From positions 5,020,001-5,084,000 of the forward strand of contig NZ_AP023367.1 of NCBI RefSeq assembly GCF_014218335.1: a stretch of DNA of 64,000 nucleotides, read 5' to 3'. The notes below the pieces were generated by a model. The model did no database searches. It had not been told where the DNA came from and saw only the letters and a list, made by a program, of their open reading frames with translations. The number at the start of each line of letters is the position of its first letter. The stretch's first letter is position 1. The stretch comes from Anaerocolumna cellulosilytica (lineage in GTDB: Bacteria > Bacillota > Clostridia > Lachnospirales > Lachnospiraceae). Position numbers and translations under genes: made by a program. This document shows positions 1-64,000 of this stretch, in pieces.

Positions 1-11
1 CCAGCTCGACT

Positions 12-40
12 ATCTTATCACACTTACAAAGAGTTGTCAA
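12..40 (-). promoter_or_regulatory. sigma-A-type promoter reading out of the window
   Basis: On the minus strand TTGACA and TAAGAT are separated by exactly 17 bases, a good vegetative promoter. It points toward the left edge, so the transcript it drives lies outside the window. Confidence 0.6.
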
Positions 41-89
41 CTACTTTTTTTAATTATTTTTCTCAGTAGTTTTTCTCACAAAAAGTCAA

Positions 90-178
90 CGGAGAAGGAG
101 GGATTTGAACCCTCGCGCCGCTATTAACGACCTACTCCCTTTCCAGGGGAGCCCCTTCAGCCGCTTGGGTACTTCTCC
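90..178 (-). tRNA. tRNA-Ser (anticodon GGA)
   Basis: Read on the minus strand this folds as a class II tRNA. The 7-bp acceptor stem GGAGAAG/CTTCTCC, a long variable arm, the T-loop GGTTCAAATCC and an anticodon stem CTCCC/GGGAG around the loop CTGGAAA give anticodon GGA, reading UCC/UCU serine codons. CCA is not encoded. It lies downstream of the second tRNA-Ser but is separated from it by a terminator-like hairpin. Confidence 0.96.
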
Positions 179-205
179 ATAAAGGCTGACAGTAGTAATT
201 CTCTC

Positions 206-237
206 AAAAAACAAGATTGCATATAATGCAATCTTGT
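206..237 (-). terminator. intrinsic terminator between the two tRNA-Ser genes
   Basis: On the minus strand a 10-bp stem CAAGATTGCA/TGCAATCTTG with a short AT loop is followed by six Ts. It starts four bases after the tRNA-Ser(UGA) acceptor stem, so it should end that transcript; the next tRNA gene either depends on read-through or on a promoter I could not identify in the short spacer. Confidence 0.8.
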
Positions 238-240
238 CAG

Positions 241-326
241 CGGAGAAGGTGGGATTCGAACCCACGGTCCCTTTCGGAATCACCGGTTTTCAAGACCGGC
301 TCCTTAAACCACTCGGACACCTCTCC
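241..326 (-). tRNA. tRNA-Ser (anticodon UGA)
   Basis: Minus-strand class II tRNA with acceptor GGAGAGG/CTTCTCC (one G-U pair), D-arm GTGTCCGAGTGG, long variable arm, T-loop GGTTCGAATCC and anticodon stem CCGGT/ACCGG around CTTGAAA, giving anticodon TGA for UCA/UCG codons. CCA is not encoded. A strong promoter lies 16 bases upstream. Confidence 0.97.
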
Positions 327-341
327 GAACACTGCTTGGAT

Positions 342-370
342 AGTATAGCAAACCTCAAATAATAAGTCAA
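342..370 (-). promoter_or_regulatory. promoter of the tRNA-Ser transcript
   Basis: TTGACT, a 17-base spacer and TATACT on the minus strand, ending 16 bases before the 5' end of tRNA-Ser(UGA). Position and quality fit a strong stable-RNA promoter. Confidence 0.8.
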
Positions 371-469
371 GCACTTTTTTAAACTTTTTTCGTTTTTTTT
401 AAACTTCTTTTTTAATTCTGAGTCGGTACATTTATAACCCAGATGACAAGTTCTTTTATCTGTCATATT

Positions 470-1255
470 TTATCTGTCATTAAGAAACGCCTCTCCCACA
501 ATCAAGTCTTCAGGTGTGGTAATTTTTATATTATAATAGCTTCCATAAATCATTTGTACCGGATAATTTAGTGTGTATTCTAATACCATTGCGTCATCTG
601 TAATGTTTATTCTTTTCATCGGTTCTGCCTTTACAGACTTTGTAATAGCCTTCTCAGAACTGCTCTTAAAACCAATACTGTCGGTTCTAATATCTTCCTT
701 TACTGACTCGTCTAAAATCATACTATATGCTTTTGTAATTAATTCCGTGGAAAAAGCCTGAGGGGTTTGTATGCTCCAAAGGCGGCTCCTGTCTGGTGTG
801 TTTACAATGAAGTTGCTATCATCAACAATTTTAATTGTATCCTTAACAGGTACTCCTACTACGCAAGCTTTGCTCTCTTCTACTTTTTCAATTACTTTTT
901 CTATCATTTCTTTCGTTATAAAAGGGCGGGCTCCATCATGAATTAGTACATATTCGCTGTTACCCACCGCCTTTAAACCTTGATATACAGAATGATACCT
1001 TTCCTTTCCGCCTTCTACTATAGCATTAACCTTCTTAATCTCATATCGATTAATAATGTTGGTTTTAACATATTCTATTTCATTATTTCCTACAACCAGA
1101 ATTATAGTATCAACATTGCTGTTTTCAAAAGCCTTTAATGTATAATAGAGTACTGGTTTTCCATCTAGCAGCAAATACTGCTTCGGTGTATCAGACTGCA
1201 TCCTTTTACCTGCTCCGGCAGCTAACACAATTGCGGCAACTTTTTTATTATCCAT
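470..1255 (-). CDS. ispD: 2-C-methyl-D-erythritol 4-phosphate cytidylyltransferase
   Basis: Third enzyme of the MEP isoprenoid pathway; it joins CTP and MEP to form CDP-ME in the cytosol. The 261-residue protein opens with the nucleotide-binding signature LAAGAGKRM (about residues 12-20), followed by PKQY, the conserved LIHDGARPF near residue 104, a VPVKDT segment, NITDDA and the terminal NIKITTPEDL. It is about 30 residues longer than usual because of an insertion between the RTDS segment and NITDDA. No fused IspF domain is present. The upstream ribosome binding site is weak. Its 260-base separation from tsaD suggests an independent unit. The family assignment is firm; any role of the insertion is unknown. 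Confidence 0.95.
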   Translation of the reverse strand: MDNKKVAAIVLAAGAGKRMQSDTPKQYLLLDGKPVLYYTLKAFENSNVDTIILVVGNNEIEYVKTNIINRYEIKKVNAIVEGGKERYHSVYQGLKAVGNSEYVLIHDGARPFITKEMIEKVIEKVEESKACVVGVPVKDTIKIVDDSNFIVNTPDRSRLWSIQTPQAFSTELITKAYSMILDESVKEDIRTDSIGFKSSSEKAITKSVKAEPMKRINITDDAMVLEYTLNYPVQMIYGSYYNIKITTPEDLIVGEAFLNDR

Positions 1256-1515
1256 TACTCAACCTGGCATACCATTTTACTTTTACAATGTCATCCAACA
1301 TAAACTTAAACTATATAAAAGCAGTAAAACAGCACCTTTCCTTTTAGTGAAATATTAAATTTTGTGTTTTTAAATGTAATACCCTTATAATTTTCGTATA
1401 GTTACTTAATAAATACCGGTTCCATCAGCCTGATATCATTTTCATATAGAAACCGTTAGCAGGTTCATAATAGGCTTAGTCTAAGGAATCGTAATTAAAA
1501 TTTGTACTCCTGCTA

Positions 1516-2538
1516 TTACCTTTGTCCTATCTTTAAATTAGGAACCGCATTCAAATCAAGTCCGTGTCTGGTTCCTTTTAGGTATTCATAGTATGCCGCC
1601 GCTCCTATCATGGCTGCATTATCTGTACAATAAATGGGCGAAGGATAATACAATGTCAAGCCGTTTTTCTGACAGGCCATATCCATTGCTTCTCGTAATG
1701 CAGAATTAGCTGCTACCCCTCCGGCAATAGCTACCTGCTTCATTTTATACTCCCTTGCTGCCGCCATAGTCTTTGTAACCAATGCATCTACAACAGCCTC
1801 TTGAAAAGAGGCAGCTATATCTGCTGTATTAACCTCTTCTTTTTTCATAGCACAGGAATTTAAATGATTCAAAACAGCTGACTTTACACCGCTAAAGCTG
1901 AAATCGTAGGGGCATCCCTCCAGATTGGCTCTTGGAAAGGATACGGCTGTTTTGTTTCCTTCTTTCGCTAATCTATCAATCTTAGGCCCTCCCGGATATC
2001 CAAGGCCTATCGCTCTTGCAACCTTGTCAAATGCTTCGCCAGCCGCATCATCTCTTGTTTTACCAATAATTTCGTATACACCATATTCTTTTACAATAAC
2101 CAGATGGGTGTGACCTCCCGATACAATCAAGCATAAAAAAGGAGGCTCCAAATTCTTGTGTTCTATAAAATTAGCGGATACATGCCCTTCAATATGGTGA
2201 ACACCAACCAGAGGTTTTCCTGCTGCATAACTAATCGCCTTCGCTTCTGCGACCCCAACTAATAATGCTCCTACCAGACCAGGTCCATAAGTAACCGCTA
2301 TGGCATCTAACGCCTCTAAACTACAGTCTGCTTCGGCTAAAGCTTCTTTTATGACTTGATTTATCTTTTCCATATGTTTTCTGGAAGCAATTTCCGGAAC
2401 CACACCGCCATAAAGCGTATGAAGGTCGATTTGAGAAGATATTACATTTGATAATACCTCCCTTCCGTTTTTTACCACTGCTGCGGCAGTCTCATCGCAG
2501 GACGATTCTATTGCTAAAATCATTACATCTTTATCCAT
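1516..2538 (-). CDS. tsaD: tRNA N6-adenosine threonylcarbamoyltransferase TsaD
   Basis: Catalytic subunit that transfers the threonylcarbamoyl group to A37 of ANN-decoding tRNAs (t6A). The 340 residues carry the ASKHA signature [14 protein letters not shown] at the N-terminus, the metal-binding HHIEGH near residue 112, VSGGHTHL, the GEAFDKVAR segment and [10 protein letters not shown]. Length matches the family. The start at 2538 is followed by a second in-frame ATG five codons in (MILAIESS), which is also plausible. The partners tsaB and tsaE lie 3-4 kb upstream on the same strand, so the t6A machinery is clustered but not contiguous. Confidence 0.97.
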
Positions 2539-2571
2539 AGTTGTTTTCTTTATTCCTCACTTTAATTTGTA

Positions 2572-3135
2572 CTATTGAATCTCCCAGCCAAGTATTTTCC
2601 ATCGGCCTTCTTCATCCTGACGAAGAAGGAATTTTTCTTTTACTTTTTCTTCACTGCTTTTTTCTTTGACTGTAAAGGTTACTGTTAGAGAGGCAAAGCT
2701 CTGCTCCTTGTCCTTAAAATATTCAACATCCTCACTATTTGCTATCGCATACTTTGTAATAGAGCTATTTTCTTGTTTATACTTAACAATTTCTGATTTT
2801 AAATTAATAAAATATGTGTCCTTTGGATTAACAGCCAAAAGAGCTTCATCAAAGAGTTTAAGATTTTGCTCTCCTAGTTTCTCAACCTGGCTATCTTTCA
2901 GTTCTTTATCATATAATACTTTAATAATCCGACTATATACTTTTACAACCTCTCTGGGTGTCGAAGGATAATCCTCTTCCAGGTCTTTCACTAACAAAGT
3001 TTGCAGTTCGTCAGCCTGTGTATTTGTATCTGTTTGTTTTCCTCTATTTGATGTATATTTATAATACCCAAAGATAAGTGCTGCTAAAATAGCTACACAA
3101 ACCACTGTTTTTAGTGACATATTTATTTTTTTCAT
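2572..3135 (-). CDS. membrane-anchored protein of unknown function (DUF6715-like)
   Basis: A 187-residue protein with one N-terminal hydrophobic segment (about residues 7-22) after a KK start, then a charged, soluble, presumably extracytoplasmic domain rich in Lys and Glu. I place the start at ATG 3135 because AAGGGGG lies eight bases upstream; an in-frame ATG at 3174 would add 13 residues without a comparable site. The segment LLVKDLEEDYPSTPREVVK resembles a Lachnospiraceae family I know as DUF6715, recalled rather than verified. It ends 33 bases before tsaD and is probably co-transcribed with it. No catalytic motif is visible and no function is proposed. Confidence 0.8.
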   Translation of the reverse strand: MKKINMSLKTVVCVAILAALIFGYYKYTSNRGKQTDTNTQADELQTLLVKDLEEDYPSTPREVVKVYSRIIKVLYDKELKDSQVEKLGEQNLKLFDEALLAVNPKDTYFINLKSEIVKYKQENSSITKYAIANSEDVEYFKDKEQSFASLTVTFTVKEKSSEEKVKEKFLLRQDEEGRWKILGWEIQ

Positions 3136-3284
3136 TCCAATTCCCCCTTTTACCATGTTATAGTTTACACTCATTTACTTATACTTGGTAATTTATCTGC
3201 CTGCCCCTGTGGCTATCTCGAATTATACCATCCGTTAAATGGAATATATACTGGTTTTATTAATCGGACAATTGTATCTACTGC

Positions 3285-4199
3285 TTATTCTTCCGGGTCA
3301 AAATTTAAGGTTATACTTTTTCTATCTTTTCCGGCTTTCGCATTGGGAAAAATTGCTCTGGTGTCTTCCATAAATTCTTCTGGTCTTACTAGAGACGGAC
3401 TGTAATGAGTAAGCCAAAGTTCTTTCACCTGCGCTGTTTTTGCCAGCCTTGCAGCATCATAAAAAGTCATGTGCTTATGCTCTACTGCTTTTTCTGCCTT
3501 GTCTTTCTCTCCATACATCCCCTCACAGATAAATAAATCAGCCTCCTGTGCCTGCTCTGCTATAAGGGGAATAGGTCTGGTGTCCGTACAGTAGGTTAAT
3601 TTAATCCCTTTTCTGCCAGGTCCTAGTACCATATCCGGTGTATAGATTATTGTTTCTGTTTCTATGGTTTCTCCTTTTTGAAGGCGATTCCAGTATTTTT
3701 GAGGTACATTGTTCTCATTTGCCTTCTCAACAAAAAATCTCCCGCCTCTTTCAATTACTACATTGTAGCCATAACATATCACATTATGGTGCACCCTGAA
3801 GGCCTGTATAACATAACCTCCGATTCTTATCTCCTCTGTCTGGGCCGATAATTCAATAAATTTAATTTCAAATGGTAGTTCCGGTGCAATCACTCGTAAG
3901 GCATTCACAACTCTTTCTAAGCCTTTTGGTCCTATCATGGTTACAGGTTCGGTTCGGTCTGCATTACCCATTGTCAGTAAAAGTCCCGGCAAACCACTGA
4001 TATGGTCTCCGTGGTAATGAGTAAAACAAATAATATCTATCGGATGAAAGCTCCATCCTTTTTCTTTAATTGCAATCTGGGTGCCCTCCCCGCAATCAAT
4101 TAATAGACTGGAGCCATTGTATCTGGTCATTAAAGCCGTAAGCCATCGGTTTGGCAACGGCATCATTCCGCTGGTGCCAAGTAAACAAACATCTAACAT
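3285..4199 (-). CDS. rnz: ribonuclease Z
   Basis: Endonuclease that trims the 3' trailer of tRNA precursors. The 304 residues have the metallo-beta-lactamase fold signature FTHYHGDHISGLPG (zinc ligands H-x-H-x-D-H, about residues 60-65), a substrate arm region around GPGRKG, TYCTDTRP, and the late histidine motif LTHYSP. Length matches the RNase Z short form. Both tRNA genes in this window lack an encoded CCA, the class of precursor that needs this 3' maturation. A candidate promoter lies at 4286-4314. Confidence 0.95.
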   Translation of the reverse strand: MLDVCLLGTSGMMPLPNRWLTALMTRYNGSSLLIDCGEGTQIAIKEKGWSFHPIDIICFTHYHGDHISGLPGLLLTMGNADRTEPVTMIGPKGLERVVNALRVIAPELPFEIKFIELSAQTEEIRIGGYVIQAFRVHHNVICYGYNVVIERGGRFFVEKANENNVPQKYWNRLQKGETIETETIIYTPDMVLGPGRKGIKLTYCTDTRPIPLIAEQAQEADLFICEGMYGEKDKAEKAVEHKHMTFYDAARLAKTAQVKELWLTHYSPSLVRPEEFMEDTRAIFPNAKAGKDRKSITLNFDPEE

Positions 4200-4285
4200 G
4201 TATCTTCCTCACTTATCTCGCTTTTGTAATACTATTCTTCCCGCATCTGGAAGCTCTACACATATTAACAAAGCTTATTAAATCA

Positions 4286-4314
4286 ATATTAGCATAACCA
4301 ATATGCATTATCAA
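4286..4314 (-). promoter_or_regulatory. candidate promoter for rnz
   Basis: TTGATA, 17 bases, TAATAT on the minus strand, about 85 bases before the rnz start codon. It matches consensus moderately. Confidence 0.45.
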
Positions 4315-4417
4315 GTGCTACCAAATAACTAACAAAATAAACACCGGCGTGATGTTAAGTTCATTGGCAGATGAAATGGTTACCACCTAAAGTACGATTT
4401 TTCAAAACCATTTTATA

Positions 4418-4499
4418 TTAAAAATAAGGGGCTGTCCCATTCCTTAACCGCTTTTTCGTACACTTTAATGCGGTATCAGGATTTTGTAACAGCCCCTTA
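4418..4499 (-). terminator. terminator after the 81-residue zinc-ribbon gene
   Basis: A 10-bp outer stem (AAGGGGCTGT/ACAGCCCCTT) closes a 53-base loop that holds a smaller CCGC/GCGG pairing. On the minus strand it is followed by ATTTTTAATA. It starts a few bases after the stop codon at 4502. Confidence 0.7.
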
Positions 4500-4501
4500 C
4501 T

Positions 4502-4747
4502 TTATAACACTTCCTTTTTACGGATTACCTTAATTGGTATCTTAAAGGATTTTATGAAATTGTCATAGCATTCTTCACATATATTAAATTTGTGGACTTC
4601 TAAATCATATTTTGAAAAATATCCCCATTCCTTAGCTGCCTCGAAAACATCCTCCTTTAGTATTCCCTGCTCCATGAAGATTTGCTTTCCACAGACATTG
4701 CAGCAAATATCCTTGTCCGTCTGTGGAATAGTATTAACCTTATCCAT
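4502..4747 (-). CDS. small protein with two CxxC pairs (putative zinc ribbon)
   Basis: An 81-residue protein that I do not recognise by name. It contains CNVCGK near residue 16 and CEECYD near residue 58, spacing typical of a small zinc-binding fold; the middle is acidic and aromatic, and the C-terminus is basic (KVIRKK). AGGAGGGATAACAC precedes the ATG. The protein could be a regulatory or partner protein rather than an enzyme, since it has no other motif. It sits between the rimI/tsaB/tsaE operon and rnz and has its own strong terminator. Existence as a gene is well supported by the ribosome binding site, terminator and Cys pattern; function is unknown. Confidence 0.8.
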   Translation of the reverse strand: MDKVNTIPQTDKDICCNVCGKQIFMEQGILKEDVFEAAKEWGYFSKYDLEVHKFNICEECYDNFIKSFKIPIKVIRKKEVL

Positions 4748-4971
4748 GTGTTATCCCTCCTGCTAACTTGACCGCCTTCTTAAATCCATTATAACGTTAT
4801 ATGTTGGATTTTTACAGTGGGAATTACTGTATCTGCTATATCCTTTTATTAACAACCATCCGTATTCTGCGTGTTTTCAAGTGTTACAGGCTATCTCTTT
4901 CCGAAAACTTCGCTGCAAATTAGTAACTATTTAACGAAAATTCTTTCTAAAAACTTTTGTAAAACACAAGA

Positions 4972-5421
4972 TTATTGCTTAACATACAGCCACATAATCA
5001 TTCCATCCTCTATAGGAGCCTCATAAAAATTCTTTCGTACTCCCTCGGAGTGAAATCCAAGTTTCTGATAAACTGAGATTGCGGACCGATTACTTACCCT
5101 AACTTCTAATGTAAAGGCTGTTAACCCCTGGTCAATTCCGATTTTTAGTAATTTATTTAACATGGTATAGGCAATTCCTTTATGTCTACTGTTCTCTTCC
5201 ACAGCCACATTATTAATCTGTCCTTCACCGGCTACTGCCCACATACCGCAATATCCTACTATCCGACTGCCCATTTCTGCAACTAAATACACATTATCTA
5301 TCCGGCCTATGGAATCTTCAAAATCCTTCCACTTCCAGGGGAGTGAAAATATTTTCTCCTCCATACTTGTTACGGCAGTTATATCTTTTGCTTCCATTCT
5401 GCGAATTATTATGTTCTCCAT
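4972..5421 (-). CDS. rimI: ribosomal protein S18-alanine N-acetyltransferase RimI
   Basis: GNAT-fold acetyltransferase of 149 residues, family-typical length. It shows the acetyl-CoA loop region VEENSRHKGIAYTML (R/Q-x-x-G-x-A type), LEVRVSN and the RimI-typical SVYQKLGF near residue 117, ending with MWLYVK. RimI acetylates the N-terminal Ala of S18 in enterobacteria; in Firmicutes it is regularly encoded beside tsaB and tsaE, as here. The start codon overlaps the tsaB stop by one base (TAATG), indicating translational coupling. Confidence 0.93.
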   Translation of the reverse strand: MENIIIRRMEAKDITAVTSMEEKIFSLPWKWKDFEDSIGRIDNVYLVAEMGSRIVGYCGMWAVAGEGQINNVAVEENSRHKGIAYTMLNKLLKIGIDQGLTAFTLEVRVSNRSAISVYQKLGFHSEGVRKNFYEAPIEDGMIMWLYVKQ

Positions 5422-6131
5422 TATTTCGCCTGCTCCAATAATCTTTCTGCCCGTTCCCTCTCTGCCTGAGATACCCTTAAGTATTCCGGTTCATGAATGT
5501 CAGCGTTTTCATACAGTCCATTTTTATAATACGTAAGACCGATAGCCCCCACTGCTGCTGCCCGCTGCTTTGCCAAATGAATCGGTGCAAACTGATATGG
5601 AACTTTCATTAACTCCTTTAGTTTTTCCTGATGCACTTCTACTCCATCGCCAAGAAAAATAACGGCTTTACCCATGTTATTAACAATTTCAGCTATTTCT
5701 TCAATTCCTGCTGCCATCTGCGGTTGTATAATATCAAATTCTTCATTGAATTCATAAAGTCCGGTATAAACCTGATTTCTTCTGGCATCCATAATTGGAC
5801 ATATTAATTTTTCCGTTCCATATAGATTATAGGCCAGAGCATCTACCGTAGGTACTTTGATAATGGGTATATCAAGTACGAACCCTAACCCTTTTGCAGT
5901 GGAAGAACCGATGCGAAGCCCGGTAAAAGAACCGGGTCCTCCTGCTACCGCTATTGCATCCAATTCCTTTAATTCCATTCCAACCTGTTTTATTAACTCA
6001 TCAAGCATTGGCAGCAACGTTTGTGAATGGGTCTTTTTATTATTAATTGTAAACTCACCCAGTACTTTTTCCTCATTTACAAGTGCTACAGATGCCACCA
6101 GACCTGAGCTGTCTAATGCAAGGAGCTTCAT
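5421..6131 (-). CDS. tsaB: tRNA t6A biosynthesis protein TsaB
   Basis: A 236-residue ASKHA-fold paralogue of TsaD that lacks the catalytic metal site and acts as the scaffold of the TsaB-TsaD-TsaE complex. Visible features are LLALDSSG at the N-terminus, THSQTLLPMLD, GGPGSFTGLRIG near residue 65 and MDARRNQVYTGLY. The start ATG overlaps the tsaE stop by four bases (ATGA), and the stop overlaps rimI. The order tsaE-tsaB-rimI is conserved in many Firmicutes. Confidence 0.95.
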   Translation of the reverse strand: MKLLALDSSGLVASVALVNEEKVLGEFTINNKKTHSQTLLPMLDELIKQVGMELKELDAIAVAGGPGSFTGLRIGSSTAKGLGFVLDIPIIKVPTVDALAYNLYGTEKLICPIMDARRNQVYTGLYEFNEEFDIIQPQMAAGIEEIAEIVNNMGKAVIFLGDGVEVHQEKLKELMKVPYQFAPIHLAKQRAAAVGAIGLTYYKNGLYENADIHEPEYLRVSQAERERAERLLEQAK

Positions 6132-6568
6132 ATCCTGCCCTCCTCTAGATTATTAATCTGTATTATTCTATAGTCAAAGCCTTTATCAAGCTCTTTTTTA
6201 ATGGTTATCTCTACCGGCTTGTCCGGCAGGAGCTCCTTTATCAGATTCGACCACTCTATAAGACAAACTCCCTCACCAAAAAAGTAATCTTCATAACCAA
6301 TTTCATACATTTCTTCTATATCTTCAATCCGGTAGACATCGAAATGATAAAAGGGATATCTTCCTTCTTCATATTCTTGTACTATGGTAAAGGTTGGACT
6401 GCTTACAGTCTCCTCAATGCCCAGGCCTTTTGCAAATCCTTGCGTAAATACAGTCTTGCCGGTTCCAAGGTCACCGGATAGACAATAGATATCTCCTGCT
6501 TTGGCATTTTCTCCAAGCCTTTTGCCAAGCTGAAAGGTTTCTTCCCTGTTATGGCTCTCTATAATCAT
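6128..6568 (-). CDS. tsaE: tRNA t6A biosynthesis ATPase TsaE
   Basis: Small P-loop ATPase (146 residues) that resets the t6A synthase complex after each cycle. It has Walker A GDLGTGKTVFTQG (about residues 32-44), SPTFTIVQEY, HFDVYRIED near residue 75 and LIEWSNLIKELLP. First gene of the operon tsaE-tsaB-rimI; a promoter with TATAAT lies about 55 bases upstream. AAAGAGAG precedes the start as a modest ribosome binding site. Confidence 0.95.
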   Translation of the reverse strand: MIIESHNREETFQLGKRLGENAKAGDIYCLSGDLGTGKTVFTQGFAKGLGIEETVSSPTFTIVQEYEEGRYPFYHFDVYRIEDIEEMYEIGYEDYFFGEGVCLIEWSNLIKELLPDKPVEITIKKELDKGFDYRIIQINNLEEGRI

Positions 6569-6620
6569 GCTTTTTCTCTCTTTACTCTATTCTCTCTAAT
6601 TGTGAATGCTTCTATGTGCA

Positions 6621-6648
6621 ATTATAGCAGATTGAGCTGAAATTACAA
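6621..6648 (-). promoter_or_regulatory. promoter of the tsaE-tsaB-rimI operon
   Basis: TTGTAA, 16 bases, TATAAT with TGC directly before the -10 (extended -10) on the minus strand, ending 52 bases upstream of tsaE. Confidence 0.6.
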
Positions 6649-6673
6649 GGGTTCTCCCTTTTTAAGAAGCAGG

Positions 6674-9331
6674 TCATCCTTTTAGTCTTCTTAGCATCAG
6701 CTTCGCAAGTTCAGACAGTACAATAACACTTAAGGTAACTCCGAAAATTTTCATCCACATAACAAATGTTAGCGGTATAGTGCCAAAGAATGCTCCTGCA
6801 AACTGTATAATAAGAATCTGCAATACAAAGGTAATGGTAATTACTAAAAGCATAATCCGGTTTTTTAACAAGTGCTTAAAGATACTTACTGTATGCAGTT
6901 CACGACAGTTAAAGGAATTAAATAATTGAAATAAAGCAAATAAGGTAAATAAAACGGTTGTCATTTCTTCTTCGGCTGCACCTAAAAAGTTAAAGGTATA
7001 TTGGCATAAAAATACTATTGAAATATAAAGACCGGTTAGTCCGATTCTTAACAGCATGGATTTGGATACTATATTATCACTTCGCTTTGTAGGCGGACGT
7101 TTCATTAAGTCATCATAAATTGGTTCAAGACCTAAGGTAAGGGCCGGTGGTCCATCCATGATAATATTAATCCATAAGAGCTGTAAAGCAGTAAAAGGTG
7201 CTTTCAGTCCAAGCAGTATGGATATAAAAACTACAATTACGGAGGAAACGTTTACTGTCAGCTGAAACTGTATAAAACGCTTAAAATTTTCATAGATTCC
7301 ACGTCCCCAGGCTATGGCTTTTACAATAGTTGAAAAGGAGTCATTTAAAAGTACGATATCACTGGCTTCCTTAGATACTTCCGTACCGGATATCCCCATA
7401 GCGATACCAACGTCTGCATTCTTAAGTGCCGGTGCATCATTAATTCCATCACCGGTAACCGCAACTACATTGCCCTGAGATTTTAACAATTTTACGACTC
7501 TCATTTTAATTGTGGGTGTACTTCTTGCAATTACACTAATGCTAGGAAGCTTCTTTAACAGTTCTTCATCACTTAAATCTGCTATCTCCTTAGCTTCTAC
7601 CGCTATATGTTCATTGTTTAATATGTGGAGCTCATTGGCAATCGCAGTGGCAGTAACAATATTGTCACCGGTTAATATCTTAAGGTCGATACCGGCAAGA
7701 CGGCAGTTTTTAACTGCTTCATATACATCCTTGCGCAAAGGGTCAGCTATAGCAACAAAGCCATCAAATACCATGTCATGTTCCATAGTGGAATGCTGTT
7801 CTTCTTCCTCATAGTCAAGCATTGTATCCAGTTCTTTATGTGCAAAGGCAATTACCCTCATTGCTTTTTCCTGGGCTTTTGTTATATACTGTTCGATTTC
7901 TTTCTTTTGGTCAGCCTGGATATTACACATTTCAAAAACACACTCAGGACTTCCCTTAACATAAGAAATAATCTTCCCATCCACTTTACTAATAGTTGTC
8001 ATATGTTTTAATTCTGATGAAAAAGGAAAAGCATATAAAACATCATGGTCTGACCGTTCATCCTTATAGGTTTTCAGACTTCTCCTTCTTGCTTCCGACT
8101 GCTCATAAAAATTTAACATGGCACATTCCGTGGGATTTCCGATAAAGGTACCATCCTGAGAAATATCAGCAGTCGTGTTAAGACAGACATTATGAACAAT
8201 CCAGTCACAGAGTAAATCTGTAGGATGTTCATGCCATTTCCTGTCATAATAGGCAGATACCTTCATTTTGTTCTCAGTCAGGGTACCTGTTTTATCTGAG
8301 CAGATCACATTAATGCAGCCAACGGTTTCTGAGGCTATCATCTTTTTTACCAGCGCATTCTGATGAGACAATTTTATTATGTTAATCGAAAGAGACACGG
8401 CTACGATTGTTGGAAGTCCTTCTGGTACGGCTGCAACAATCAGAACAATACTGGTTACAAATGCTTCTAATACATTCTCTAATACCAAACGGTCTGCCAA
8501 GGCAAAAGAAATTATTTCGGATACAAAAACAATTGCCGCTGCTATTATCCCAAGAATGGTTATAGTCTTACCCAGTCTTGCCAGCTTCTCCTGTAAAGGA
8601 GTGGAAGATTTCTCAGTTTTGGTAAGTTCTTTGGCAATTTTGCCAAATTCAGTGTTATCACCTACTGCTGTTACAACTGCCCTACCGTATCCGCTTGTGA
8701 TATAATTACCAGAATAAAGCATGTTGCCACGGTCTGCAAGGGGCGTTTTTTCATCCGCAAAAATGAGTTCAGCATCCTTTTTTGCTGGTACACTCTCACC
8801 GGTTAACATGGATTCATCGACTGCAAGACCTACACTTTCAATTAACCGCCCATCTGCCGGAATCTTATCTCCGGTTGATAGAAGTACGATATCGCCAACT
8901 ACAATATCTTTTTGTCCTACCATTACAGTATCGCCGTTTCTCAGTACCTTTATTTGGGTATCCTCACTTATTTTTGACAGGGCTTCAAAGGCCTTGGCAC
9001 TCTTTCCTTCCATGACTACCGTAATAAGAACGGACAGAGAGATTGCAGCAAATATACCCACACATTCTAAGAAGTCTGCTTCTCCACCGGTAGTAGCGCG
9101 TATAATATTAACTATCAGTGCTACTACTCCTGCCATAACAAGCATTAATATCATAGGTTCACTGGCCGCTCCCAGGATACGTTTTACCAGTGATTCCGGC
9201 TTTTCTCTTGTCAGCGTATTTCTTCCGTATTTTTCCTGGTTCTGCTCAGCCTGCACAGTTGTTAGTCCTGTCACAGCATTTGAGTTAAGGCAGCTAATTA
9301 AGCTTTCTTTGTTTTCCATAAAATCCTTCAA
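6674..9331 (-). CDS. P-type cation-transporting ATPase (Ca2+-ATPase family, probable Mn2+/Ca2+ exporter)
   Basis: An 885-residue type II P-ATPase. In order: N-terminal cation-ATPase domain, actuator motif LTGESVPA near residue 177, M4 ion-site motif PEGLP near residue 305, phosphorylation motif CSDKTGTLTENK near 344, nucleotide-binding domain, TGDGINDAPAL hinge near 630, and M6 with NIIMDGPPALTLG. PEGLP plus N-x-x-x-D in M6 mark the Ca2+/Mn2+ subgroup. The start is TTG at 9331, because GGAGG lies eight bases upstream, whereas the first ATG (9319) is too far from it. The gene lies behind a yybP-ykoY aptamer, so Mn2+ is the likelier physiological cargo; the Lactococcus yoaB ATPase is the precedent. 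Substrate remains an inference. Confidence 0.92.
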   Translation of the reverse strand: MKDFMENKESLISCLNSNAVTGLTTVQAEQNQEKYGRNTLTREKPESLVKRILGAASEPMILMLVMAGVVALIVNIIRATTGGEADFLECVGIFAAISLSVLITVVMEGKSAKAFEALSKISEDTQIKVLRNGDTVMVGQKDIVVGDIVLLSTGDKIPADGRLIESVGLAVDESMLTGESVPAKKDAELIFADEKTPLADRGNMLYSGNYITSGYGRAVVTAVGDNTEFGKIAKELTKTEKSSTPLQEKLARLGKTITILGIIAAAIVFVSEIISFALADRLVLENVLEAFVTSIVLIVAAVPEGLPTIVAVSLSINIIKLSHQNALVKKMIASETVGCINVICSDKTGTLTENKMKVSAYYDRKWHEHPTDLLCDWIVHNVCLNTTADISQDGTFIGNPTECAMLNFYEQSEARRRSLKTYKDERSDHDVLYAFPFSSELKHMTTISKVDGKIISYVKGSPECVFEMCNIQADQKKEIEQYITKAQEKAMRVIAFAHKELDTMLDYEEEEQHSTMEHDMVFDGFVAIADPLRKDVYEAVKNCRLAGIDLKILTGDNIVTATAIANELHILNNEHIAVEAKEIADLSDEELLKKLPSISVIARSTPTIKMRVVKLLKSQGNVVAVTGDGINDAPALKNADVGIAMGISGTEVSKEASDIVLLNDSFSTIVKAIAWGRGIYENFKRFIQFQLTVNVSSVIVVFISILLGLKAPFTALQLLWINIIMDGPPALTLGLEPIYDDLMKRPPTKRSDNIVSKSMLLRIGLTGLYISIVFLCQYTFNFLGAAEEEMTTVLFTLFALFQLFNSFNCRELHTVSIFKHLLKNRIMLLVITITFVLQILIIQFAGAFFGTIPLTFVMWMKIFGVTLSVIVLSELAKLMLRRLKG

Positions 9332-9402
9332 AACAATTTCCTCCGTGTGTTTTTACTACTTTTATTCATTTAAATTACCTCGATTATAGGAGAATTATAA
9401 AT

Positions 9403-9441
9403 AAAAAAGCTCATGTACAGCATGATAAGCTATACACGAGC
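9403..9441 (-). terminator. second (distal) leader terminator of the ATPase gene
   Basis: A 13-bp hairpin (GCTCGTGTATAGC/GCTGTACATGAGC, G-U pairs included) followed by TTTTTTA on the minus strand. It lies inside the 5' leader, directly after the first terminator and about 70 bases before the start codon. Confidence 0.75.
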
Positions 9442-9442
9442 A

Positions 9443-9481
9443 TAAAAAAAGACCATGTATGGCTTATAAAAGCTATACATG
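9443..9481 (-). terminator. riboswitch-controlled terminator of the ATPase gene
   Basis: Minus-strand hairpin CATGTATAGCTT/AAGCCATACATG (one mismatch) followed by seven Ts. Its 5' arm shares CATG with the 3' strand of the aptamer P1 helix (CGTGAG/CTCATG), so ligand-stabilised P1 and this terminator cannot form together. That predicts transcription ON when the ligand is bound. Confidence 0.75.
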
Positions 9482-9575
9482 AGTCTCGTTATTTAAGGCA
9501 AGCCAGACTTTTTACAGTCAGTATGTTGACTTGACACGTAATTCCTTACGCAAACTACTCCCTCACGGGTGTTTT
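9475..9575 (-). ncRNA. yybP-ykoY (Mn2+-sensing) riboswitch aptamer
   Basis: The minus strand carries the class hallmarks in order: GAGGGAGTAG, then GTCAACATACTGACTG, then AGTCTGGCTTGCC, and AACGAGACT closing P1 with CGTGAG/CTCATG. These are the L1 and L3 elements that form the metal site of this class, which is known to bind Mn2+. It is followed by two terminators and then the ATPase gene. Confidence 0.9.
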
Positions 9576-9587
9576 AAATTGTCTCCT

Positions 9588-9616
9588 ATTGTATCATGGT
9601 CATAGGATTTAGTCAA
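9588..9616 (-). promoter_or_regulatory. promoter of the riboswitch-ATPase transcript
   Basis: TTGACT, 17 bases, TACAAT on the minus strand, 13 bases before the conserved aptamer region. Confidence 0.75.
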
Positions 9617-9633
9617 GTATCTTACGGGTATTC

Positions 9634-10281
9634 TTACAATCTGTTTTTAAGCATCCGATAAGTATAGTGCCCTACAAAACCTAAAAAGATACCTTTAACA
9701 ATATTAAACGGTGTAATTCCATATAAAATCAAAGTAAACTTATCCTTGATTCCCGGTATCCCCTTGGCAACTGCCACTACATTATCCATACCTCCATAGA
9801 GGTTAGCATATAGCGGAATAGTAACCAAATAATTCATTATAAACCCTACGGCGGTCATGACAATGGTTGCCACTCCAAAAATCAAGAAAGGATGGTGTTT
9901 CTTCTTCATCTTTCTATAAAGAAAGGCTGCCGGTACTACATAGGCTATGCTTATGATAAAATTAGCTAACTCACCAATACCTGCTGTCTTTGTTGCGGTA
10001 ATGGCTTTAATTACATTCTTAATAAGTTCAATAACAACTCCTGCCATGGGTCCAAAGTGAAAGGCACCGATAATTGCAGGTATATCACTTAGTTCCAAGC
10101 GTAGAAATCCGATAAATGGTGGTGATTCTAATAGCATCAATACATAGGATAATGCTGACAAAAGACTGATGGTTACCATAGCTTTGGTGGTGAAGAACTT
10201 CTCTCTTTTTAATGGAATATCTTGCTTTTGAAATGTACTTTGGTTTTTTTCCTTTTTTACATTCTGGACGATTTGATTCAT
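9634..10281 (-). CDS. ribU: riboflavin ECF transporter S component RibU
   Basis: Substrate-binding membrane subunit of an energy-coupling-factor transporter for riboflavin. The 215 residues form about six hydrophobic segments; the RibU signature LELSDIPAIIGAFHFGPMAG lies near residue 78, followed by GIGELANFI. The start is ATG 10281, with AAAGGAGAG seven bases upstream. A GTG at 10335 in frame would lie in the T-run of the leader terminator and is rejected. The shared EcfA/EcfT energising module is not in this window. The FMN riboswitch directly upstream independently supports riboflavin as substrate. Confidence 0.93.
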   Translation of the reverse strand: MNQIVQNVKKEKNQSTFQKQDIPLKREKFFTTKAMVTISLLSALSYVLMLLESPPFIGFLRLELSDIPAIIGAFHFGPMAGVVIELIKNVIKAITATKTAGIGELANFIISIAYVVPAAFLYRKMKKKHHPFLIFGVATIVMTAVGFIMNYLVTIPLYANLYGGMDNVVAVAKGIPGIKDKFTLILYGITPFNIVKGIFLGFVGHYTYRMLKNRL

Positions 10282-10334
10282 ATTCTCTCTCCTTTTTTTC
10301 TTGGAAAGGAAAATTCTTGGCTGCTCCTTAAACA

Positions 10335-10362
10335 CAAAAAACCTCGAACATAAAATTCGAGG
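10335..10362 (-). terminator. FMN-riboswitch expression-platform terminator
   Basis: Minus-strand hairpin CCTCGAA-TTTTATG-TTCGAGG followed by TTTTTTG, between the FMN aptamer and the ribU start. It fits a transcription-attenuation platform that is OFF when FMN is bound. Confidence 0.85.
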
Positions 10363-10401
10363 CGATTCATAACGTATTGTTGCATATATCTATGCAATAA
10401 T

Positions 10402-10553
10402 ATTTCTTCTCACATCCAGACTTTACTGTCGGTTTTGGAATCTCACCAAATCAACTGAAAAATTGCTACTCTGTCGTTTCTAAAATTACTTGCAACTTTT
10501 CAGGTCGCGGACTATACCGCCGGTCGGGAATCTCACCCTGCCCCGAAGAATTT
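10402..10553 (-). ncRNA. FMN riboswitch (RFN element)
   Basis: Read on the minus strand the RFN hallmarks appear in order: GGGGCAGGGTGAGATTCCC, GACCGGCGGTATAGTCCGCG, then GGTGAGATTCC-AAAACCGACAGT and AGTCTGGATG-GAGAAG closing P1. All six-helix junction segments are recognisable. It controls ribU. Confidence 0.97.
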
Positions 10554-10578
10554 CCTTCTTTATTCTTTTTACTATTTT

Positions 10579-10607
10579 ATTGTAACTCTTAGCTAAATTG
10601 TTGTCAA
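10579..10607 (-). promoter_or_regulatory. promoter of the FMN riboswitch-ribU transcript
   Basis: TTGACA, 17 bases, TACAAT on the minus strand, about 25 bases before the aptamer. Confidence 0.8.
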
Positions 10608-10658
10608 TATCTATTTTCTGCCTGCGAAAGCAGGATAATATGCTTTCTGGTAAGCTTA

Positions 10659-11138
10659 TCATTTGTTTCTCCTATTCTTTAATATCAAAAAAACCCAAAA
10701 CAGAAAACAACCAAAACAAGCCCCTGCACTGTCTATTAATACATCCGTAAACTGCCCCGAACGTTCAGGCACAAAGAGTTGGTGTATTTCATCGGTACAG
10801 GCGTATAAAAAGCAAATACTAAGTGTATACAGAAAAAGAACTCTGCCTCTTTTTTTATGAACTATATATAGCGGGAGCGATACTGTAATGCTTAAAAGGG
10901 CATACTCTGTAAAGTGCCCTGCCTTACGAAGGGGGGTATGTATCATTTCCTTCCATTTTAGTTCTGCCTCAGGCGTTAGGTTTAAATCCACAATTTTGTC
11001 CATGGTATTAAAAAGAGAGTCTGTCACATTAGAACTCAAACCAGAAGATTTGATACCCGTTGAAGATGAAAACCGGAATATTATAACCATCATAAAAATA
11101 GCCGGCAGCCAGACCAAAAGTAAAATTTTTTTATTCAT
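10659..11138 (-). CDS. VanZ-like family membrane protein
   Basis: A 159-residue integral membrane protein with about four hydrophobic segments and the VanZ-family landmarks FSSSTG near residue 23, KAGHFTEYALL near 72, TDEIHQLFVPERSGQFTDV near 112, and the D-x-x-G-A helix DSAGACFG. VanZ confers low-level teicoplanin resistance in enterococci, but most family members have unknown roles and nothing here links it to a van cluster. The ATG lacks a clear Shine-Dalgarno sequence. It stands alone between the FMN riboswitch and the peptide-modification locus. Confidence 0.85.
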   Translation of the reverse strand: MNKKILLLVWLPAIFMMVIIFRFSSSTGIKSSGLSSNVTDSLFNTMDKIVDLNLTPEAELKWKEMIHTPLRKAGHFTEYALLSITVSLPLYIVHKKRGRVLFLYTLSICFLYACTDEIHQLFVPERSGQFTDVLIDSAGACFGCFLFWVFLILKNRRNK

Positions 11139-11325
11139 GTATTGATTTTAATGCCACATTTATAGGCGGAAGGATTATTACTAAGTTTATTGTGGCCCCT
11201 TTCAGACTATTTTCCTTCACCCTCTGCATACTGCTGAAACTATCTTCCGTTTTTTTCAGATATTATTATTTTACTACTTATATCTTCATTTGAATACCAT
11301 ATATTTTTGATTTTCAGACTAATGC

Positions 11326-11354
11326 TTGTTTTCTCCCTACCATCATGATATAAT
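11326..11354 (+). promoter_or_regulatory. promoter of the nucleotidyltransferase gene
   Basis: TTGTTT, 17 bases and a perfect TATAAT on the plus strand, about 30 bases before the start codon at 11385. Confidence 0.65.
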
Positions 11355-11384
11355 GACTGTAAATTTTTACCATATGGAGGTTTT

Positions 11385-12596
11385 ATGGAATTACATGAAT
11401 CAGTTTTAATATCTTTATTATCTTATGCAATCCGGGCAGAGCATCCTGCTTTTAACGAGGTTAACAACATTTCCTGGGATAGATTATTTGAAGAAGCTGC
11501 TGCTCACCAGGTACATACTCTGCTCTATCCTCTAATTGCTGACTTAGGGGAAGATTCCATACCAGCCCCCCTCCTTTCCAAATGGAAACAAGAGACCAAG
11601 TCTGCTGCTGCCAGACAGTTACAACATGTTGAACAGGTAAATACTATTATAAAAGTCTTCCATAATAACAGCATTTCTGTTATTGCACTAAAGGGCCTGG
11701 TTTTAAGAAATTATTATCCAAAGCCTGAACTTCGAACGATGGGAGATGGAGATTTACTTATACATAAAGCAAATATGAAAAAAGCAAAAAAACTTCTTCA
11801 AAAGATGGGATACCGTTTAAAAGAGAATACTCCCCGCCATTTTTGTTTTTCTCATAAGTACTTTCCGCTGCTTGAAATGCATCAATGCTTAAGTGAAAAA
11901 GAAATACAGTGTATCTATCCTGACTTAACCACAGCTGTATTGAAACGCAGCGAACGGATAGAAATCAAAGGCATGGACGCTTCTATATTCACCCTATCTA
12001 TAGAGGATATGTTTCTTCATTTGTTGTTGCATTTTGCTGGCCATCTAATGTCAGAGGGTATTGGCTTGCGAAGTGTATGTGATATTGTATTGTTCTTAGA
12101 AAAAGAAGGGTTGAAATTGGATATGGGTTATCTGCAGGACAAACTACTCACCTGTCGGCTTACTCATCTGGCAGCAACTTTAGTACGGTTATGTGAGAAA
12201 TATTTTTCCTTAAAACTACCATGTATCTTTCCCGGTGCTGTAGAAGATTCCGACGTAGATTTACTCATGGAGGATATTCTGGATGCCGGGGTGTACGGTC
12301 GTAAGACGATGAACCGGGATATTAGCGGCAGCTTGTTAAAATACTATTCTTCTTGTAATCATGAGAAACATAATACACTAACTTTAAAACATAAGGCATT
12401 ATTTTATTTCCCATGCAGTAAATGGCTACACTCCCGATACTGGTACGCCAAGAAATTCCCTCTTTTATTACCGGTAGCATGGATTCATCGAGGTCTGCGC
12501 AATTGCTTCCGGTTAAAATCTCTGTACCTTTATAAAGAGGCAGCCATTATTAGCCAGAACCGTGCTTTGCTGATTAACCGCCTAAAGCTTCGCTAA
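11385..12596 (+). CDS. nucleotidyltransferase-family protein (NTP_transf_5 type) of a RiPP-like locus
   Basis: A 403-residue protein whose central part carries ALKGLVLRNYYP and RTMGDGDLLI (about residues 104-130), the G-[S/L]...D-x-D pattern of the uncharacterised nucleotidyltransferase family PF14907. Proteins of this family occur in kinase-bearing lasso peptide clusters and near polysaccharide genes. Start ATG has TGGAGG six bases upstream. Its 3' end overlaps the convergent ABC exporter by 23 bases, tying it physically to the operon on the other strand. I infer a tailoring role on the peptide, for example nucleotidyl transfer to a phosphate or hydroxyl; the sequence does not show the substrate. 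Confidence 0.75.
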   Translation: MELHESVLISLLSYAIRAEHPAFNEVNNISWDRLFEEAAAHQVHTLLYPLIADLGEDSIPAPLLSKWKQETKSAAARQLQHVEQVNTIIKVFHNNSISVIALKGLVLRNYYPKPELRTMGDGDLLIHKANMKKAKKLLQKMGYRLKENTPRHFCFSHKYFPLLEMHQCLSEKEIQCIYPDLTTAVLKRSERIEIKGMDASIFTLSIEDMFLHLLLHFAGHLMSEGIGLRSVCDIVLFLEKEGLKLDMGYLQDKLLTCRLTHLAATLVRLCEKYFSLKLPCIFPGAVEDSDVDLLMEDILDAGVYGRKTMNRDISGSLLKYYSSCNHEKHNTLTLKHKALFYFPCSKWLHSRYWYAKKFPLLLPVAWIHRGLRNCFRLKSLYLYKEAAIISQNRALLINRLKLR

Positions 12597-14268
12597 CATA
12601 CGTAGAACTTATTTCTGATTTTTCATATAATCTACCTTTGTTTAATTCTAAAATTCTATCGCAAAACTGCAAGAGAGTTAGACGGTGGGTTATAATAATA
12701 CAGGTTATGCCTTTATACTGATTGCTAATTGCACGCAGTACCCTTTCTTCTGTCTCTGTATCCAATGCTGAGGTTGCCTCATCAAGGACGAGAATCGGTG
12801 CTTTCTTTATAAGTGCTCTTGCTATGGCTATTCTTTGTGCCTGTCCCTCTGAAAGCCCTATTCCTCTCTCTCCTATTATGGTATCTATTCCTTTCTCCAG
12901 CTTACTTATAAAGTCCATGGCGTCTGCCGTCTTTAAAACCATTAGCATTTCAGCTTTCGTAGCGTCCGGATCACCTATCCTGAGATTTTCAGCAATGCTG
13001 CCGGAAAACAAGGTGTTTCCCTGGGGGACATAGGCAATCAGATTACGCAGGGAAGCCTCCGTCTGCCATACCTCCTGCCTGTATTGAATAAACATCTTAC
13101 CTTTTTGGGGTTCTATTAACTGCATGAGAATATGAATTAAGGTAGTCTTGCCTTCTCCTGAGGCTCCAATTAGCCCAATCACCTCCCCTTTTTGAATCTG
13201 AAAGAAAAGTTCTTGTAAGACAGGCGCTTCATATTTGTAACTAAAGTGAATTCCTTCCAGATGAATCGAAGAAAAATCTAATTTAACCTCTTTCAAATAC
13301 TGTTTTTCACTTTCTTCTCCTTCCAGCTTAAGAAGACGCCTGGCAGAAGAAAAAGTGCTCATGGCCTGCGGCAATGTTCCTGCCAGTTCCATAAAAGGGC
13401 TTTGCACCTGAGCCACCAACTGTATAAACACTGTTAAGGTACCAAAACTTATGAGTCCCTTATATAGTTTATAAGCTCCCCATCCAAAAACCAACAAATA
13501 GCAAATCCAAAAACCTCCGGTTACCAATGTGCTTGTTATCTGTGATGCCAGGCTTTTTTTTAATACCAGCTTCTTCTTGGTTTCCTGAAGCCTTGAAAGA
13601 TTCTGCTCCATAGCTTCCTCCCTGCAAAAGGTTTTTTGAATGAGAATATGTTCAAGACTTTCCTGTATATAAGAACGATAGTTACTTTCTGCCTCCTGAG
13701 CTTTTTCATGTATGACTATAAACCTGCTCCCAAAGATATATCCTGCTAACATAGCCGCAGGCCCTAATAGCAATGCATAGGCTGCCATAACCGGATCATA
13801 TATAAGCAGTGTGATAACAGCCGCTAACACGCCTGTTGTTAATGCTATCACTTCCGGAACAGCTCTAACCAAACCACCGGCTGCAATATTCACATCACTG
13901 GTGATACGCGTCATTAAATCCCCGGTATGATACGCTGTGTAATCTAGCCAACGCATGTGAGATAGACGATGAAACAGTTTATTTCGCATCTGGTTTGACA
14001 TATTTTCCAGGGTATTCACAGATAGCATAGTGCTTATTCCTTTTAATATAATCTGCGCTACAATTACAAGCACAAAAGAAAGGCAGGCTTTTACAGCCTG
14101 CTGCCACACTCCCTCTACCGCACCGTCAATTAACGCCTTTGAAAGCACAGCTAATGCTACCCTTAACAGTGACAAAACACTTCCTATGACAATGAGTGTT
14201 ATAAGAGACCAGAAATATTTCTTGACCCAGACAGATAACCAGAAAACTGTACTTAGGTTACGTTTCAT
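12574..14268 (-). CDS. ABC transporter, permease-ATPase fusion (peptide exporter candidate)
   Basis: A 564-residue half transporter: six transmembrane helices in roughly residues 15-290, then the ATPase domain with Walker A GASGEGKTT (about 367-375), signature LSEGQAQRIA near 472, Walker B ILVLDEA near 492 and H-loop near 528. No N-terminal C39 peptidase domain, so leader removal would need another protease; the S24/S26-type gene just upstream is the obvious candidate. I choose ATG 14268, because it overlaps the preceding stop codon as ATGA and has GGAG nine bases upstream; ATG 14274 is the alternative. The local context predicts export of the modified peptide. Confidence 0.85.
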   Translation of the reverse strand: MKRNLSTVFWLSVWVKKYFWSLITLIVIGSVLSLLRVALAVLSKALIDGAVEGVWQQAVKACLSFVLVIVAQIILKGISTMLSVNTLENMSNQMRNKLFHRLSHMRWLDYTAYHTGDLMTRITSDVNIAAGGLVRAVPEVIALTTGVLAAVITLLIYDPVMAAYALLLGPAAMLAGYIFGSRFIVIHEKAQEAESNYRSYIQESLEHILIQKTFCREEAMEQNLSRLQETKKKLVLKKSLASQITSTLVTGGFWICYLLVFGWGAYKLYKGLISFGTLTVFIQLVAQVQSPFMELAGTLPQAMSTFSSARRLLKLEGEESEKQYLKEVKLDFSSIHLEGIHFSYKYEAPVLQELFFQIQKGEVIGLIGASGEGKTTLIHILMQLIEPQKGKMFIQYRQEVWQTEASLRNLIAYVPQGNTLFSGSIAENLRIGDPDATKAEMLMVLKTADAMDFISKLEKGIDTIIGERGIGLSEGQAQRIAIARALIKKAPILVLDEATSALDTETEERVLRAISNQYKGITCIIITHRLTLLQFCDRILELNKGRLYEKSEISSTYVSEALGG

Positions 14269-14753
14269 ATACATCCTCTCCTTCTTTTTATGCTTTGCCG
14301 TATATTACGCAATCGTCCATTGAACCGGATTAAAAATATACGTATGGGAAATGCCAGCCTCCACATAAAAACGAGTGCCTGAAGCAGTTTGTGAGTACAT
14401 TCTATATATTTTTCCTCACGCCAGATGCCTTCTGCCTTTGCCGCAAACTGTTCCGGATAGATAGGACCTTCACACCACTGTTCAGCATCTCCACATAAAT
14501 ATATTGCCACTTTTGTCTTTTTCATTACCCTGTGAAGTACATATTGTTTGTTTTTTCGTTGTATGAGTACAATATCCCCCGATTTAATGCAAGCAAAGTC
14601 TGTGCCTGCAAGTGTAACACTATCTTTGCCTCCCCTCAAAAAGGGATACATGCTCATACCTGTCACCGTAATACGCACCCTGCCTCCGGCGTTAAGCAGT
14701 TCCTTTATAACAGGCATCATCTTCTCAATTTTTAAATATTTTATATCAGACAT
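14265..14753 (-). CDS. S24/S26-type peptidase (signal-peptidase-like), putative leader peptidase
   Basis: A 162-residue protein with the box TGMSMYPFL (Ser34 as nucleophile), SGDIVLIQ near residue 58 and YVLHRV (His74), the Ser-His arrangement of SipW/ER-type signal peptidases instead of the Ser-Lys dyad; GDAEQW follows. Unlike secreted signal peptidases it has no N-terminal membrane anchor; the hydrophobic stretch is C-terminal (about residues 127-145), followed by a very basic tail. The gene overlaps its neighbours on both sides, so it is translated with them. I infer that it cleaves the precursor or its leader; LexA-like regulation is unlikely because no DNA-binding domain is present. Confidence 0.75.
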   Translation of the reverse strand: MSDIKYLKIEKMMPVIKELLNAGGRVRITVTGMSMYPFLRGGKDSVTLAGTDFACIKSGDIVLIQRKNKQYVLHRVMKKTKVAIYLCGDAEQWCEGPIYPEQFAAKAEGIWREEKYIECTHKLLQALVFMWRLAFPIRIFLIRFNGRLRNIRQSIKRRRGCI

Positions 14754-15595
14754 TGATAAACCAACTCCACTGCCTCGTTATCAGGCCTGCATCGCAACTT
14801 ATATACAGGCACTAACGCTATTATATTTTCTAGATTGCATAGTGCCAAATCCATAATTTCCGGCTGATAATACGGCAAAAAACATCTGGGCAATAATCTT
14901 TTGGCGGCTTCTCTGCCATCTAAATTATGGATAGAATTTTCTACTGCCTGTTCAAGTACCACAATTGCTCTAAGAGGCACTGATTTATTTTTAAATTTCT
15001 TGGAAGAACCATTCCAAAGAGTTCCGTAAACATACGGTGTATTACCAATGATTCGCAGTGCAGGCCGATCTGCATTAATTATTCTTGCTCCCATATGCTT
15101 CTTCCACAAATTAGCCTGTGTGGTTTTTCCCATACCGGATGGTCCGCAAAAAAGAATTCCCTGCCGTTCCCACTCAATGGCTGCCGCATGCAGCACAATC
15201 CCCTGATGAAACAGAATACGGTTGCGAAACATAATTTCGCCAAAGGCTCCTGTTATGTAGTCCAAAGGTTTTTTATACTTTTTTGCAAATGTAATTAAGC
15301 ACTCTTTCCATGCCTGGTCTGTTGTAAGACAGCAGACAGCCTTATTGGTATCTGCCTCTTTGATATAGAGGGTGTTTCCTCCGCACCCTTCTGTGGGTCT
15401 ATGCCATCTTAAGTTCTCATCCAGTCTGGTAGTATATTCTGGCATCAAAAGCTCCTCTTGGCGAACTATAGTTACGTTAAGGTCTGCCGGATGCTGTTCC
15501 AGAGACGTAAAACAGAGTAACTTTTTATTTCTTTTCAACCGAAAATCTGCGTTTAGTTGAATACACAAACCGGCTACTTGAATTGTTTGTGTCAT
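14741..15595 (-). CDS. HPr kinase-like protein (peptide kinase candidate)
   Basis: A 284-residue protein whose C-terminal half has the HprK-type P-loop GPSGMGKTT (about residues 151-159), preceded by LHAAAI and followed by NADRPALR. The N-terminal domain of true HPr kinase/phosphorylase is missing, so it is not the carbon-catabolite enzyme. In paeninodin-type lasso clusters a homologous stand-alone kinase phosphorylates the C-terminal Ser of the precursor; the precursor encoded just upstream here also ends in Ser. The start is ATG 15595 with AAGGAGG eight bases upstream; a longer frame from 15628 is rejected because it would include the ribosome binding site. Confidence 0.8.
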   Translation of the reverse strand: MTQTIQVAGLCIQLNADFRLKRNKKLLCFTSLEQHPADLNVTIVRQEELLMPEYTTRLDENLRWHRPTEGCGGNTLYIKEADTNKAVCCLTTDQAWKECLITFAKKYKKPLDYITGAFGEIMFRNRILFHQGIVLHAAAIEWERQGILFCGPSGMGKTTQANLWKKHMGARIINADRPALRIIGNTPYVYGTLWNGSSKKFKNKSVPLRAIVVLEQAVENSIHNLDGREAAKRLLPRCFLPYYQPEIMDLALCNLENIIALVPVYKLRCRPDNEAVELVYQCLI

Positions 15596-15660
15596 CCGGC
15601 ATTCCTCCTTTATGTATGGTAAAACCATAGTTTTAATTTTGGGGGATATCTTTAAATGTT

Positions 15661-15837
15661 TTAACTACAGGAGGTACTGCCGGACCATACCCTTTTACAC
15701 CTGGTACACCAGCCAAAAATCAAGGCCAAAATTACATTCATTAAGGTTGAATTAACATAGCTGTTACCGCAGGTAGCCAGCCTCTCTTCCGGCCTAAGTT
15801 CAACTATCTCAAATGTTGGCTTAACATACGTCTTTAT
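15661..15837 (-). CDS. putative RiPP precursor peptide with AUA start codon
   Basis: Between the radical SAM gene and the kinase gene lies an open frame of 58 codons. It begins KTYVKPTFEIVELRPEERLA, a leader-like segment (Y-x-K-P then acidic L-R-P-E-E), and continues with a Cys-containing region: Cys23, 44, 47 and 57, Trp43 and Trp51, ending in Cys-Ser. A perfect AGGAGG (15845-15850) lies seven bases before the codon where the leader should start, but that codon is ATA; no ATG, GTG or TTG is available in frame until deep in the peptide. It is either initiated at AUA at low efficiency or its start has been lost by an ATG-to-ATA change. Position, ribosome binding site and composition make it the best candidate substrate of the locus. 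Confidence 0.7.
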   Translation of the reverse strand: MKTYVKPTFEIVELRPEERLATCGNSYVNSTLMNVILALIFGWCTRCKRVWSGSTSCS

Positions 15838-15863
15838 AAAATCACCTCCTGTCTGAAATATAT

Positions 15864-16952
15864 CTATACCATAACCTGTTTCCTTTCCCTGGCCAATTCA
15901 CACAAATATTGGGAAGCCTTTTCAAAGCTTCCGGTCTCGTTATAAAGTTTTGCAGGACAAGTTGCACAATATTCCGATAGCTCACAGTTCGAACAAACTT
16001 TGCATACCGGTACCAGACTGCAAAGCTTTATCAGTTCCTTCCATGCTGTCTGAAAGCCCTTTTCAAAAGGTAAAGTACTTGGCTGGTTCATAAAGGAGCA
16101 GGGTACCATCTTCCCCTCCCAAGTTATCCAAAAGGAATTTTTTGCACTGCCACATTGAAAAGGGTCATTTATATCATACAATTGGCATGACTGCTCCTGT
16201 GTATGATTTGCAAGGGAGGTGTCCTCCGTAACATAAGCATGGGACGTATCGGTTCTTATATTATATTCTTCTATTCTTTTTTCAAGCAGGGCTGTTTCCT
16301 TTGGTGAAAGCCTTGTATTTTGGGCGGGTTTTTCTCCATCTCTTCGTGGTGATATGTAATTAACTATGCCTAGCTGCAAGCCGAATTTTTTTGTAAGCTC
16401 TGCCATGTTCTCAAAATCATCTACATTCTCTTTAATAATACTTGTTCTGACCTGTACATTTATTCCCTGAGCTAACAACAATTCAATTCCGTTTAAAGTA
16501 CGGCTAAATCCTTCTGCATTACCACAGACTTTTTTGTAGGTCGCCTGAGATGCTCCATACAAGGTTACCTCTATTTGTGAAGGTCTTACTCTTCCAAGCC
16601 AGCTTGCAATCTGAGGAGTAATCAGGGTTCCATTGGTATATAAGGTTAAGTTAAAGCCCATCATAGCCAATTCTTCATAGATAACTTGAAAGTCTTTTCT
16701 TATAAAAATTTCACCGCCTGTTAGCAGGAGAAATAGCATTCCCGCATCAAAGGCCTCCTTAGCCAGCCCTATCCATTCTTTTGCAGAACGTTCTTTTTTT
16801 TCGGCCTCCTTTTGATTGAGACAATTCACATAACACATACCACAACTTAAATTGCACCGCCCTGTTAGTTCAAACTCTCCAATAAGCGGAAGCTTTTGTT
16901 CCATAGAATTTTTTACTAGACGTCCGCTTAAGGTTCCCCAAGTGGTGCTCAT
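15864..16952 (-). CDS. radical SAM/SPASM peptide-modifying enzyme
   Basis: A 362-residue enzyme with the SAM-cluster motif CNLSCGMC (Cys33, 37, 40), LLTGGEIFIRKDF near residue 75 and LYTNGTLI, then a C-terminal SPASM region containing CGSAKNSFWITWEGKMVPC and a dense Cys cluster, CKVCSNCELSEYCATCP, for auxiliary iron-sulfur clusters. This layout is shared by PqqE, sactisynthases and other RiPP enzymes that form thioether or carbon-carbon links. Its ATG overlaps the stop of the PqqD-like gene by four bases, the classic pairing of recognition protein and enzyme. The linkage formed cannot be read from the sequence. Confidence 0.9.
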   Translation of the reverse strand: MSTTWGTLSGRLVKNSMEQKLPLIGEFELTGRCNLSCGMCYVNCLNQKEAEKKERSAKEWIGLAKEAFDAGMLFLLLTGGEIFIRKDFQVIYEELAMMGFNLTLYTNGTLITPQIASWLGRVRPSQIEVTLYGASQATYKKVCGNAEGFSRTLNGIELLLAQGINVQVRTSIIKENVDDFENMAELTKKFGLQLGIVNYISPRRDGEKPAQNTRLSPKETALLEKRIEEYNIRTDTSHAYVTEDTSLANHTQEQSCQLYDINDPFQCGSAKNSFWITWEGKMVPCSFMNQPSTLPFEKGFQTAWKELIKLCSLVPVCKVCSNCELSEYCATCPAKLYNETGSFEKASQYLCELARERKQVMV

Positions 16953-17218
16953 ACCTTAAGGAATCCTTTTTCTGTTATATTACTTATGAACTCTCTTACA
17001 TCTAGCCTGGCTGTTTCTTCGTCCACCTCATAACTACCAGTAAGCAGACTAATTAATTCTTTATCGTCTGTAACCTCTTGCTCCAAGCGTTTCCATAAGA
17101 GTGCGCCGCTTTCGCTTAAGCTCATCAATCCGTTAAATTCCACCACTCGCTGTCCTACCGGTACTACCACCCAAGAGTCTGCAATTTCCCTCAGTAAAAA
17201 TCCCTGCTTTACTTTCAT
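16949..17218 (-). CDS. PqqD-like RiPP recognition protein
   Basis: An 89-residue protein with the PqqD/RRE pattern: an N-terminal beta region (FLLREIADSWVVVPVG), the FNGLMSLSESGALLWKRLE helix-turn, and a C-terminal acidic helical region (DVREFISNITEKGFL). Such proteins bind the precursor leader and present it to the modifying enzyme. First gene of the operon; AGGGAGG lies six bases before ATG. Its four-base overlap with the radical SAM gene indicates translational coupling and 1:1 production. Confidence 0.88.
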   Translation of the reverse strand: MKVKQGFLLREIADSWVVVPVGQRVVEFNGLMSLSESGALLWKRLEQEVTDDKELISLLTGSYEVDEETARLDVREFISNITEKGFLKV

Positions 17219-17321
17219 AAAAGCCTCCCTATATACTTACGAATTATTAGTCAATTGCAAAACATTCATTTTATGTGTTAGAAGTAGTCTCTGTTCAATG
17301 TAAAAGTTACGCAATTGCTTA

Positions 17322-18104
17322 CTATGAATTATTCTCAGCCAGATTCATTTTTTTCTTTGCTATTTTATAGCTGCGTTCCTGTCTTGTTTCTTCTCCTTCT
17401 AAAGGAATGAATGCCAATGTGGTAGTTCCTAGCCAGCGTTCCACATCTTCTGCCCCACGTATTTTATCATTGGTATAATATAGAATCAGAATAACTGCGG
17501 AAGTAATAGCAATTCCAATTACTGCTCCGCTTATAATACTGCGTACTAAGTTCAAGCCTTCTGGATTTATGGGCAGATTACCATATTCTACTATGTTTAT
17601 TTTTTCCATTACCATGGTATTTACCAGTTCTTTGGATGCCACAACTGCTATTGCATCTGCAAGATTCTTTGCCCTTTGAGGGTCATAATCTGTTACACTT
17701 ACCTCTAATACTCTTGTACCTTCCGGATTGCTAACAGCTATCATTGCGCCAAATTCATTAATACTAAGCTTTTCACCGGACTGATAAATAACCTTTTCCA
17801 GAATAGGGCGACTTTTTAGCAGTATCATAAAATCTTGTGTTAACACAGCACTTGTCTGCAAGTCTGAATAAGTAGTCTTGTTATCGTTCTGTCTGTTAAT
17901 GACATATAGCTTGGTAGTTGATGTATAAATCCGCTCAACACCAAAAAGGCCGATAAACGTAATGGCCGCGGCAGTTAAAGCACCCGCCAGAAGGATAATA
18001 AAGAGCTTTTTATATAAAATAAACAAAATCTCTTTCATATCTAATTCAACTATATCGTCTCTTCTTGCCTCTAATCTTGAATCTGCCATCCTGTATGATT
18101 CCAT
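17322..18104 (-). CDS. Wzz-like chain-length regulator (YveK/CapA type), copy 1
   Basis: A 260-residue membrane adaptor with two transmembrane segments (about residues 26-48 and 198-220) flanking an extracytoplasmic Wzz domain with SDLQTSAVLTQDFMILLKSR and the typical NPEG-proline segment before TM2. Such proteins partner with bacterial tyrosine kinases to set polysaccharide chain length. Start ATG 18104 is chosen because AAGGAAG lies six bases upstream; the frame is open to 18158. It is a paralogue of the protein at 22268, sharing LYVINRQ and SDLQT. A recurring leader RNA element (18122-18200) precedes it. It is the last EPS gene before the peptide locus. Confidence 0.88.
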   Translation of the reverse strand: MESYRMADSRLEARRDDIVELDMKEILFILYKKLFIILLAGALTAAAITFIGLFGVERIYTSTTKLYVINRQNDNKTTYSDLQTSAVLTQDFMILLKSRPILEKVIYQSGEKLSINEFGAMIAVSNPEGTRVLEVSVTDYDPQRAKNLADAIAVVASKELVNTMVMEKINIVEYGNLPINPEGLNLVRSIISGAVIGIAITSAVILILYYTNDKIRGAEDVERWLGTTTLAFIPLEGEETRQERSYKIAKKKMNLAENNS

Positions 18105-18121
18105 TTTTTCTTCCTTGGATG

Positions 18122-18200
18122 CTGTATATAGAATACAGTAATACAACACCTCTGCCACAATATAGGATTGAAGGAAGACAGTATGGCATCCTTTCTTTCT
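18122..18200 (-). promoter_or_regulatory. recurring leader RNA element, copy 1 (upstream of wzz copy 1)
   Basis: Minus strand: AAAGAAAGGATGCCATA ... TCCTTCAATCC ... TTGTGGCAG, then a CTGTAT/ATACAG hairpin and the ribosome binding site. GCCATA can pair with TGTGGC and AAGGA with TCCTT, the two interleaved pairings of a pseudoknot. The same architecture recurs at 19722, 21453, 32803 and 44105. Confidence 0.55.
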
Positions 18201-18376
18201 AATTTTCCTTGCAATCCATATGTAATATTATTCCATTTTTATTAAAAGATTATAGCTGATTCAGTGCCTTACTACAATGATATTTTTTCATCTAAGACAG
18301 TTTTTCATCTACAGTTATATTCATATTTTAACAGCAGCATTTCTGAATCCGCATACTTTTACCTCTTCTGACCTTT

Positions 18377-19705
18377 TTAGTGAATGTTTTTATTCCTCCT
18401 GCCAATGCTGTGATATTCAACACCTGCCTGATTCATATCACTAACTTTGTAAATATTTCTGCCGTCATACACTAATGGAGTCTGCATCCATAAGCTGTAT
18501 TCTTTGGGCGTTATGGATTTTATCTGGTTCCACTCTGTAAATATAAAACATATATTAGCACTTTCTAAGGCTTCTTTCGGTGTGTGAACATAAGTTATGG
18601 TTCCATTGTCGTTCTTCCCCTCAGGATAACGTGTTCTAAAGTTCTCAGTACCTACCGGATCGTAGGCATAAATAGCAGCACCTGCTTCTAATAGTAACGG
18701 AATATTGTCAAGACTGGGAGCCTCCCGTAAGTCATCGGTTCCCGGTTTAAATGTAAGACCTAAAATTGCTGCTTTTAAGCCTTTGAATGTAATCATACGG
18801 TCGCACGCCTTATAAAACAGTCTGGTTTTCTGCTCCTTATTCACATCCACTGCCGCTTCCACTGTTTTTAATTGGTAACCATACTTTTGCGCCAGATACT
18901 TAAGGGCTTTGGTGTCCTTTGGAAAGCAGGAACCGCCATAACCTATACCTGCTTTTAAAAACATCCCTCCAATCCGGTCATCAAAAGACATTCCTTTTGC
19001 TACATCTTCTATGTCGGCATCCACAAGTTCACATAGATTCGCAATGTCGTTCATATATGATATTTTAAGTGCCAAAAAATCATTACTGGCGTACTTAATC
19101 ATCTCAGCCGAGCGCCTGCTTACTGATACAATTGGCAGATTAAAATTCTGATAGATTCTTAATAAACACTCTTTTGCCCATTCACTTTCTGTACCAATAA
19201 TAATTCTAGAGGCATGAAGGGTATCATGCACAGCAGTACCCTGGGCTAAAAATTCAGGATTAGAGGCAATTTCTACCTTCACATCGTGAACTAAAAAATC
19301 CTTTATAAACTGTTCTACCTTATCATTGGTACCAATGGGGACCGTGGATTTTACAACTATCAGACAATCCTGCCGTACGGTTTCAGCAATCTGCCTTGCT
19401 ACCGTTGCTATGTAGGAAAGGTCCGCCGACCCATCTGTCCGCTCCGGAGTGCCTACACCTATAAAAATGGCATCTGCATACTCATATGCTTTAATATAAT
19501 TCGTGGTATATTCTATTGTTCCTGCCTCGTAGTTTTTCCTCATTAATTCCTCTAAATCTGTCTCATAGATAGGTGATATTCCTGCTTTCATAAGTTCCAC
19601 TTTATTAACGTCTACATCCACACAGGTTACCTTGTGGCCTTTTTCAGCGAAACACACTCCTGCTACCAGACCCACATATCCGGTACCGGCTACTGCAATA
19701 TTCAT
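18377..19705 (-). CDS. ugd: UDP-glucose 6-dehydrogenase
   Basis: Oxidises UDP-glucose to UDP-glucuronate with two NAD+, supplying an acidic sugar for exopolysaccharide. The protein opens with the Rossmann motif VAGTGYVGLVAGVCFAE, has the catalytic region GYGGSCFPKDTKAL (Cys of the thiohemiacetal) near residue 255, and a C-terminal UDP-binding domain with GLTFKPGTDDLREAPS. I use ATG 19705 because homologues start M-x-I-A-V-A-G-T-G; ATG 19717 would add four residues. The gene carries its own leader RNA element (19722-19794). Confidence 0.95.
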   Translation of the reverse strand: MNIAVAGTGYVGLVAGVCFAEKGHKVTCVDVDVNKVELMKAGISPIYETDLEELMRKNYEAGTIEYTTNYIKAYEYADAIFIGVGTPERTDGSADLSYIATVARQIAETVRQDCLIVVKSTVPIGTNDKVEQFIKDFLVHDVKVEIASNPEFLAQGTAVHDTLHASRIIIGTESEWAKECLLRIYQNFNLPIVSVSRRSAEMIKYASNDFLALKISYMNDIANLCELVDADIEDVAKGMSFDDRIGGMFLKAGIGYGGSCFPKDTKALKYLAQKYGYQLKTVEAAVDVNKEQKTRLFYKACDRMITFKGLKAAILGLTFKPGTDDLREAPSLDNIPLLLEAGAAIYAYDPVGTENFRTRYPEGKNDNGTITYVHTPKEALESANICFIFTEWNQIKSITPKEYSLWMQTPLVYDGRNIYKVSDMNQAGVEYHSIGRRNKNIH

Positions 19706-19721
19706 CTTTATACCCATTGCC

Positions 19722-19794
19722 TATTGCAGGCATGCCTGCAATACTGCCACTAATAGAATCGGTTGAAAGAGATTGCTGTGTGGCTTCCTTTCTT
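19722..19794 (-). promoter_or_regulatory. recurring leader RNA element, copy 2 (upstream of ugd)
   Basis: Minus strand: AGAAAGGAAGCCAC ... CTCTTTCAACCG ... TTAGTGGCAGTA, followed by the perfect hairpin TTGCAGGCATGCCTGCAA and then the ugd start region. GCCAC pairs with GTGGC and GAAAG with CTTTC in an interleaved (H-type pseudoknot) order. Confidence 0.65.
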
Positions 19795-19873
19795 TTACTT
19801 CCCCTCAACTTTACTCTCTTGTAAACCGGAAACGGTATAAGAACCTATGTTACTTTTTCGTTTCTTTCTTTTG

Positions 19874-20650
19874 TCACATAAGATATTTACCTGCTAAAAC
19901 CTTCTTTGGATTATAAATAAATAGTGCTTCGGCATACTCTGTCCCATATTTTTTCTTTATAAATTGAAAACACTTTTTTATTGCCGGAGCTCTCTCCGTA
20001 TCATCATGAGCATCGGTAGCCGCCACATGAACTAATCGGTACCGCAATAATTTTTTACACCGCCTTTTTTCCTCCCGTCCAAATTCTCCAAGTACTCCGC
20101 CAGTATTTATTTGCAGATAGACTCCCATATCTGTCAAATTCCGTATTTTTTCTAACTCACAAAGATTATCATATCGTTCCGCATGAGCCAGTATAGGTCG
20201 GTAACCGTTTAATATCATGTCCTGAAGTCCGTTTTTTATATATTTATATTCTGCATAAGGAGAGAATTCCACAAGAATATAGCGGCTGTCCGCAATAGTA
20301 GGTATCACTCCATCCAAAAGCATATGTACACTTTCATGACTATAATATATCTCACAGCCAAGTGTTAAGGTAAGTCCCTCGAATTCTTTAGCTGCCACCT
20401 TTATTTGGTTTAATTTCTCTATAAGTCGTATTGTGGGGTTCTCAAAAACCGTTTCTTTGTAATGAGGCGTTACAGCAATTGCCCGTATTCCTTCTTTATA
20501 AGCCAACTTAAGCATATTTATTGCTTGCTGTAAATCTTTAGCCCCGTCGTCCACTTCCGGAAGTATATGGCAATGCAGATCTATAAATCCGGTCTTATTC
20601 TTCTGTATATATTTTTTTCTGCATTTCCTCAATATCCTTTTCAAAATCAA
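19874..20650 (-). CDS. CpsB/CapC-type PHP-domain protein-tyrosine phosphatase
   Basis: Metal-dependent phosphatase (258 residues) that dephosphorylates the capsule-type tyrosine kinase. It shows the PHP motifs DLHCHILPEVDDGA near residue 23, AIAVTPHY near 58, CEIYYSHE near 99, LAHAERY near 154 and VAATDAHD near 210, the full set of His/Asp metal ligands. The start is TTG 20650, with GGAGG nine bases upstream. It follows the small membrane protein at 20678, with 27 bases between, and precedes ugd. Confidence 0.92.
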   Translation of the reverse strand: MILKRILRKCRKKYIQKNKTGFIDLHCHILPEVDDGAKDLQQAINMLKLAYKEGIRAIAVTPHYKETVFENPTIRLIEKLNQIKVAAKEFEGLTLTLGCEIYYSHESVHMLLDGVIPTIADSRYILVEFSPYAEYKYIKNGLQDMILNGYRPILAHAERYDNLCELEKIRNLTDMGVYLQINTGGVLGEFGREEKRRCKKLLRYRLVHVAATDAHDDTERAPAIKKCFQFIKKKYGTEYAEALFIYNPKKVLAGKYLM

Positions 20651-20677
20651 TTCCCAGAACCTCCATTCCCCGGATTC

Positions 20678-20851
20678 TTAAGAAAGAATACGAATCATGG
20701 GTGGGTATTCCCCGTCAGTACCAGTGCGCATTTTACTAATATAACTTTTCATAATGAAATACCCTGAAAGTCCTATCACAAGGAATATGCTCAAGACGAT
20801 TGACAGTCCGGTAATAATTGCCCTGCTGTGTTTATTGTTTACTCTGGACAA
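20678..20851 (-). CDS. small single-pass membrane protein (57 residues)
   Basis: Unrecognised small gene between the Ig-like protein and the phosphatase. It starts at TTG 20851, one base after the stop of the upstream gene; the end of that gene (GAGG, eight bases upstream) provides its ribosome binding site. The protein has a basic N-terminus (MSRVNNKHSRA), one hydrophobic helix (about residues 11-34, AIITGLSIVLSIFLVIGLSG) and a short polar tail with a GTDGEYPP segment. Tight spacing, ribosome binding site and a clean transmembrane helix support a real gene; it could be a small accessory subunit of the EPS machinery. Confidence 0.6.
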   Translation of the reverse strand: MSRVNNKHSRAIITGLSIVLSIFLVIGLSGYFIMKSYISKMRTGTDGEYPPMIRILS

Positions 20852-20852
20852 G

Positions 20853-21440
20853 CTATTTTACCTCAATCCATACGTATTCTTTATTGGACTCAATTCCTCT
20901 TAAGTCCGTAACATATAATAATAAAACATAATTACCAGGTGTATCTATGTCGTATTCTCCGACTATGGTCAGGTTACTTATAAGCTCTTTTCTGGATTGA
21001 CCTCTATCTAGGATTTCACTAATTAAAGAAGCCGGCTCAAAAGAAGTACCTATCGGTAAGAGAATCTGGTTTGTTGACAGCGTAATCTTAGGAGGTACTT
21101 CCTCCTCTTCGGTCTGCCTTGCCTCATAAGGAATCAATATCTCTTTTTTTGAAATATTATTGCTTTTATCCTTTGCCACATAGGTAACCTTAGCCGTAAT
21201 ATTATCAATCATGGGCAATATGTCTTCGATTATGACAGCGTTTGTTACATCTCCGTCCCTATCGTCAATGGCGGTAACCGATTTAAGCAGTTCCTGCGGA
21301 TCTTTCCCTTCACAATAAACCACATCTGAACTAATCACCTCTATAACCGGACCCATCCTATCCTCTGAAACAGATAATAAAATAAAGATTCCAGTTAAAA
21401 TTACAGTAAAGATACTGGCAAGCAGTATGAATTTTCTCAT
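20853..21440 (-). CDS. membrane-anchored protein with Ig-like (DUF5011-type) repeats
   Basis: A 195-residue protein with an N-terminal signal anchor (about residues 2-22) and an extracytoplasmic region that looks like two beta-sandwich repeats: one with VTAIDDRDGDVTNAV and VTYVAKDKSNN, the second ending GEYDIDTPGNYVLLLYVTD. The D-D-R-D-G-D-V-T string is typical of DUF5011/cadherin-like domains. The start is ATG 21440 (AAGGGG upstream, nine bases); the frame is open to 21464. It lies between the tyrosine kinase and the phosphatase in the EPS locus and may bind polymer or cell wall, which is an inference from fold and place only. Confidence 0.75.
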   Translation of the reverse strand: MRKFILLASIFTVILTGIFILLSVSEDRMGPVIEVISSDVVYCEGKDPQELLKSVTAIDDRDGDVTNAVIIEDILPMIDNITAKVTYVAKDKSNNISKKEILIPYEARQTEEEEVPPKITLSTNQILLPIGTSFEPASLISEILDRGQSRKELISNLTIVGEYDIDTPGNYVLLLYVTDLRGIESNKEYVWIEVK

Positions 21441-21452
21441 AATGATACCCCT

Positions 21453-21518
21453 TGCATACCGCAACCACTATGCGGTATCACCACAATAAAATAAATCAAA
21501 CTATGGCCTTCCTTTCCT
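21453..21518 (-). promoter_or_regulatory. recurring leader RNA element, copy 3 (upstream of Ig-like protein)
   Basis: Minus strand: GGAAAGGAAGGCCATA ... TTATTGTGG, then the hairpin ATACCGC/GCGGTAT and AAGGGG. It has the two outer boxes and the pre-start hairpin of the family but lacks a clear CTTTC partner, so it is the most divergent copy. Confidence 0.5.
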
Positions 21519-21591
21519 AATATTAAAACCTTTCCGTACTACATGATTTATTTTGTACCCGTTAGAATCAATGACCTGTCTTCTTACTTCC

Positions 21592-22281
21592 TTAAGTTCC
21601 ATAATATTTGCCATAGTATTTATTGTATTGTTTTCCGTAGTAATTCCTCTGTTTTAGACCAACTTTATTTAAGATGACCCCTAGTACATGACAAGTCCCC
21701 TTCTTAAGTTGCTTTAGTACCTTCTGGGCAAGTTTATAACTGATGCTATTGGACTGGATAACCAATATGGTTCCATCACAGGCTTCTGCAATTGTAGCAC
21801 TATCAATTACAATTCCAAGGGGAGGCGTATCTATTATGATATAGTCATACTGCTCTCTTTGTTTGCAGATTAACTCTTGAAAAGATGGTTTAGTGATTAA
21901 ATCCAGTGGATTCGGGGGGGTTGGACCTGCAAATATAATATCAAGATTATCAAGATTGCTTTGATACAATACCTCCTCTAATGTATTGATGCCGGAAAGA
22001 TACTGGGATAGCCCAAGTACGCCTTTATCAATTTTTAATCGACCCGCCAGTACAGACTTGCGCAAATCAGCATCTAAGAACAATACCTTCCTTCCGCTCT
22101 CAGCTAAGGAATTGGCCAAACGAAAAGATACCAGACTTTTTCCCTCATTGGGAGTACAGCTTGTAATACAAATGGTCTTTATATCTTTTCCGCAAAATTG
22201 TATATTGGTGCGCAGGGTATTATAAGCTTCCGTACTTCTGTAATTCATATCTTCTAATTTCTCAATCTTAATAGATTGCAT
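21592..22281 (-). CDS. BY-kinase (CpsD/CapB-family tyrosine-protein kinase)
   Basis: A 229-residue cytoplasmic kinase that autophosphorylates a C-terminal tyrosine cluster and controls polysaccharide assembly. Walker A CTPNEGKSLV (about residues 41-50), Walker A' VLFLDADLRKS near 70 and Walker B DYIIIDTPPLG near 143 are present; the tail QYNKYYGKYYGT carries the tyrosines. Its start overlaps the end of the Wzz-like gene at 22268 by 14 bases, which matches the split adaptor/kinase pairs of Firmicutes. GGGGAGG precedes the ATG. Confidence 0.93.
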   Translation of the reverse strand: MQSIKIEKLEDMNYRSTEAYNTLRTNIQFCGKDIKTICITSCTPNEGKSLVSFRLANSLAESGRKVLFLDADLRKSVLAGRLKIDKGVLGLSQYLSGINTLEEVLYQSNLDNLDIIFAGPTPPNPLDLITKPSFQELICKQREQYDYIIIDTPPLGIVIDSATIAEACDGTILVIQSNSISYKLAQKVLKQLKKGTCHVLGVILNKVGLKQRNYYGKQYNKYYGKYYGT

Positions 22282-23041
22282 TATTGTTTCCTCCCCTGTA
22301 GCCTTTTTTATATGCTTTTTTAAGCTCTGCTTTGACTTTTTTAGAATTCAATATCCCATTCTCTTCCGGGATTGTTCCAAGTATAGTTAAGCCCAGATGT
22401 TTTTCTACATCCTCACCAGTCCTTATAGTGTCATCCAGAAAATAAAAAAATAATATAAAGAAGGTTGCAACCAGCCCTCCGGCTGCTCCACCTAAAAACA
22501 TGTTTTTTTGTAAACTTGGAGATACCGCTCCAACAGGTATGTTGCCGCTCTCCACGATATTAGCCTTTTCTATTTCCATGATAGCAGCCATACGTTCCGC
22601 CGATATGAAGCAGATTGCATCCGCTATTTTTTTTGCAGTATAAGGATCTGGATAATTCACGGCAACCTCCAGGATTCTTGTATCTAAAGGTGTCGTTACC
22701 GTTATGTGAGATACCAATTCCTCATGGGTAGTAGCTAGCCCTAAATCCGATATAACCTGTTCTGTTACCGGTCTGCTCTTAACCAGTATCTGAAAATCCT
22801 TAGTCAACTGAGTTCCGGTCTGTAAGTCCGAATAACTGGTTGTCTTCTTTTCATCCTGTCTGTTTATTACATATAGACTGGCTGTGGACTGGTACATGGG
22901 ACGAATCCTTGCTTTTGTATATATTCCAGCACTCAGTGCACAGAGAATACAGGAAAATACAATAATCCACACCCGTCCCAAAAGAATATAAAATAATTCC
23001 TTAAAGTCGAGTTCGATTATCTCATGACTATTTTTCTCCAT
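22268..23041 (-). CDS. Wzz-like chain-length regulator (YveK/CapA type), copy 2
   Basis: A 257-residue membrane adaptor with transmembrane segments at about residues 16-36 and 185-207 and a Wzz domain containing LYVINRQDEKKTTSYSDLQTG and DFQILVKSRP. It overlaps the tyrosine kinase gene and is presumably its activating partner. The second paralogue, at 17322, lacks an adjacent kinase; the two may share the one kinase or set different chain lengths. Confidence 0.92.
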   Translation of the reverse strand: MEKNSHEIIELDFKELFYILLGRVWIIVFSCILCALSAGIYTKARIRPMYQSTASLYVINRQDEKKTTSYSDLQTGTQLTKDFQILVKSRPVTEQVISDLGLATTHEELVSHITVTTPLDTRILEVAVNYPDPYTAKKIADAICFISAERMAAIMEIEKANIVESGNIPVGAVSPSLQKNMFLGGAAGGLVATFFILFFYFLDDTIRTGEDVEKHLGLTILGTIPEENGILNSKKVKAELKKAYKKGYRGGNNNAIY

Positions 23042-23114
23042 TGGTCTGCTTACCTTTCAAATATATTCATGATTCTTCTATTATTTTCAGATTTGCTGTG
23101 TTTTAGTTTCACAG

Positions 23115-24533
23115 CTATTTTGAACCTTTTCCAAAAAAAACTACCCATATGGTTTTTAAGATAATTTTTAAGTCTATAAATATATTCCAGTTATCAATAT
23201 ATTCCAGGTCCAGCTTTACTACTTCTTCAAAATCCGTTATGTTACTCCGTCCGCTGACCTGCCACAAACCAGTTAACCCGGATTTTAATGTCAGCCTTCT
23301 CCTATGTCGGTTTTTATACTGCAAAAATTCATCTTCCGTTGGCGGCCTTGTTCCTACTAAGCTCATGTCTCCCTTTAGGATATTAATAAACTGAGGAAAC
23401 TCATCCAAACTGGTTTTTCTTAAAAAGCTTCCAACCTTAGTTATCCGGGGATCATTGGTAATCTTAAACATATACCCACTCATTTCATTTTGTGCAAGCA
23501 ATTCTTTTTTTCTTGCTTCTGCGTCCATATACATGGAGCGGAATTTATAGATCCGAAACCTCCTTCCGTTCTTACCTACCCTAACCTGTGAAAAAAATAC
23601 AGGCCCTGGGGATTCTATCATAATTGCTGGTGCAATAAAAACCGTAAGTACTGCTGTTATCAAACAACCCACTAAGCCCGCTGTAATATCTAAGAATCTC
23701 TTCAGCCTTAGCTGTCTTTCATTAAAAAGTTTGGAGCTAAAGGTTAAAACATGATATCCTCCCAATTCCTGAAATTTTTTTTCATGTATTTTTAATCCAA
23801 AGGTATTAATACTTAAATTAACGGTTATGCCCATATTTTCAAACTCTAGTATGATTTCCTCCAGCTTCATAGGTATACTGTAGGAATTCGGCAAATGTAT
23901 CAGTACACTATCTAATGTTTGATTCTTTGCTGTTTCAAACATGGTATCTATGTCTCCCTTTACTTCAACTCCTTCTATTATTTCTCCTGCTCGGTTATCA
24001 TCTAATAAAGTGAGGCAAGTTATTTGGTGTTCCCAGTCATATTCTTTTTGCATATTCAACAGCAGCTCTTTAACCTGGTCTGTAGTGGTCAGAATCATTA
24101 GTTTTTTACTGGCAGAGCTTTTCTTGTATATGGATAATAGTAATATTTTAAAATACTGTCTGGCTATGTAAGTAATTAAAATATTCATCAGAAAGAAACT
24201 TATAAAAAATATTCTTGAATAGAATAATCCCTCTTGAAAAATAAAGAGTACCAACGTAAAAGACATTGCAAAGATGCCGTTTATTTTACAGACTGCCTTA
24301 AACTCTTCCCAAAATCCTCTTTTAAAAACCAGACTATACGTATCATAAACATAGTAAATAGCTACATACAAAATTAAGAGAAAGGCGGATGCAAATCCAT
24401 AAAGACTACCAGTCCAATCTCCTATGATACCTCCAAACCGTATCCAAGCTGAAAAAATGAAAGATATTATAATGCAGGAAAGGTCTGTAAGCAGCAAATA
24501 CAAATTAGGCATATCCTTCTTTTTTCTGTACAT
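23115..24533 (-). CDS. polyprenyl-phosphate sugar-1-phosphate transferase (EPS initiating enzyme)
   Basis: A 472-residue enzyme of the WbaP/WcaJ type. Four N-terminal hydrophobic segments (about residues 10-110) and a Rossmann-like middle part are followed by a fifth transmembrane segment near 285 and the catalytic bacterial sugar transferase domain with FFSQVRVGKNGRRFRIYKFR, KTSLDEFPQF, DMSLVGTRPP and KSGLTGLWQVSGRS. It transfers a sugar phosphate to the lipid carrier, the first step of repeat-unit synthesis. ATG 24533 or TTG 24536 is possible (AAGGA upstream); it overlaps the upstream gene by about 29 bases. Confidence 0.92.
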   Translation of the reverse strand: MYRKKKDMPNLYLLLTDLSCIIISFIFSAWIRFGGIIGDWTGSLYGFASAFLLILYVAIYYVYDTYSLVFKRGFWEEFKAVCKINGIFAMSFTLVLFIFQEGLFYSRIFFISFFLMNILITYIARQYFKILLLSIYKKSSASKKLMILTTTDQVKELLLNMQKEYDWEHQITCLTLLDDNRAGEIIEGVEVKGDIDTMFETAKNQTLDSVLIHLPNSYSIPMKLEEIILEFENMGITVNLSINTFGLKIHEKKFQELGGYHVLTFSSKLFNERQLRLKRFLDITAGLVGCLITAVLTVFIAPAIMIESPGPVFFSQVRVGKNGRRFRIYKFRSMYMDAEARKKELLAQNEMSGYMFKITNDPRITKVGSFLRKTSLDEFPQFINILKGDMSLVGTRPPTEDEFLQYKNRHRRRLTLKSGLTGLWQVSGRSNITDFEEVVKLDLEYIDNWNIFIDLKIILKTIWVVFFGKGSK

Positions 24534-25167
24534 CAAAGGTCACATCCTTCATATATAGTTGATTTTTTTTAGCAAGGAGAATGCAAATTGCAAACAGCAT
24601 CAATAGAAAAATAAGAATACATAATAAGACTTTTAGCTGGAGCTGTTCCTGACCTGTTGTTTCCTTATCCTGATAAAGTAGACTGCCTTTTATGTCTGTA
24701 ATTTTTACTACTTGACCGGAATAGTCGGCATAAAGCTTAAGTCCGCAGGTTTTATAGATATCTGCAAGTAAATGAATCCCCAGCTCTCTCCCCTCTAAGG
24801 ACATCGCGTTTAAATCTGTTTTATCTTCCATTTCCAGTAAGTTCATCAGCTGTAACAACTTTTCTGATAGTTTGACAGAGGCCTCAGCCGTTAGATACAT
24901 ATCCTGCTGCTGTAAATAATTCTTCAAATAATTATTATATGTAAATTCACTGTTATCCTTTCCTCCAGTCAGGTTTATCTTATCGATTAGTTTTACTACC
25001 TCCTCTTTGGAGATATTGGCTTTATCTAAAGTGTTTTGTGTACCTGATGACATTGCAGTAACAGCTATTGTTTCATTCGTAACTTTTCTTTCTACCATAA
25101 AGAATATTCCGGTTAATAAAAATAACACACTTAGAGTTATTCGGAATATAGCTTCTTTCTCCCGCAT
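24505..25167 (-). CDS. two-pass membrane protein of unknown function, first gene of EPS operon
   Basis: A 220-residue protein that I do not recognise. It has an N-terminal hydrophobic segment (about residues 8-24), a helical, charged extracytoplasmic region of about 150 residues (residues 30-180) and a second hydrophobic segment (about 181-203), ending in a short Lys/Asp-rich cytoplasmic tail. The layout of two helices flanking an outer domain resembles chain-length regulators, but no Wzz motif is visible. AGGAGG lies nine bases upstream of ATG. It overlaps the sugar transferase gene and stands behind the promoter at 25278-25306. Confidence 0.75.
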   Translation of the reverse strand: MREKEAIFRITLSVLFLLTGIFFMVERKVTNETIAVTAMSSGTQNTLDKANISKEEVVKLIDKINLTGGKDNSEFTYNNYLKNYLQQQDMYLTAEASVKLSEKLLQLMNLLEMEDKTDLNAMSLEGRELGIHLLADIYKTCGLKLYADYSGQVVKITDIKGSLLYQDKETTGQEQLQLKVLLCILIFLLMLFAICILLAKKNQLYMKDVTFDVQKKEGYA

Positions 25168-25277
25168 TGATGTATCCTCCTAATATACTCTTATCAACAT
25201 GCTGCCGTTACCACCACACACCAGCTCCTATTGCAAGCTATTTCTTTCTTAAAGTTACGTATCATAAAGATGTTAAG

Positions 25278-25306
25278 ATTATAAATCAACATCCATTTTT
25301 TAACAA
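25278..25306 (-). promoter_or_regulatory. candidate promoter of the EPS operon
   Basis: TTGTTA, 17 bases, TATAAT on the minus strand, about 110 bases before the start codon of the gene at 24505-25167. The rest of the interval 25168-25422 shows nothing else I can interpret. Confidence 0.6.
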
Positions 25307-25422
25307 TAACGATTGTTTAATTTTTACATGTTTTCATCGCAGGAAACCGCAGTAAATGCCAGTCTTTCACAGCTTCTGGCATCTAGTAACAATTTTCCAG
25401 CAGTTATAACAAAACTCCTGAA

Positions 25423-25454
25423 GAAAAAAGAGCCGTTGTACGCTACAACAGCTC
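25423..25454 (-). terminator. tex terminator
   Basis: An 11-bp stem GAGCTGTTGTA/TACAACGGCTC with a three-base loop and six Ts on the minus strand, 15 bases after the tex stop codon. Confidence 0.9.
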
Positions 25455-25468
25455 TTTCAATCTTTATA

Positions 25469-27613
25469 TTAAACTATCATGGTTAATTGAATTCTCTTCT
25501 TTGAAACATCCACACTCATTACTTTAACTTCCACAATATCACCAACACTGACAACCTCTAAAGGATGTTTTACAAACTTTTTATTTGTTAACTGGGAGAT
25601 GTGGACAAGACCGTCTTGATGAACCCCGATATCAACAAACGCACCAAAATCGATAACATTTCTTACCGTTCCTTTTAATATCATGCCTTCGGTTAGGTCC
25701 TTCATCTCTAAAACATCGGTTCGAAGTATAGGTTTGGGCATCTCATCTCTGGGGTCTCTGCCCGGTTTCTCTAATTCTTTAACCATATCTTCTAAGGTAA
25801 TAACACCAATGCCAAGTTTAACTGCCATAGCTTCCTTATCTTTAATAAGCTTACTTAATGTGGTTAACTTACTTGCTCTAATATCCTCCGGTGTAAAAGA
25901 GAGGCTTTTTAGTAATCCCAATGCAGCTTCATAGGATTCCGGATGGACACTGGTTGCATCCAGAGGATTATCCCCCTCCTGGATTCTCATAAAGCCTGCT
26001 GACTGTTCAAACGCTTTCGGTCCTAACTTTGCTACCTTAAGCAACTGTCTGCGGTTTGTAAACCTGCCGTTTTCTTCCCGGTAGGCCACAATGTTTTTAG
26101 CTATGACTTTGCTGATACCTGATATATATTCTAGAAGAGAGGCCGAGGCTGTATTTAAGTCCACACCGACCTTATTCACAGAGTCTTCTACTACTCCTGT
26201 TAAAGCCTCCGAAAGTTTCTTCTGGTTCATATCATGTTGGTATTGCCCTACACCGATGGATTTGGGATCAATTTTAACCAGTTCTGCCAGAGGGTCTTGA
26301 AGTCTTCTGGCAATGGATACTGCACTTCTTTGCCCTACATCAAAATTAGGAAATTCTTCTGTTGCTAATTTACTTGCGGAATATACGGAAGCTCCTGCTT
26401 CATTTACAATAATATATTGTACCTTGCTGTCAATCTCTTTAAGCATCTCAACAATTATCATTTCAGATTCTCTGGAGGCGGTTCCATTCCCTACTGATAT
26501 TAAGGTAATCCCGTACTTTTTAATAAAACCTCTGACGACTTTCTTAGCCTCTTCTATCTTATTCTGAGGTGCAGTAGGATATATGACAACCGTGTCCAAT
26601 ACCTTACCTGTCGGATCAACCACTGCAAGCTTACAACCGGTACGAAATGCCGGATCCCAGCCTAGTACTACTTGTCCTACAATTGGGGGCTGCATAAGAA
26701 GCTGTTCTAAGTTCTTTCCAAATACTTTAATTGCTCCATCCTCAGCCTTCTCCGTCAGCTCATTTCTGATTTCACGCTCAATGGCAGGTGCTATCAGCCT
26801 TTTGTAGCTGTCCTCTGCCACTGCCTTTAACAAATGGCTGGTATAAGGATTATTATTAACAATAATTTTTGAATTAAGAAAGGTTAAAATTCTCTCCTCG
26901 GGAGCAGTAATCTTGACCGTTAATACCTTTTCATTTTCTCCTCTATTTAAAGCTAGAATCCGATGCCCTGCCAATTTTGTAAGCTTTTCTTCAAACTGGT
27001 AATACATCTCATAAACACTTTCCTGTTTCTCATCCTTTGCCGTGCTTACAATGGTACCCTCTAAAAAGGTCTGTTTTCTAATATAGATTCGGTAGTCTGC
27101 TTCATCAGAAATATTTTCAGCCAGAATATCCATAGCTCCGGCGATGGCTTCTTCTACGGTTTCAACTTCTTTTGCCGGATCAATAAAGGCTTGCGCCTCT
27201 TCCTCTACTGGATGGTTAAGCATTTGCAAAAGTATTAGATTGGCTAACGGCTCCAGCCCCTTTTCCTTTGCAATGGTTGCTCTGGTTCTTCTCTTTGGCC
27301 GGTATGGTCTGTATAAATCCTCTACTACTACTAAAGTAGTCGCTGCTACTATCTGTTTTTTCAAATCCTCTGTTAATTTTCCCTGTTCTTCAATGCTTGC
27401 CAGTACACTTGTCTTTTTATCCTCTAAATTACGCAGATAAAGCAGTCTGTCATATAAATCACGTAATACCTCATCATTTAAGGAACCAGTAACTTCCTTA
27501 CGGTATCTTGCTATAAAGGGTATGGTATTACCTTCATCAATTAATTTTACTGCTGCCTCTGCCTGATGCAGCTTTATTCCAAGCTCTTCCCCTAATTGTT
27601 TTATAATATCCAT
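25469..27613 (-). CDS. tex: Tex family RNA-binding transcription accessory protein
   Basis: A 714-residue multidomain protein: helical N-terminal Tex domain (FIARYRKEVTGSLNDEVLRD, about residues 33-52), YqgF-like nuclease fold with LGWDPAFRTGCKLAVVD near residue 324, helix-hairpin-helix segments (TASASLLEYISGISKVIAKNI), and a C-terminal S1 domain starting GMILKGTVRNVIDFGAFVDIGVHQDGLVHIS near 640. Tex binds nucleic acid and affects transcription; its precise function is unsettled. A strong terminator follows, making it monocistronic. Confidence 0.95.
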   Translation of the reverse strand: MDIIKQLGEELGIKLHQAEAAVKLIDEGNTIPFIARYRKEVTGSLNDEVLRDLYDRLLYLRNLEDKKTSVLASIEEQGKLTEDLKKQIVAATTLVVVEDLYRPYRPKRRTRATIAKEKGLEPLANLILLQMLNHPVEEEAQAFIDPAKEVETVEEAIAGAMDILAENISDEADYRIYIRKQTFLEGTIVSTAKDEKQESVYEMYYQFEEKLTKLAGHRILALNRGENEKVLTVKITAPEERILTFLNSKIIVNNNPYTSHLLKAVAEDSYKRLIAPAIEREIRNELTEKAEDGAIKVFGKNLEQLLMQPPIVGQVVLGWDPAFRTGCKLAVVDPTGKVLDTVVIYPTAPQNKIEEAKKVVRGFIKKYGITLISVGNGTASRESEMIIVEMLKEIDSKVQYIIVNEAGASVYSASKLATEEFPNFDVGQRSAVSIARRLQDPLAELVKIDPKSIGVGQYQHDMNQKKLSEALTGVVEDSVNKVGVDLNTASASLLEYISGISKVIAKNIVAYREENGRFTNRRQLLKVAKLGPKAFEQSAGFMRIQEGDNPLDATSVHPESYEAALGLLKSLSFTPEDIRASKLTTLSKLIKDKEAMAVKLGIGVITLEDMVKELEKPGRDPRDEMPKPILRTDVLEMKDLTEGMILKGTVRNVIDFGAFVDIGVHQDGLVHISQLTNKKFVKHPLEVVSVGDIVEVKVMSVDVSKKRIQLTMIV

Positions 27614-27874
27614 GATATGGTATCCTTTCTATTCTTATTAATCCTAGGCAACCCCCAAACTCTTTGATTATAAACAATACGTTTTACAGCTGTCTTCTTA
27701 TTAGAATTTACTTTATTATATCCACTTACAAATATCCCTGCTGTTCATGATAACACCGAAAAAGTCTAAAATCAAGTGGTGCGGTAGAAGTAAACCTTAA
27801 CAGCTTACAGAAAGTGAAGTTTGTACTCTGGTATGTTTTATCCACAATTATCCATTAGATAATACTCTATACGA
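27614..27874. other. intergenic region between FNT gene and tex
   Basis: AT-rich spacer. Apart from the terminator at its right end (27875-27915) I see no open frame with a ribosome binding site and no convincing structured RNA. Confidence 0.5.
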
Positions 27875-27915
27875 TAAAAAAGCTATGCTACTGTATTATT
27901 ACTACAGAGCATAGC
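27875..27915 (-). terminator. terminator of the FNT-family gene
   Basis: Minus-strand hairpin GCTATGCT-CTGTA / TACAG-TAGCATAGC with one bulge, followed by TTTTTTA, 12 bases after the stop at 27928. Confidence 0.85.
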
Positions 27916-27927
27916 CATAATTTAGAT

Positions 27928-28554
27928 TTAGTGACTTGTGATATTTTCACCGTCCATTACTTTCATTCCAAAAGGGAGTAAAATACCGCCAGCAAGATTA
28001 CCAATTGCTATTACGATTATGTAAAGAAGTGCTTTCATTCCCCATGCATCTGCCATGGAAAAATAAAACAAATCAGCAATACTATGCTCGTAACCAGACA
28101 AGATAAATACCATAATAGGCAAGATTAAGGCTAAATGCTTTCCAACGCTGTCCTTTATGGTCTGAAAGCCTATAACCGCTATACACATCATAACACCACA
28201 TAAGATAGCCATAATAAAGGTACTTACGATAGTATCTGATAATTTCATCCCAACCATCTCTTGTGTATGCTCGATTAGTTTGGCCTGTTTTGTATGCCTT
28301 AACAGATATCCCATTCCTACTGTTCCTACTGCATTGCCAAGGAATACAATGGCTACTGTCTTTAGAAAAGCCGGCTTTTCATTTGGTATATAGCAGACCT
28401 TTCCTGTGTAAAGATTTAACCCGAAGGTATAGATTGTAAATAGACCTATGGAAAATAGGAATGCTCCTGCAATATGGTTTTCCAAGGTCAGATAAATCAC
28501 TCCACCCATGCTGATGGCGATTCCGGCCATAATGGCCTTAATAAATGTCTTCAT
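27928..28554 (-). CDS. formate/nitrite transporter (FNT) family channel, short form
   Basis: Integral membrane protein of 208 residues with about six hydrophobic segments. The family landmarks are LLGNAVGT-like FLGNAVGTVGMG near residue 72, a second half-repeat AILCGVMMCIAV near 117, SGYEHSIADLFYF near 153 with the central pore histidine, and a final GNLAGGILLPF. It is about 50-60 residues shorter than FocA or NirC because loops and the N-terminus are reduced. Candidate cargo is formate, nitrite, hydrosulfide or lactate; neighbours do not decide. In a fermenting anaerobe formate is the likeliest, as an inference. Confidence 0.85.
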   Translation of the reverse strand: MKTFIKAIMAGIAISMGGVIYLTLENHIAGAFLFSIGLFTIYTFGLNLYTGKVCYIPNEKPAFLKTVAIVFLGNAVGTVGMGYLLRHTKQAKLIEHTQEMVGMKLSDTIVSTFIMAILCGVMMCIAVIGFQTIKDSVGKHLALILPIMVFILSGYEHSIADLFYFSMADAWGMKALLYIIVIAIGNLAGGILLPFGMKVMDGENITSH

Positions 28555-28800
28555 CTTATTCTGTCCTTTATTTGTATTCTCTTTGGAAAATACTTAGACT
28601 TTTTTTGATAAAATCCGTTCTTTTTCAAACACGACACATTATACCACACGGTCTATAAAAGTGATATATGATTTTGATATTTACCAAAATATTATTAAAT
28701 ATATACAATTTTACCCTAAAAAGCAATTCAATTTCTGTGATATTAAAAACTCATGCCAAAAGCGTCCTATCCTTTTACTGTGTAAGAGATTTACATGTAT
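28555..28800. other. intergenic region upstream of the FNT gene
   Basis: AT-rich, no coding frame with a ribosome binding site. It must contain the FNT promoter, but no -35/-10 pair is convincing. Confidence 0.4.
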
Positions 28801-28856
28801 ATAAAATAAGAGAAGTCCCACATCTTTTCTGAAGCATACTTCAGATGACATGGGAC
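28801..28856 (-). terminator. probable terminator of the lysC operon
   Basis: On the minus strand GTCCCATGTCATCTGAAG pairs imperfectly with CTTCAG...GATGTGGGAC, followed by TTCTCTTATTTTAT, a broken T-tract, 38 bases after the lysC stop. Confidence 0.55.
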
Positions 28857-28893
28857 AAAACTCTATTTTTCTGGTAATTTATTATAAGCCTTA

Positions 28894-30111
28894 CTAATTT
28901 AACTGTTTCTGAAAGAATTTATTATGAACAGCCTGAACCGCCTTATCTACAAAGTCTTCTTCAATTAATACCGTCAACCTTATCTCAGAAGTAGATATTG
29001 ACTTTATATTTATACCTGCTTCATAAAGGGCTTCAAACATCTTAGCTGCCACTCCGGTGTTCGACATCATGCCTAATCCCACAATAGATACCTTGGCGAC
29101 TTCTCTCTCAACAAAAATCTCATCACATTTTAAGCTTTCATTCCTGTGATGATTCAGAACATCCACAGTCTCTGCTACACTATCTTCTGCTACAGTAAAA
29201 CTAATATCCTTTGCACCGCCACTCCCCGCAGACTGTAATATGATATCAGCGTTGATATTGTGTTCAGACAGATGGTGAAATAGCTTAAAAGCTACTCCCG
29301 GCTCATCATTAAGGCCAATCAATGCAATACGGGCTGTATTTTTATCACCAGTCACACCACTGATAAGCATTTTCTCCATCTTCACGTCCTCCTTTACTCT
29401 TGTACCTTCTGTTTGGTTTAGGCTGGACCTTACCACCAGCTGAACTCCAAACTTTTTAGCCATTTCTACGGAACGGTTATGAAGGACACCTGCACCTAAG
29501 GACGCCAGTTCTAACATTTCATCATATGTGATTTCATCCAGCTTCTCTGCTTCTCCAACAATTCTTGGGTCAGCTGTAAATACACCATCCACATCTGTGA
29601 ATATCTCACAAGTATCTGCCTTTAGTACTGCTGCCAAAGCTACTGCCGTTGTATCAGAACCACCACGCCCCAGGGTTGTGTAATCACCATATTGATTGAC
29701 TCCCTGAAATCCAGTGATAATAACTATCTTTTTATTAGCCAGTTCATTCTTTATTCTTTCTGTATCAATTCGTTTCAGTCTTGCATTTCCATAGACAGCT
29801 GTGGTATGCATTACAACTTGAAAAGCATTTAAAGAGATTGCAGGTACTCCCATGGAATCAAGAGCAATCGCCATCAGTGAAGCAGATATCTGCTCTCCTG
29901 TGGTTAGCAGCATGTCAATTTCACGCTTTTGTGCATTAGGGTTAATCTCTTTTGCCTGAGCCAGTAATACATCCGTCTGTTTTCCCATGGCAGAGAGAAC
30001 AACCACTACATCATTTCCCTTTTTATAATCCTCCATGCATCTTCTGGCAACGTTAAATATTCTTTCCTTATCAGCTACTGATGTCCCGCCGAATTTTTTA
30101 ACAATAAGCAT
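28894..30111 (-). CDS. lysC: aspartate kinase
   Basis: First enzyme of the aspartate pathway (Lys, Thr, Met), 405 residues, monofunctional. VKKFGGTSVAD at the N-terminus, VLSAMGKQTD, ITGFQG, TTLGRGGSDTTAVALA near residue 155 and EIFTDVDGVFTADPR near 175 form the kinase site; two C-terminal ACT domains (from about residue 265) bind the feedback amino acid. AGGAGG lies eight bases before ATG. It follows the ApgM-family gene and hom in one direction, consistent with threonine supply and Thr or Lys feedback. Confidence 0.96.
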   Translation of the reverse strand: MLIVKKFGGTSVADKERIFNVARRCMEDYKKGNDVVVVLSAMGKQTDVLLAQAKEINPNAQKREIDMLLTTGEQISASLMAIALDSMGVPAISLNAFQVVMHTTAVYGNARLKRIDTERIKNELANKKIVIITGFQGVNQYGDYTTLGRGGSDTTAVALAAVLKADTCEIFTDVDGVFTADPRIVGEAEKLDEITYDEMLELASLGAGVLHNRSVEMAKKFGVQLVVRSSLNQTEGTRVKEDVKMEKMLISGVTGDKNTARIALIGLNDEPGVAFKLFHHLSEHNINADIILQSAGSGGAKDISFTVAEDSVAETVDVLNHHRNESLKCDEIFVEREVAKVSIVGLGMMSNTGVAAKMFEALYEAGINIKSISTSEIRLTVLIEEDFVDKAVQAVHNKFFQKQLN

Positions 30112-30183
30112 AAGCTGCCTCCTATTTTCGTACTGACACCCATTGGGGAATACTCCTCTCTCGTAATGAGTTACAGAAGGCCG

Positions 30184-31398
30184 TTATGAAATGATATCAT
30201 CTTCAAAAAGCTTATGTATCATCTCATATCCATTCTGAACAAACTTTCCGCTTTTTGCGGCTTCAGCTTCATTGTAGCTTTTAGAACCCGCTGCATCCTT
30301 GGTACTGTCATAGAGCAGATATGGTACAGGGTCACTGGTATGGGTGCGGCAATGTATGGGTGTTGGATGATCTGGCATAATTAACATACGATAGTCAGCA
30401 CCGTATGCCTCCATCTCTTCCTTTACAACTCGTATAACCCTGCTATCTAAATACTCTATTGCTTTTATTTTATTCGGGATACTGCCTTGGTGTCCCATCT
30501 CATCCGGAGCTTCTACATGAATATACACAAAATCAAACTTGTTCTCCATTAATTCTGTTACAGCTGCCTTTGCTTTACCTTCATAATTTGTATGAAGGGT
30601 TCCGTCAGCTCCTTCTACTTCAACAACTTTCATAGAGGCACCGACTGCAATTCCCTTTAATAAATCAACAGCAGATATCATTGCACCCTTTTTTTGAAAC
30701 TCTTTTTCAAAGGAGGTAAGTGCCGGCTTGGTTCCTGCACCCCAGAACCAGATAGAATTGGCTTTATTTAAACCTTTTTTCGCTCTTTCTACGTTTAGAG
30801 GATGATTATTTAGAATATCATAACTTTTCATCATCATACTTTTTAAATATGCATCTTCTGGCAAATAAGTGCCTATCACCTTTCCTAAAATATCATGGGG
30901 GGGCACCAACTCTACAACCTGTCCATTATCCCAAATGGTTAGATGTCGATAGCTGGTACCTAAGTAGTATTTATATATATCATTTTCAAGTTCTTTTTTT
31001 ATAGCTTCCAATAACACTGCCGCATCCTCTGTGGATATCTCACTGGCGCTATGGTCGAGGATGTTTTTTTCCTCATAAGGAAGCGTATCATCGGAAAGAG
31101 TAACTATATTACATCTTAGGGCAATGTCGGTTTCTTTTAGAGCTACACCAATACTTAATGCTTCAAGTGGTGACCTTCCAGTATAATACAAACGGGGATT
31201 ATAACCTAACACGGATAAGTTAGCCGTATCACTGCCAGGTTTCATCCCCTTAGGAATAGTACTGCAAAGACCAATTTCTGATTTTTTTGAAAGTTCATCC
31301 ATAGTAGGTGTTACTGCATATGCAAGGGGTGTTTTATCGCCAAGCTCATGAATCGGCTCATCTGCCATTCCGTCTCCAAGAACAATAATATACTTCAT
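30184..31398 (-). CDS. ApgM-family phosphotransferase, proposed homoserine kinase
   Basis: A 404-residue member of the alkaline-phosphatase superfamily related to archaeal cofactor-independent phosphoglycerate mutase. It has VLGDGMAD at the start, GMKPGSDTANLSVLGY (metal ligand and phospho-acceptor region), YTGRSPLEA, YIHVEAPDEMGHQG near residue 295 and MPDHPTP. No thrB is visible although lysC and hom flank it directly; the family member found in this setting is catalogued as a proposed homoserine kinase (TIGR02535), so I infer it phosphorylates homoserine. ATG 31398 is chosen from homologues (M-K-Y-I-I); ATG 31410 with a stronger AAGGAG is nearly as good. Confidence 0.82.
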   Translation of the reverse strand: MKYIIVLGDGMADEPIHELGDKTPLAYAVTPTMDELSKKSEIGLCSTIPKGMKPGSDTANLSVLGYNPRLYYTGRSPLEALSIGVALKETDIALRCNIVTLSDDTLPYEEKNILDHSASEISTEDAAVLLEAIKKELENDIYKYYLGTSYRHLTIWDNGQVVELVPPHDILGKVIGTYLPEDAYLKSMMMKSYDILNNHPLNVERAKKGLNKANSIWFWGAGTKPALTSFEKEFQKKGAMISAVDLLKGIAVGASMKVVEVEGADGTLHTNYEGKAKAAVTELMENKFDFVYIHVEAPDEMGHQGSIPNKIKAIEYLDSRVIRVVKEEMEAYGADYRMLIMPDHPTPIHCRTHTSDPVPYLLYDSTKDAAGSKSYNEAEAAKSGKFVQNGYEMIHKLFEDDIIS

Positions 31399-31577
31399 GT
31401 TTAACCTCATTTCTGCGCTCCTTTTTGCGCATTTTAGATAATTGAGAATCTCATTGTGTGAGGAAGCAGGTAAAGTAACCAAAATAAGGGTGACTTGGAC
31501 AATCATCCCAACCTGTTTTGGTTATTTGACTGTTTCATCCCATAAATTAACTTCCCAATTACCTAACTCAAATGTTA

Positions 31578-32795
31578 TTAGAAATTAACTCTTATCATAC
31601 TTACAATATTCTTAAATTTCTCAGCCTTCTGCTGATAAGTTTCCTCACTCATGGGCATGGTAATAAAAGCATATTCTTCTTTCATATCTGGAACAGCAAT
31701 CACATCTACCTGACCAAACTCCATTGCAATCTGCTCCTTTGTCTTTTCATCATTGGCAGCTACTCTAACAAAAAACCGATGGGTTGCACGTTTAATATCA
31801 GAAAGCTCCAGCTTTTTGCTGCTCCATAAGGTCATGATATTCGTACCAATATGCTTTGCAGCATCTACCACATCTGCTACTACTGCACTTGCTGTAGGTA
31901 GCTTACCGGCACCACTTCCATAAAACATGACGTCTCCGATTACATTACCTCTGACAAAAATGCCGTTAAATACATCATTTACACTAAATAACGGATGACT
32001 TGGTTTTATTAACATAGGCGCTACCATGGCATATACATGATCTTGTTCTTTTTTGCTGCTTCCAAGAAGTTTTATACTGGCTCCCATAGCTTTTGCATAT
32101 TTGATATCCGCTTCTGTTATCTTTGTAATTCCTTCAGTATATATATCTTCAAAATCCACTTGCATTCCGAACGCAAGTGATGATAGTATGGCTATCTTTC
32201 TACAGGCGTCATATCCTTCAATATCTGCCTGTGGGTTACGTTCCGCATATCCCATAGCTTGGGCTTCCTTTAATACGGAATTAAAATCTGAACCCTCATT
32301 ACTCATCTTTGTAAGAATATAATTGGTAGTACCATTTAAAATACCTGTTATTTCTTCTATCTCATCTGCCGTTAAAGACTGGTTAAGAGGTCTGATAATT
32401 GGAATACCCCCTCCAACACTGGCTTCAAATAAAAAGTTGACATTCATCTGTTTTGAAAGTTTTAATAACTCTGCACCATGTTTTGCCACCAATTCTTTAT
32501 TAGAAGTACAAACACTTTTTCCCTTTAAAATTGCTTCTTTTACAAAGGTATAAGCAGGTTCTACACCGCCCATAACCTCGACAATAATACCTACTTCCGG
32601 ATCATTTACGATGGTCTCATAGTTATGCACAATTTTATCCTGTATTGGGTCTCCCGGAAAATCCCGTAAATCTAGTACATATTTCACTTGTATTTCATGC
32701 CCGCAGCGTTTGTTAATACTATCTCCATTTACATTAAGCACTTCTACTACACCGGAACCTACCGTACCATAACCTAAAACTGCTATATTTACCAT
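31578..32795 (-). CDS. hom: homoserine dehydrogenase
   Basis: Reduces aspartate semialdehyde to homoserine with NAD(P)H. The 405 residues begin with the nucleotide motif VLGYGTVGSGVVEVL, contain VMGGVEPA, TSNKELVAKHG near residue 100, the family signature ILNGTTNYILTKM near 150, the catalytic Lys region GYDACRKIAILS near 198, and a C-terminal ACT domain (about residues 320-405). First gene of the threonine block hom-apgM-lysC. A copy of the recurring leader RNA element (32803-32884) sits immediately upstream, so control is probably post-initiation. Confidence 0.96.
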   Translation of the reverse strand: MVNIAVLGYGTVGSGVVEVLNVNGDSINKRCGHEIQVKYVLDLRDFPGDPIQDKIVHNYETIVNDPEVGIIVEVMGGVEPAYTFVKEAILKGKSVCTSNKELVAKHGAELLKLSKQMNVNFLFEASVGGGIPIIRPLNQSLTADEIEEITGILNGTTNYILTKMSNEGSDFNSVLKEAQAMGYAERNPQADIEGYDACRKIAILSSLAFGMQVDFEDIYTEGITKITEADIKYAKAMGASIKLLGSSKKEQDHVYAMVAPMLIKPSHPLFSVNDVFNGIFVRGNVIGDVMFYGSGAGKLPTASAVVADVVDAAKHIGTNIMTLWSSKKLELSDIKRATHRFFVRVAANDEKTKEQIAMEFGQVDVIAVPDMKEEYAFITMPMSEETYQQKAEKFKNIVSMIRVNF

Positions 32796-32802
32796 ATTTT
32801 AC

Positions 32803-32884
32803 ACCCTGCATAATACATCTTCTATTGATGTATTACTGCCACAATCATAAACGGTTGAAAGAACTTGTCAGTGGCTTCCTTTCT
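32803..32884 (-). promoter_or_regulatory. recurring leader RNA element, copy 4 (upstream of hom)
   Basis: Minus strand: AGAAAGGAAGCCAC ... TTCTTTCAACCG ... GATTGTGGCAGTA, then hairpin TAATACATC/GATGTATTA and the start region of hom. GCCAC/GTGGC and GAAAGGA/TTCTTTC are interleaved as a pseudoknot. Clearly related to copy 2 upstream of ugd, sharing CTTTCAACCG and GTGGCAGTA. Confidence 0.65.
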
Positions 32885-32926
32885 ATATTTATATTTTCTT
32901 ACAACCCTCGTAATACTGCTCTTTCC

Positions 32927-33367
32927 CTATTCCCTTGCCAATATTTTTATATAGTGAATGCCTTCTAATGCCTCTATTTCATCAAAAATAACGGCTGTAT
33001 CAATTATTTGACTCGGAATCTCAATACTAAGCGTTAGAGATGCAATACCATTTACCGGAATACTCTGATGAATAGTCAGTATATTTGCCTCATTTTTTGC
33101 AACACAATTCAATACACAGGATAAGAGTCCTGGTTTATCATCTACCTGAAGCATAAACGTAATTGTCTTTCCTCTAGCATTCTCATGGAATGGAAAAATA
33201 TCATCTTTATACTTATAAAAGGAACTTCTGCTGATACCTACCATATCCGCAGCATCCTGTACAGTTAAAACCTTCTCTGAATCTAATAATCTCTTGGCTT
33301 CCACTACTTTAAGCAGGACTTCCGGAACCGCCTTTTTTTTTACAATGAAATATTTACCTTCATCCAT
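32927..33367 (-). CDS. ACT domain protein with N-terminal HTH (UPF0735/PheB family)
   Basis: A 146-residue protein: the N-terminal part has a helix-turn-helix-like segment (TVQDAADMVGISRSSFYKYKD, about residues 37-57), the C-terminal part an ACT domain starting TFMLQVDDKPGLLSCVLNCVA near residue 70. The family is annotated UPF0735/PheB; in Bacillus the pheB gene lies near phenylalanine biosynthesis, and the fold suggests an amino-acid-responsive regulator. It lies just upstream of hom, 131 bases away, and could regulate the threonine block. Confidence 0.85.
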   Translation of the reverse strand: MDEGKYFIVKKKAVPEVLLKVVEAKRLLDSEKVLTVQDAADMVGISRSSFYKYKDDIFPFHENARGKTITFMLQVDDKPGLLSCVLNCVAKNEANILTIHQSIPVNGIASLTLSIEIPSQIIDTAVIFDEIEALEGIHYIKILARE

Positions 33368-33533
33368 ACCTGCTCTCCTTTACTGCTTTTGTTACATTTT
33401 TACACAAAATATGTCTTCCTTATATGTATGTATACGAAATACACATGTCTTTCTCAGGAAGATATCTTAACACAAATCTCTTGGAAATGCAACACCTTTT
33501 TGAATAAATTATCAATATTAAGACAAAATATGC

Positions 33534-33570
33534 AAAAAAGAGATTGTCCCATTTCTTTAGACAATCTCTT
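33534..33570 (-). terminator. cheW terminator
   Basis: Perfect 11-bp stem AAGAGATTGTC/GACAATCTCTT with an 11-base loop and a T-tract (TTTTTT) on the minus strand, about 50 bases after the cheW stop. Confidence 0.9.
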
Positions 33571-33618
33571 AAAATTTGCCTTCACCATTATAGAAATTAT
33601 ATCCTCAATACAGTCAGA

Positions 33619-34104
33619 TTATTGTTCCTGCATGATAGCTTCTATATTCTCTTGTTCCTGTGAAGATAATATTCCGTTATGATTCAGCAGTAATATCATT
33701 CTGCCATTTACATTCGCAACGCACTGTATATAAGCTGTATTAACACTCTTTACAATAGCAGGCGTTTCACTTAAAGATTCAGCAGGTATTTCTATGATTT
33801 CTTTTACTGCATCCACTTCATAAGCCATTAAAATATCGTTGGATTTTGTAATAATTAACTTTGTATTATCATCCGCTGATTTTTCTGATAAACCAAATTT
33901 TTTACGCAAGGAATAAACCGGGATGACATCGCCGCGCAGATTCATTATTCCTCTGATATAGGTTGGTGCATTAGGCACATGAACTAAGTCTGTGTATTTT
34001 TCAATTGCATTCACTAACATGATATCTAATCCGAATTCTTCTTCACCTAATGTAAAAATAACTTGTTTGGTCTGCTCTTTCGTAAAATTCTTTTGTGTCT
34101 CCAT
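33619..34104 (-). CDS. cheW: CheW-like chemotaxis coupling protein
   Basis: A 161-residue protein with a single CheW domain: QVIFTLGEEEFGLDIMLVNAI near residue 15, VPNAPTYIRGIMNLRGDVIPVYSLR near 50-75, and the C-terminal segment NVNGRMILLLN. CheW links chemoreceptors to the CheA kinase. No other che gene is adjacent, but flagellar genes occur elsewhere in the window. Start ATG 34104 has GGGAG six bases upstream; the frame continues to 34170 through a repeat and is rejected as a start. The leader consists of a tandem 66-base duplication (34107-34239). Confidence 0.9.
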   Translation of the reverse strand: METQKNFTKEQTKQVIFTLGEEEFGLDIMLVNAIEKYTDLVHVPNAPTYIRGIMNLRGDVIPVYSLRKKFGLSEKSADDNTKLIITKSNDILMAYEVDAVKEIIEIPAESLSETPAIVKSVNTAYIQCVANVNGRMILLLNHNGILSSQEQENIEAIMQEQ

Positions 34105-34106
34105 TT

Positions 34107-34239
34107 TAAACTCCCATCTGTGTGCATTAGCACACCTATAAATCCGGATGTTGAAAATGATCTTTTTCAACCTAAACTCCCATCTGTGTGCATTAGCACA
34201 CGCATAAATCCGGATGTTGAAAATGATCTTTTTTCAACC
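34107..34239 (-). repeat. tandem 66-base direct repeat forming the cheW leader
   Basis: Units 34107-34172 and 34173-34239 differ by two substitutions and one inserted base. Each, on the minus strand, holds a hairpin GTTGAAAA/TTTTCAAC, the string CATCCGGATTTAT, a hairpin GTGTGC-TAAT-GCACAC and then AGATGGGAGTTTA. Only the GGGAG of the unit nearest cheW is placed to act as ribosome binding site; the other is followed by the next repeat. Confidence 0.95.
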
Positions 34240-34279
34240 TAACTATATCCTTCTTTATTCCTATGTCTTAATTTGGTTA

Positions 34280-35396
34280 TCAGTCCGTAACTCTAACACT
34301 ATTCCACTTTAAATATGCATTAATAAAAGGATCCAAATTCCCGTCTAATACACTAGTTGTATTACCGGATTCAAAGCTAGTACGATGGTCTTTAACCATG
34401 GTATATGGCTGCATAACATAAGAACGTATTTGGCTTCCCCATCCGATTTCTTTCATCTCACCACGAATTCCAGATTCCTTTTCCTGGTTTTCTTGTTGTT
34501 TTAACAGATAGAGTTTTGCCTTTAACATCTGCATCGCTTTATCTTTATTCTGAAATTGGGAACGCTCATTCTGACATTGCACAACAATACCTGAAGGTAT
34601 GTGGGTAATTCGAATAGCTGAGGAGGTCTTATTAACATGCTGTCCTCCAGCGCCACTTGACCGGTAGGTATCAATCCTTAAATCTCCTTCGTCAATTTCA
34701 ATACCCATATCTTCTTCAATATCCGGCATAACATCACAGGATACAAATGAAGTTTGTCTCTTTCCTGCTGCATTGAAAGGAGAAATACGAACCAGACGGT
34801 GTACCCCTCTTTCAGACTTTAAGTGACCATATGCATTCAGACCGTTAATCTGTAAAGTGACTGATTTTAACCCAGCTTCTTCACCATCCAGAAAATCGAG
34901 TATTTCAGTCGTATAGCCTTTTTTGTCTGCCCATTTCTGATACATACGACAAAGCATACTTGCCCAGTCACAACTTTCAGTTCCACCAGCTCCGGCATGA
35001 AGTGTTAGTATAGCATTGTATTTATCATACTCTTCTGATAAAAGGGTATTTAATCGTATTTCATCAAAGTTTTTAATAAATTGCTGTAAGGCTTCGTCAA
35101 TTTCAGGTATTAAAGATGTGTCATTAGACTCATAACCCATCTCAATTAAAGTCTGAATGTCCTCATATTCCTGCTTTAAACCATTATATTCATCGACAAT
35201 ATCCTTAAGATTCTTTAATTCTTTCACATAACCTTGCGACTTTTCCGCAGAATCCCAAAAATTAGGTTCTTCCATAATATGTTCAATCATATCAATTCGT
35301 TCAAGTTTATTAGCAAGGTCAAAGTGAATCCCCCACTTCAATTAATGGTTGTTCATACGTACCCAGGGTATATTTAAACTGGTCTAATTCAACCAT
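34280..35396 (-). CDS. prfB: peptide chain release factor 2 (programmed +1 frameshift)
   Basis: Releases nascent protein at UGA and UAA codons. The frame is split: ATG 35396 (GAGGTGA upstream) opens 25 codons ending EVGDSL-TGA at 35319, and the second frame continues with DLANKLERIDM from 35320 to 34280, giving about 371 residues after a +1 shift on CTT-TGA-C. Downstream are the codon-recognition region and the catalytic SSGAGGQHVNKT. Length, motifs and shift site are all as in known prfB genes, so this is autoregulation, not damage. CheW lies downstream in the same direction. Confidence 0.96.
35319..35330 (-). other. prfB: programmed +1 ribosomal frameshift site of prfB
   Basis: GTGGGGGATTCACTTTGAC on the minus strand: a G-rich internal Shine-Dalgarno-like run a few bases before the slippery CTT codon, then the in-frame UGA followed by C, the poor termination context of RF2 autoregulation. 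Confidence 0.95.
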
Positions 35397-35570
35397 TGTT
35401 TCACCTCTTTCATATTTTATTTTTGATAGCTGCCTGATTAAATCTACAGTTTTCATCTTGGCTTTCTTTAACAGCACCATACCTACTTAATAGGTTATCT
35501 ATTTGGCTGTTTACATTTTATTGCTATTAAAGTATATTTTATCACAAATTCTCTGAATAATAAAGTAATT

Positions 35571-35631
35571 TAAAAATCAGCAAGGAATCGTATACCTGGT
35601 TATAAAATCCCAGTAAACTCCTTGCTGATTT
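35571..35631 (-). terminator. secA terminator
   Basis: AAATCAGCAAGGA/TCCTTGCTGATTT, a 13-bp stem closing a loop with a weak inner hairpin, then TTTTTAAA on the minus strand, 22 bases after the secA stop. Confidence 0.8.
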
Positions 35632-35653
35632 GGTTTATTTCATAATCAAATTA

Positions 35654-38224
35654 TTAGCTTCTTCCACAGCAATGTTTATACTTTTTGCCGCTTCCGCATG
35701 GACAGTTATCATTTGGCTGAATTTTCTTGCCCGTACGCTTAACAGGCCCCTGTGGGAGACTATCGTCTTTATTAGTGCCTGTAACCTTAGCTACCTGTTC
35801 TCTTTCCACATTCTGCTCGATACGAACATGCATCAAGGCTTTTACCGTATCTTCACGAATCGCTTTTGTCATTTCATCAAACATTTCAAATCCCATGAAC
35901 TTGAATTCTACTAATGGATCCCTTTGTCCATAAGCTTGCAGACCAATTCCCTGGCGTAACTGATCCATATCATCGATATGATCCATCCACTTGTGATCTA
36001 TTACCTTTAGAAGGATAACACGTTCAATTTCACGCAATTGTTCTTTTTCCGGAAATTCAGCTTCTTTCTCTTCATATAACTTAATAGCATCTTCCTTTAA
36101 TTTCTGAATCAACGCATTTTTCTTCATATGATTTAATTCATCTACAGAAAGATCAACTGAATCAAAAGGTATGATGGGTAATAATAAATTGTTTAATTCA
36201 TTTACATCCCAATCCTCCGGAATTTGATCATCACTGATACAGGTGTTTACAGCTTCTTCTACTGTATCTGTAATCATCTTAAAGATGGAATCACGCATAC
36301 TTTCTCCATCCAGTACTCTTCTTCTTTCTGCATATATGATTTCTCTCTGGTCATTGTTAACTTGATCATATTCCAGAAGGTTCTTTCTGATTCCAAAGTT
36401 ATTGCTTTCAATTTTCTTCTGTGCTTTTTCAATTGCACTGCTTAACATCTTATGCTCAATCTGCTCTCCTTCCGGAAGTCCTAAGGAATTAAACATTCCC
36501 ATTAAACGTTCCGAGCCAAACAGACGCATTAAATCATCCTCTAAAGAAATATAGAAACGAGATTCACCAGGATCTCCCTGACGTCCCGCACGACCTCTTA
36601 ACTGATTATCAATACGTCTGGATTCATGACGTTCTGTACCAATAATCTTAAGCCCTCCGGCTTCTACAACACCTTCACCCAATTTAATATCTGTACCACG
36701 GCCTGCCATGTTGGTAGCTATGGTAACAACGCCAGCTTGTCCGGCATCGGCTACGATTTCAGCTTCCTGCTCATGGAACTTTGCATTTAATACCTTATGA
36801 GGTATATTCTTTTTCTTCAGCAAATCACTTAGTTCTTCGGATGCCTCAATGGTGATGGTACCAACTAGCACCGGTTGTCCTTTTTTATGAGATTCAATAA
36901 TATCATTAACAACAGCATTTAATTTCTCACGTTTCGTTCTATAAACAGCATCCTGCTGATCAACACGGGCAACGGGCACATTTGTCGGCACTTCAACAAC
37001 GTCCATTCCGTATATATCTCTGAATTCTTTCTCTTCTGTTAAAGCAGTTCCTGTCATACCACATTTTTTGTTATACTTATTAAAGAAGTTCTGGAAGGTA
37101 ATTGTTGCAAGCGTTTTACTTTCTCTTTTCACTTTTACTTTTTCCTTAGCTTCAATCGCCTGATGTAACCCGTCCGAATAACGTCTTCCCGGCATGATAC
37201 GACCTGTAAATTCATCTACGATTAATACTTCATCATCTTTTACCACATAATCCTTATCCCGATGCATTAAGTTATGCGCTCTTAAGGCTAGAATAATGTT
37301 ATGCTGAATTTCTAGATTTTCGGGATCTGCAAGGTTTTCAAGTTTAAAGAAATCCTCAACCTTAGCAACACCCTCTGCTGTAAGGTTAACATTCTTGTCT
37401 TTTTCATTAACAATGAAGTCTCCATCTTCTTCTACTTCTTCTTTCATAAGAGCAGCCATCTTTGTTAATTCTCCGCTTGACTTACCTCTTACAAGCTGTC
37501 TAGCTAATAAATCACAGGCTTCATATAATTTAGTGGATTTTCCACTTTGACCGGATATAATGAGAGGGGTTCTGGCTTCATCAATTAATACGGAGTCAAC
37601 TTCATCCACGACCGCAAAATTAAGTCCTCTTTGAACCAGCTCTTCTTTGTAGATAACCATGTTATCCCTAAGATAATCAAAGCCTAATTCATTATTGGTT
37701 GCATAGGTAATGTCACAATTGTAAGCTTCTCTTCTTTCATCATTATCCATACTGTTTAAGATAACGCCTACTTTAAGTCCTAAAAATTCATGAATTTGTC
37801 CCATCCATTCAGCATCACGCTTTGCAAGATAGTCATTAACGGTTACAATATGAACACCCTTGCCATCTAAAGCATTTAAGTAGGCTGGAAGTGTTGAGGT
37901 TAAGGTCTTACCTTCACCAGTTCTCATTTCTGATATTCTACCCTGGTGCAGAATGATACCACCAATAAGCTGTACTCTAAAATGCTTTAATCCAAGTACT
38001 CTCTTACCAGCCTCTCTTACAACTGCATAAGCTTCTACTAAAAGGTCATCTAAGGTCTCGCCATTCTTAAGTCTATTTTTAAATTCATTGGTTTTATTCC
38101 GTAAATCCGCATCGGATAAACCTGCCATGACCGAATCCAGGGCTTCAATTTTATCCACTAACGGTATAATTAATTTTATTTCCCTTTCACTGTGTGTTCC
38201 AAATATCTTAGTTAAAAAACCCAT
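35654..38224 (-). CDS. secA: preprotein translocase ATPase SecA
   Basis: Motor of the Sec pathway, 856 residues. Walker A is in [19 protein letters not shown] near residue 104, [19 protein letters not shown] near 210, [10 protein letters not shown], and the motif VI region [18 protein letters not shown]. The C-terminus is [14 protein letters not shown], the zinc-binding SecB/ribosome-binding tail. The start is ATG 38224 with CAGGAG upstream, before GFLTKIFG; the frame is open to 38350 without a ribosome binding site. A promoter lies at 38311-38339. Gene order prfB-secA-hpf is common in Firmicutes. Confidence 0.98.
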
Positions 38225-38310
38225 ATTTTTTTCACTCCTGCGTTGTTTATATTGATTGAACAGATATCGTCTTCTCTGCACATACAAGTTCTCTTTACAG
38301 TTCAGCCTAT

Positions 38311-38339
38311 ATTGTATCATTTCCCCAGGTACTAAGCAA
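38311..38339 (-). promoter_or_regulatory. secA promoter
   Basis: TTGCTT, 17 bases, TACAAT on the minus strand, 87 bases before the secA start. Confidence 0.6.
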
Positions 38340-38493
38340 CACTTTTTCAATAAGTATACAGCTTGTTCATAAAATGTTCATTTATGAATTATAACCACTT
38401 ATCTATGAGATTTATACCTTCGGGTATTCTTCTTTGCTTTAGCATAGTACACGTGATTGTCTCAATTATAAGAAAAGGCTTCCTTTTAAAGAC

Positions 38494-38522
38494 AAAAAAA
38501 GGGGGCTGTGAAGACAGCCCCC
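38494..38522 (-). terminator. hpf terminator
   Basis: GGGGGCTGT/ACAGCCCCC with a four-base loop and seven Ts on the minus strand, about 80 bases after the hpf stop. The remaining spacer between hpf and secA holds only the secA promoter. Confidence 0.9.
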
Positions 38523-38600
38523 TAAACAATCAAAACTTACTTCAAGTTTTTTTGTTCTAAACATTCACTTTTCCACGGAAAAGATTTATGCTTTTATGGT

Positions 38601-39128
38601 TTAATACTCTGGTTCAATTAAACCATAGGTGTTACCCTTACGTTTATACACTACATTCACTTCATCTGTTTCCGCATTACGGTATACAAAGAAATTATGT
38701 CCTAAAAGTTCCATCTGTACACAAGCTTCTTCCGGATCCATAGGTTTAATTGCAAATTTCTTTGTACGAAAAATCTTGATACTGTCATCTTCGTCATAAA
38801 CATCTTCCAAAAATTCCTGATTCAGATTGGCTGCTGCTTGTTTTTGTTCAATTAATTTATTTTTATATTTTCTTAATTGGCGTTCAATAACTTCTTCTAC
38901 CAAATCAATAGATACATACATATCGTTGCTGGTCTGTTCCGCTCTTACCATACTTCCTTTCATAGGGATGGTGACTTCAATTTTCTGTCTGTCTTTTTCA
39001 ACACTCATTGTTACGTGAACTTCAGTATCAGGAGTAAAATATCTCTCAAGCTTTCCGATCTTATCGTATACAGCTGTCTTAAGACCTTCAGTTACATCAA
39101 TATTTTTACCGCTAATTATATAACGCAT
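38601..39128 (-). CDS. hpf: ribosome hibernation promoting factor, long form
   Basis: A 175-residue two-domain HPF that pairs 70S ribosomes into inactive 100S dimers. The N-terminal YfiA-like domain (about residues 1-95: IISGKNIDVTEGLKTAVYDK, then the basic RQLRKYKNKL) binds the 30S decoding site, and the C-terminal dimerisation domain (about 118-175) ends with VVYKRKGNTYGLIEPE. AAAGGAG precedes ATG. It has a strong promoter (39164-39192) and its own terminator, so it is a monocistronic unit. Confidence 0.95.
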   Translation of the reverse strand: MRYIISGKNIDVTEGLKTAVYDKIGKLERYFTPDTEVHVTMSVEKDRQKIEVTIPMKGSMVRAEQTSNDMYVSIDLVEEVIERQLRKYKNKLIEQKQAAANLNQEFLEDVYDEDDSIKIFRTKKFAIKPMDPEEACVQMELLGHNFFVYRNAETDEVNVVYKRKGNTYGLIEPEY

Positions 39129-39163
39129 ATGATCAACTCCTTTTAACTTTCTATTGTGACTAT

Positions 39164-39192
39164 ATTATACCACAAGCTTGTACCAGTGACAA
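39164..39192 (-). promoter_or_regulatory. hpf promoter
   Basis: TTGTCA, 17 bases, TATAAT on the minus strand, 35 bases before the hpf start codon. Confidence 0.8.
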
Positions 39193-39293
39193 GTAATTTC
39201 CCTTTTTATACACAAGAAAGACACAAGTACAGTATTAGACACACTCTGATTCTTATTTCTCATTTTTTTATTATTATTTTTAAATTATCGGAT

Positions 39294-39525
39294 TTATCCA
39301 CCGTATTATACAACTTGTTTGTTAATTTATTGACAACGATAAAAAATCGCTGATATTTAATATTTTCTTAACATTACCTGAACATTATCATAACTTACAA
39401 AACAAATATTCATGCTTGACAGCTTGTACCCACAGGATAATTGTGGTTAATGATTGTGGATAATGTGGATAACTCGGTGTATAACTTCTAATTCTTATAA
39501 AATGAGCCTTTTTACCTGTGGATAA
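39294..39525. promoter_or_regulatory. DnaA-box cluster in an AT-rich intergenic region
   Basis: Three perfect DnaA boxes (TGTGGATAA, reverse of TTATCCACA) at 39455-39463, 39464-39472 (directly abutting) and 39517-39525, one single-mismatch box TGTGGTTAA at 39442-39450, and TTATCCACC on the other strand at 39294-39302. The surrounding 39193-39884 is strongly AT-rich and has no gene I can support. No dnaA or dnaN is nearby, so a DnaA-binding or titration cluster is more likely than the chromosome origin. Confidence 0.7.
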
Positions 39526-39884
39526 CTTCGGGATAACAATATGTCGAATTATGGTCAAACAGTTATTTACAGTATAATTTAACCTCACTTTGTGCAGTTT
39601 GTATATCTGTTTATTTGTCAAGGTATTGATTCTTACATTTATGCTTTCGATAAATTAGAAATCATTTTCAGTAATTTTTGTAATATTCAAAACATTTTAT
39701 CACTTTATATCTTATATACATTATTTTTGAGTTATTAACAATAACTGAAACTATATTTATACGAATTCACTCACATTATCAGAGGAACGGAGCACACCTT
39801 TTAGAATGTCTGGCTATTACCCAGAGAAATATTTTACAGTTACAAGCTTACATAAGTCTAATACTTCAAAAAAGTCTTTCAACA

Positions 39885-39924
39885 CAAAAAAGCTGATTAT
39901 ACACAAATCATGTATAATCAGCTT
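39885..39924 (-). terminator. terminator of the NlpC/P60 gene
   Basis: AAGCTGATTATAC/GTATAATCAGCTT stem with a nine-base loop and TTTTTT on the minus strand, 8 bases after the stop. Confidence 0.9.
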
Positions 39925-39931
39925 ACTATAC

Positions 39932-41236
39932 TTATTTAATACGTCTAGCCTTATATGGCGTTCTATAATTGTAGCTGGAGGTCTTAATTCCTTCTCTTGC
40001 ATTACTAGCGTGAACAACTCTTCCGTTACCAATATACAGGGCAACGTGGTTTACGACACCACTGCTGTTACGATAGAAGATTAAATCTCCCGCCTGCAAA
40101 TCACTTAAGCTTACTTCTCTACCGGCCGAATTTGCCTGGTCTCTTGACGTTCTTGGTATACTATAGCCAAAATGTGAATAAATAGAAGATGTAAAACCAG
40201 AACAGTCAGCACCGTTCGTTAAGCTTGTCCCTCCCCAAACATAAGGGTTTCCAACAAACTTCAATGCATAATCCGCAATAGAGGAACCGGTTGAAGAGCT
40301 GCTGCCTGAACTGCTCGAACTTCCTGAGTTGCTGCTACTTCCTGAATTACTACTAGAAGAACTGCTACTAGAAGAACTGCTGTTTCTACTTGATTCATTC
40401 GCTCTTGCAGCTCTATCTGCAGCCGCTTTTCTTTCAGCTTCTGCCTTACGATTAGCATCCTGCTCCCTTGCCAACGCTTCCAGACGTTCAGCTTCTGCAC
40501 GACGTGCTTCTTCTTCTCTGGCTAATTTTTCTTGTTCCTCTTCAATTGTAATCGCATATTCAAATTCAACATCGATTATTATGTAATCTTTTGATACAAA
40601 GCCGGTTGTGTCTTCATCAATCTGTATTTCGGCCCATTTATCTTGTTCATTAGTTATGTAATATCTTTCTCCAAGAGGTACCATTGTAATGATAGGTGCA
40701 TCCGTACTTGGTGTTTCTCTCACGAATAAAGTGGTTGTATTAATAGTAGCATACTTGCTGTTAAATTCATTGATTAACTTTTCCGCTTCATCTCCGATGG
40801 CTAAAAATTCTTTATTAATATATCCGCTTTTAACATTACCAGATTCAATTTTCACCCAATCACCATCTGTTTCAAGGATGTCAGTGGCGCAGCCATTGTA
40901 AAGCTTTCCGACAATCTCACTGTCGGTGTTTGGCTCTTTTCGAATGTTAACGTAATTAGTTGCAGTTGAAATACCCAAATTGGCATATGGTGATTCAATA
41001 TCCGTCATCTTTGCATTTACAGGTTCATCACTCTGTCCGGCAAATGTCTCCAGTAATTGCTCTGCCTCTCCGACTTCGTCAGAAGCAGTTGCTACATAAT
41101 AGTTGTCTAGTATAGCAGAAATACCTGCAATACCCATATCCGATGTACCTGCTGCTTCAACTTTAATACCGTAACTTAAAGAGAGCAACAATGCCGTTGC
41201 ACATAAGGATGCCTTTACAGCAGTACCTTTTATCAT
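39932..41236 (-). CDS. secreted SH3-NlpC/P60 cell-wall hydrolase
   Basis: A 434-residue exported peptidoglycan endopeptidase. N-terminal signal peptide (about residues 1-29, ending VEAAG), two bacterial SH3 domains (about 90-145 with YVNIRKEPNTDSEIVGKLYNG, and 160-215 with LFVRETPSTDAPI), an Ala/Glu/Arg-rich coiled coil (about 225-275), a low-complexity Ser/Gly/Asn linker of about 40 residues, and a C-terminal NlpC/P60 domain with catalytic Cys in NGADCSGFTSSIY and His in VNHVALYIGNGRVVHAS. I use ATG 41236 (AAGGAGG, 11 bases upstream); ATG 41287 lacks a ribosome binding site. A consensus promoter precedes it. Confidence 0.92.
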   Translation of the reverse strand: MIKGTAVKASLCATALLLSLSYGIKVEAAGTSDMGIAGISAILDNYYVATASDEVGEAEQLLETFAGQSDEPVNAKMTDIESPYANLGISTATNYVNIRKEPNTDSEIVGKLYNGCATDILETDGDWVKIESGNVKSGYINKEFLAIGDEAEKLINEFNSKYATINTTTLFVRETPSTDAPIITMVPLGERYYITNEQDKWAEIQIDEDTTGFVSKDYIIIDVEFEYAITIEEEQEKLAREEEARRAEAERLEALAREQDANRKAEAERKAAADRAARANESSRNSSSSSSSSSSSNSGSSSNSGSSSSSGSSSSTGSSIADYALKFVGNPYVWGGTSLTNGADCSGFTSSIYSHFGYSIPRTSRDQANSAGREVSLSDLQAGDLIFYRNSSGVVNHVALYIGNGRVVHASNAREGIKTSSYNYRTPYKARRIK

Positions 41237-41351
41237 ATGATAAATGACCTCCTTGGATTTTTCATAGGAATGTAATAATTCCTTCATATAATATTTCGAA
41301 TAACCGATAATCCCGATTAATTGTTACGAATTTATTAAATAATCTGAGGTC

Positions 41352-41380
41352 ATTATATCAAATCGTTCTACTCCTGTCAA
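41352..41380 (-). promoter_or_regulatory. consensus promoter of the NlpC/P60 gene
   Basis: Perfect TTGACA and TATAAT separated by 17 bases on the minus strand, about 115 bases before the start codon. Confidence 0.88.
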
Positions 41381-41474
41381 CCCAATAATAGTAAAAATAC
41401 TATGTTTTCTTATCCATTATCACGAAAACTGACATCGATATTCTGCTTTTTCACACAATTATATCTATTATATC

Positions 41475-42401
41475 TTATGATAAGGTATTTAAGTACTTTT
41501 CTACTGCTGTAATTGAATTAGCTCCATCAGAGGCGGCTGTAATAATCTGACGTAATTCTTTTGTCCGAATATCCCCTGCAGCAAATACACCCGGTATATT
41601 GGTTTCACAATTTTCGCTGGCCACTAGATAGCCTCCGGCATCCATTTCTACTACTCCCTTATAAACCTGAGAGTTTGGCAGATTACCAACAGCAATGAAG
41701 ACACCGTCTACTTCCAGTTCTTTATTGTCTTCTGATTTTATATTTTTTACAATAATGTTCTCCACTTGTTCATTGCCTTTAATTTCTTCTACTACACTAT
41801 CCCAAATAATTTCTACATTTTCCATAGATAGTAGTTTGTTAATATAACTTCTTGCTGCTCTGAATTCATTTCTTCTGTGGATTACATATACCTTTTTGCA
41901 GATTCTAGCAAGGAAAATAGCATCTTCAACCGCAACATCACCGCCGCCTACTACAACAGTTACTTTATTCTTAAAAAAAGCACCATCACAGGTTGCACAA
42001 TAAGAAACTCCCATTCCTGCCAGACGTTCCTCTCCTTCCACCGCCAATTTGCGCGGGTTCGCACCATTGGCGAGAATCACAGTTTTACTTATATAGACAG
42101 TTCCGTCTTCTAATGTTATTTTTTTTAGTCCATCTTCCACTTCAAATTTAGTAACTTCACCTGTAATGAAATTCATATTAAGACGGTCACAATGCTCCCT
42201 GAATTTTGTACCCAACTCAAAACCACTGATTCCGGGAATGCCAGGATAGTTATCAACTTCATACGTATTAATAATTTGTCCTCCGCTGATAGGTGCTTTC
42301 TCAATAATAATAGTGTCTAACTCTGCTCTTCCTGCATACAATGCAGCTGCAAGCCCGGCAGGACCCGAACCTATAATAATTAATTCATAAATTTTATTCA
42401 T
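41475..42401 (-). CDS. trxB: thioredoxin-disulfide reductase
   Basis: FAD/NADPH enzyme (308 residues) that reduces thioredoxin. FAD motif IIGSGPAGLAAALYAGRAEL at the N-terminus, redox-active CATCDG near residue 135, NADPH motif VVGGGDVAVEDAIFLA near 152, and the C-terminal FAD motif GVFAAGDIRTKELRQIITAASDGA. AAAGGGAT precedes the ATG. No thioredoxin gene is adjacent. Confidence 0.97.
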   Translation of the reverse strand: MNKIYELIIIGSGPAGLAAALYAGRAELDTIIIEKAPISGGQIINTYEVDNYPGIPGISGFELGTKFREHCDRLNMNFITGEVTKFEVEDGLKKITLEDGTVYISKTVILANGANPRKLAVEGEERLAGMGVSYCATCDGAFFKNKVTVVVGGGDVAVEDAIFLARICKKVYVIHRRNEFRAARSYINKLLSMENVEIIWDSVVEEIKGNEQVENIIVKNIKSEDNKELEVDGVFIAVGNLPNSQVYKGVVEMDAGGYLVASENCETNIPGVFAAGDIRTKELRQIITAASDGANSITAVEKYLNTLS

Positions 42402-42692
42402 ACTAATATCCCTTTCTTTATTTATTAAGGACCCCTGTAGAAAGTGGGGGTTTTGTTATAACGCGGTATAAATAGGCCGAACCAGACGCACAGTTGCATG
42501 AGTCTGTGTCAATTTTTCTATATACAAATTCAACCAGTACATGATATAATATGATAATGACTAACATATTCATAGTAGTCTAACTGGTCATATATTTTAC
42601 AACATTATACCATATTGTATCTAAAAGTTAAAATCCTATACAATAAATACTTGATAAAATTAATCAACTGTACTAAAAAGGAGGAAAACACT

Positions 42693-42869
42693 ATGGATAT
42701 AGCAGCAGTATCAATGATGATGTCTGCATCACAACTTTCAACTAATGTAGGCACAGCCTTACTTAGTAAAAATCTCGATACCGCAGAAGTATTAGGAGAC
42801 GGCCTTATTCAAATGATGGAGCAATCTGTTAATCCCACTATAGGCCAAAATATAGATATAAAGCTGTGA
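42693..42869 (+). CDS. YjfB family putative motility protein
   Basis: A 58-residue protein beginning MDIAAVSMMMSASQLSTNVG and containing LSKNLDTAEVLGDGLIQMMEQSVNP, which matches the small YjfB family (Pfam 'putative motility protein'). AAAAGGAGG lies nine bases upstream. It is monocistronic on the plus strand with a bidirectional terminator behind it. Function in motility is a family label from co-occurrence, not shown here. Confidence 0.88.
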   Translation: MDIAAVSMMMSASQLSTNVGTALLSKNLDTAEVLGDGLIQMMEQSVNPTIGQNIDIKL

Positions 42870-42924
42870 TTAAGTCACAATAGTCAATACTTATGAACTT
42901 TTCTTTATATGATTCTTTACGAGT

Positions 42925-42965
42925 AAAAAAAGATGGATTTGGTATCAGCCAATCCATCTTTTTTT
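42925..42965. terminator. bidirectional terminator between yjfB and the CPBP gene
   Basis: AAAAAAAGATGGATTGG-type stem (AGATGGATT/AATCCATCT) flanked by an A-run on the left and a T-run on the right, so it can end transcripts from both convergent genes. Confidence 0.9.
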
Positions 42966-43021
42966 ATAAATATAACTTACTATACAGTAGCCGATTATTT
43001 CTTATAAATTCTAATTTCCCG

Positions 43022-44104
43022 TTATCTTAGGAATACTCTTATGATTGTAAGCAAACCATCAACTTCCTGCTCTGAAATCTGTCTGGAAATAAATTCCGAG
43101 TAAATCATAAGGGCAACCGAGCATAGTATTCCCAATGCGAGGCTTACTGTCATTATTCTCTTTCTACCATCTGTCTCTTTTAAGCTATATGATAAATTTT
43201 CTTCTGCTTCCTCTAGTTTATCCATTGTATCAATATTAGATTCCTTTCTGCTAAAAATTCCGATTACATGCTCCCATCTGCCACAGTTTTTTGCTATGGT
43301 TCGAAATACAACAAATGCAAGGATAGTTGCTATAAATGCAGTAAATCCATAAGTCTTTATAACATCTGAAAAGTTCATTCCACCGATTTGTGTATTCATG
43401 GATTCCATTAATGCACTTGCATCAAATTGTTCCTTACCATATAAGGATTCTAATAAATTAAAAAGCTTAGGATAAACTGCCAGCAGGGTAATAGAGGTTC
43501 CGTTTATAAAAAAGTGAACAATCATGGTAGATAATATAGAACCGGTAGCCTCTATTAAAAGAGCAAAAACAATTCCCATAACAAATGCATAAGAAAACTG
43601 ATTCAGATTACCATGTATAATACCGAATAAAAAACCACTTAAAAATATACCTTTTAATACGCTCACCTTACGATACTCATTAAAAAAGATACCACGATAT
43701 ACTGCTTCTTCCATAATACAGGGAATGAATGCTACCATAAACAAACTGAGCAGCCACCCATTCTTACTTACGATGCTGCTCATCACATTGGCAGTATCAT
43801 TCTTAACATAAATCATCGAAAAAGCATTAATTAAATTCATTAACGGTGTTATTAAATAAGTAAAAAGGATTATTAATATAATATTAGAAAATTTGACTTT
43901 CTGAAACCGAATGGCTTTAGCTACATTCAAACGATTTATCGTTAAATAAACCAGGGAAGGTACTATTAATATGAATTGCGAAAATAGCACAGCATAAAAA
44001 TAATTGTTTGTATAATGCAAAATATAACTATTAATTATTGAACCCACAAATGAAAGTACTACCGTAGCAAAAAACACCCGATTTACTGATTTAACACGAT
44101 TCAT
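43022..44104 (-). CDS. CPBP family intramembrane metalloprotease
   Basis: A 360-residue multi-pass membrane protein with about eight hydrophobic segments and the CPBP (Abi/CAAX protease-like) motifs: IMEEAVYRGIFFNEYRK near residue 128 (Glu-Glu plus Arg), GIIHGNLNQFSYAFVMG near 155 (His), and IVHFFING near 190 (His). The C-terminal 60 residues are a charged region plus another helix. The start at ATG 44104 has GGAAG six bases upstream; a GTG at 44143 lies inside the leader RNA element and lacks a ribosome binding site. Substrate is unknown; some relatives act in bacteriocin immunity. Confidence 0.88.
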   Translation of the reverse strand: MNRVKSVNRVFFATVVLSFVGSIINSYILHYTNNYFYAVLFSQFILIVPSLVYLTINRLNVAKAIRFQKVKFSNIILIILFTYLITPLMNLINAFSMIYVKNDTANVMSSIVSKNGWLLSLFMVAFIPCIMEEAVYRGIFFNEYRKVSVLKGIFLSGFLFGIIHGNLNQFSYAFVMGIVFALLIEATGSILSTMIVHFFINGTSITLLAVYPKLFNLLESLYGKEQFDASALMESMNTQIGGMNFSDVIKTYGFTAFIATILAFVVFRTIAKNCGRWEHVIGIFSRKESNIDTMDKLEEAEENLSYSLKETDGRKRIMTVSLALGILCSVALMIYSEFISRQISEQEVDGLLTIIRVFLR

Positions 44105-44180
44105 ATAAGACTTCCATATCCCCAAAAATCGGAATACAGCCACTTTATAGTTGAAAGAATCCTTGTGGCCTTCCTTTCAT
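44105..44180 (-). promoter_or_regulatory. recurring leader RNA element, copy 5 (upstream of CPBP protease)
   Basis: Minus strand: GAAAGGAAGGCCAC ... ATTCTTTCAAC ... AAAGTGGCTGTA, then TTCC/GGAA, which would mask the GGAAG ribosome binding site. GCCAC/GTGGC and GAAAGGA/TTCTTTC are interleaved as in copies 2 and 4. Confidence 0.6.
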
Positions 44181-44245
44181 CAAACATTCTCTTTCAACCT
44201 ACGAATTACTATCTATATAATATCAATAGTAGTCATATAATTTAA

Positions 44246-44845
44246 CTACTTCTGTTCTTCTCTAACTTTACGTACTAACACATTCAACCATTCTTCGTTT
44301 AACTTCTCATTTCGTATATCTGATGTCTTCCACAAATCCACAAGATCTATATCTGAAAATTTCGAAATAACCTCTTTCATGGCTTTGGTTTTATAGTCAT
44401 TAAAATATCTGCCATTTCTAAATCCAGAGAATTCACCATGCTTAAATGACATATATAAAATTCCACCAGGTTTTAACCCATCGATTACTTTTCCTAATAC
44501 TACTTCCAGTTCCTCAGGTGAAGTATGTAACAAGGAGGCACATGCCCATATCCCGTCGAATACTTCCTGAAAATCTAATTCGTCAAATTGCATATGAAGA
44601 ACATCTTGCCCGATATGTATGGAAGCCAGACCGCATAATTCAATAGATCCATCAACAGCAGTTACATCAAAACCTCTTTCTATAAATTTAAGGCTATCGC
44701 GTCCGGAACCACATCCAAGATCAAGTATTTCTCCTGCTTCCGGTAACATACCTACAAATCTTTCCAGAGTCTCTCCCATATCCAATTCAACTGTACTTTC
44801 AAAGTATATATTAGCGTACTTATTATAATAATCTATCGAGTCCAA
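44246..44845 (-). CDS. class I SAM-dependent methyltransferase
   Basis: A 199-residue Rossmann-fold methyltransferase. Motif I ILDLGCGSGRDSLKFIERGF lies near residue 40, followed by VTAVDGS (acidic residue at the end of strand 2), FDGIWACASLLHTSPEEL near 105 and LKPGGILYMSFKHG near 128. Substrate is not deducible; the FDGIWACASLLH string is typical of a broad UbiE/Tam-like group. The start is TTG 44845, six bases after AAGGAAGG; an upstream in-frame TTG at 44863 would overlap the ribosome binding site. Confidence 0.85.
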   Translation of the reverse strand: MDSIDYYNKYANIYFESTVELDMGETLERFVGMLPEAGEILDLGCGSGRDSLKFIERGFDVTAVDGSIELCGLASIHIGQDVLHMQFDELDFQEVFDGIWACASLLHTSPEELEVVLGKVIDGLKPGGILYMSFKHGEFSGFRNGRYFNDYKTKAMKEVISKFSDIDLVDLWKTSDIRNEKLNEEWLNVLVRKVREEQK

Positions 44846-44986
44846 CAAAAACCTTCCTTTCAAATCTAACCGTGCAAAACGGCATGCTGTTTTTTTGTAA
44901 TAATGAGTATGTATTATTTACATTATAGCAGACTTTAGAATATATATCCAGTCTATGTCCAAACATATCAACCAACTATTAGAAAT

Positions 44987-45015
44987 GTCTGCTGTAGCAT
45001 CTGGTTACAGCAGAC
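44987..45015 (-). terminator. possible ridA terminator
   Basis: GTCTGCTGTA/TACAGCAGAC, a perfect 10-bp stem with a nine-base loop, 25 bases after the ridA stop; the T-tract is poor (ATTTCTAATA). Confidence 0.5.
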
Positions 45016-45039
45016 ACCTCACGAAAAAAGCCGTATTAT

Positions 45040-45417
45040 TTACAGCTCTGCAATTGCTTCAATTTCAACCAACACGTCTTTTGGAAGCCGAGCTACTTCT
45101 ACACAAGACCTTGCAGGAAAGTCCTTAGTAAAATATTTTGCATAAACTTCATTTAATGCAGCGAAATCATCCATGTTTTTTATAAAAACAGTTGTTTTAA
45201 TAACTTTATCAAGACTTGTACCACAGGATTCCAACAATGCAGAAAGATTCTTTAGCACACGTTCTGCCTGCTCTTTTATATCTCCGGTTACCAGACTTCC
45301 GTCTTCCGGATTAATTGGTATTACTCCGGATGTATATATTATGTCATTGATTGCAACTGCTTGTGAGTAAGGGCCGATTGCTGCTGGAGCGTTTGTTGTG
45401 CTGATTATCTTTTTCAT
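45040..45417 (-). CDS. ridA: RidA family enamine/imine deaminase
   Basis: A 125-residue YjgF/YER057c/UK114 protein, which hydrolyses reactive 2-aminoacrylate and related enamines from PLP enzymes. Landmarks are APAAIGPYSQAV near residue 10, YTSGVIPINPEDGSLV, KTTVFIKNMDDFAALNEVY and the catalytic arginine in FPARSCVEVARLPKDVLVEIEAIA. Length and motifs are canonical. Stand-alone gene. Confidence 0.93.
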   Translation of the reverse strand: MKKIISTTNAPAAIGPYSQAVAINDIIYTSGVIPINPEDGSLVTGDIKEQAERVLKNLSALLESCGTSLDKVIKTTVFIKNMDDFAALNEVYAKYFTKDFPARSCVEVARLPKDVLVEIEAIAEL

Positions 45418-45609
45418 GTTAGAATTCCTCCATCTTATTTTTTCTAGAATAAAACAATTATATACTAAAGATATAAGTTTTTCACTACTTTTCTGAAATA
45501 AACTTATATCTTAATGGGACAAATAATGCTATAATATAAGAAATACCAGCTTACGAAGCTTTTAAACAATGTCATTTTATGCGCGCAAGCGCAGACGGGA
45601 GTTTTTTAT

Positions 45610-46314
45610 ATGTATAGTTTTAAAAGTCGAGTTCGCTACAGCGAAGTTGACAAAGATAAAAAAATGGATATGTATTCTATTATAAATTATTTTCAGGATT
45701 GCAGTACCTTTCAATCAGAAGATATCGGTATGGGCTTTGATTTTTTGGAAAGTGAGAAAAAGGTCTGGTTGATGAATGCCTGGCAGATTGTTGCCGACCG
45801 CTATCCGGTTATAGGTGAAGAAATCACTGTTTCAACCTGGGCTTATGGTTTTAATGGTATGTATGGGTACCGTAATTTTATTATAACAGATTGTAACGAT
45901 AAAGTATGTACTGCTGCCAATTCCATATGGGTTTATATGGATACCAAAAGCTATCGCCCCGTTAAGGTTACAGAAGACGTTGTGAAAGGCTATGAAATAG
46001 AAGAAGCCTATGATATGGACTATGCACCACGTAAAATTACTATTCCAAAAGACCTGACTATTTTGGATAATTTTCCGGTTATTAGAGCCAATATTGATAC
46101 CAATAATCATGTAAATAATGGGCAGTATATTAAAATGGCAGAAGAATTCGTGCCAGGTGGTTTTCCAGTGGGGAAGATGAGAGCGGAATACCGGCGTTCA
46201 GCAATGTTAGGTGATCTAATTGTACCTATGGTATGTGAAAATGACGATACCGTTACTGTGGTATTGGCGGATACGAATGAAAAACCTTATGCTGTGATTG
46301 AATTTAAGAAATAA
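45610..46314 (+). CDS. acyl-ACP thioesterase
   Basis: Hydrolyses acyl-ACP to free fatty acid (FatA/FatB-like family, double hot-dog fold, 234 residues). YSEVDKDKKMDMYSIINYFQD opens the first hot-dog; WQIVADRYPVIGEEITVSTW follows, and the second half has NIDTNNHVNNGQYIKMAEE near residue 165, containing the Asn-His catalytic set, and MRAEYRRSAMLGD. Expressed with cvfB, 24 bases downstream. Its leader has a GCGC-GCAA-GCGC hairpin and AGACGGGAG before ATG, resembling the cheW leader. An extended -10 (TGCTATAAT) at about 45528 is a possible promoter. Confidence 0.9.
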   Translation: MYSFKSRVRYSEVDKDKKMDMYSIINYFQDCSTFQSEDIGMGFDFLESEKKVWLMNAWQIVADRYPVIGEEITVSTWAYGFNGMYGYRNFIITDCNDKVCTAANSIWVYMDTKSYRPVKVTEDVVKGYEIEEAYDMDYAPRKITIPKDLTILDNFPVIRANIDTNNHVNNGQYIKMAEEFVPGGFPVGKMRAEYRRSAMLGDLIVPMVCENDDTVTVVLADTNEKPYAVIEFKK

Positions 46315-46338
46315 TATTTAGGAAGAATGGAGATTGTT

Positions 46339-47178
46339 ATGATAAAATTAGGAGAAATACAAACATTACAGGTGGTAAAGGCTACTGACTTTGGTATCTA
46401 TTTGTGCGAACCCGAAAACACAGAAGGGGAGCGTATTCTTCTACCAAAGAACCAAGTACCCGCAGCAATTAAAAATGGAGATGAGATAGAAGTTTTTGTC
46501 TATAAAGATTCTGAAGACCGACCGATTGCAACTACAGCAACACCCAAAGTAACACTTGGAAAGACATCTCTGCTTCGTGTAAAAGATGTTACAACTATCG
46601 GTGCATTTTTAGATTGGGGTCTTGCAAAGGACCTCTTACTGCCCTTTAAGGAACAAACACAGCGGGTTCATACGGGAGACGATGTAATTGCCGCTTTATA
46701 TGTAGATAAGAGTGGCCGCTTATGTGCTACCATGAAAGTGTATGACTATCTGTCCTGTTCTTCTCCTTATAAAAAAGATGATAGAGTAATAGGTGTTGTG
46801 TACGAAATTATTGACTCCTATGGTGCTTTCGTGGCTGTTGATAACATATATCAGGCATTGATACCTACAAAAGAACTTCACCGCCCTATTAAAGTGGGTG
46901 ATAGTGTAGAAGCTAGGGTAATTCAGGTTAAAGAAGATGGTAAGCTGGATTTAAGTCTTCGGGAGAAATCCTATTTGCAACTTGATGCAGATGCTGAAGA
47001 TATCTTTACGAAACTTACTGCCGAAGGCGGCTTTCTCCCCTATCACGATAAAACAGATTCCGATGTTATTAAGGCGCAGCTTAACCTTAGTAAAAATGCT
47101 TTTAAAAGAGCCATTGGAAGGCTTTTGAAGGAAGGCAGAATAACCATAGACAGTGATGGAATACGTGAAGTAAAATAA
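46339..47178 (+). CDS. cvfB: CvfB-like S1 RNA-binding protein
   Basis: A 279-residue protein of the conserved virulence factor B family: an N-terminal S1-like domain (GEIQTLQVVKATDFGIYL), further S1 repeats (LLRVKDVTTIGAFLDWGL near residue 72; DRVIGVVYEIIDSYGAFVAV near 150) and a C-terminal winged helix (KNAFKRAIGRLLKEGRITID, about 255-274). Binds RNA and affects virulence and haemolysin expression in staphylococci; the role here is unknown. ATG 46339 is preferred (GGAG seven bases upstream) over 46327. Confidence 0.88.
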   Translation: MIKLGEIQTLQVVKATDFGIYLCEPENTEGERILLPKNQVPAAIKNGDEIEVFVYKDSEDRPIATTATPKVTLGKTSLLRVKDVTTIGAFLDWGLAKDLLLPFKEQTQRVHTGDDVIAALYVDKSGRLCATMKVYDYLSCSSPYKKDDRVIGVVYEIIDSYGAFVAVDNIYQALIPTKELHRPIKVGDSVEARVIQVKEDGKLDLSLREKSYLQLDADAEDIFTKLTAEGGFLPYHDKTDSDVIKAQLNLSKNAFKRAIGRLLKEGRITIDSDGIREVK

Positions 47179-47228
47179 AAACATATACACAAATAAGAAT
47201 CATAGTATAAATCTTTTTTATAAATAGT

Positions 47229-47290
47229 AAAGCTTCAAGTCATCCTCAGTATATCTGATAAAGACTAGAAGCTTTCTTATATTTTTATTT
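47229..47290 (+). terminator. probable cvfB terminator
   Basis: AAAGCTTC/GAAGCTTT arms with an inner AGTC/GACT pairing, followed by CTTATATTTTTATTT on the plus strand, about 50 bases after the cvfB stop. Confidence 0.5.
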
Positions 47291-47317
47291 AGCTGTCCTT
47301 ATTCAACACATTATTGT

Positions 47318-47728
47318 TTAATGCTGATCCAGAAAACGCATTTTGGGATTATCTTTTACGTCATTCTTTTTCTTGACCGGTTCCGGATCTTTGTATGCAT
47401 TTCCCAAATTATTGGCTAGTTTATCTTTACAGGATTTGCAAAAACGTCCAGTACGTATAAGTGTACCACAGCTCTCACATTCCAATCCTACTAAAGATTC
47501 CTTTGAAAATTCCAGCCTTTCTTCCCGAATCCACTTTTGTATCTGAGTTGTTGAAACCTCATTTTCTTCTGCCACCTCTTGCATTCCAGCTCCTGGATGC
47601 TTATAGATATATTCTTTAACTATGAGAAATTTTTCCTCCAATTCCTTTATGCAGTTATGGCACAAGGGTGGGAGTCCACTGATATAATTAAATAATTTAC
47701 CGCAATTCTTACAATTTCTTACATCCAT
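47318..47728 (-). CDS. yvyF: YvyF-like flagellar operon protein (TIGR03826 type)
   Basis: A 136-residue protein: N-terminal zinc ribbon CKNCGKLFNY ... CHNC (about residues 6-26), a helix-turn-helix-like middle (MQEVAEENEVSTTQIQKWIREE, about 50-71), and a second zinc ribbon CESCGTLI ... CKSC (about 84-100). This pattern and the position right after comFC match YvyF of the Bacillus comF-yvyF-flgM region. Its role in flagellar gene control is poorly defined. Eleven bases separate it from comFC. Confidence 0.88.
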   Translation of the reverse strand: MDVRNCKNCGKLFNYISGLPPLCHNCIKELEEKFLIVKEYIYKHPGAGMQEVAEENEVSTTQIQKWIREERLEFSKESLVGLECESCGTLIRTGRFCKSCKDKLANNLGNAYKDPEPVKKKNDVKDNPKMRFLDQH

Positions 47729-47739
47729 ATTTTTCCTCC

Positions 47740-48462
47740 TTAAAATCCTTTGCCAATACAGACACTAATAAAATACACTTTTTCTACTCCATTCTTTAAT
47801 AAGATATTTGTACAAGCCTCCATAGTACTGCCGGTAGTGTAAATGTCATCAACTAACATTACCCTCTTAATCGGCGTAGGATATGCCTCCATCTCTTTTT
47901 GGGATATAGAAAATGCCTTTTCCAGATTGAGCAGCCTTTCTTTGTCGTTTAACTTATTCTGTGGCAATGTGTTTTTATCTCGTTGTAAAAGGCGAGAAAG
48001 TACAGTTATATTTAGCACCTTACCAAGCTCTTTTGCCAATGTCTCTGCCTGGTTATAGCCTCTTTCCAATCGTTTTTGTTTATGGATTGGTATGGGTACC
48101 AATCCATCCAGAGCAAGCTGTTTGAGACTCTGCTCAAATTGCTTTATGATCTCCTCTGCATAAAAAACTGCATATTCCTGCCTACCATGAAACTTAAAAT
48201 CTGCAAGCGACTTTTTTAATACGGAATCATAAATCCATAAAGCAAACCCTTTCGTATAATGATGTTTTTTTGTTTCACAATCCAGACAATATTCCTTCTC
48301 TTCATTCTCTATTGGCTTACTGCACTTTTTACACCTAGGTTCTGATATAGGTTTTAATGTAGACCTGCATTCCATGCAGGCAAGTTCCCCTCTTGGAACG
48401 GCAATATCACCACATATTGGACATCTTTTAGGATAAATGAAATCAAGTACTGTTTGAAGCAA
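47740..48462 (-). CDS. comFC: ComF family phosphoribosyltransferase-like protein
   Basis: A 240-residue protein with an N-terminal double zinc ribbon (CPICGDIAV, CMECRS, CKKCSKPIENEEKEYCLDC) and a C-terminal phosphoribosyltransferase fold: GLVPIPIHKQKRLERGYNQAE near residue 120 and the PRPP loop VMLVDDIYTTGSTMEAC near 200. Needed for DNA uptake in naturally competent bacteria; also widespread in species not known to be competent. No ComFA helicase gene is adjacent. Confidence 0.93.
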   Translation of the reverse strand: MLQTVLDFIYPKRCPICGDIAVPRGELACMECRSTLKPISEPRCKKCSKPIENEEKEYCLDCETKKHHYTKGFALWIYDSVLKKSLADFKFHGRQEYAVFYAEEIIKQFEQSLKQLALDGLVPIPIHKQKRLERGYNQAETLAKELGKVLNITVLSRLLQRDKNTLPQNKLNDKERLLNLEKAFSISQKEMEAYPTPIKRVMLVDDIYTTGSTMEACTNILLKNGVEKVYFISVCIGKGF

Positions 48463-48497
48463 AGTTTTCCCCCTCTGTCTAACTTTTCAATTGCTTT

Positions 48498-49403
48498 TTA
48501 AAACAGCTTTTCCGGATAAAGCCCCTCTTTAATTAATGCTTTAAACGAATCAACTACCACCGGCTTATCTTCTTTATAGGTCACACCGAACCATTTATCT
48601 TTCGACTGGAGTACCTGTACTGTAGCTTTTCCTGCATGTATTAAGTTACCTACCATCTCAGGAAGAAGATACTCTGATTTTAGCTCCTGTCCAGAAACCT
48701 TTAAAAAGCTTATAAAACCTTCCTTTAACTCTGCTAATAATCCCGGTGTAAAGCCCCACATGTTCATGGATACTGCTCCGTTTAAATCGATTGTTATTTC
48801 TTCGCCCTTTTCATCAACTGCTACTGCCGCATTACCTTTTTGTTCAATCCCTTTGGTTTCTACAATATCGGTTAGAAGACCTTTTTCATTCACCCTACAT
48901 ACACCTCTGGTAACTGAACCATTCTCACTTAAGGTATTTCCCAATATAAAACCTGCCATACAAAAATCTAGTTTACTACTATCTGCATTCACTAAGAAAT
49001 CATGTACTTTTTCAAATGCCTCTTTGCCATAGTAGTCATCAGCGTTGATAACAGCAAAAGGTTCTGATAAGATACCTTCACAACTTAATACTGCCTGTCC
49101 GGTTCCCCATGGCTTTGTTCGTTCTTCCGGTTTTGTAAAGCCTTCAGGAAGATTATCAAGTTCCTGAAATACATAATCTACTTCGACATGCTTCGCAATA
49201 CGGTTGCCGATAATATCTTTAAAATCAGCCTCCAAGTCCTTTCTGATAATAAACACCACCTTGTTAAAGCCAGCCTTTATAGCATCATAAATGGAGTAAT
49301 CCATAATTATTTCCCCACTTGGCCCAACTGGTTCTAGCTGCTTAATTCCTCCATATCTGCTCCCCAGCCCCGCTGCCATAATTACCAATGTTGTTTTTGT
49401 CAT
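48498..49403 (-). CDS. sugar-phosphate nucleotidyltransferase family protein
   Basis: A 301-residue protein with the nucleotidyltransferase signature LVIMAAGLGSRYGGIKQLEPVG at the N-terminus and PFAVINADDYYGKEAFEKV near residue 115 (metal-binding Asp). It lacks the left-handed beta-helix of GlmU. Proteins of this type build NDP-sugars, but the acceptor sugar is not evident and no sugar pathway genes adjoin it. SD and ATG are adequate. The C-terminal half (after residue 190) resembles other Clostridia-specific members. Confidence 0.85.
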   Translation of the reverse strand: MTKTTLVIMAAGLGSRYGGIKQLEPVGPSGEIIMDYSIYDAIKAGFNKVVFIIRKDLEADFKDIIGNRIAKHVEVDYVFQELDNLPEGFTKPEERTKPWGTGQAVLSCEGILSEPFAVINADDYYGKEAFEKVHDFLVNADSSKLDFCMAGFILGNTLSENGSVTRGVCRVNEKGLLTDIVETKGIEQKGNAAVAVDEKGEEITIDLNGAVSMNMWGFTPGLLAELKEGFISFLKVSGQELKSEYLLPEMVGNLIHAGKATVQVLQSKDKWFGVTYKEDKPVVVDSFKALIKEGLYPEKLF

Positions 49404-49617
49404 AACGCTCTCCTTCCATTACACCCATATCAATTTAATAATTATATTCTATATTTTGTCAAATTGTATATCAGACTATCTATCTAGTATATACAAATAC
49501 TCTCTGTTAAGTACAGTGCCTTTGAATCTATATTCTAAGCCCAACTGCTGCTTCTTATCAATATTATACCATAATACGAGCATTCCTTCACCCTAATCTT
49601 TATTAAGCACAATCGAT

Positions 49618-51897
49618 TTACACTTGTAATTCCGTAAGCCTTTGAGCCAGACCAGAATACCTTCTTTGTTCACTTTCATTATCTATCATGAATTTTATTG
49701 TATCCTGACTTCCCACAATGGTGACACAATTTTTTGCTCTAGTTACGGCTGTATATAGTAAATTTCGATTCAACAACATTCTAGGACCGGTAAGGATTGG
49801 CATAACAACTGCCGGATATTCACTTCCTTGGGATTTGTGAATGGTAATAGCGTACGCTAGCTCCAATTCCTCCATTTGCCCAAAGGTATATTCCACCTGC
49901 CTGCCCTCATCAAATTCCACAGTTACCTGCTCGGCAAAAAGATTTATTTCTTTTATAAGCCCCGTATCCCCATTAAAAATACCTGTGCCACTTTCCGTTG
50001 TAATTCCATATCGACTTTTACTTTCCCAGGCAAGTTGATAATTATTTTTAATCTGCATAACCTTATCACCTTCTCTGAAAATATATTTATGAAATTCTTT
50101 CTCTTTTTTACCCTCTTCCGGGGGATTTAGGAATTGCTGTAAAACCTGATTTAGACGCTCAACTCCTAGTTCTCCTTTTCGCATTGGAGTTAATACCTGT
50201 ATATCAAAAACCGTAGCATTTACATACTTTGGCATCTTATCTCTTACTAAGGTAATTATAACCTGGATTATAACATTCACATCGTCTCTTTTTAACATAA
50301 AGAAATCTTTACTCTTGTTATCCATAATAATTTGCTCACCGTCATTGATTTTATGGGCATTTACTATAATATCACTTTCGGTTGCCTGTCTGAAGATTTT
50401 GGTTAACTTAACCACATTAAACTGATGAGATTGTATGATATCCTTAAGAACATTTCCAGGTCCCACCGAAGGAAGCTGATTAATATCACCAACTAAGATT
50501 AATCTAGTACCCACTGTGACTGCACGCAAAAGAGCATGCATAATGCTGATATCTACCATGGACATTTCGTCTATGATAATAACATCTGTCTCTAAAGGAT
50601 TTCCTTCATTTCGTTCAAATACCAGCTTACTTTCAATGTCGCCAGACATCTTGGAGATTTCCAGCAGTCGGTGAATGGTTCTCGCTTCATAGTTGGTAGT
50701 TTCACTCATACGCTTGGCTGCCCTGCCCGTTGGTGCTGCTAATAAAATATCCATTCCTTCCGCTTCAAAAAATCGTATGATGGCATTGATTGTAGTTGTT
50801 TTACCTGTACCAGGACCACCTGTTAGCACTAACAAGCCATTTTTTGCTGCTTCAATAACGGCTGTCCTCTGCAATTCATCTAACTCAATCTGAAACTGCT
50901 TTTCTACGGAGGCAAGTCGGTATTCAATTTCGGTCTGAGCTAAGTCATACTTTATGTTTAAGTCACATAACATCTTAGCTGCATTAAGTTCCATATAATA
51001 TAAACTTGCGCCATATATCTGTTTTTGCCCTTCGACTTCACGGATAATAATTTTTTTATCCATTGCTAGATTCACAAGATGATGTTCTATATCAGACACA
51101 TGCGCACCAAGTATTTCAGCCGTTTTAGCTGCTAACATATCTTCCGGAAGATAGATGTGGCCTGCACTGCTGCCCTGCATTAATACGTACAAGATACCCG
51201 CCTTTATGCGGTAGTCAGAATCTGTGCCAATCCCTATTTTAGATGCAATTTCATCTGCCAGCTTAAAACCAATGCCTGTGATATCTTCAGCCAGTCGATA
51301 AGGGTTTTCTTTTACTATCTGGTACATTTTAGCCCCATATTCCTTATATATCTTAACTGCCAAGGTGGTTGTAATTCCAAACTGCTGTAAGAATAACATA
51401 GCCCCCCGCATGTCTTTCTTATCTTCAAACTGCTTGGCAATTTCTCTTGCCATATTGTCACTGATACCTTTTACTTCTGATAACCTTTCCGGTTCTTCTT
51501 CTATAATTCGAAAGGTATCGTTTTTAAATCGACGAACAATTCTTGCAGCCAAAGCATTGCCAATTCCTTTAATGGCACCGGAGCCTAAATATTTCTCCAT
51601 TGCCAATAAATCCTCTGGCTCTTTAAATTCATAGGTTTGAACCTGAAATTGTTCTCCATATAATTGATGGGATATATAATTACCGGTGGCACGAATAAAT
51701 TCCCCCTCACTAATGAAGGTAAACATGCCGACACAAGTCATTTCTGTTTCATCATTGACTAGCGATAGTACGGTGTATCCGTTCTCTGCATTACGAAATA
51801 CAATCTTATCAACATAGCCTTCCAGTATTTCTGACAATTGGTTACTCACCCGCTTTCTACGAAGGCAATTAGTTATTAATGCTTTCGTATCTTTCAT
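49618..51897 (-). CDS. recD2: RecD2-type ATP-dependent DNA helicase
   Basis: Superfamily 1B 5'-3' helicase of about 740-768 residues, used in DNA repair in bacteria without RecBCD. After an OB-like N-terminus (EILEGYVDKIVFRNAENGYT) and helix-hairpin-helix repeats (GIGNALAARIVRRF, GISDNMAREI) it has Walker A LTGGPGTGKTTTINAI near residue 360, VIIDEMSMVDISI near 445, GDINQLPSVGPGNVL and the SH3/motif V-VI region AYAITIHKSQGSEYP and LLYTAVTRAKNCV. The start is uncertain: ATG 51897 lacks a clear ribosome binding site, and a GTG at 51849 directly before SNQLSEILEGY is a good alternative. Confidence 0.93.
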   Translation of the reverse strand: MKDTKALITNCLRRKRVSNQLSEILEGYVDKIVFRNAENGYTVLSLVNDETEMTCVGMFTFISEGEFIRATGNYISHQLYGEQFQVQTYEFKEPEDLLAMEKYLGSGAIKGIGNALAARIVRRFKNDTFRIIEEEPERLSEVKGISDNMAREIAKQFEDKKDMRGAMLFLQQFGITTTLAVKIYKEYGAKMYQIVKENPYRLAEDITGIGFKLADEIASKIGIGTDSDYRIKAGILYVLMQGSSAGHIYLPEDMLAAKTAEILGAHVSDIEHHLVNLAMDKKIIIREVEGQKQIYGASLYYMELNAAKMLCDLNIKYDLAQTEIEYRLASVEKQFQIELDELQRTAVIEAAKNGLLVLTGGPGTGKTTTINAIIRFFEAEGMDILLAAPTGRAAKRMSETTNYEARTIHRLLEISKMSGDIESKLVFERNEGNPLETDVIIIDEMSMVDISIMHALLRAVTVGTRLILVGDINQLPSVGPGNVLKDIIQSHQFNVVKLTKIFRQATESDIIVNAHKINDGEQIIMDNKSKDFFMLKRDDVNVIIQVIITLVRDKMPKYVNATVFDIQVLTPMRKGELGVERLNQVLQQFLNPPEEGKKEKEFHKYIFREGDKVMQIKNNYQLAWESKSRYGITTESGTGIFNGDTGLIKEINLFAEQVTVEFDEGRQVEYTFGQMEELELAYAITIHKSQGSEYPAVVMPILTGPRMLLNRNLLYTAVTRAKNCVTIVGSQDTIKFMIDNESEQRRYSGLAQRLTELQV

Positions 51898-52083
51898 TGT
51901 ACAGAATATTATCCACTGTTGCAATAGACTTTTTTATTGTAACTTTATTATATCTGATTCTGAGAATTATTTGAAGTGCTTTTGGATATGAGTCTTTTCA
52001 TAGATAGGCACAATTAAAGTGACAAATCAGATTGAATAATGACAGTTTGATTAAACTATACCTTAATTGGCTTTTAGAAAATA

Positions 52084-52145
52084 TAAAAATGTGCCCGGAT
52101 GTTATTTTTTTGCTACCAATTTGGCAGTAAGATTTACATCCAGGC
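52084..52145 (-). terminator. terminator of the flagellar rod operon
   Basis: GCCTGGATGT/ACATCCGGGC (one mismatch) closing a long loop, followed by ACATTTTTATATTTT on the minus strand, about 20 bases after the FlgJ-like stop. Confidence 0.65.
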
Positions 52146-52164
52146 CTTAGTTATTTAAATAGTA

Positions 52165-52497
52165 TTACACATTTCTTTTCATGGATTCGTAAAGCATTTT
52201 AGCAATTCCGATTCCGCCATTCTCTGTTGTATCTTCAGCATATTCCTGATAAAGCATATCCTGAAAATATGTAATGTACTGATTTTCTTCACCAGTTGTG
52301 GGAACTGTTTTTTTCATTTCTTTAAACATCTGTTCCACAAAATACGCTTCAAAGCTTTTGCAGACATCCATTAATTCTTCATCTGTGGAATCCTTAAGAT
52401 TGCTGCTTAACTTCTGTTCAATTTTATTTGTATTGTTAGAGGTATTTAAAGCACCAGCTGCATTTAATATGTTATTACTACCAATTGTTATGCTCAT
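52165..52497 (-). CDS. flgJ: rod-binding protein (FlgJ N-terminal domain family)
   Basis: A 110-residue protein matching the N-terminal rod-capping half of FlgJ: DEELMDVCKSFEAYFVEQMFKEMKKTVP near residues 38-65 and YFQDMLYQEYAED, GGIGIAKMLYESM. The C-terminal muramidase domain of proteobacterial FlgJ is absent, as usual in Clostridia. It caps or assembles the flagellar rod. AGGAGG precedes it, 13 bases after the FlgG-like gene; last gene of mbl-flhO-flhP-flgJ. Confidence 0.9.
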   Translation of the reverse strand: MSITIGSNNILNAAGALNTSNNTNKIEQKLSSNLKDSTDEELMDVCKSFEAYFVEQMFKEMKKTVPTTGEENQYITYFQDMLYQEYAEDTTENGGIGIAKMLYESMKRNV

Positions 52498-52510
52498 GTA
52501 TTACCTCCTG

Positions 52511-53326
52511 TTATCTTTTTAAATTATTAGCCTGCTGTAACATCTCATCAGAAGCAGTAATGGCTTTTGAATTCATTTCATACGCTCTTTGTGCTACGAT
52601 TAAATCAACCATTTCATTCACTGCCTGAACATTGGAGGATTCAAGAAACCCTTTTTTCATCTTACTTTTTTTCAGGTTCTCATCTTCTGCTTCCAGTCTT
52701 GGCGAGCCAGACGCTGCTGTTTCCTTCAATATACTGTTTGATGTCTTTTCAAGTCCTGCTGGGTTATTAAACTGCGCCAAGCCGATTTGTATTCCCAGTG
52801 ACTGCAAGGAATCATTTTCATCCGGATACATAAGGTTGCCAAACTCATCAATATCTAACTTAGCAGTATTTAAATTGACATCTAGGGTTATCGGTTCACC
52901 TGCTGCATCTAATACAGGATAGCCTTCGGCTGTAGCAAGTAAAATTCCTTCTGTGCCTATGGATAAACCGAAAGAACCGTTACGGGTATATCCTATACTG
53001 CCGTCTGCGGTCTGAACCATGAAAAAGCCGTCTCCCTGAATGGCAAAATCATAATCATTGCTTGTTTCTGTTAAAGAGCCTTGTGAAAACTGTGATACAA
53101 TGGCTGAATTCTTAACACCAAGCCCGGTCTGAGCACCTACTGGTTTTTCTTCACCAGTACTGTCAGTGGTAGTCTTTTGAATTGTCTGATACAATAATGA
53201 CTTAAATTGTGCAGTTTCTTTTTTAAAGCCTGTGGTATTAATATTAGCAAGGTTATTAGAGATTGTATCTACATTCGTCTGCTGGGATACCATACCAGAG
53301 GCTGCTGTCCATAATGAACGCATCAT
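52511..53326 (-). CDS. flgG: flagellar distal-rod/hook-basal body protein (FlgG/FlhP-like)
   Basis: A 271-residue flagellar rod protein starting MMRSLWTAASGM, with the N-terminal rod motif NVDTISNNLANINTTGFKKETAQF (about residues 16-39), IQGDGFFMVQTADGSIGYTRNGSF in the middle, and the C-terminal motif NVQAVNEMVDLIVAQRAYEMNSKAITASDEMLQ. AAAGGA lies ten bases before ATG 53326. Position after mbl and an FlgF-like gene matches flhP in Bacillus. Confidence 0.92.
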   Translation of the reverse strand: MMRSLWTAASGMVSQQTNVDTISNNLANINTTGFKKETAQFKSLLYQTIQKTTTDSTGEEKPVGAQTGLGVKNSAIVSQFSQGSLTETSNDYDFAIQGDGFFMVQTADGSIGYTRNGSFGLSIGTEGILLATAEGYPVLDAAGEPITLDVNLNTAKLDIDEFGNLMYPDENDSLQSLGIQIGLAQFNNPAGLEKTSNSILKETAASGSPRLEAEDENLKKSKMKKGFLESSNVQAVNEMVDLIVAQRAYEMNSKAITASDEMLQQANNLKR

Positions 53327-53380
53327 AGGCTGTATGTCCTTTCTTTTGTAGTTATTGCGGGAAATCAAGCATAAGTCCTA

Positions 53381-54154
53381 TCAAACTTTACCCACTGAAT
53401 TTACTGCTAAATCCAGACTGCCATCGATTGATTGTATAACCTTTTGATTTGCTTCATATGCTCTGGTAATGGCTATCATCTTAGTCATTTCCGAAACTAC
53501 ATTGACATTGGACTGTTCTGTATATCCTTGCTGAATAGCTGCAACGGCTTCCTTTTCCTCTGCTCCATCAAGTGCAATATACATACTGTCACCTTGCTTC
53601 TGAAGATATTTATAATCTTCAAAATCTGCCAATGAAATCTTATCAATGTATACATTATCGGCATAAATAGAGCCGTCTGCTTCTATTAAAATATTGGATG
53701 CATCCGTCGGTACTGTAATTTCACTTCCTTCACCAAGTAAAGGATTGCCATAAACATCAACAATTCTTCCGTTCACATCCTTGGTAAAAGCACCGTCTCT
53801 AGTATACTTTATCACTTCGTTTCCTTCTGCATCCTTGGTAGAAACCTTAAAAAAGCCATTTCCCTCAATAGCTATATCGAACGTATTGTCCGTTTTCCTT
53901 AGTGATCCTTGATCATAATTTGTATAAACTTCACCGATTTTTACACCGAGGCTCATGGTTCCGATTGACCTGTCCCTATAATTCTCTGAGGCATCTTTAA
54001 TCTTAATTGTTAACAGATTATCAAAAGACTGGTTGGTGACACTGTCTTTTTTATAACCTATAGTTGCAGCATTGGCTAAGTTATTAGATACAACATCCAG
54101 TCTTTTTTGTTCATTTGCCATACCGCTCCAAGCAGTAAATAATCCTCTTACCAT
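53381..54154 (-). CDS. flgF: flagellar rod protein (FlgF/FlhO-like)
   Basis: A 257-residue rod protein starting MVRGLFTAWSGM, then RLDVVSNNLANAATIGYKKDSV, FDIAIEGNGFFKV and the C-terminal NVNVVSEMTKMIAITRAYEANQKVIQSID. It is paralogous to the gene at 52511 and, as the one next to mbl, corresponds to flhO. Start ATG 54154 has AGGAGG seven bases upstream; the frame runs on to 54214 but without a ribosome binding site. Confidence 0.92.
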   Translation of the reverse strand: MVRGLFTAWSGMANEQKRLDVVSNNLANAATIGYKKDSVTNQSFDNLLTIKIKDASENYRDRSIGTMSLGVKIGEVYTNYDQGSLRKTDNTFDIAIEGNGFFKVSTKDAEGNEVIKYTRDGAFTKDVNGRIVDVYGNPLLGEGSEITVPTDASNILIEADGSIYADNVYIDKISLADFEDYKYLQKQGDSMYIALDGAEEKEAVAAIQQGYTEQSNVNVVSEMTKMIAITRAYEANQKVIQSIDGSLDLAVNSVGKV

Positions 54155-54252
54155 ATATCCCTCCTGTTTTCCCCGCCTATGGGTGTAAGCCACACGCCTT
54201 ATGATGTGTTTCACATATTAAGAATCAACCTGACAGCCCGTCTATCTAATAA

Positions 54253-55242
54253 CTAATCTCTTTTACCGCTTAAAAATTCAACAAACTTACCAGTTCCAAT
54301 AGCTACGGCTGTCATAGGGTCTTCTGCTGTCATGGTATTAATTCCGGTTTTTTCTTCTATTAATTCTTCCAGACCATATAACAAACAACCGCCGCCTGTT
54401 AATACGATTCCACGATCAGCAATATCTGCTGCTAATTCCGGCGGAGTTTTCTCCAGTACACTGTGTACTGCTTCTACAATCTGAGAAGTAGTTTCTTTTA
54501 AAGCTTCTTCTGTCTCGTCGGAAGTAACGGTAATTGTCTTTGGAAGACCTGTTACAAGATTTCTTCCTCTGACATCCATAGTTACTACCTCTGGTCTTTT
54601 ATATGCGGATCCAATCTTTATCTTAATGTCTTCCGCTGTTCTTTCACCAATTAAAAGATTGTGTTTTTTACGCATGTAACGAACAATGGCTTCATCAAAG
54701 TCATCACCTGCTATTTTAATAGAGGTACTTACAACCGTTCCTCCTAAAGATATAACTGCAATATCAGAAGTTCCGCCTCCTATATCAACAATCATATTAC
54801 CACAAGGTCTTGAAATATCAATACCTGCTCCGATTGCAGCTGCAATAGGTTCCTCAATAATAGCAACTTCTCTTGCGCCTGCCTGATATGTTGCATCCTC
54901 AACGGCTTTCTTCTCTACTTCAGTGACACCACTTGGTACACATACACTGATTCTGGGTTTACGAAAACGTTGTTTGCCAACGGCCTTCTGTATAAAATAC
55001 TTTAACATCTTTTCCGTTACCGTGTAATCTGAAATAACTCCTTGTCTCAACGGACGAACGGCTACAATATTACCTGGTGTTCTACCTAACATTAATCTGG
55101 CTTCTTCACCGATAGCCTTTATTTTATTGGTGTCTCTGTCAAAAGCAACTACAGACGGTTCTTTTAACACAACCCCTTTTCCCTTTAAATAAACTAAAAC
55201 ACTTGCCGTACCCAAATCAATTCCGATATCACTGCCCAGCAT
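54253..55242 (-). CDS. mbl: MreB-family rod shape-determining protein (Mbl-like)
   Basis: Actin-like ATPase of 329 residues that organises lateral wall synthesis. Phosphate-1 motif GIDLGTASVLVYLKGKG at the N-terminus, KPRISVCVPSGVTEVEKKAV near residue 97, EEPIAAAIGAGI near 135, phosphate-2 MIVDIGGGTSDIAVIS near 155 and the adenosine motif GIVLTGGGCLLYGLEE near 280. The gene lacks an mreC/mreD neighbourhood but is followed by flhO- and flhP-like genes, exactly the Bacillus mbl context. Confidence 0.93.
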   Translation of the reverse strand: MLGSDIGIDLGTASVLVYLKGKGVVLKEPSVVAFDRDTNKIKAIGEEARLMLGRTPGNIVAVRPLRQGVISDYTVTEKMLKYFIQKAVGKQRFRKPRISVCVPSGVTEVEKKAVEDATYQAGAREVAIIEEPIAAAIGAGIDISRPCGNMIVDIGGGTSDIAVISLGGTVVSTSIKIAGDDFDEAIVRYMRKKHNLLIGERTAEDIKIKIGSAYKRPEVVTMDVRGRNLVTGLPKTITVTSDETEEALKETTSQIVEAVHSVLEKTPPELAADIADRGIVLTGGGCLLYGLEELIEEKTGINTMTAEDPMTAVAIGTGKFVEFLSGKRD

Positions 55243-55658
55243 AATAAATCTCCTTTCTATTCCGCGGTCAGCCTGTACTATTTTAGAAATAAAACCTTAT
55301 TTATATCACAGGCCTTCTGTTAACTAATTGTATATAATTCGTAATGAACGACTATTTGCCAACGCTTTGTATTGTATACTCTGATTTTTTCCAATACGCT
55401 GTCATTTAAACATATTCGATTATATTATATACACATTTTTGGAATTTTTCAAAGGAAATTTTCAAAAATCTTCATTTTAAGAAATAATTAACGTTTTTAT
55501 AAGAGAAAAGTACAAAATACCAGATAAACTGCAAATTTTACTTTCTAAAAAACCTTAATCTATTTAAGACTATATCGCAAGAAAGCGCTGTGGTCAATGG
55601 TAAAATGGAACCACAAAATCGCAAAGGATAAAATATGCAGATGAATTATTTACTATAT
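55243..55658. other. AT-rich intergenic region upstream of mbl
   Basis: About 415 bases with no supportable gene. In Bacillus spoIIID precedes mbl; no frame for it is seen here. I found no clear promoter or structured element. Confidence 0.5.
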
Positions 55659-55698
55659 TAAAAATAGCTTCAGGATACAAGTAATACACCTGAAGCTA
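55659..55698 (-). terminator. gldA terminator
   Basis: TAGCTTCAGG/CCTGAAGCTA with a 14-base loop and TTTTTA on the minus strand, about 45 bases after the gldA stop. Confidence 0.85.
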
Positions 55699-55741
55699 TA
55701 GGAGTAGTATTAAAATATGTATTAATAATCCTGCTAAATCC

Positions 55742-56839
55742 TTATTTTTTAAAATATTCCTGTCCTAATAAATCTGTCATAAGGAGAGCATTATATAACT
55801 GTTCCGGTGTTACATCGCCACACATGTGATGGATGGTTTCTCCTGGAATACAAGCTTTTTCTGCCGCTATTCGCACTCTGTTTATATCAGTTACTCCGAC
55901 TTCTTTTAAAGTTACGGGTAGACCGACACTATGGCAAAAATCCATTACTTCCTTAATTTCTTCTCTAGTGCTGTTTTCTAAAATCAACTGTGCAATGGTA
56001 CCAAAGGCAACTAATGAGCCATGCATGGTTTCTTCACATTCTGATAGTGCTGTGAAACCGTTATATACGGAGTGGGCTGCTGCAAGACCACCGTTATCTG
56101 CACCTACACCGCTTAGATACGTAGTGGCTTCAACAATTGCTTCAAAAGCTGGTGTTACCAGATGATTTTCACAAGCAAGTTTTGCTTGGTATCCGGATTT
56201 TAATAAGGTTTTATAACATAATTCACATAATGCCATTGCAGATAGTGCTATACCACCGTTTTCAAGGCTGGGAGAATCGGTTCTAACACAAGCTCTTGCT
56301 TCAAAATATGTGCCCAGAGCATCTCCCATACCGGCAACTAAAAACTTTACCGGTGCATTAGCAATTACTTCACTGTCTACAATAACCGCCTCCGGATTTC
56401 TAGGGTAGAATAAATAGCTGTCAAAGGCACCGTCATCTTTATAGATAACAGATAAGCCGGTACAAGGTGCATCTGTTGCAGCTACAGTTGGTACAATAGC
56501 AACGGGAAGTTTTTCGTAGTATGCAGTTGCTTTTGCGGTATCAATTGCAGAACCACCTCCGATTCCTACTACGACCTGGATACTTTTATCTTTAACAAGC
56601 TTTCTCATCTTTTCAATTTCTCCATTGGAACTGATTCCACCAAAGATTTCAAAATGCAGGGAGCAATTGCTTCCTTGAAAGCTATCTTCTATTTTCTGAT
56701 GACAATTTTTATATCCGCTGTTACTACAGATAAAAAGAAATGAGTTTCCTAAATCCTTTGTTTCTTCGTAAAAATTTAATAATGCTCCTTTTCCCTGAAC
56801 ATATTTTAAAGGAGCTCTCAATAATTTTAGTGCTGCCAT
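55742..56839 (-). CDS. gldA: glycerol dehydrogenase
   Basis: NAD-dependent, metal-containing family III dehydrogenase (365 residues) interconverting glycerol and dihydroxyacetone. VVGIGGGSAIDTAKA near residue 92 is the nucleotide motif, PTVAATDAPCTGLSVIY near 118, then metal ligands in GMGDALGTYFEARA (Asp, near residue 173), AAHSVYNGF and TMHGSLVAFG (His residues). GAAGGAAGG precedes ATG. Stand-alone gene, divergent from a LuxR-type regulator at 57123, which may control it. Confidence 0.93.
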   Translation of the reverse strand: MAALKLLRAPLKYVQGKGALLNFYEETKDLGNSFLFICSNSGYKNCHQKIEDSFQGSNCSLHFEIFGGISSNGEIEKMRKLVKDKSIQVVVGIGGGSAIDTAKATAYYEKLPVAIVPTVAATDAPCTGLSVIYKDDGAFDSYLFYPRNPEAVIVDSEVIANAPVKFLVAGMGDALGTYFEARACVRTDSPSLENGGIALSAMALCELCYKTLLKSGYQAKLACENHLVTPAFEAIVEATTYLSGVGADNGGLAAAHSVYNGFTALSECEETMHGSLVAFGTIAQLILENSTREEIKEVMDFCHSVGLPVTLKEVGVTDINRVRIAAEKACIPGETIHHMCGDVTPEQLYNALLMTDLLGQEYFKK

Positions 56840-56928
56840 GACTTATCCTTCCTTCTGTCGTACGCTTTCCCTCAATTGAAGTTACGGCATTAATCTTTGA
56901 ACCTTTTAGACTATAAAATTGATAGTAA

Positions 56929-56964
56929 GGACGGTGGGTGGCCCACGTCCCTGAAAAGCCACCC
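56929..56964. promoter_or_regulatory. overlapping alternative inverted repeats between gldA and the regulator
   Basis: GGAC-G-GTGGG/CCCAC-GTCC (56929-56950) forms a tight hairpin; GGGTGGC at 56936-56942 is also perfectly complementary to GCCACCC at 56958-56964. The two cannot form together. Could be an operator or a gldA leader structure; no T-tract follows on either strand. Confidence 0.5.
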
Positions 56965-57018
56965 GGTTTTCCCAGAAAAGTCCTTTATGTGCTTGTCGTA
57001 GTTTACTTTGTTAACCTA

Positions 57019-57048
57019 TTGACAATCAAATACTAACACTTTTATAAT
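57019..57048 (+). promoter_or_regulatory. promoter of the LuxR-type regulator
   Basis: Perfect TTGACA and TATAAT on the plus strand, 18-base spacer, about 75 bases before the start codon. Confidence 0.75.
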
Positions 57049-57122
57049 AAAGAAACAATTATCAAGATGTCCCATTCTTAATAGGGCATTTACCCTATGC
57101 CACATGATTGAAGGTGAACGAT

Positions 57123-58253
57123 ATGAAAACGGTAAAAGATTTAACAAAACAAGACTATCAATTTCTTGTGGAATTTGCCAAAGGCTTAAACCCCATGGAG
57201 AAAGAATTTAGAAAAAAAGCATTAGAATCCCTTTTAACTTATTTTCCCTTTGAGGGCGCTGCCTTTCCATTAGTAGATAATAAGGGCTATTATAAACAAC
57301 TGGTATATGCTAATTTTAGCCAGGCTTCCATTGAAGCATATGAAAATTTATGTTATAAAAAAGATTTCTTTGCACCTGCCAATGCAGCCACCTACCAAGC
57401 CAAAGAAGATGATAAAACAGTTCTGACAATTGAAGATTTTAAGACCTTTGTAGAGTACGAAGCTTCCTCTTTATATACGGAATGTCTGAATCATAACAAT
57501 TTTTATTATGAAGCTCTGGTTTTGTTAAGAAATGAAGAAGCAGAGCCCATTGGTGCCGTAGCAGTATATCATGACAAGACGCACAACGGCTTTTCTGCAA
57601 GGGAGCGCGACTTGCTATGCGAGATAAGCAAGATATTGGAAAAGGCCTGTCTTGCACACCTTACATTTTATAAAAATAGCATGAATAACAATCTGCTGCA
57701 AAATATTATATTCCAACATCCCATGGGCATGATTCTTTGTGATAGTAACTTTAATATACTTAATATTAACAAAGAAACCAGTCTTCTCTTGGAACAAACA
57801 GGGATGGAGCCTTCCCTTAATGGTGCCAGAAGGCTGTTACAAAAATATATTCTTCCCACATTTTTAAGTAACGGAGCAAAACAGTATTGTCTGCTTACAA
57901 ACCCCCAATTAGAGGTAACCATTGACAGTATGATTACAAAAGATGCCTTCTATGACAACTATAATACCTATTATGTAATCTATGTTAAAAATCTGCATGG
58001 TGCAAAGGACGCAGATTGGCATGCTTTCTTACAAGGGAAAGGCTTAACAGTGCGAGAATGTGAAATTGCAGAGTTTTTAAGACTTGGTAGTCTGAAAGAG
58101 GATATTGCGGAGAGTTTGCATATTAGCATTAACACAGTAAGGCGTCATACGGAGAGCATTTATCGAAAGCTTAATATCAGCCGTATGAATCAATTGCAAG
58201 GACTTTATGTAAATTGTAATGCAAGTGAAATAAGCCCCACCCTTTTGTCGTAG
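57123..58253 (+). CDS. LuxR-family transcriptional regulator with GAF/PAS-like sensor
   Basis: A 376-residue regulator. The N-terminal half (about residues 1-185) looks GAF-like (IGAVAVYHDKTHNGFSARERDLL), a PAS-like segment follows (about 200-280: PMGMILCDSNFNILNINKET), and the C-terminus has a LuxR/GerE helix-turn-helix: GLTVRECEIAEFLRLGSLKEDIAESLHISINTVRRHTESIYRKLNI spans about 307-355. ATG 57123 has AAGGTGA upstream; the TTG at 57108 is less suited. Divergent from gldA, 283 bases apart, so regulation of gldA and of itself is the simplest inference; the ligand is unknown. Confidence 0.83.
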   Translation: MKTVKDLTKQDYQFLVEFAKGLNPMEKEFRKKALESLLTYFPFEGAAFPLVDNKGYYKQLVYANFSQASIEAYENLCYKKDFFAPANAATYQAKEDDKTVLTIEDFKTFVEYEASSLYTECLNHNNFYYEALVLLRNEEAEPIGAVAVYHDKTHNGFSARERDLLCEISKILEKACLAHLTFYKNSMNNNLLQNIIFQHPMGMILCDSNFNILNINKETSLLLEQTGMEPSLNGARRLLQKYILPTFLSNGAKQYCLLTNPQLEVTIDSMITKDAFYDNYNTYYVIYVKNLHGAKDADWHAFLQGKGLTVRECEIAEFLRLGSLKEDIAESLHISINTVRRHTESIYRKLNISRMNQLQGLYVNCNASEISPTLLS

Positions 58254-58295
58254 AGTAAAATTTGTTACATACAGAACACATAACATAATAAAGTA

Positions 58296-58346
58296 CACAA
58301 AAGGAAGTTGTTACAAAACGCATTTGTTTTATAGCAACTTCCTTTG
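58296..58346. terminator. hairpin between convergent regulator and acetyltransferase genes
   Basis: AAAGGAAGTTG/CAACTTCCTTT, a perfect 11-bp stem with a 24-base loop, without a clean T-tract on either strand. Position between two convergent genes suggests a shared terminator. Confidence 0.5.
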
Positions 58347-58428
58347 AAACTCTTTATAATTTTCATATGCTTTTCATACACTCCCGGACGCAGCTCATAA
58401 TCATGTCCCTTTGACCTATTATTCGTAG

Positions 58429-58920
58429 CTACACAATTAAACTATAATTCTCAATATCCCTAAATGTTCCGAATTTCATTCCAACTTCTTTAATCGTCCC
58501 ACAAAACTCAAATCCGAATTTCTCATGCAGCCTTCTACTACCTTCATTTCCTGCTGTTATAACTGATACTATGGTATGAATTTTTTCATCCCTTTTTGCT
58601 TCATCCAAAACAATTTTCATTAAAGCAGAAGCAATTCCCTTGTTTCTGTGCTCTGGTCCGATATAGATGGACAATTCCACCGTTGTTTTAAATGCTTCTT
58701 TCTCTCGGTAGGCAGACAAGCTTGCATAACCCGCAACCTGGTTGTCCGCTTCTGCTACAAATAACGGATGATTGTCTACATTATGTGCACAAAACCATAC
58801 ATCCCATTCCTCAATAGTTTTAGGTGCTAAATCTAGTGTAGAAATGCCATGCATTACTTCATAATTGTAAATTTCCAAAAGATGTACTAAATCTTTTTTT
58901 TCTGCTTTTCTTATAATCAT
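58429..58920 (-). CDS. GNAT acetyltransferase (phosphinothricin acetyltransferase-like)
   Basis: A 163-residue GNAT enzyme of the Pat/YncA group: IRKAEKKDLVHLLEIYNYEV at the N-terminus, VELSIYIGPEHRNKGIASALM near residue 84 (acetyl-CoA loop R-x-x-G-x-A), and the NEGSRRLHEKFGFEFCGTIKEVGMKFG segment characteristic of the group. Relatives acetylate methionine sulfone, methionine sulfoximine or phosphinothricin; the actual substrate is unknown. Single gene. Confidence 0.87.
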   Translation of the reverse strand: MIIRKAEKKDLVHLLEIYNYEVMHGISTLDLAPKTIEEWDVWFCAHNVDNHPLFVAEADNQVAGYASLSAYREKEAFKTTVELSIYIGPEHRNKGIASALMKIVLDEAKRDEKIHTIVSVITAGNEGSRRLHEKFGFEFCGTIKEVGMKFGTFRDIENYSLIV

Positions 58921-59122
58921 ATCTAGTAATTCCTATCCATCTGGCTGTTTTAGTATATAAATTCGTTTTGTTCTATAGGGACTAAGCTTTTAGCCTTATT
59001 CTATTTAAAACCTGTAGTGAGATTATAACTCTATACTACTAATTTTACAACCTAAAATGCCAAAGTACAATTCAACTAGAAGACAAATCAATTTAGTACA
59101 AAATTATCTTCTTAGAATACAT

Positions 59123-59161
59123 AAAAAAGCCTAAACCCAACAAATCTATGGGTTTAGGCTC
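59123..59161 (-). terminator. tuf terminator (end of str operon)
   Basis: AGCCTAAACCC/GGGTTTAGGCT with a nine-base loop and TTTTTT on the minus strand, directly after the tuf stop. Confidence 0.93.
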
Positions 59162-59169
59162 ATATTTAA

Positions 59170-60363
59170 TTAAGCAATGATTGTAGCAACTTTACCTGAA
59201 CCAACTGTTCTACCACCTTCACGGATTGCAAAGCCTAAACCTTGTTCCATAGCGATAGGATGAATTAATTCGATAGTCATTTCTACGTTATCACCAGGCA
59301 TACACATTTCTACACCTTCAGGAAGGTTACAAACACCTGTTACGTCAGTTGTTCTGAAGTAGAACTGAGGTCTGTAATTATTGAAGAAAGGAGTGTGACG
59401 TCCACCTTCATCTTTAGTTAATACGTAAACCTGCGCAGTGAATTTTTTGTGGCATTTGATTGAACCTGGTTTGCAAAGAACCTGTCCTCTTTCGATTTCG
59501 TTTCTCTGAACACCACGAAGAAGTGCACCGATGTTATCACCAGCCTGAGCATCATCAAGAAGTTTACGGAACATTTCGATACCAGTAACAACAACTTTAC
59601 GAGTTTCTTCTTTGATACCAACGATTTCAACTTCTTCAGATACTTTAAGAACACCACGTTCAACACGACCTGTAGCAACAGTACCACGACCAGTGATGGA
59701 GAAAACGTCTTCGACAGGCATTAAGAAAGGCTTGTCTGTTTCTCTCTGAGGATCTGGAATCCAGCTATCAACAGCATCAAATAATTCAATAATTTTGTCG
59801 CCCCATTCACTTGCAGGATCTTCAAGCGCTTTAAGAGCTGATCCGTGGATGATTGGAGTGTCATCGCCAGGGAATTCATATTCAGATAATAAATCTCTGA
59901 TTTCCATTTCTACTAATTCAAGTAATTCTTCGTCGTCTACCATATCGCATTTGTTCATAAACACTACGATGTAAGGTACACCTACCTGACGGGATAATAA
60001 GATATGCTCTTTAGTCTGAGCCATAACACCGTCTGTAGCAGCAACAACAAGGATAGCACCGTCCATCTGAGCAGCACCAGTAATCATGTTCTTAACGTAG
60101 TCGGCATGTCCTGGGCAGTCAACGTGAGCGTAATGTCTTGCTTTTGATTCATATTCAACGTGAGAAGTAGAGATTGTGATACCTCTTTCTCTTTCTTCTG
60201 GTGCTTTATCGATTTTATCGAAAGCTACAGCTTCTCCAGTACCAAGTCTTTCGTGAAGAGTCTTAGTGATTGCTGCTGTTAAAGTAGTTTTACCATGATC
60301 TACGTGACCGATGGTACCGATATTACAATGTGGTTTGCTTCTTTCAAACTTAGCTTTAGCCAT
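59170..60363 (-). CDS. tuf: translation elongation factor Tu
   Basis: GTPase that delivers aminoacyl-tRNA to the ribosome, 397 residues. G1 [10 protein letters not shown] near residue 19, ITIST switch [13 protein letters not shown] near 82, NKCDM near 137 and SALKA; domain II/III signatures [13 protein letters not shown] and [16 protein letters not shown]. The start is ATG 60363 with AAGGAGG upstream; a longer frame to 60405 has no ribosome binding site. Last gene of the str operon, with a strong terminator. Confidence 0.98.
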
Positions 60364-60543
60364 TTTTTTAACGTCCTCCTTATAATTAGATGCTTTTTCA
60401 AGCATGTGCCAATAGCACTGCCTTTTGGGCTTTTAGGTTTGTCTTATATGCCTAATTATATTTCAATTTAGAAATATTTTCAAGCTAAAATAATGAATTG
60501 CACATATTTTTATGCATATTTCATTGTAAACTAAAAATAATTA

Positions 60544-62664
60544 CTAGTTCTTTCCTTTTGCAGCCAGAACTTTTTCCTGAACGCTCTTAGGAACTGATTC
60601 ATAGTTTGAGAAGAACATAGAGTAAGCACCACGTCCCTGTGTTCTGGAACGAAGTGATGTGGAGTAACCGAACATCTCAGACAACGGAACGAAACCTCTA
60701 ATAAGTTTTGATCCACTTAAGTCTTCTGAACCTTCAATACGTCCACGACGTGAACTGATATCACCGATAACATCGCCCATATATTCTTCAGGCACAGTAA
60801 CTTCTACTCTCATGATTGGTTCTAATAAAACAGCGCCAGCTTTATGCATTGCATCTTTGAATGCCATAGAACCTGCAATCTTAAATGCCATTTCATTGGA
60901 ATCGACTTCATGGTAAGAACCGTCATAAACAGTTGCCTTAATACCAAGAACTGGATATCCGCCAAGGATACCGGCTTTAGAAGCTTCTTCGATACCAGCA
61001 CCAACTGCAGGGATGTATTCCTTAGGAATAGCACCACCAACAACGGTAGATATGAATTCAAAAGTCTTCTCTGCATTAGCATCCATAGGCTCGAATCTAA
61101 CTTTACAGTGACCGTATTGACCACGACCACCGGACTGTTTCGCATATTTACTATCAACTTCAACAGCTTTGGTGAATGTTTCTTTGTAAGCAACCTGAGG
61201 AGCACCTACATTAGCTTCCACCTTGTATTCACGAAGAAGTCTGTCTACGATGATTTCAAGGTGTAATTCACCCATACCTGCGATAATTGTCTGACCTGTT
61301 TCTTCATTGGTGTAAGTTCTGAATGTAGGATCTTCTTCTGCAAGTTTTGCTAAAGATTCACCCATCTTATCCTGTCCTGCTTTTGTCTTAGGTTCAATTG
61401 ATACCTCAATAACAGGTTCAGGGAATTCCATAGACTCAAGAATAACAGCATTTTTTTCATCACAGATGGTATCACCTGTAGTTGTACTCTTTAAACCAAC
61501 CGCAGCTGCTATATCACCGGAGTAAACCTTTTCAAGGTCTTCTCTTTTATTAGCATGCATCTGAAGAATACGGCCTACACGTTCTTTTTTACCTTTTGTG
61601 GAGTTCAGTACATAAGAACCGGAGTTTAATGTACCGGAGTAAACTCTGAAGAACGCAAGCTTTCCTACGAAGGGATCTGCCATAATTTTGAATGCAAGAG
61701 CTGCAAAAGGCTCTTCATCAGATGATTTTCTGTGAATTTCATTGCCTTCCATATCAACACCCTTGATGTCAGGAATGTCAGTAGGCGCTGGCATGAATTC
61801 AAGAACCGCATCTAATAACTTCTGTACACCTTTGTTTCTATAAGCAGAACCGCAAGTTACAGGGATGATTGCTGTAGAAATGGTTGCATTTCTAAGAGCT
61901 ACTTTTAATTCAGCATTTGTAGGTTCTTCACCTTCTAAGAACTTTTCAATTAACACATCATCTGTTTCGCAGATGGATTCTATCATGTTAGCTCTGTATT
62001 CATCAGCCAAATCTTTTAAATCTTCCGGAATTTCAGTGATCTGAATATCATCACCTTTATCATCCAGATATAAATAAGCTTTCATTTCAAAAAGATCAAT
62101 GATTCCTTTGAAATCATCTTCTTTACCGACAGGTAATTGAATAGGAACTGCATTCTTACCTAATCTTGATTTTATCATACTTACTACATTAAAGAAATCA
62201 GCACCTGATATATCCATTTTATTTACAAATGCCATTCTAGGTACTTGATATTTATCAGCCTGACGCCAAACTGTTTCGGACTGAGGCTCAACACCGCCTT
62301 TTGCACAGAACACACCAACAGCACTGTCTAATACACGTAAGGAACGTTCAACTTCTACTGTGAAGTCAACGTGTCCCGGTGTATCAATGATGTTGATACG
62401 GTGTTCTAAAGCACCAGGCATTTTCTTGTGTTCGAATTCCTGCGTCCAATGACAAGTTGTAGCGGCTGAAGTGATTGTAATACCTCTTTCCTGCTCCTGT
62501 TCCATCCAGTCCATGGTAGCAGTACCTTCGTGAGTATCACCAATCTTATAGTTTACACCGGTATAGTATAAGATACGTTCGGTAAGAGTAGTCTTACCAG
62601 CATCAATATGAGCCATGATACCGATGTTCCTGGTTCTATCTAGTGGATATTCTCTTCCAGCCAC
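60544..62664 (-). CDS. fusA: translation elongation factor G
   Basis: Translocation GTPase, 706 residues. [21 protein letters not shown] (G1), [20 protein letters not shown] near residue 95, [10 protein letters not shown] near 149, domain IV with [15 protein letters not shown] near 515 and domain [25 protein letters not shown]. Length and motifs are those of the canonical EF-G1, not the EF-G2 or Tet types. Preceded by rpsG with 161 bases between, followed by tuf. Confidence 0.98.
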
Positions 62665-62825
62665 GGGAATTCCTCCTTATTTGAGTGATTTATCTATGCA
62701 GCATATGCAATTGTATGCTGTTTCATAACATTGCAGACTATATGACCTGCACATGCGCCAAAATATCTCTTGTTAAACAATTGCCTATATTTTGCATAGA
62801 CCGCATCGTTACTTTTTTGTAATGA

Positions 62826-63347
<522 letters not shown>

Positions 63348-63365
63348 TCATCGGTACTCACATAA

Positions 63366-63406
63366 CCCCTGTTGTTCTGGGGCAGTATGAGTTATTTTAC
63401 TCATAC
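63366..63406 (-). promoter_or_regulatory. tandem hairpins in the rpsL-rpsG intercistronic region
   Basis: The 274-base gap between rpsL and rpsG is unusually long for the str operon. On the minus strand it contains GTATGAGT/ACTCATAC directly followed by CCCC/GGGG with an eight- to nine-base loop, about 70 bases before the rpsG start. Could be an S7-binding or processing site; no further gene or terminator T-tract is visible in the gap. Confidence 0.45.
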
Positions 63407-63570
63407 CTTCATTGTGTTCGCGCACAGTTTAACTCTCTTTCAAATCTATTCCGCATACCTGAAAACCAGTTTCATCTTATTCGGTGATAAAACGCAACCC
63501 TTTGATTTTATCCGTAATCTGAAATTAAAAATTAACCCGGCACTTAATGATTAGTGAAAAAACTGAATGA

Positions 63571-63990
63571 TTATTTTGCTGGTTTCGGTCTCTTAGCTCC
63601 GTATTTGGAACGAGCCTGTCTTCTCTTAGCAACACCTGCTGTATCCAGTGTACCTCTGACGATATGGTAACGAGTACCAGGTAAATCCTTTACCCTTCCA
63701 CCTCTAATCAGAACAACACTATGCTCCTGAAGGTTGTGACCTTCACCTGGGATATAGCTTGTTACTTCGATTCCGTTAGAAAGACGAACCCTGGCAATTT
63801 TTCTAAGAGCGGAGTTAGGTTTCTTAGGTGTAGCTGTTCTAACCGCTGTACACACACCTCTTTTTTGTGGTGAGGATGTATCAGTTGCTCTCTTGTTTAA
63901 GGAGTTAAATCCTTTTTGCAGAGCAGGAGAATTAGATTTCTTTTCTACTGTCTTTCTGCCTTTTCTTACTAATTGATTAAATGTAGGCAT
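63571..63990 (-). CDS. rpsL: 30S ribosomal protein S12
   Basis: Decoding-centre protein, 139 residues. [13 protein letters not shown] at the N-terminus, [17 protein letters not shown] (residues around Lys43-equivalent that mutate to streptomycin resistance) and [20 protein letters not shown] with the site of beta-methylthiolation near residue 100. The start at 63990 lies ten bases from the window edge, so the promoter and any upstream gene are out of view. First visible gene of the str operon rpsL-rpsG-fusA-tuf. Confidence 0.97.
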
Positions 63991-64000
63991 TAATTTTCAC

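Follow-up and report, generated by a model that had tools for sequence, protein, structure and literature searches.

A candidate RiPP gene cluster of Anaerocolumna cellulosilytica combining an LPP-type gene set with a radical SAM/SPASM enzyme

A 64,000-nucleotide stretch of Anaerocolumna cellulosilytica DNA (the window) was analysed, and on balance we favour reading its positions 11385-17218 as an LPP-type RiPP cluster (LPP, linear polyphosphorylated peptides; Popov et al. 2026, PMC13381572) that additionally encodes a radical SAM/SPASM maturase and whose product is capsule-linked. In the full pathway proposed, to which the same judgement applies, the PqqD-like RiPP recognition element (RRE) would bind the YxxP leader (Y4-P7) and present the precursor, the radical SAM enzyme would cross-link Cys residues of the core, most likely by thioethers, and the HprK-like kinase would phosphorylate a core Ser, most likely the C-terminal Ser58. 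The NTP_transf_5 enzyme may put a sugar on the phosphate, the signal-peptidase-like enzyme would, with the aid of the RRE, cleave after Ala21, and the MsbA-like pump would export a 37-residue peptide with some putative capsule or cell-surface role. The features are given below by coordinates, strand, identity and basis.

16949-17218, minus strand: PqqD-like discrete RRE (Pfam PqqD, 53.7 bits, E 2.6e-14)
15864-16952, minus strand: radical SAM/SPASM enzyme (Pfam, 74.4 bits, E 1.6e-20)
15845-15850, minus strand: Shine-Dalgarno AGGAGG of the precursor gene, 7 nt ahead of the ATA (sequence)
15661-15837, minus strand: precursor peptide gene, 58 codons plus stop, ATA start (sequence and orthologues in L037-L042)
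14741-15595, minus strand: HprK-like kinase (invariant residues and profile alignment with HPr kinase)
14265-14753, minus strand: archaeal-type signal peptidase (S24/S26), probable leader peptidase (NCBIfam TIGR02228, 34.6 bits, under the cut-off of 51.85)
12574-14274, minus strand: MsbA-like ABC exporter without peptidase domain (Pfam ABC_membrane and ABC_tran only; NCBIfam MsbA-related model, 289.5 bits, under cut-off)
11385-12596, plus strand: NTP_transf_5 nucleotidyltransferase, convergent (Pfam, 201.2 bits, E 2.7e-59)
17322-24536, minus strand: linked capsule/exopolysaccharide genes, namely Wzz, UDP-glucose dehydrogenase, CpsB/CapC, Ig-like, CpsD-like, Wzz and sugar-phosphate transferase (Pfam)

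Every gene named for this locus by the original prediction, which had been made from the letters of the window alone, was recovered there (Pfam, NCBIfam and ORFs), including the convergent NTP_transf_5 gene, the end of which overlaps the exporter gene by 23 nt. On the minus strand, the overlaps between the exporter and S24/S26 genes, the S24/S26 and kinase genes, and the radical SAM and PqqD genes were 10, 13 and 4 nt, respectively. The longest ORF of the kinase spans 14741-15628, with its likely start at 15595. Neither promoter-like sites (14, against a shuffle mean of 20.0) nor terminators (5, against 5.0 in shuffles) were in excess.

The small Cys-containing peptide of the original prediction proved to be a real gene, but its start was corrected to the ATA codon at 15835-15837, the in-frame codon behind the Shine-Dalgarno sequence. 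The leader reads xKTYVKPTFEIVELRPEERLA and the predicted core is TCGNSYVNSTLMNVILALIFGWCTRCKRVWSGSTSCS. Up to 60 bases upstream of it no ATG, GTG or TTG stands in frame, and on the downstream side an ATG is not reached until codon 33, within the core; owing to the ATA start and the lack of a usable in-frame start nearby, the gene was missing from the ORF list. A homologous peptide of 58-59 amino acids, starting with ATG in all six cases, was found together with the gene order of the window, the convergent NTP_transf_5 gene included, at six of the seven congeneric radical-SAM loci (L037-L042), and this recurrence places the precursor beyond chance. The seventh congeneric locus, L059 (G005), has a different gene order and a different YxxP peptide. 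The original prediction had named homologous loci without any conserved small peptide as evidence that would tell against it; within the genus, the peptide family was found at seven of eight radical-SAM loci, the window included, and the eighth held the other YxxP peptide.

Over the 20 leader codons, the window and L038 were separated by 12 synonymous and 2 residue differences, and over the 37 core codons by 23 residue differences. This is the conserved-leader, variable-core pattern typical of RiPP precursors, and the leader is, as judged from the codon comparison, under strong purifying selection. A frameshifted precursor, as might be read from a peptide-like other frame downstream, was ruled out, since the six orthologues keep the ATA frame to the end. 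Across 397 genomes of the family, of which few are congeners, the precursor profile was strong only in its own genome and one congener; matches in 31 other genomes, at E 0.0028 or worse, were taken as noise. Comparison of the precursor with known families gave no match above any cut-off.

With an ATA start, the window copy may be weakly expressed or silent, AUA being a poor initiator codon. That the copy is indeed silent or decaying, its start codon having turned to ATA, is nonetheless considered unlikely: the ATG of all orthologues, the absence of a substitute start upstream and the occurrence of the peptide only once in the genome (at E <=0.1) would fit decay, but the frame, the leader and the other genes are intact, the Shine-Dalgarno sequence is complete and well spaced, and a sequencing error may explain the ATA.

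The RRE profile (13 homologues) matched four solved RREs in the PDB, namely TbiB1, 9x90 (PbaB1), TfuB1 and 9x8z (LppB, E 3.9e-6), of which three, the best match included, come from lasso systems. In spite of this likeness, it is extremely improbable that the locus is a lasso cluster whose cyclase and protease are absent or encoded far away: Transglut_core3 had no match in the whole genome, by which the protease is refuted within the reach of that profile, and both Asn_synthase genes are remote, at roughly 0.5 Mb or more from the locus. The lasso protease and, at the locus, the cyclase are accordingly as absent as had been claimed. In the RRE motif DVREF, the Asp and the Phe are four apart, as are D70 and F74 of LppB, in agreement with the Tyr-type pocket.

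In 16 homologues of the kinase, H135, G155, K156, T158, N173 and D175 (the His, the GK of the P-loop and the N/D residues; the initial Met is not counted) were invariant, and an alignment of the kinase profile with HPr kinase (2qmh/1jb1) was obtained at E 3.4e-5. The peptidase is proposed to act on the leader because its Ser34, His74 and Asp89 were invariant in 19/19 homologues; Asp89 is assumed to be the equivalent of LppS D93. Its AlphaFold model (mean pLDDT 88.8) had the human signal peptidase complex paralog C as best fold match (E 6e-4).

LPP, placed in Bacillota, was elucidated in Paenibacillus, with its distribution mapped across genomes of Bacilli, and deletions and in vitro work were reported in which LppK phosphorylates and LppS with LppB cleaves the leader, at a capsule locus (PMC13381572). 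By analogy with that relative, the kinase, peptidase and RRE of the window would have the corresponding functions. In the same account, LppN, the counterpart of the nucleotidyltransferase, produced no discernible change in a heterologous host, Ser3 of the core is the proven phosphosite, and the main text never uses the word 'radical'. As LPP is described there, it shares with the window an archaeal-type signal peptidase (Ser-His-Asp), a discrete RRE of the Tyr type, an HprK-like kinase, an NTP transferase, an MsbA-like exporter, a YxxP leader and capsule-gene neighbours, and neither cluster has a macrolactam cyclase; a B2 protease is likewise absent from the window cluster. The window differs by its added radical SAM/SPASM gene, its Cys-containing core and the many precursors of its relatives that end in Ser. 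Of the published leader motif YxxPxVLxHQxIxFETxxS only the YxxP is present and the remainder differs, and 14 residues rather than 12 separate the leader Pro from the last leader residue. With a radical SAM enzyme present, the linearity of the product is doubtful.

Phosphorylation, cleavage and a capsule setting are proposed for the window because the LPP relatives share its five-gene core (kinase, RRE, S24/S26, nucleotidyltransferase and exporter). The original prediction had read a lasso accessory set in which the radical SAM and S24/S26 proteins replaced the missing lasso enzymes, whereas the set corresponds to the LPP core as published (PMC13381572). The S24/S26 protein is not a stand-in for a lasso enzyme, since the five genes are that core and were also found together without radical SAM, at 7/66 such kinase loci in the window's class.

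Paeninodin-type kinases use the C-terminal Ser as phosphosite, and the lasso peptide pseudomycoidin, once phosphorylated, receives one or two hexoses from a related nucleotidyltransferase (PMC8498205). These lasso peptides share with the window the RRE, HprK-like kinase, nucleotidyltransferase and exporter; the window differs by lacking lasso protease and cyclase, by Y instead of W in the leader motif, by its radical SAM enzyme and by its signal-peptidase-type leader peptidase. Because a C-terminal Ser was enriched in precursors (17/31, against 64/1287 background ORFs) and is used by those kinases, Ser58 is the candidate phosphosite, although 14/31 precursors lack such a Ser. By the pseudomycoidin precedent, glycosylation on the phosphate appears likelier than the nucleotidylation first suggested; the phosphorylation step of that suggestion is retained.

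The radical SAM enzyme has a CxxxCxxC motif and seven SPASM Cys, and ten Cys (C33, C37, C40, C267, C285, C320, C323, C329, C332 and C351) were invariant in 16 homologues. A role as peptide maturase is proposed because its AlphaFold model (mean pLDDT 86.5) lay closest to SuiB and SkfB, both of which mature peptides; the top ten also held PqqE and 5wgg, an enzyme of sactipeptide thioether formation, and MoaA was likewise near. A radical SAM/SPASM enzyme, a Cys core and a fold near SkfB and 5wgg are thus shared with sactipeptides and ranthipeptides, in the known classes of which, to our knowledge, kinases of the HprK type, NTP transferases and leader peptidases resembling signal peptidase do not occur. 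Likeness to the SynChlorMet cassette (NCBIfam TIGR04248-TIGR04251: ScmD, ScmC, ScmE, ScmF) was found in three proteins, ScmC being the best NCBIfam match for the kinase, ScmE the best for the radical SAM enzyme and ScmD the fourth for the RRE, but all were far under their cut-offs (31.6/125, 104.4/400 and 16.6/100 bits, respectively); the literature search found no paper on this cassette. An anti-phage reading was set aside: the PADLOC matches were confined to viperin models, which hit the radical SAM core at E 1.8e-12 and 7.6e-11, the SPASM domain and the neighbours indicate otherwise, and the kinase, peptidase and PqqD had no PADLOC match.

The association of the radical SAM enzyme with Cys was followed through its relatives. 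The kinase was found at 126 places in 111 genomes; the flanks of 80 of these places were examined in addition to the window and G040, and radical SAM accompanied the kinase at 43 of 115 loci examined. In a tree of 107 kinases, 41 kinases of these radical-SAM loci fell on one side of a single branch (support 94), by which, on sequence grounds, the two genes form a stable partnership. Among precursors found by the YxxP-leader pattern, core Cys was present in 32/32 at radical-SAM loci and 1/18 elsewhere, and a Cys lay within 6 residues of the predicted cut in 28/32 and 0/18, respectively; cross-linking of Cys is proposed for this reason. On the kinase tree the association comes down to one change (a single independent pair); repeated, separate acquisition of radical SAM together with Cys was tested and is not supported, and common descent could explain the association.

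Within the same phosphopeptide pathway, the radical SAM enzyme might instead perform other chemistry (a C-C or C-O link, epimerisation or oxidation), the Cys forming disulfides after export, which we regard as a minor though serious possibility. SuiB and PqqE, near in fold beside the thioether-related SkfB and 5wgg, make C-C links, the NCBIfam matches of the enzyme were far under cut-off and of mixed function, and a Butyrivibrio fibrisolvens plasmid carries a Cys-rich YxxP peptide adjoining PqqD and S24/S26 genes, with neither a radical SAM gene nor such a kinase annotated across 18 kb, an annotation that may be incomplete. The plasmid search itself gave no match for the radical SAM protein and two for the peptidase. 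The presence of Cys in every motif precursor at radical-SAM loci and its usual position near the cut speak against such other chemistry and for the cross-linking preferred here. Also at odds with the preferred pathway are 18/43 radical-SAM loci (3 of them collapsed duplicates) that gave no unique motif precursor, and some with candidates of 100-125 amino acids, without YxxP leader and with few Cys.

The capsule genes are taken as context, their membership of the cluster being uncertain. At least one of the seven genes was matched beside 23/43 radical-SAM loci, the window counted, and Wzz adjoins PqqD in the window and at 6/7 congeneric radical-SAM loci (not L059). Such linkage would suit enzymes that act on capsule polysaccharide beside an incidental small ORF, a reading that is very improbable given the conserved peptide with its leader under selection, the match of RRE and leader to solved RRE-leader systems, and the action on a peptide reported for the capsule-linked LPP relatives (PMC13381572).

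The claim of a RiPP locus that unites a radical SAM enzyme and a small, conserved Cys peptide with accessory genes of the lasso type is upheld by the genes and the orthologous peptides, and the statement that no characterised class has this exact gene set holds as far as the literature searches reach, in which no paper was recognised that pairs a radical SAM enzyme with an HprK-like kinase in a single RiPP. The LPP-type phosphorylation kit is known (2026); its union with a radical SAM enzyme seems new. More tentatively, with not quite an even chance, these loci may constitute a RiPP class of their own, a single stable lineage in at least ten families of the window's class, in which one RRE-guided machine performs radical SAM Cys cross-linking and HprK-type (poly)phosphorylation, possibly phosphoglycosylation, of Ser on the same peptide; going further, the phosphate might tether this peptide to the capsule polysaccharide next to it. 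If so, one peptide would carry a radical-made cross-link together with a (poly)phosphate or phosphosugar, a pairing without recognised report in the literature searched. The LPP/lasso tailoring kit would then appear modular, with one set of RRE, kinase, peptidase and pump working whether or not the radical enzyme is present, and core composition would track that enzyme (Cys with it, hardly any without) in one evolutionary contrast. The many loci offer ready substrates for the order of steps and the capsule-neighbour question.

A contig scan of named relatives yielded four loci; two of them, L035 and L036, had no kinase match. The notion that loci without radical SAM are lasso clusters was rejected on the basis of six of the 66 such loci (L111, L113, L115, L116, L134 and L159), among 10 neighbouring ORFs of which no lasso enzyme was found. 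Four of these 10 ORFs encode S-layer-homology proteins.

All the genes listed in the original prediction for 11385-17218 were present. The window covers positions 5020001-5084000 of a genome that consists of one contig (5,430,627 bases). The genes and the directly upstream block are given below, numbered in transcription order for the minus strand.

17218-16949, minus: first, PqqD-like RiPP recognition element (RRE)
16952-15864, minus: second, radical SAM/SPASM gene
15837-15661 (including stop), minus: third, precursor of 58 codons
15595-14741 (likely), minus: fourth, HprK-like kinase
14753-14265, minus: fifth, S24/S26 peptidase
14274-12574, minus: sixth, MsbA-like exporter
11385-12596, opposite strand, convergent: NTP_transf_5 gene, overlapping the exporter gene by 23 nt
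17322-24536, directly upstream: Wzz, UDP-glucose dehydrogenase, CpsB/CapC, Ig-like protein, CpsD-like ATPase, second Wzz and sugar-phosphate transferase

The locus is real, well formed and conserved, and it is the known kit of the linear polyphosphorylated peptides (LPP) with a radical SAM enzyme added to it; this combination is confined to a single lineage and goes with Cys-containing cores. The LPP family is defined in the main text of PMC13381572 (2026) by a SipW-like signal peptidase, a discrete RRE, an HprK-like kinase, an NTP transferase and an MsbA-like transporter; the gene set of the window is close to this one, and the radical SAM gene is its addition. According to the same text, the LPP kinase was shown to attach phosphates to Ser3 of the core and the LPP peptidase to cut off the leader with the RRE assisting, while a foreign host showed no change when lppN, the NTP transferase gene, was deleted. 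By word search, "radical", "SPASM", "Clostrid" and "Lachnospir" were absent from that main text, from which the supplements may differ. No report of a RiPP cluster that combines an HprK-like kinase and a radical SAM enzyme was recognised in a literature search with most subscription papers and preprints outside its reach, and the pairing was not described in passages of PMC4289311, PMC9062424 and PMC8326336. An earlier hint of it comes from the SynChlorMet models of NCBIfam, in which radical SAM proteins are paired with ScmC and ScmD.

The radical SAM protein of the window was matched at E 1e-30 or better in 24 of 195 genomes (own genome counted), including 7 of 14 congeners, and the gene order and precursor family of the window were common to six of the seven congeneric radical-SAM loci, the comparison locus L059 being different in both. 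A kinase profile search over 391 genomes of the class matched 126 places in 111 of them, and flanks were examined for 80 of these places, with a labelled kinase in 79 and a radical SAM gene in 13. The flanked places were pooled with the window and the comparison loci L033-L066 into 115 labelled loci (not equal to genomes, a few of which gave two or three loci): 43 with kinase and radical SAM gene, 66 with kinase and without radical SAM gene, and six without kinase. Among the 43, PqqD was found in 39, the exporter in 28, the peptidase in 25, the NTP transferase in 20 and all six genes together in 15, all these counts being lowered by contig ends. A tree was computed by a quick method from 107 kinases of at least 200 aa, with a single kinase for each locus. 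In it, one branch with a support of 94 splits the 41 kinases of radical-SAM loci from the 66 others, equivalent to one label change; the finer structure is unsure because the profile is based on 16 kinases linked to radical SAM genes, the method was quick and branches are long. The partnership, which ranges over at least ten families by code, looks old and stable.

The window precursor has a complete Shine-Dalgarno sequence and an apparent start codon ATA (15835-15837), with no in-frame ATG, GTG or TTG in the 60 bases upstream; ATG is the start in the orthologues of six congeneric genomes, and the ATA may stem from a mutation or a sequencing error, or serve attenuation. All seven peptides have Y4, P7 and the block VELRxEERLA-x-C in common; Cys23 and Cys47 are invariant in them, and a C-terminal CS occurs in six. 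Between the window and the orthologue in L038, 14 of 19 leader differences fall at third codon positions, and the core has diverged. No Pfam or NCBIfam family scored above cut-off for the precursor.

Further precursors were sought among the short ORFs near each kinase and on its strand; a hit had to contain [YWF]xxPx followed by a hydrophobic-small pair whose last residue lies 14 positions behind the Pro. This spacing, first seen by eye, is not an outcome of the search because the pattern required it; Cys was not required. Collapsing three near-duplicates left 32 ORFs from 25 radical-SAM loci and 18 ORFs from 17 other loci, of which one (a TTG ORF, L050) and at least three (two in L144, one in L169), respectively, look spurious. 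Cys was present in the predicted core of 32/32 ORFs at radical-SAM loci vs 1/18 elsewhere, that one being the doubtful L169 ORF, and within the first six core residues in 28/32 vs 0/18, each comparison between radical-SAM and other loci being a single evolutionary contrast. Fifteen radical-SAM loci, duplicates counted, had no pattern-matching ORF. Peptides of YxxP or WxxP type in L045, L051 and L062 failed a filter, and some loci without a pattern ORF hold candidates of 100-125 residues with few Cys and no YxxP leader; such candidates in the radical-SAM loci L052, L053, L064 and L065 are Gly/Trp-rich with Cys near the end. A strict rule tying Cys to radical SAM is countered by plasmid pNP243 of Butyrivibrio fibrisolvens (L177), where a Cys-rich YxxP peptide (8446-8619, annotated as hypothetical protein) adjoins the genes for PqqD and an S24/S26 peptidase; the annotation of the 18 kb read shows neither a radical SAM gene nor such a kinase. 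The window enzyme has the full SPASM Cys set, its predicted structure is similar to peptide maturases that form C-C links as well as to those that form thioethers, and thioether formation is the best guess.

For leader removal, Ser34, His74 and Asp89 of the peptidase were kept in 19/19 homologues, and its predicted structure was nearest, with modest scores, to the human signal peptidase complex and LexA-type domains. The cut would fall behind the small residue 14 after Pro, Ala21 in the window.

The kinase keeps His, P-loop and Asp when aligned with HPr kinase. Kinases of paeninodin-type clusters phosphorylate a C-terminal Ser, as stated in the review PMC8498205. With the L050 TTG ORF excluded, such a Ser ends 17 of 31 precursors at radical-SAM loci vs 64 of 1287 ORFs of at least 100 aa in the same loci, and 3 of 18 precursors elsewhere. 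L097-L102, which the kinase tree shows to be related to the window's own group, account for eleven of the 14 precursors without it; seven of these eleven have Ser at core position 2, and therefore an LPP-type N-terminal phosphosite is possible. In the kinase loci L111, L113, L115 and L159, without radical SAM gene, a protein of 538-578 aa with an S-layer homology domain was observed, which may be a part or target of the linear branch.

The capsule neighbourhood is a further likeness to LPP clusters, which often adjoin capsule loci according to the main text of PMC13381572. Wzz adjoins PqqD in the window and in six of the seven congeneric radical-SAM loci, and a match to at least one of the seven genes of the upstream block stood beside 23/43 radical-SAM loci vs 9/66 others. 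The capsule-type assembly and regulation genes at 17322-24536 include the initiating sugar-phosphate transferase; no other glycosyltransferase, flippase or polymerase was found among the ORFs scanned around them, and no further glycosyltransferase in the ten ORFs scanned from there to 32.8 kb (ORF 24505-25167 left out of both).

Two more PqqD-like genes were observed in the own genome, at L057 9307-10587 (~1.517 Mb) and L058 9413-9742 (~4.929 Mb), one of them directly before a radical SAM gene, and a second RiPP locus is possible there. An FMN riboswitch (10400-10554, minus; Rfam RF00050, 113.5 bits) lies upstream of the ORF 9634-10335 (minus), which reads like a putative ECF-type transporter subunit, probably for riboflavin uptake.
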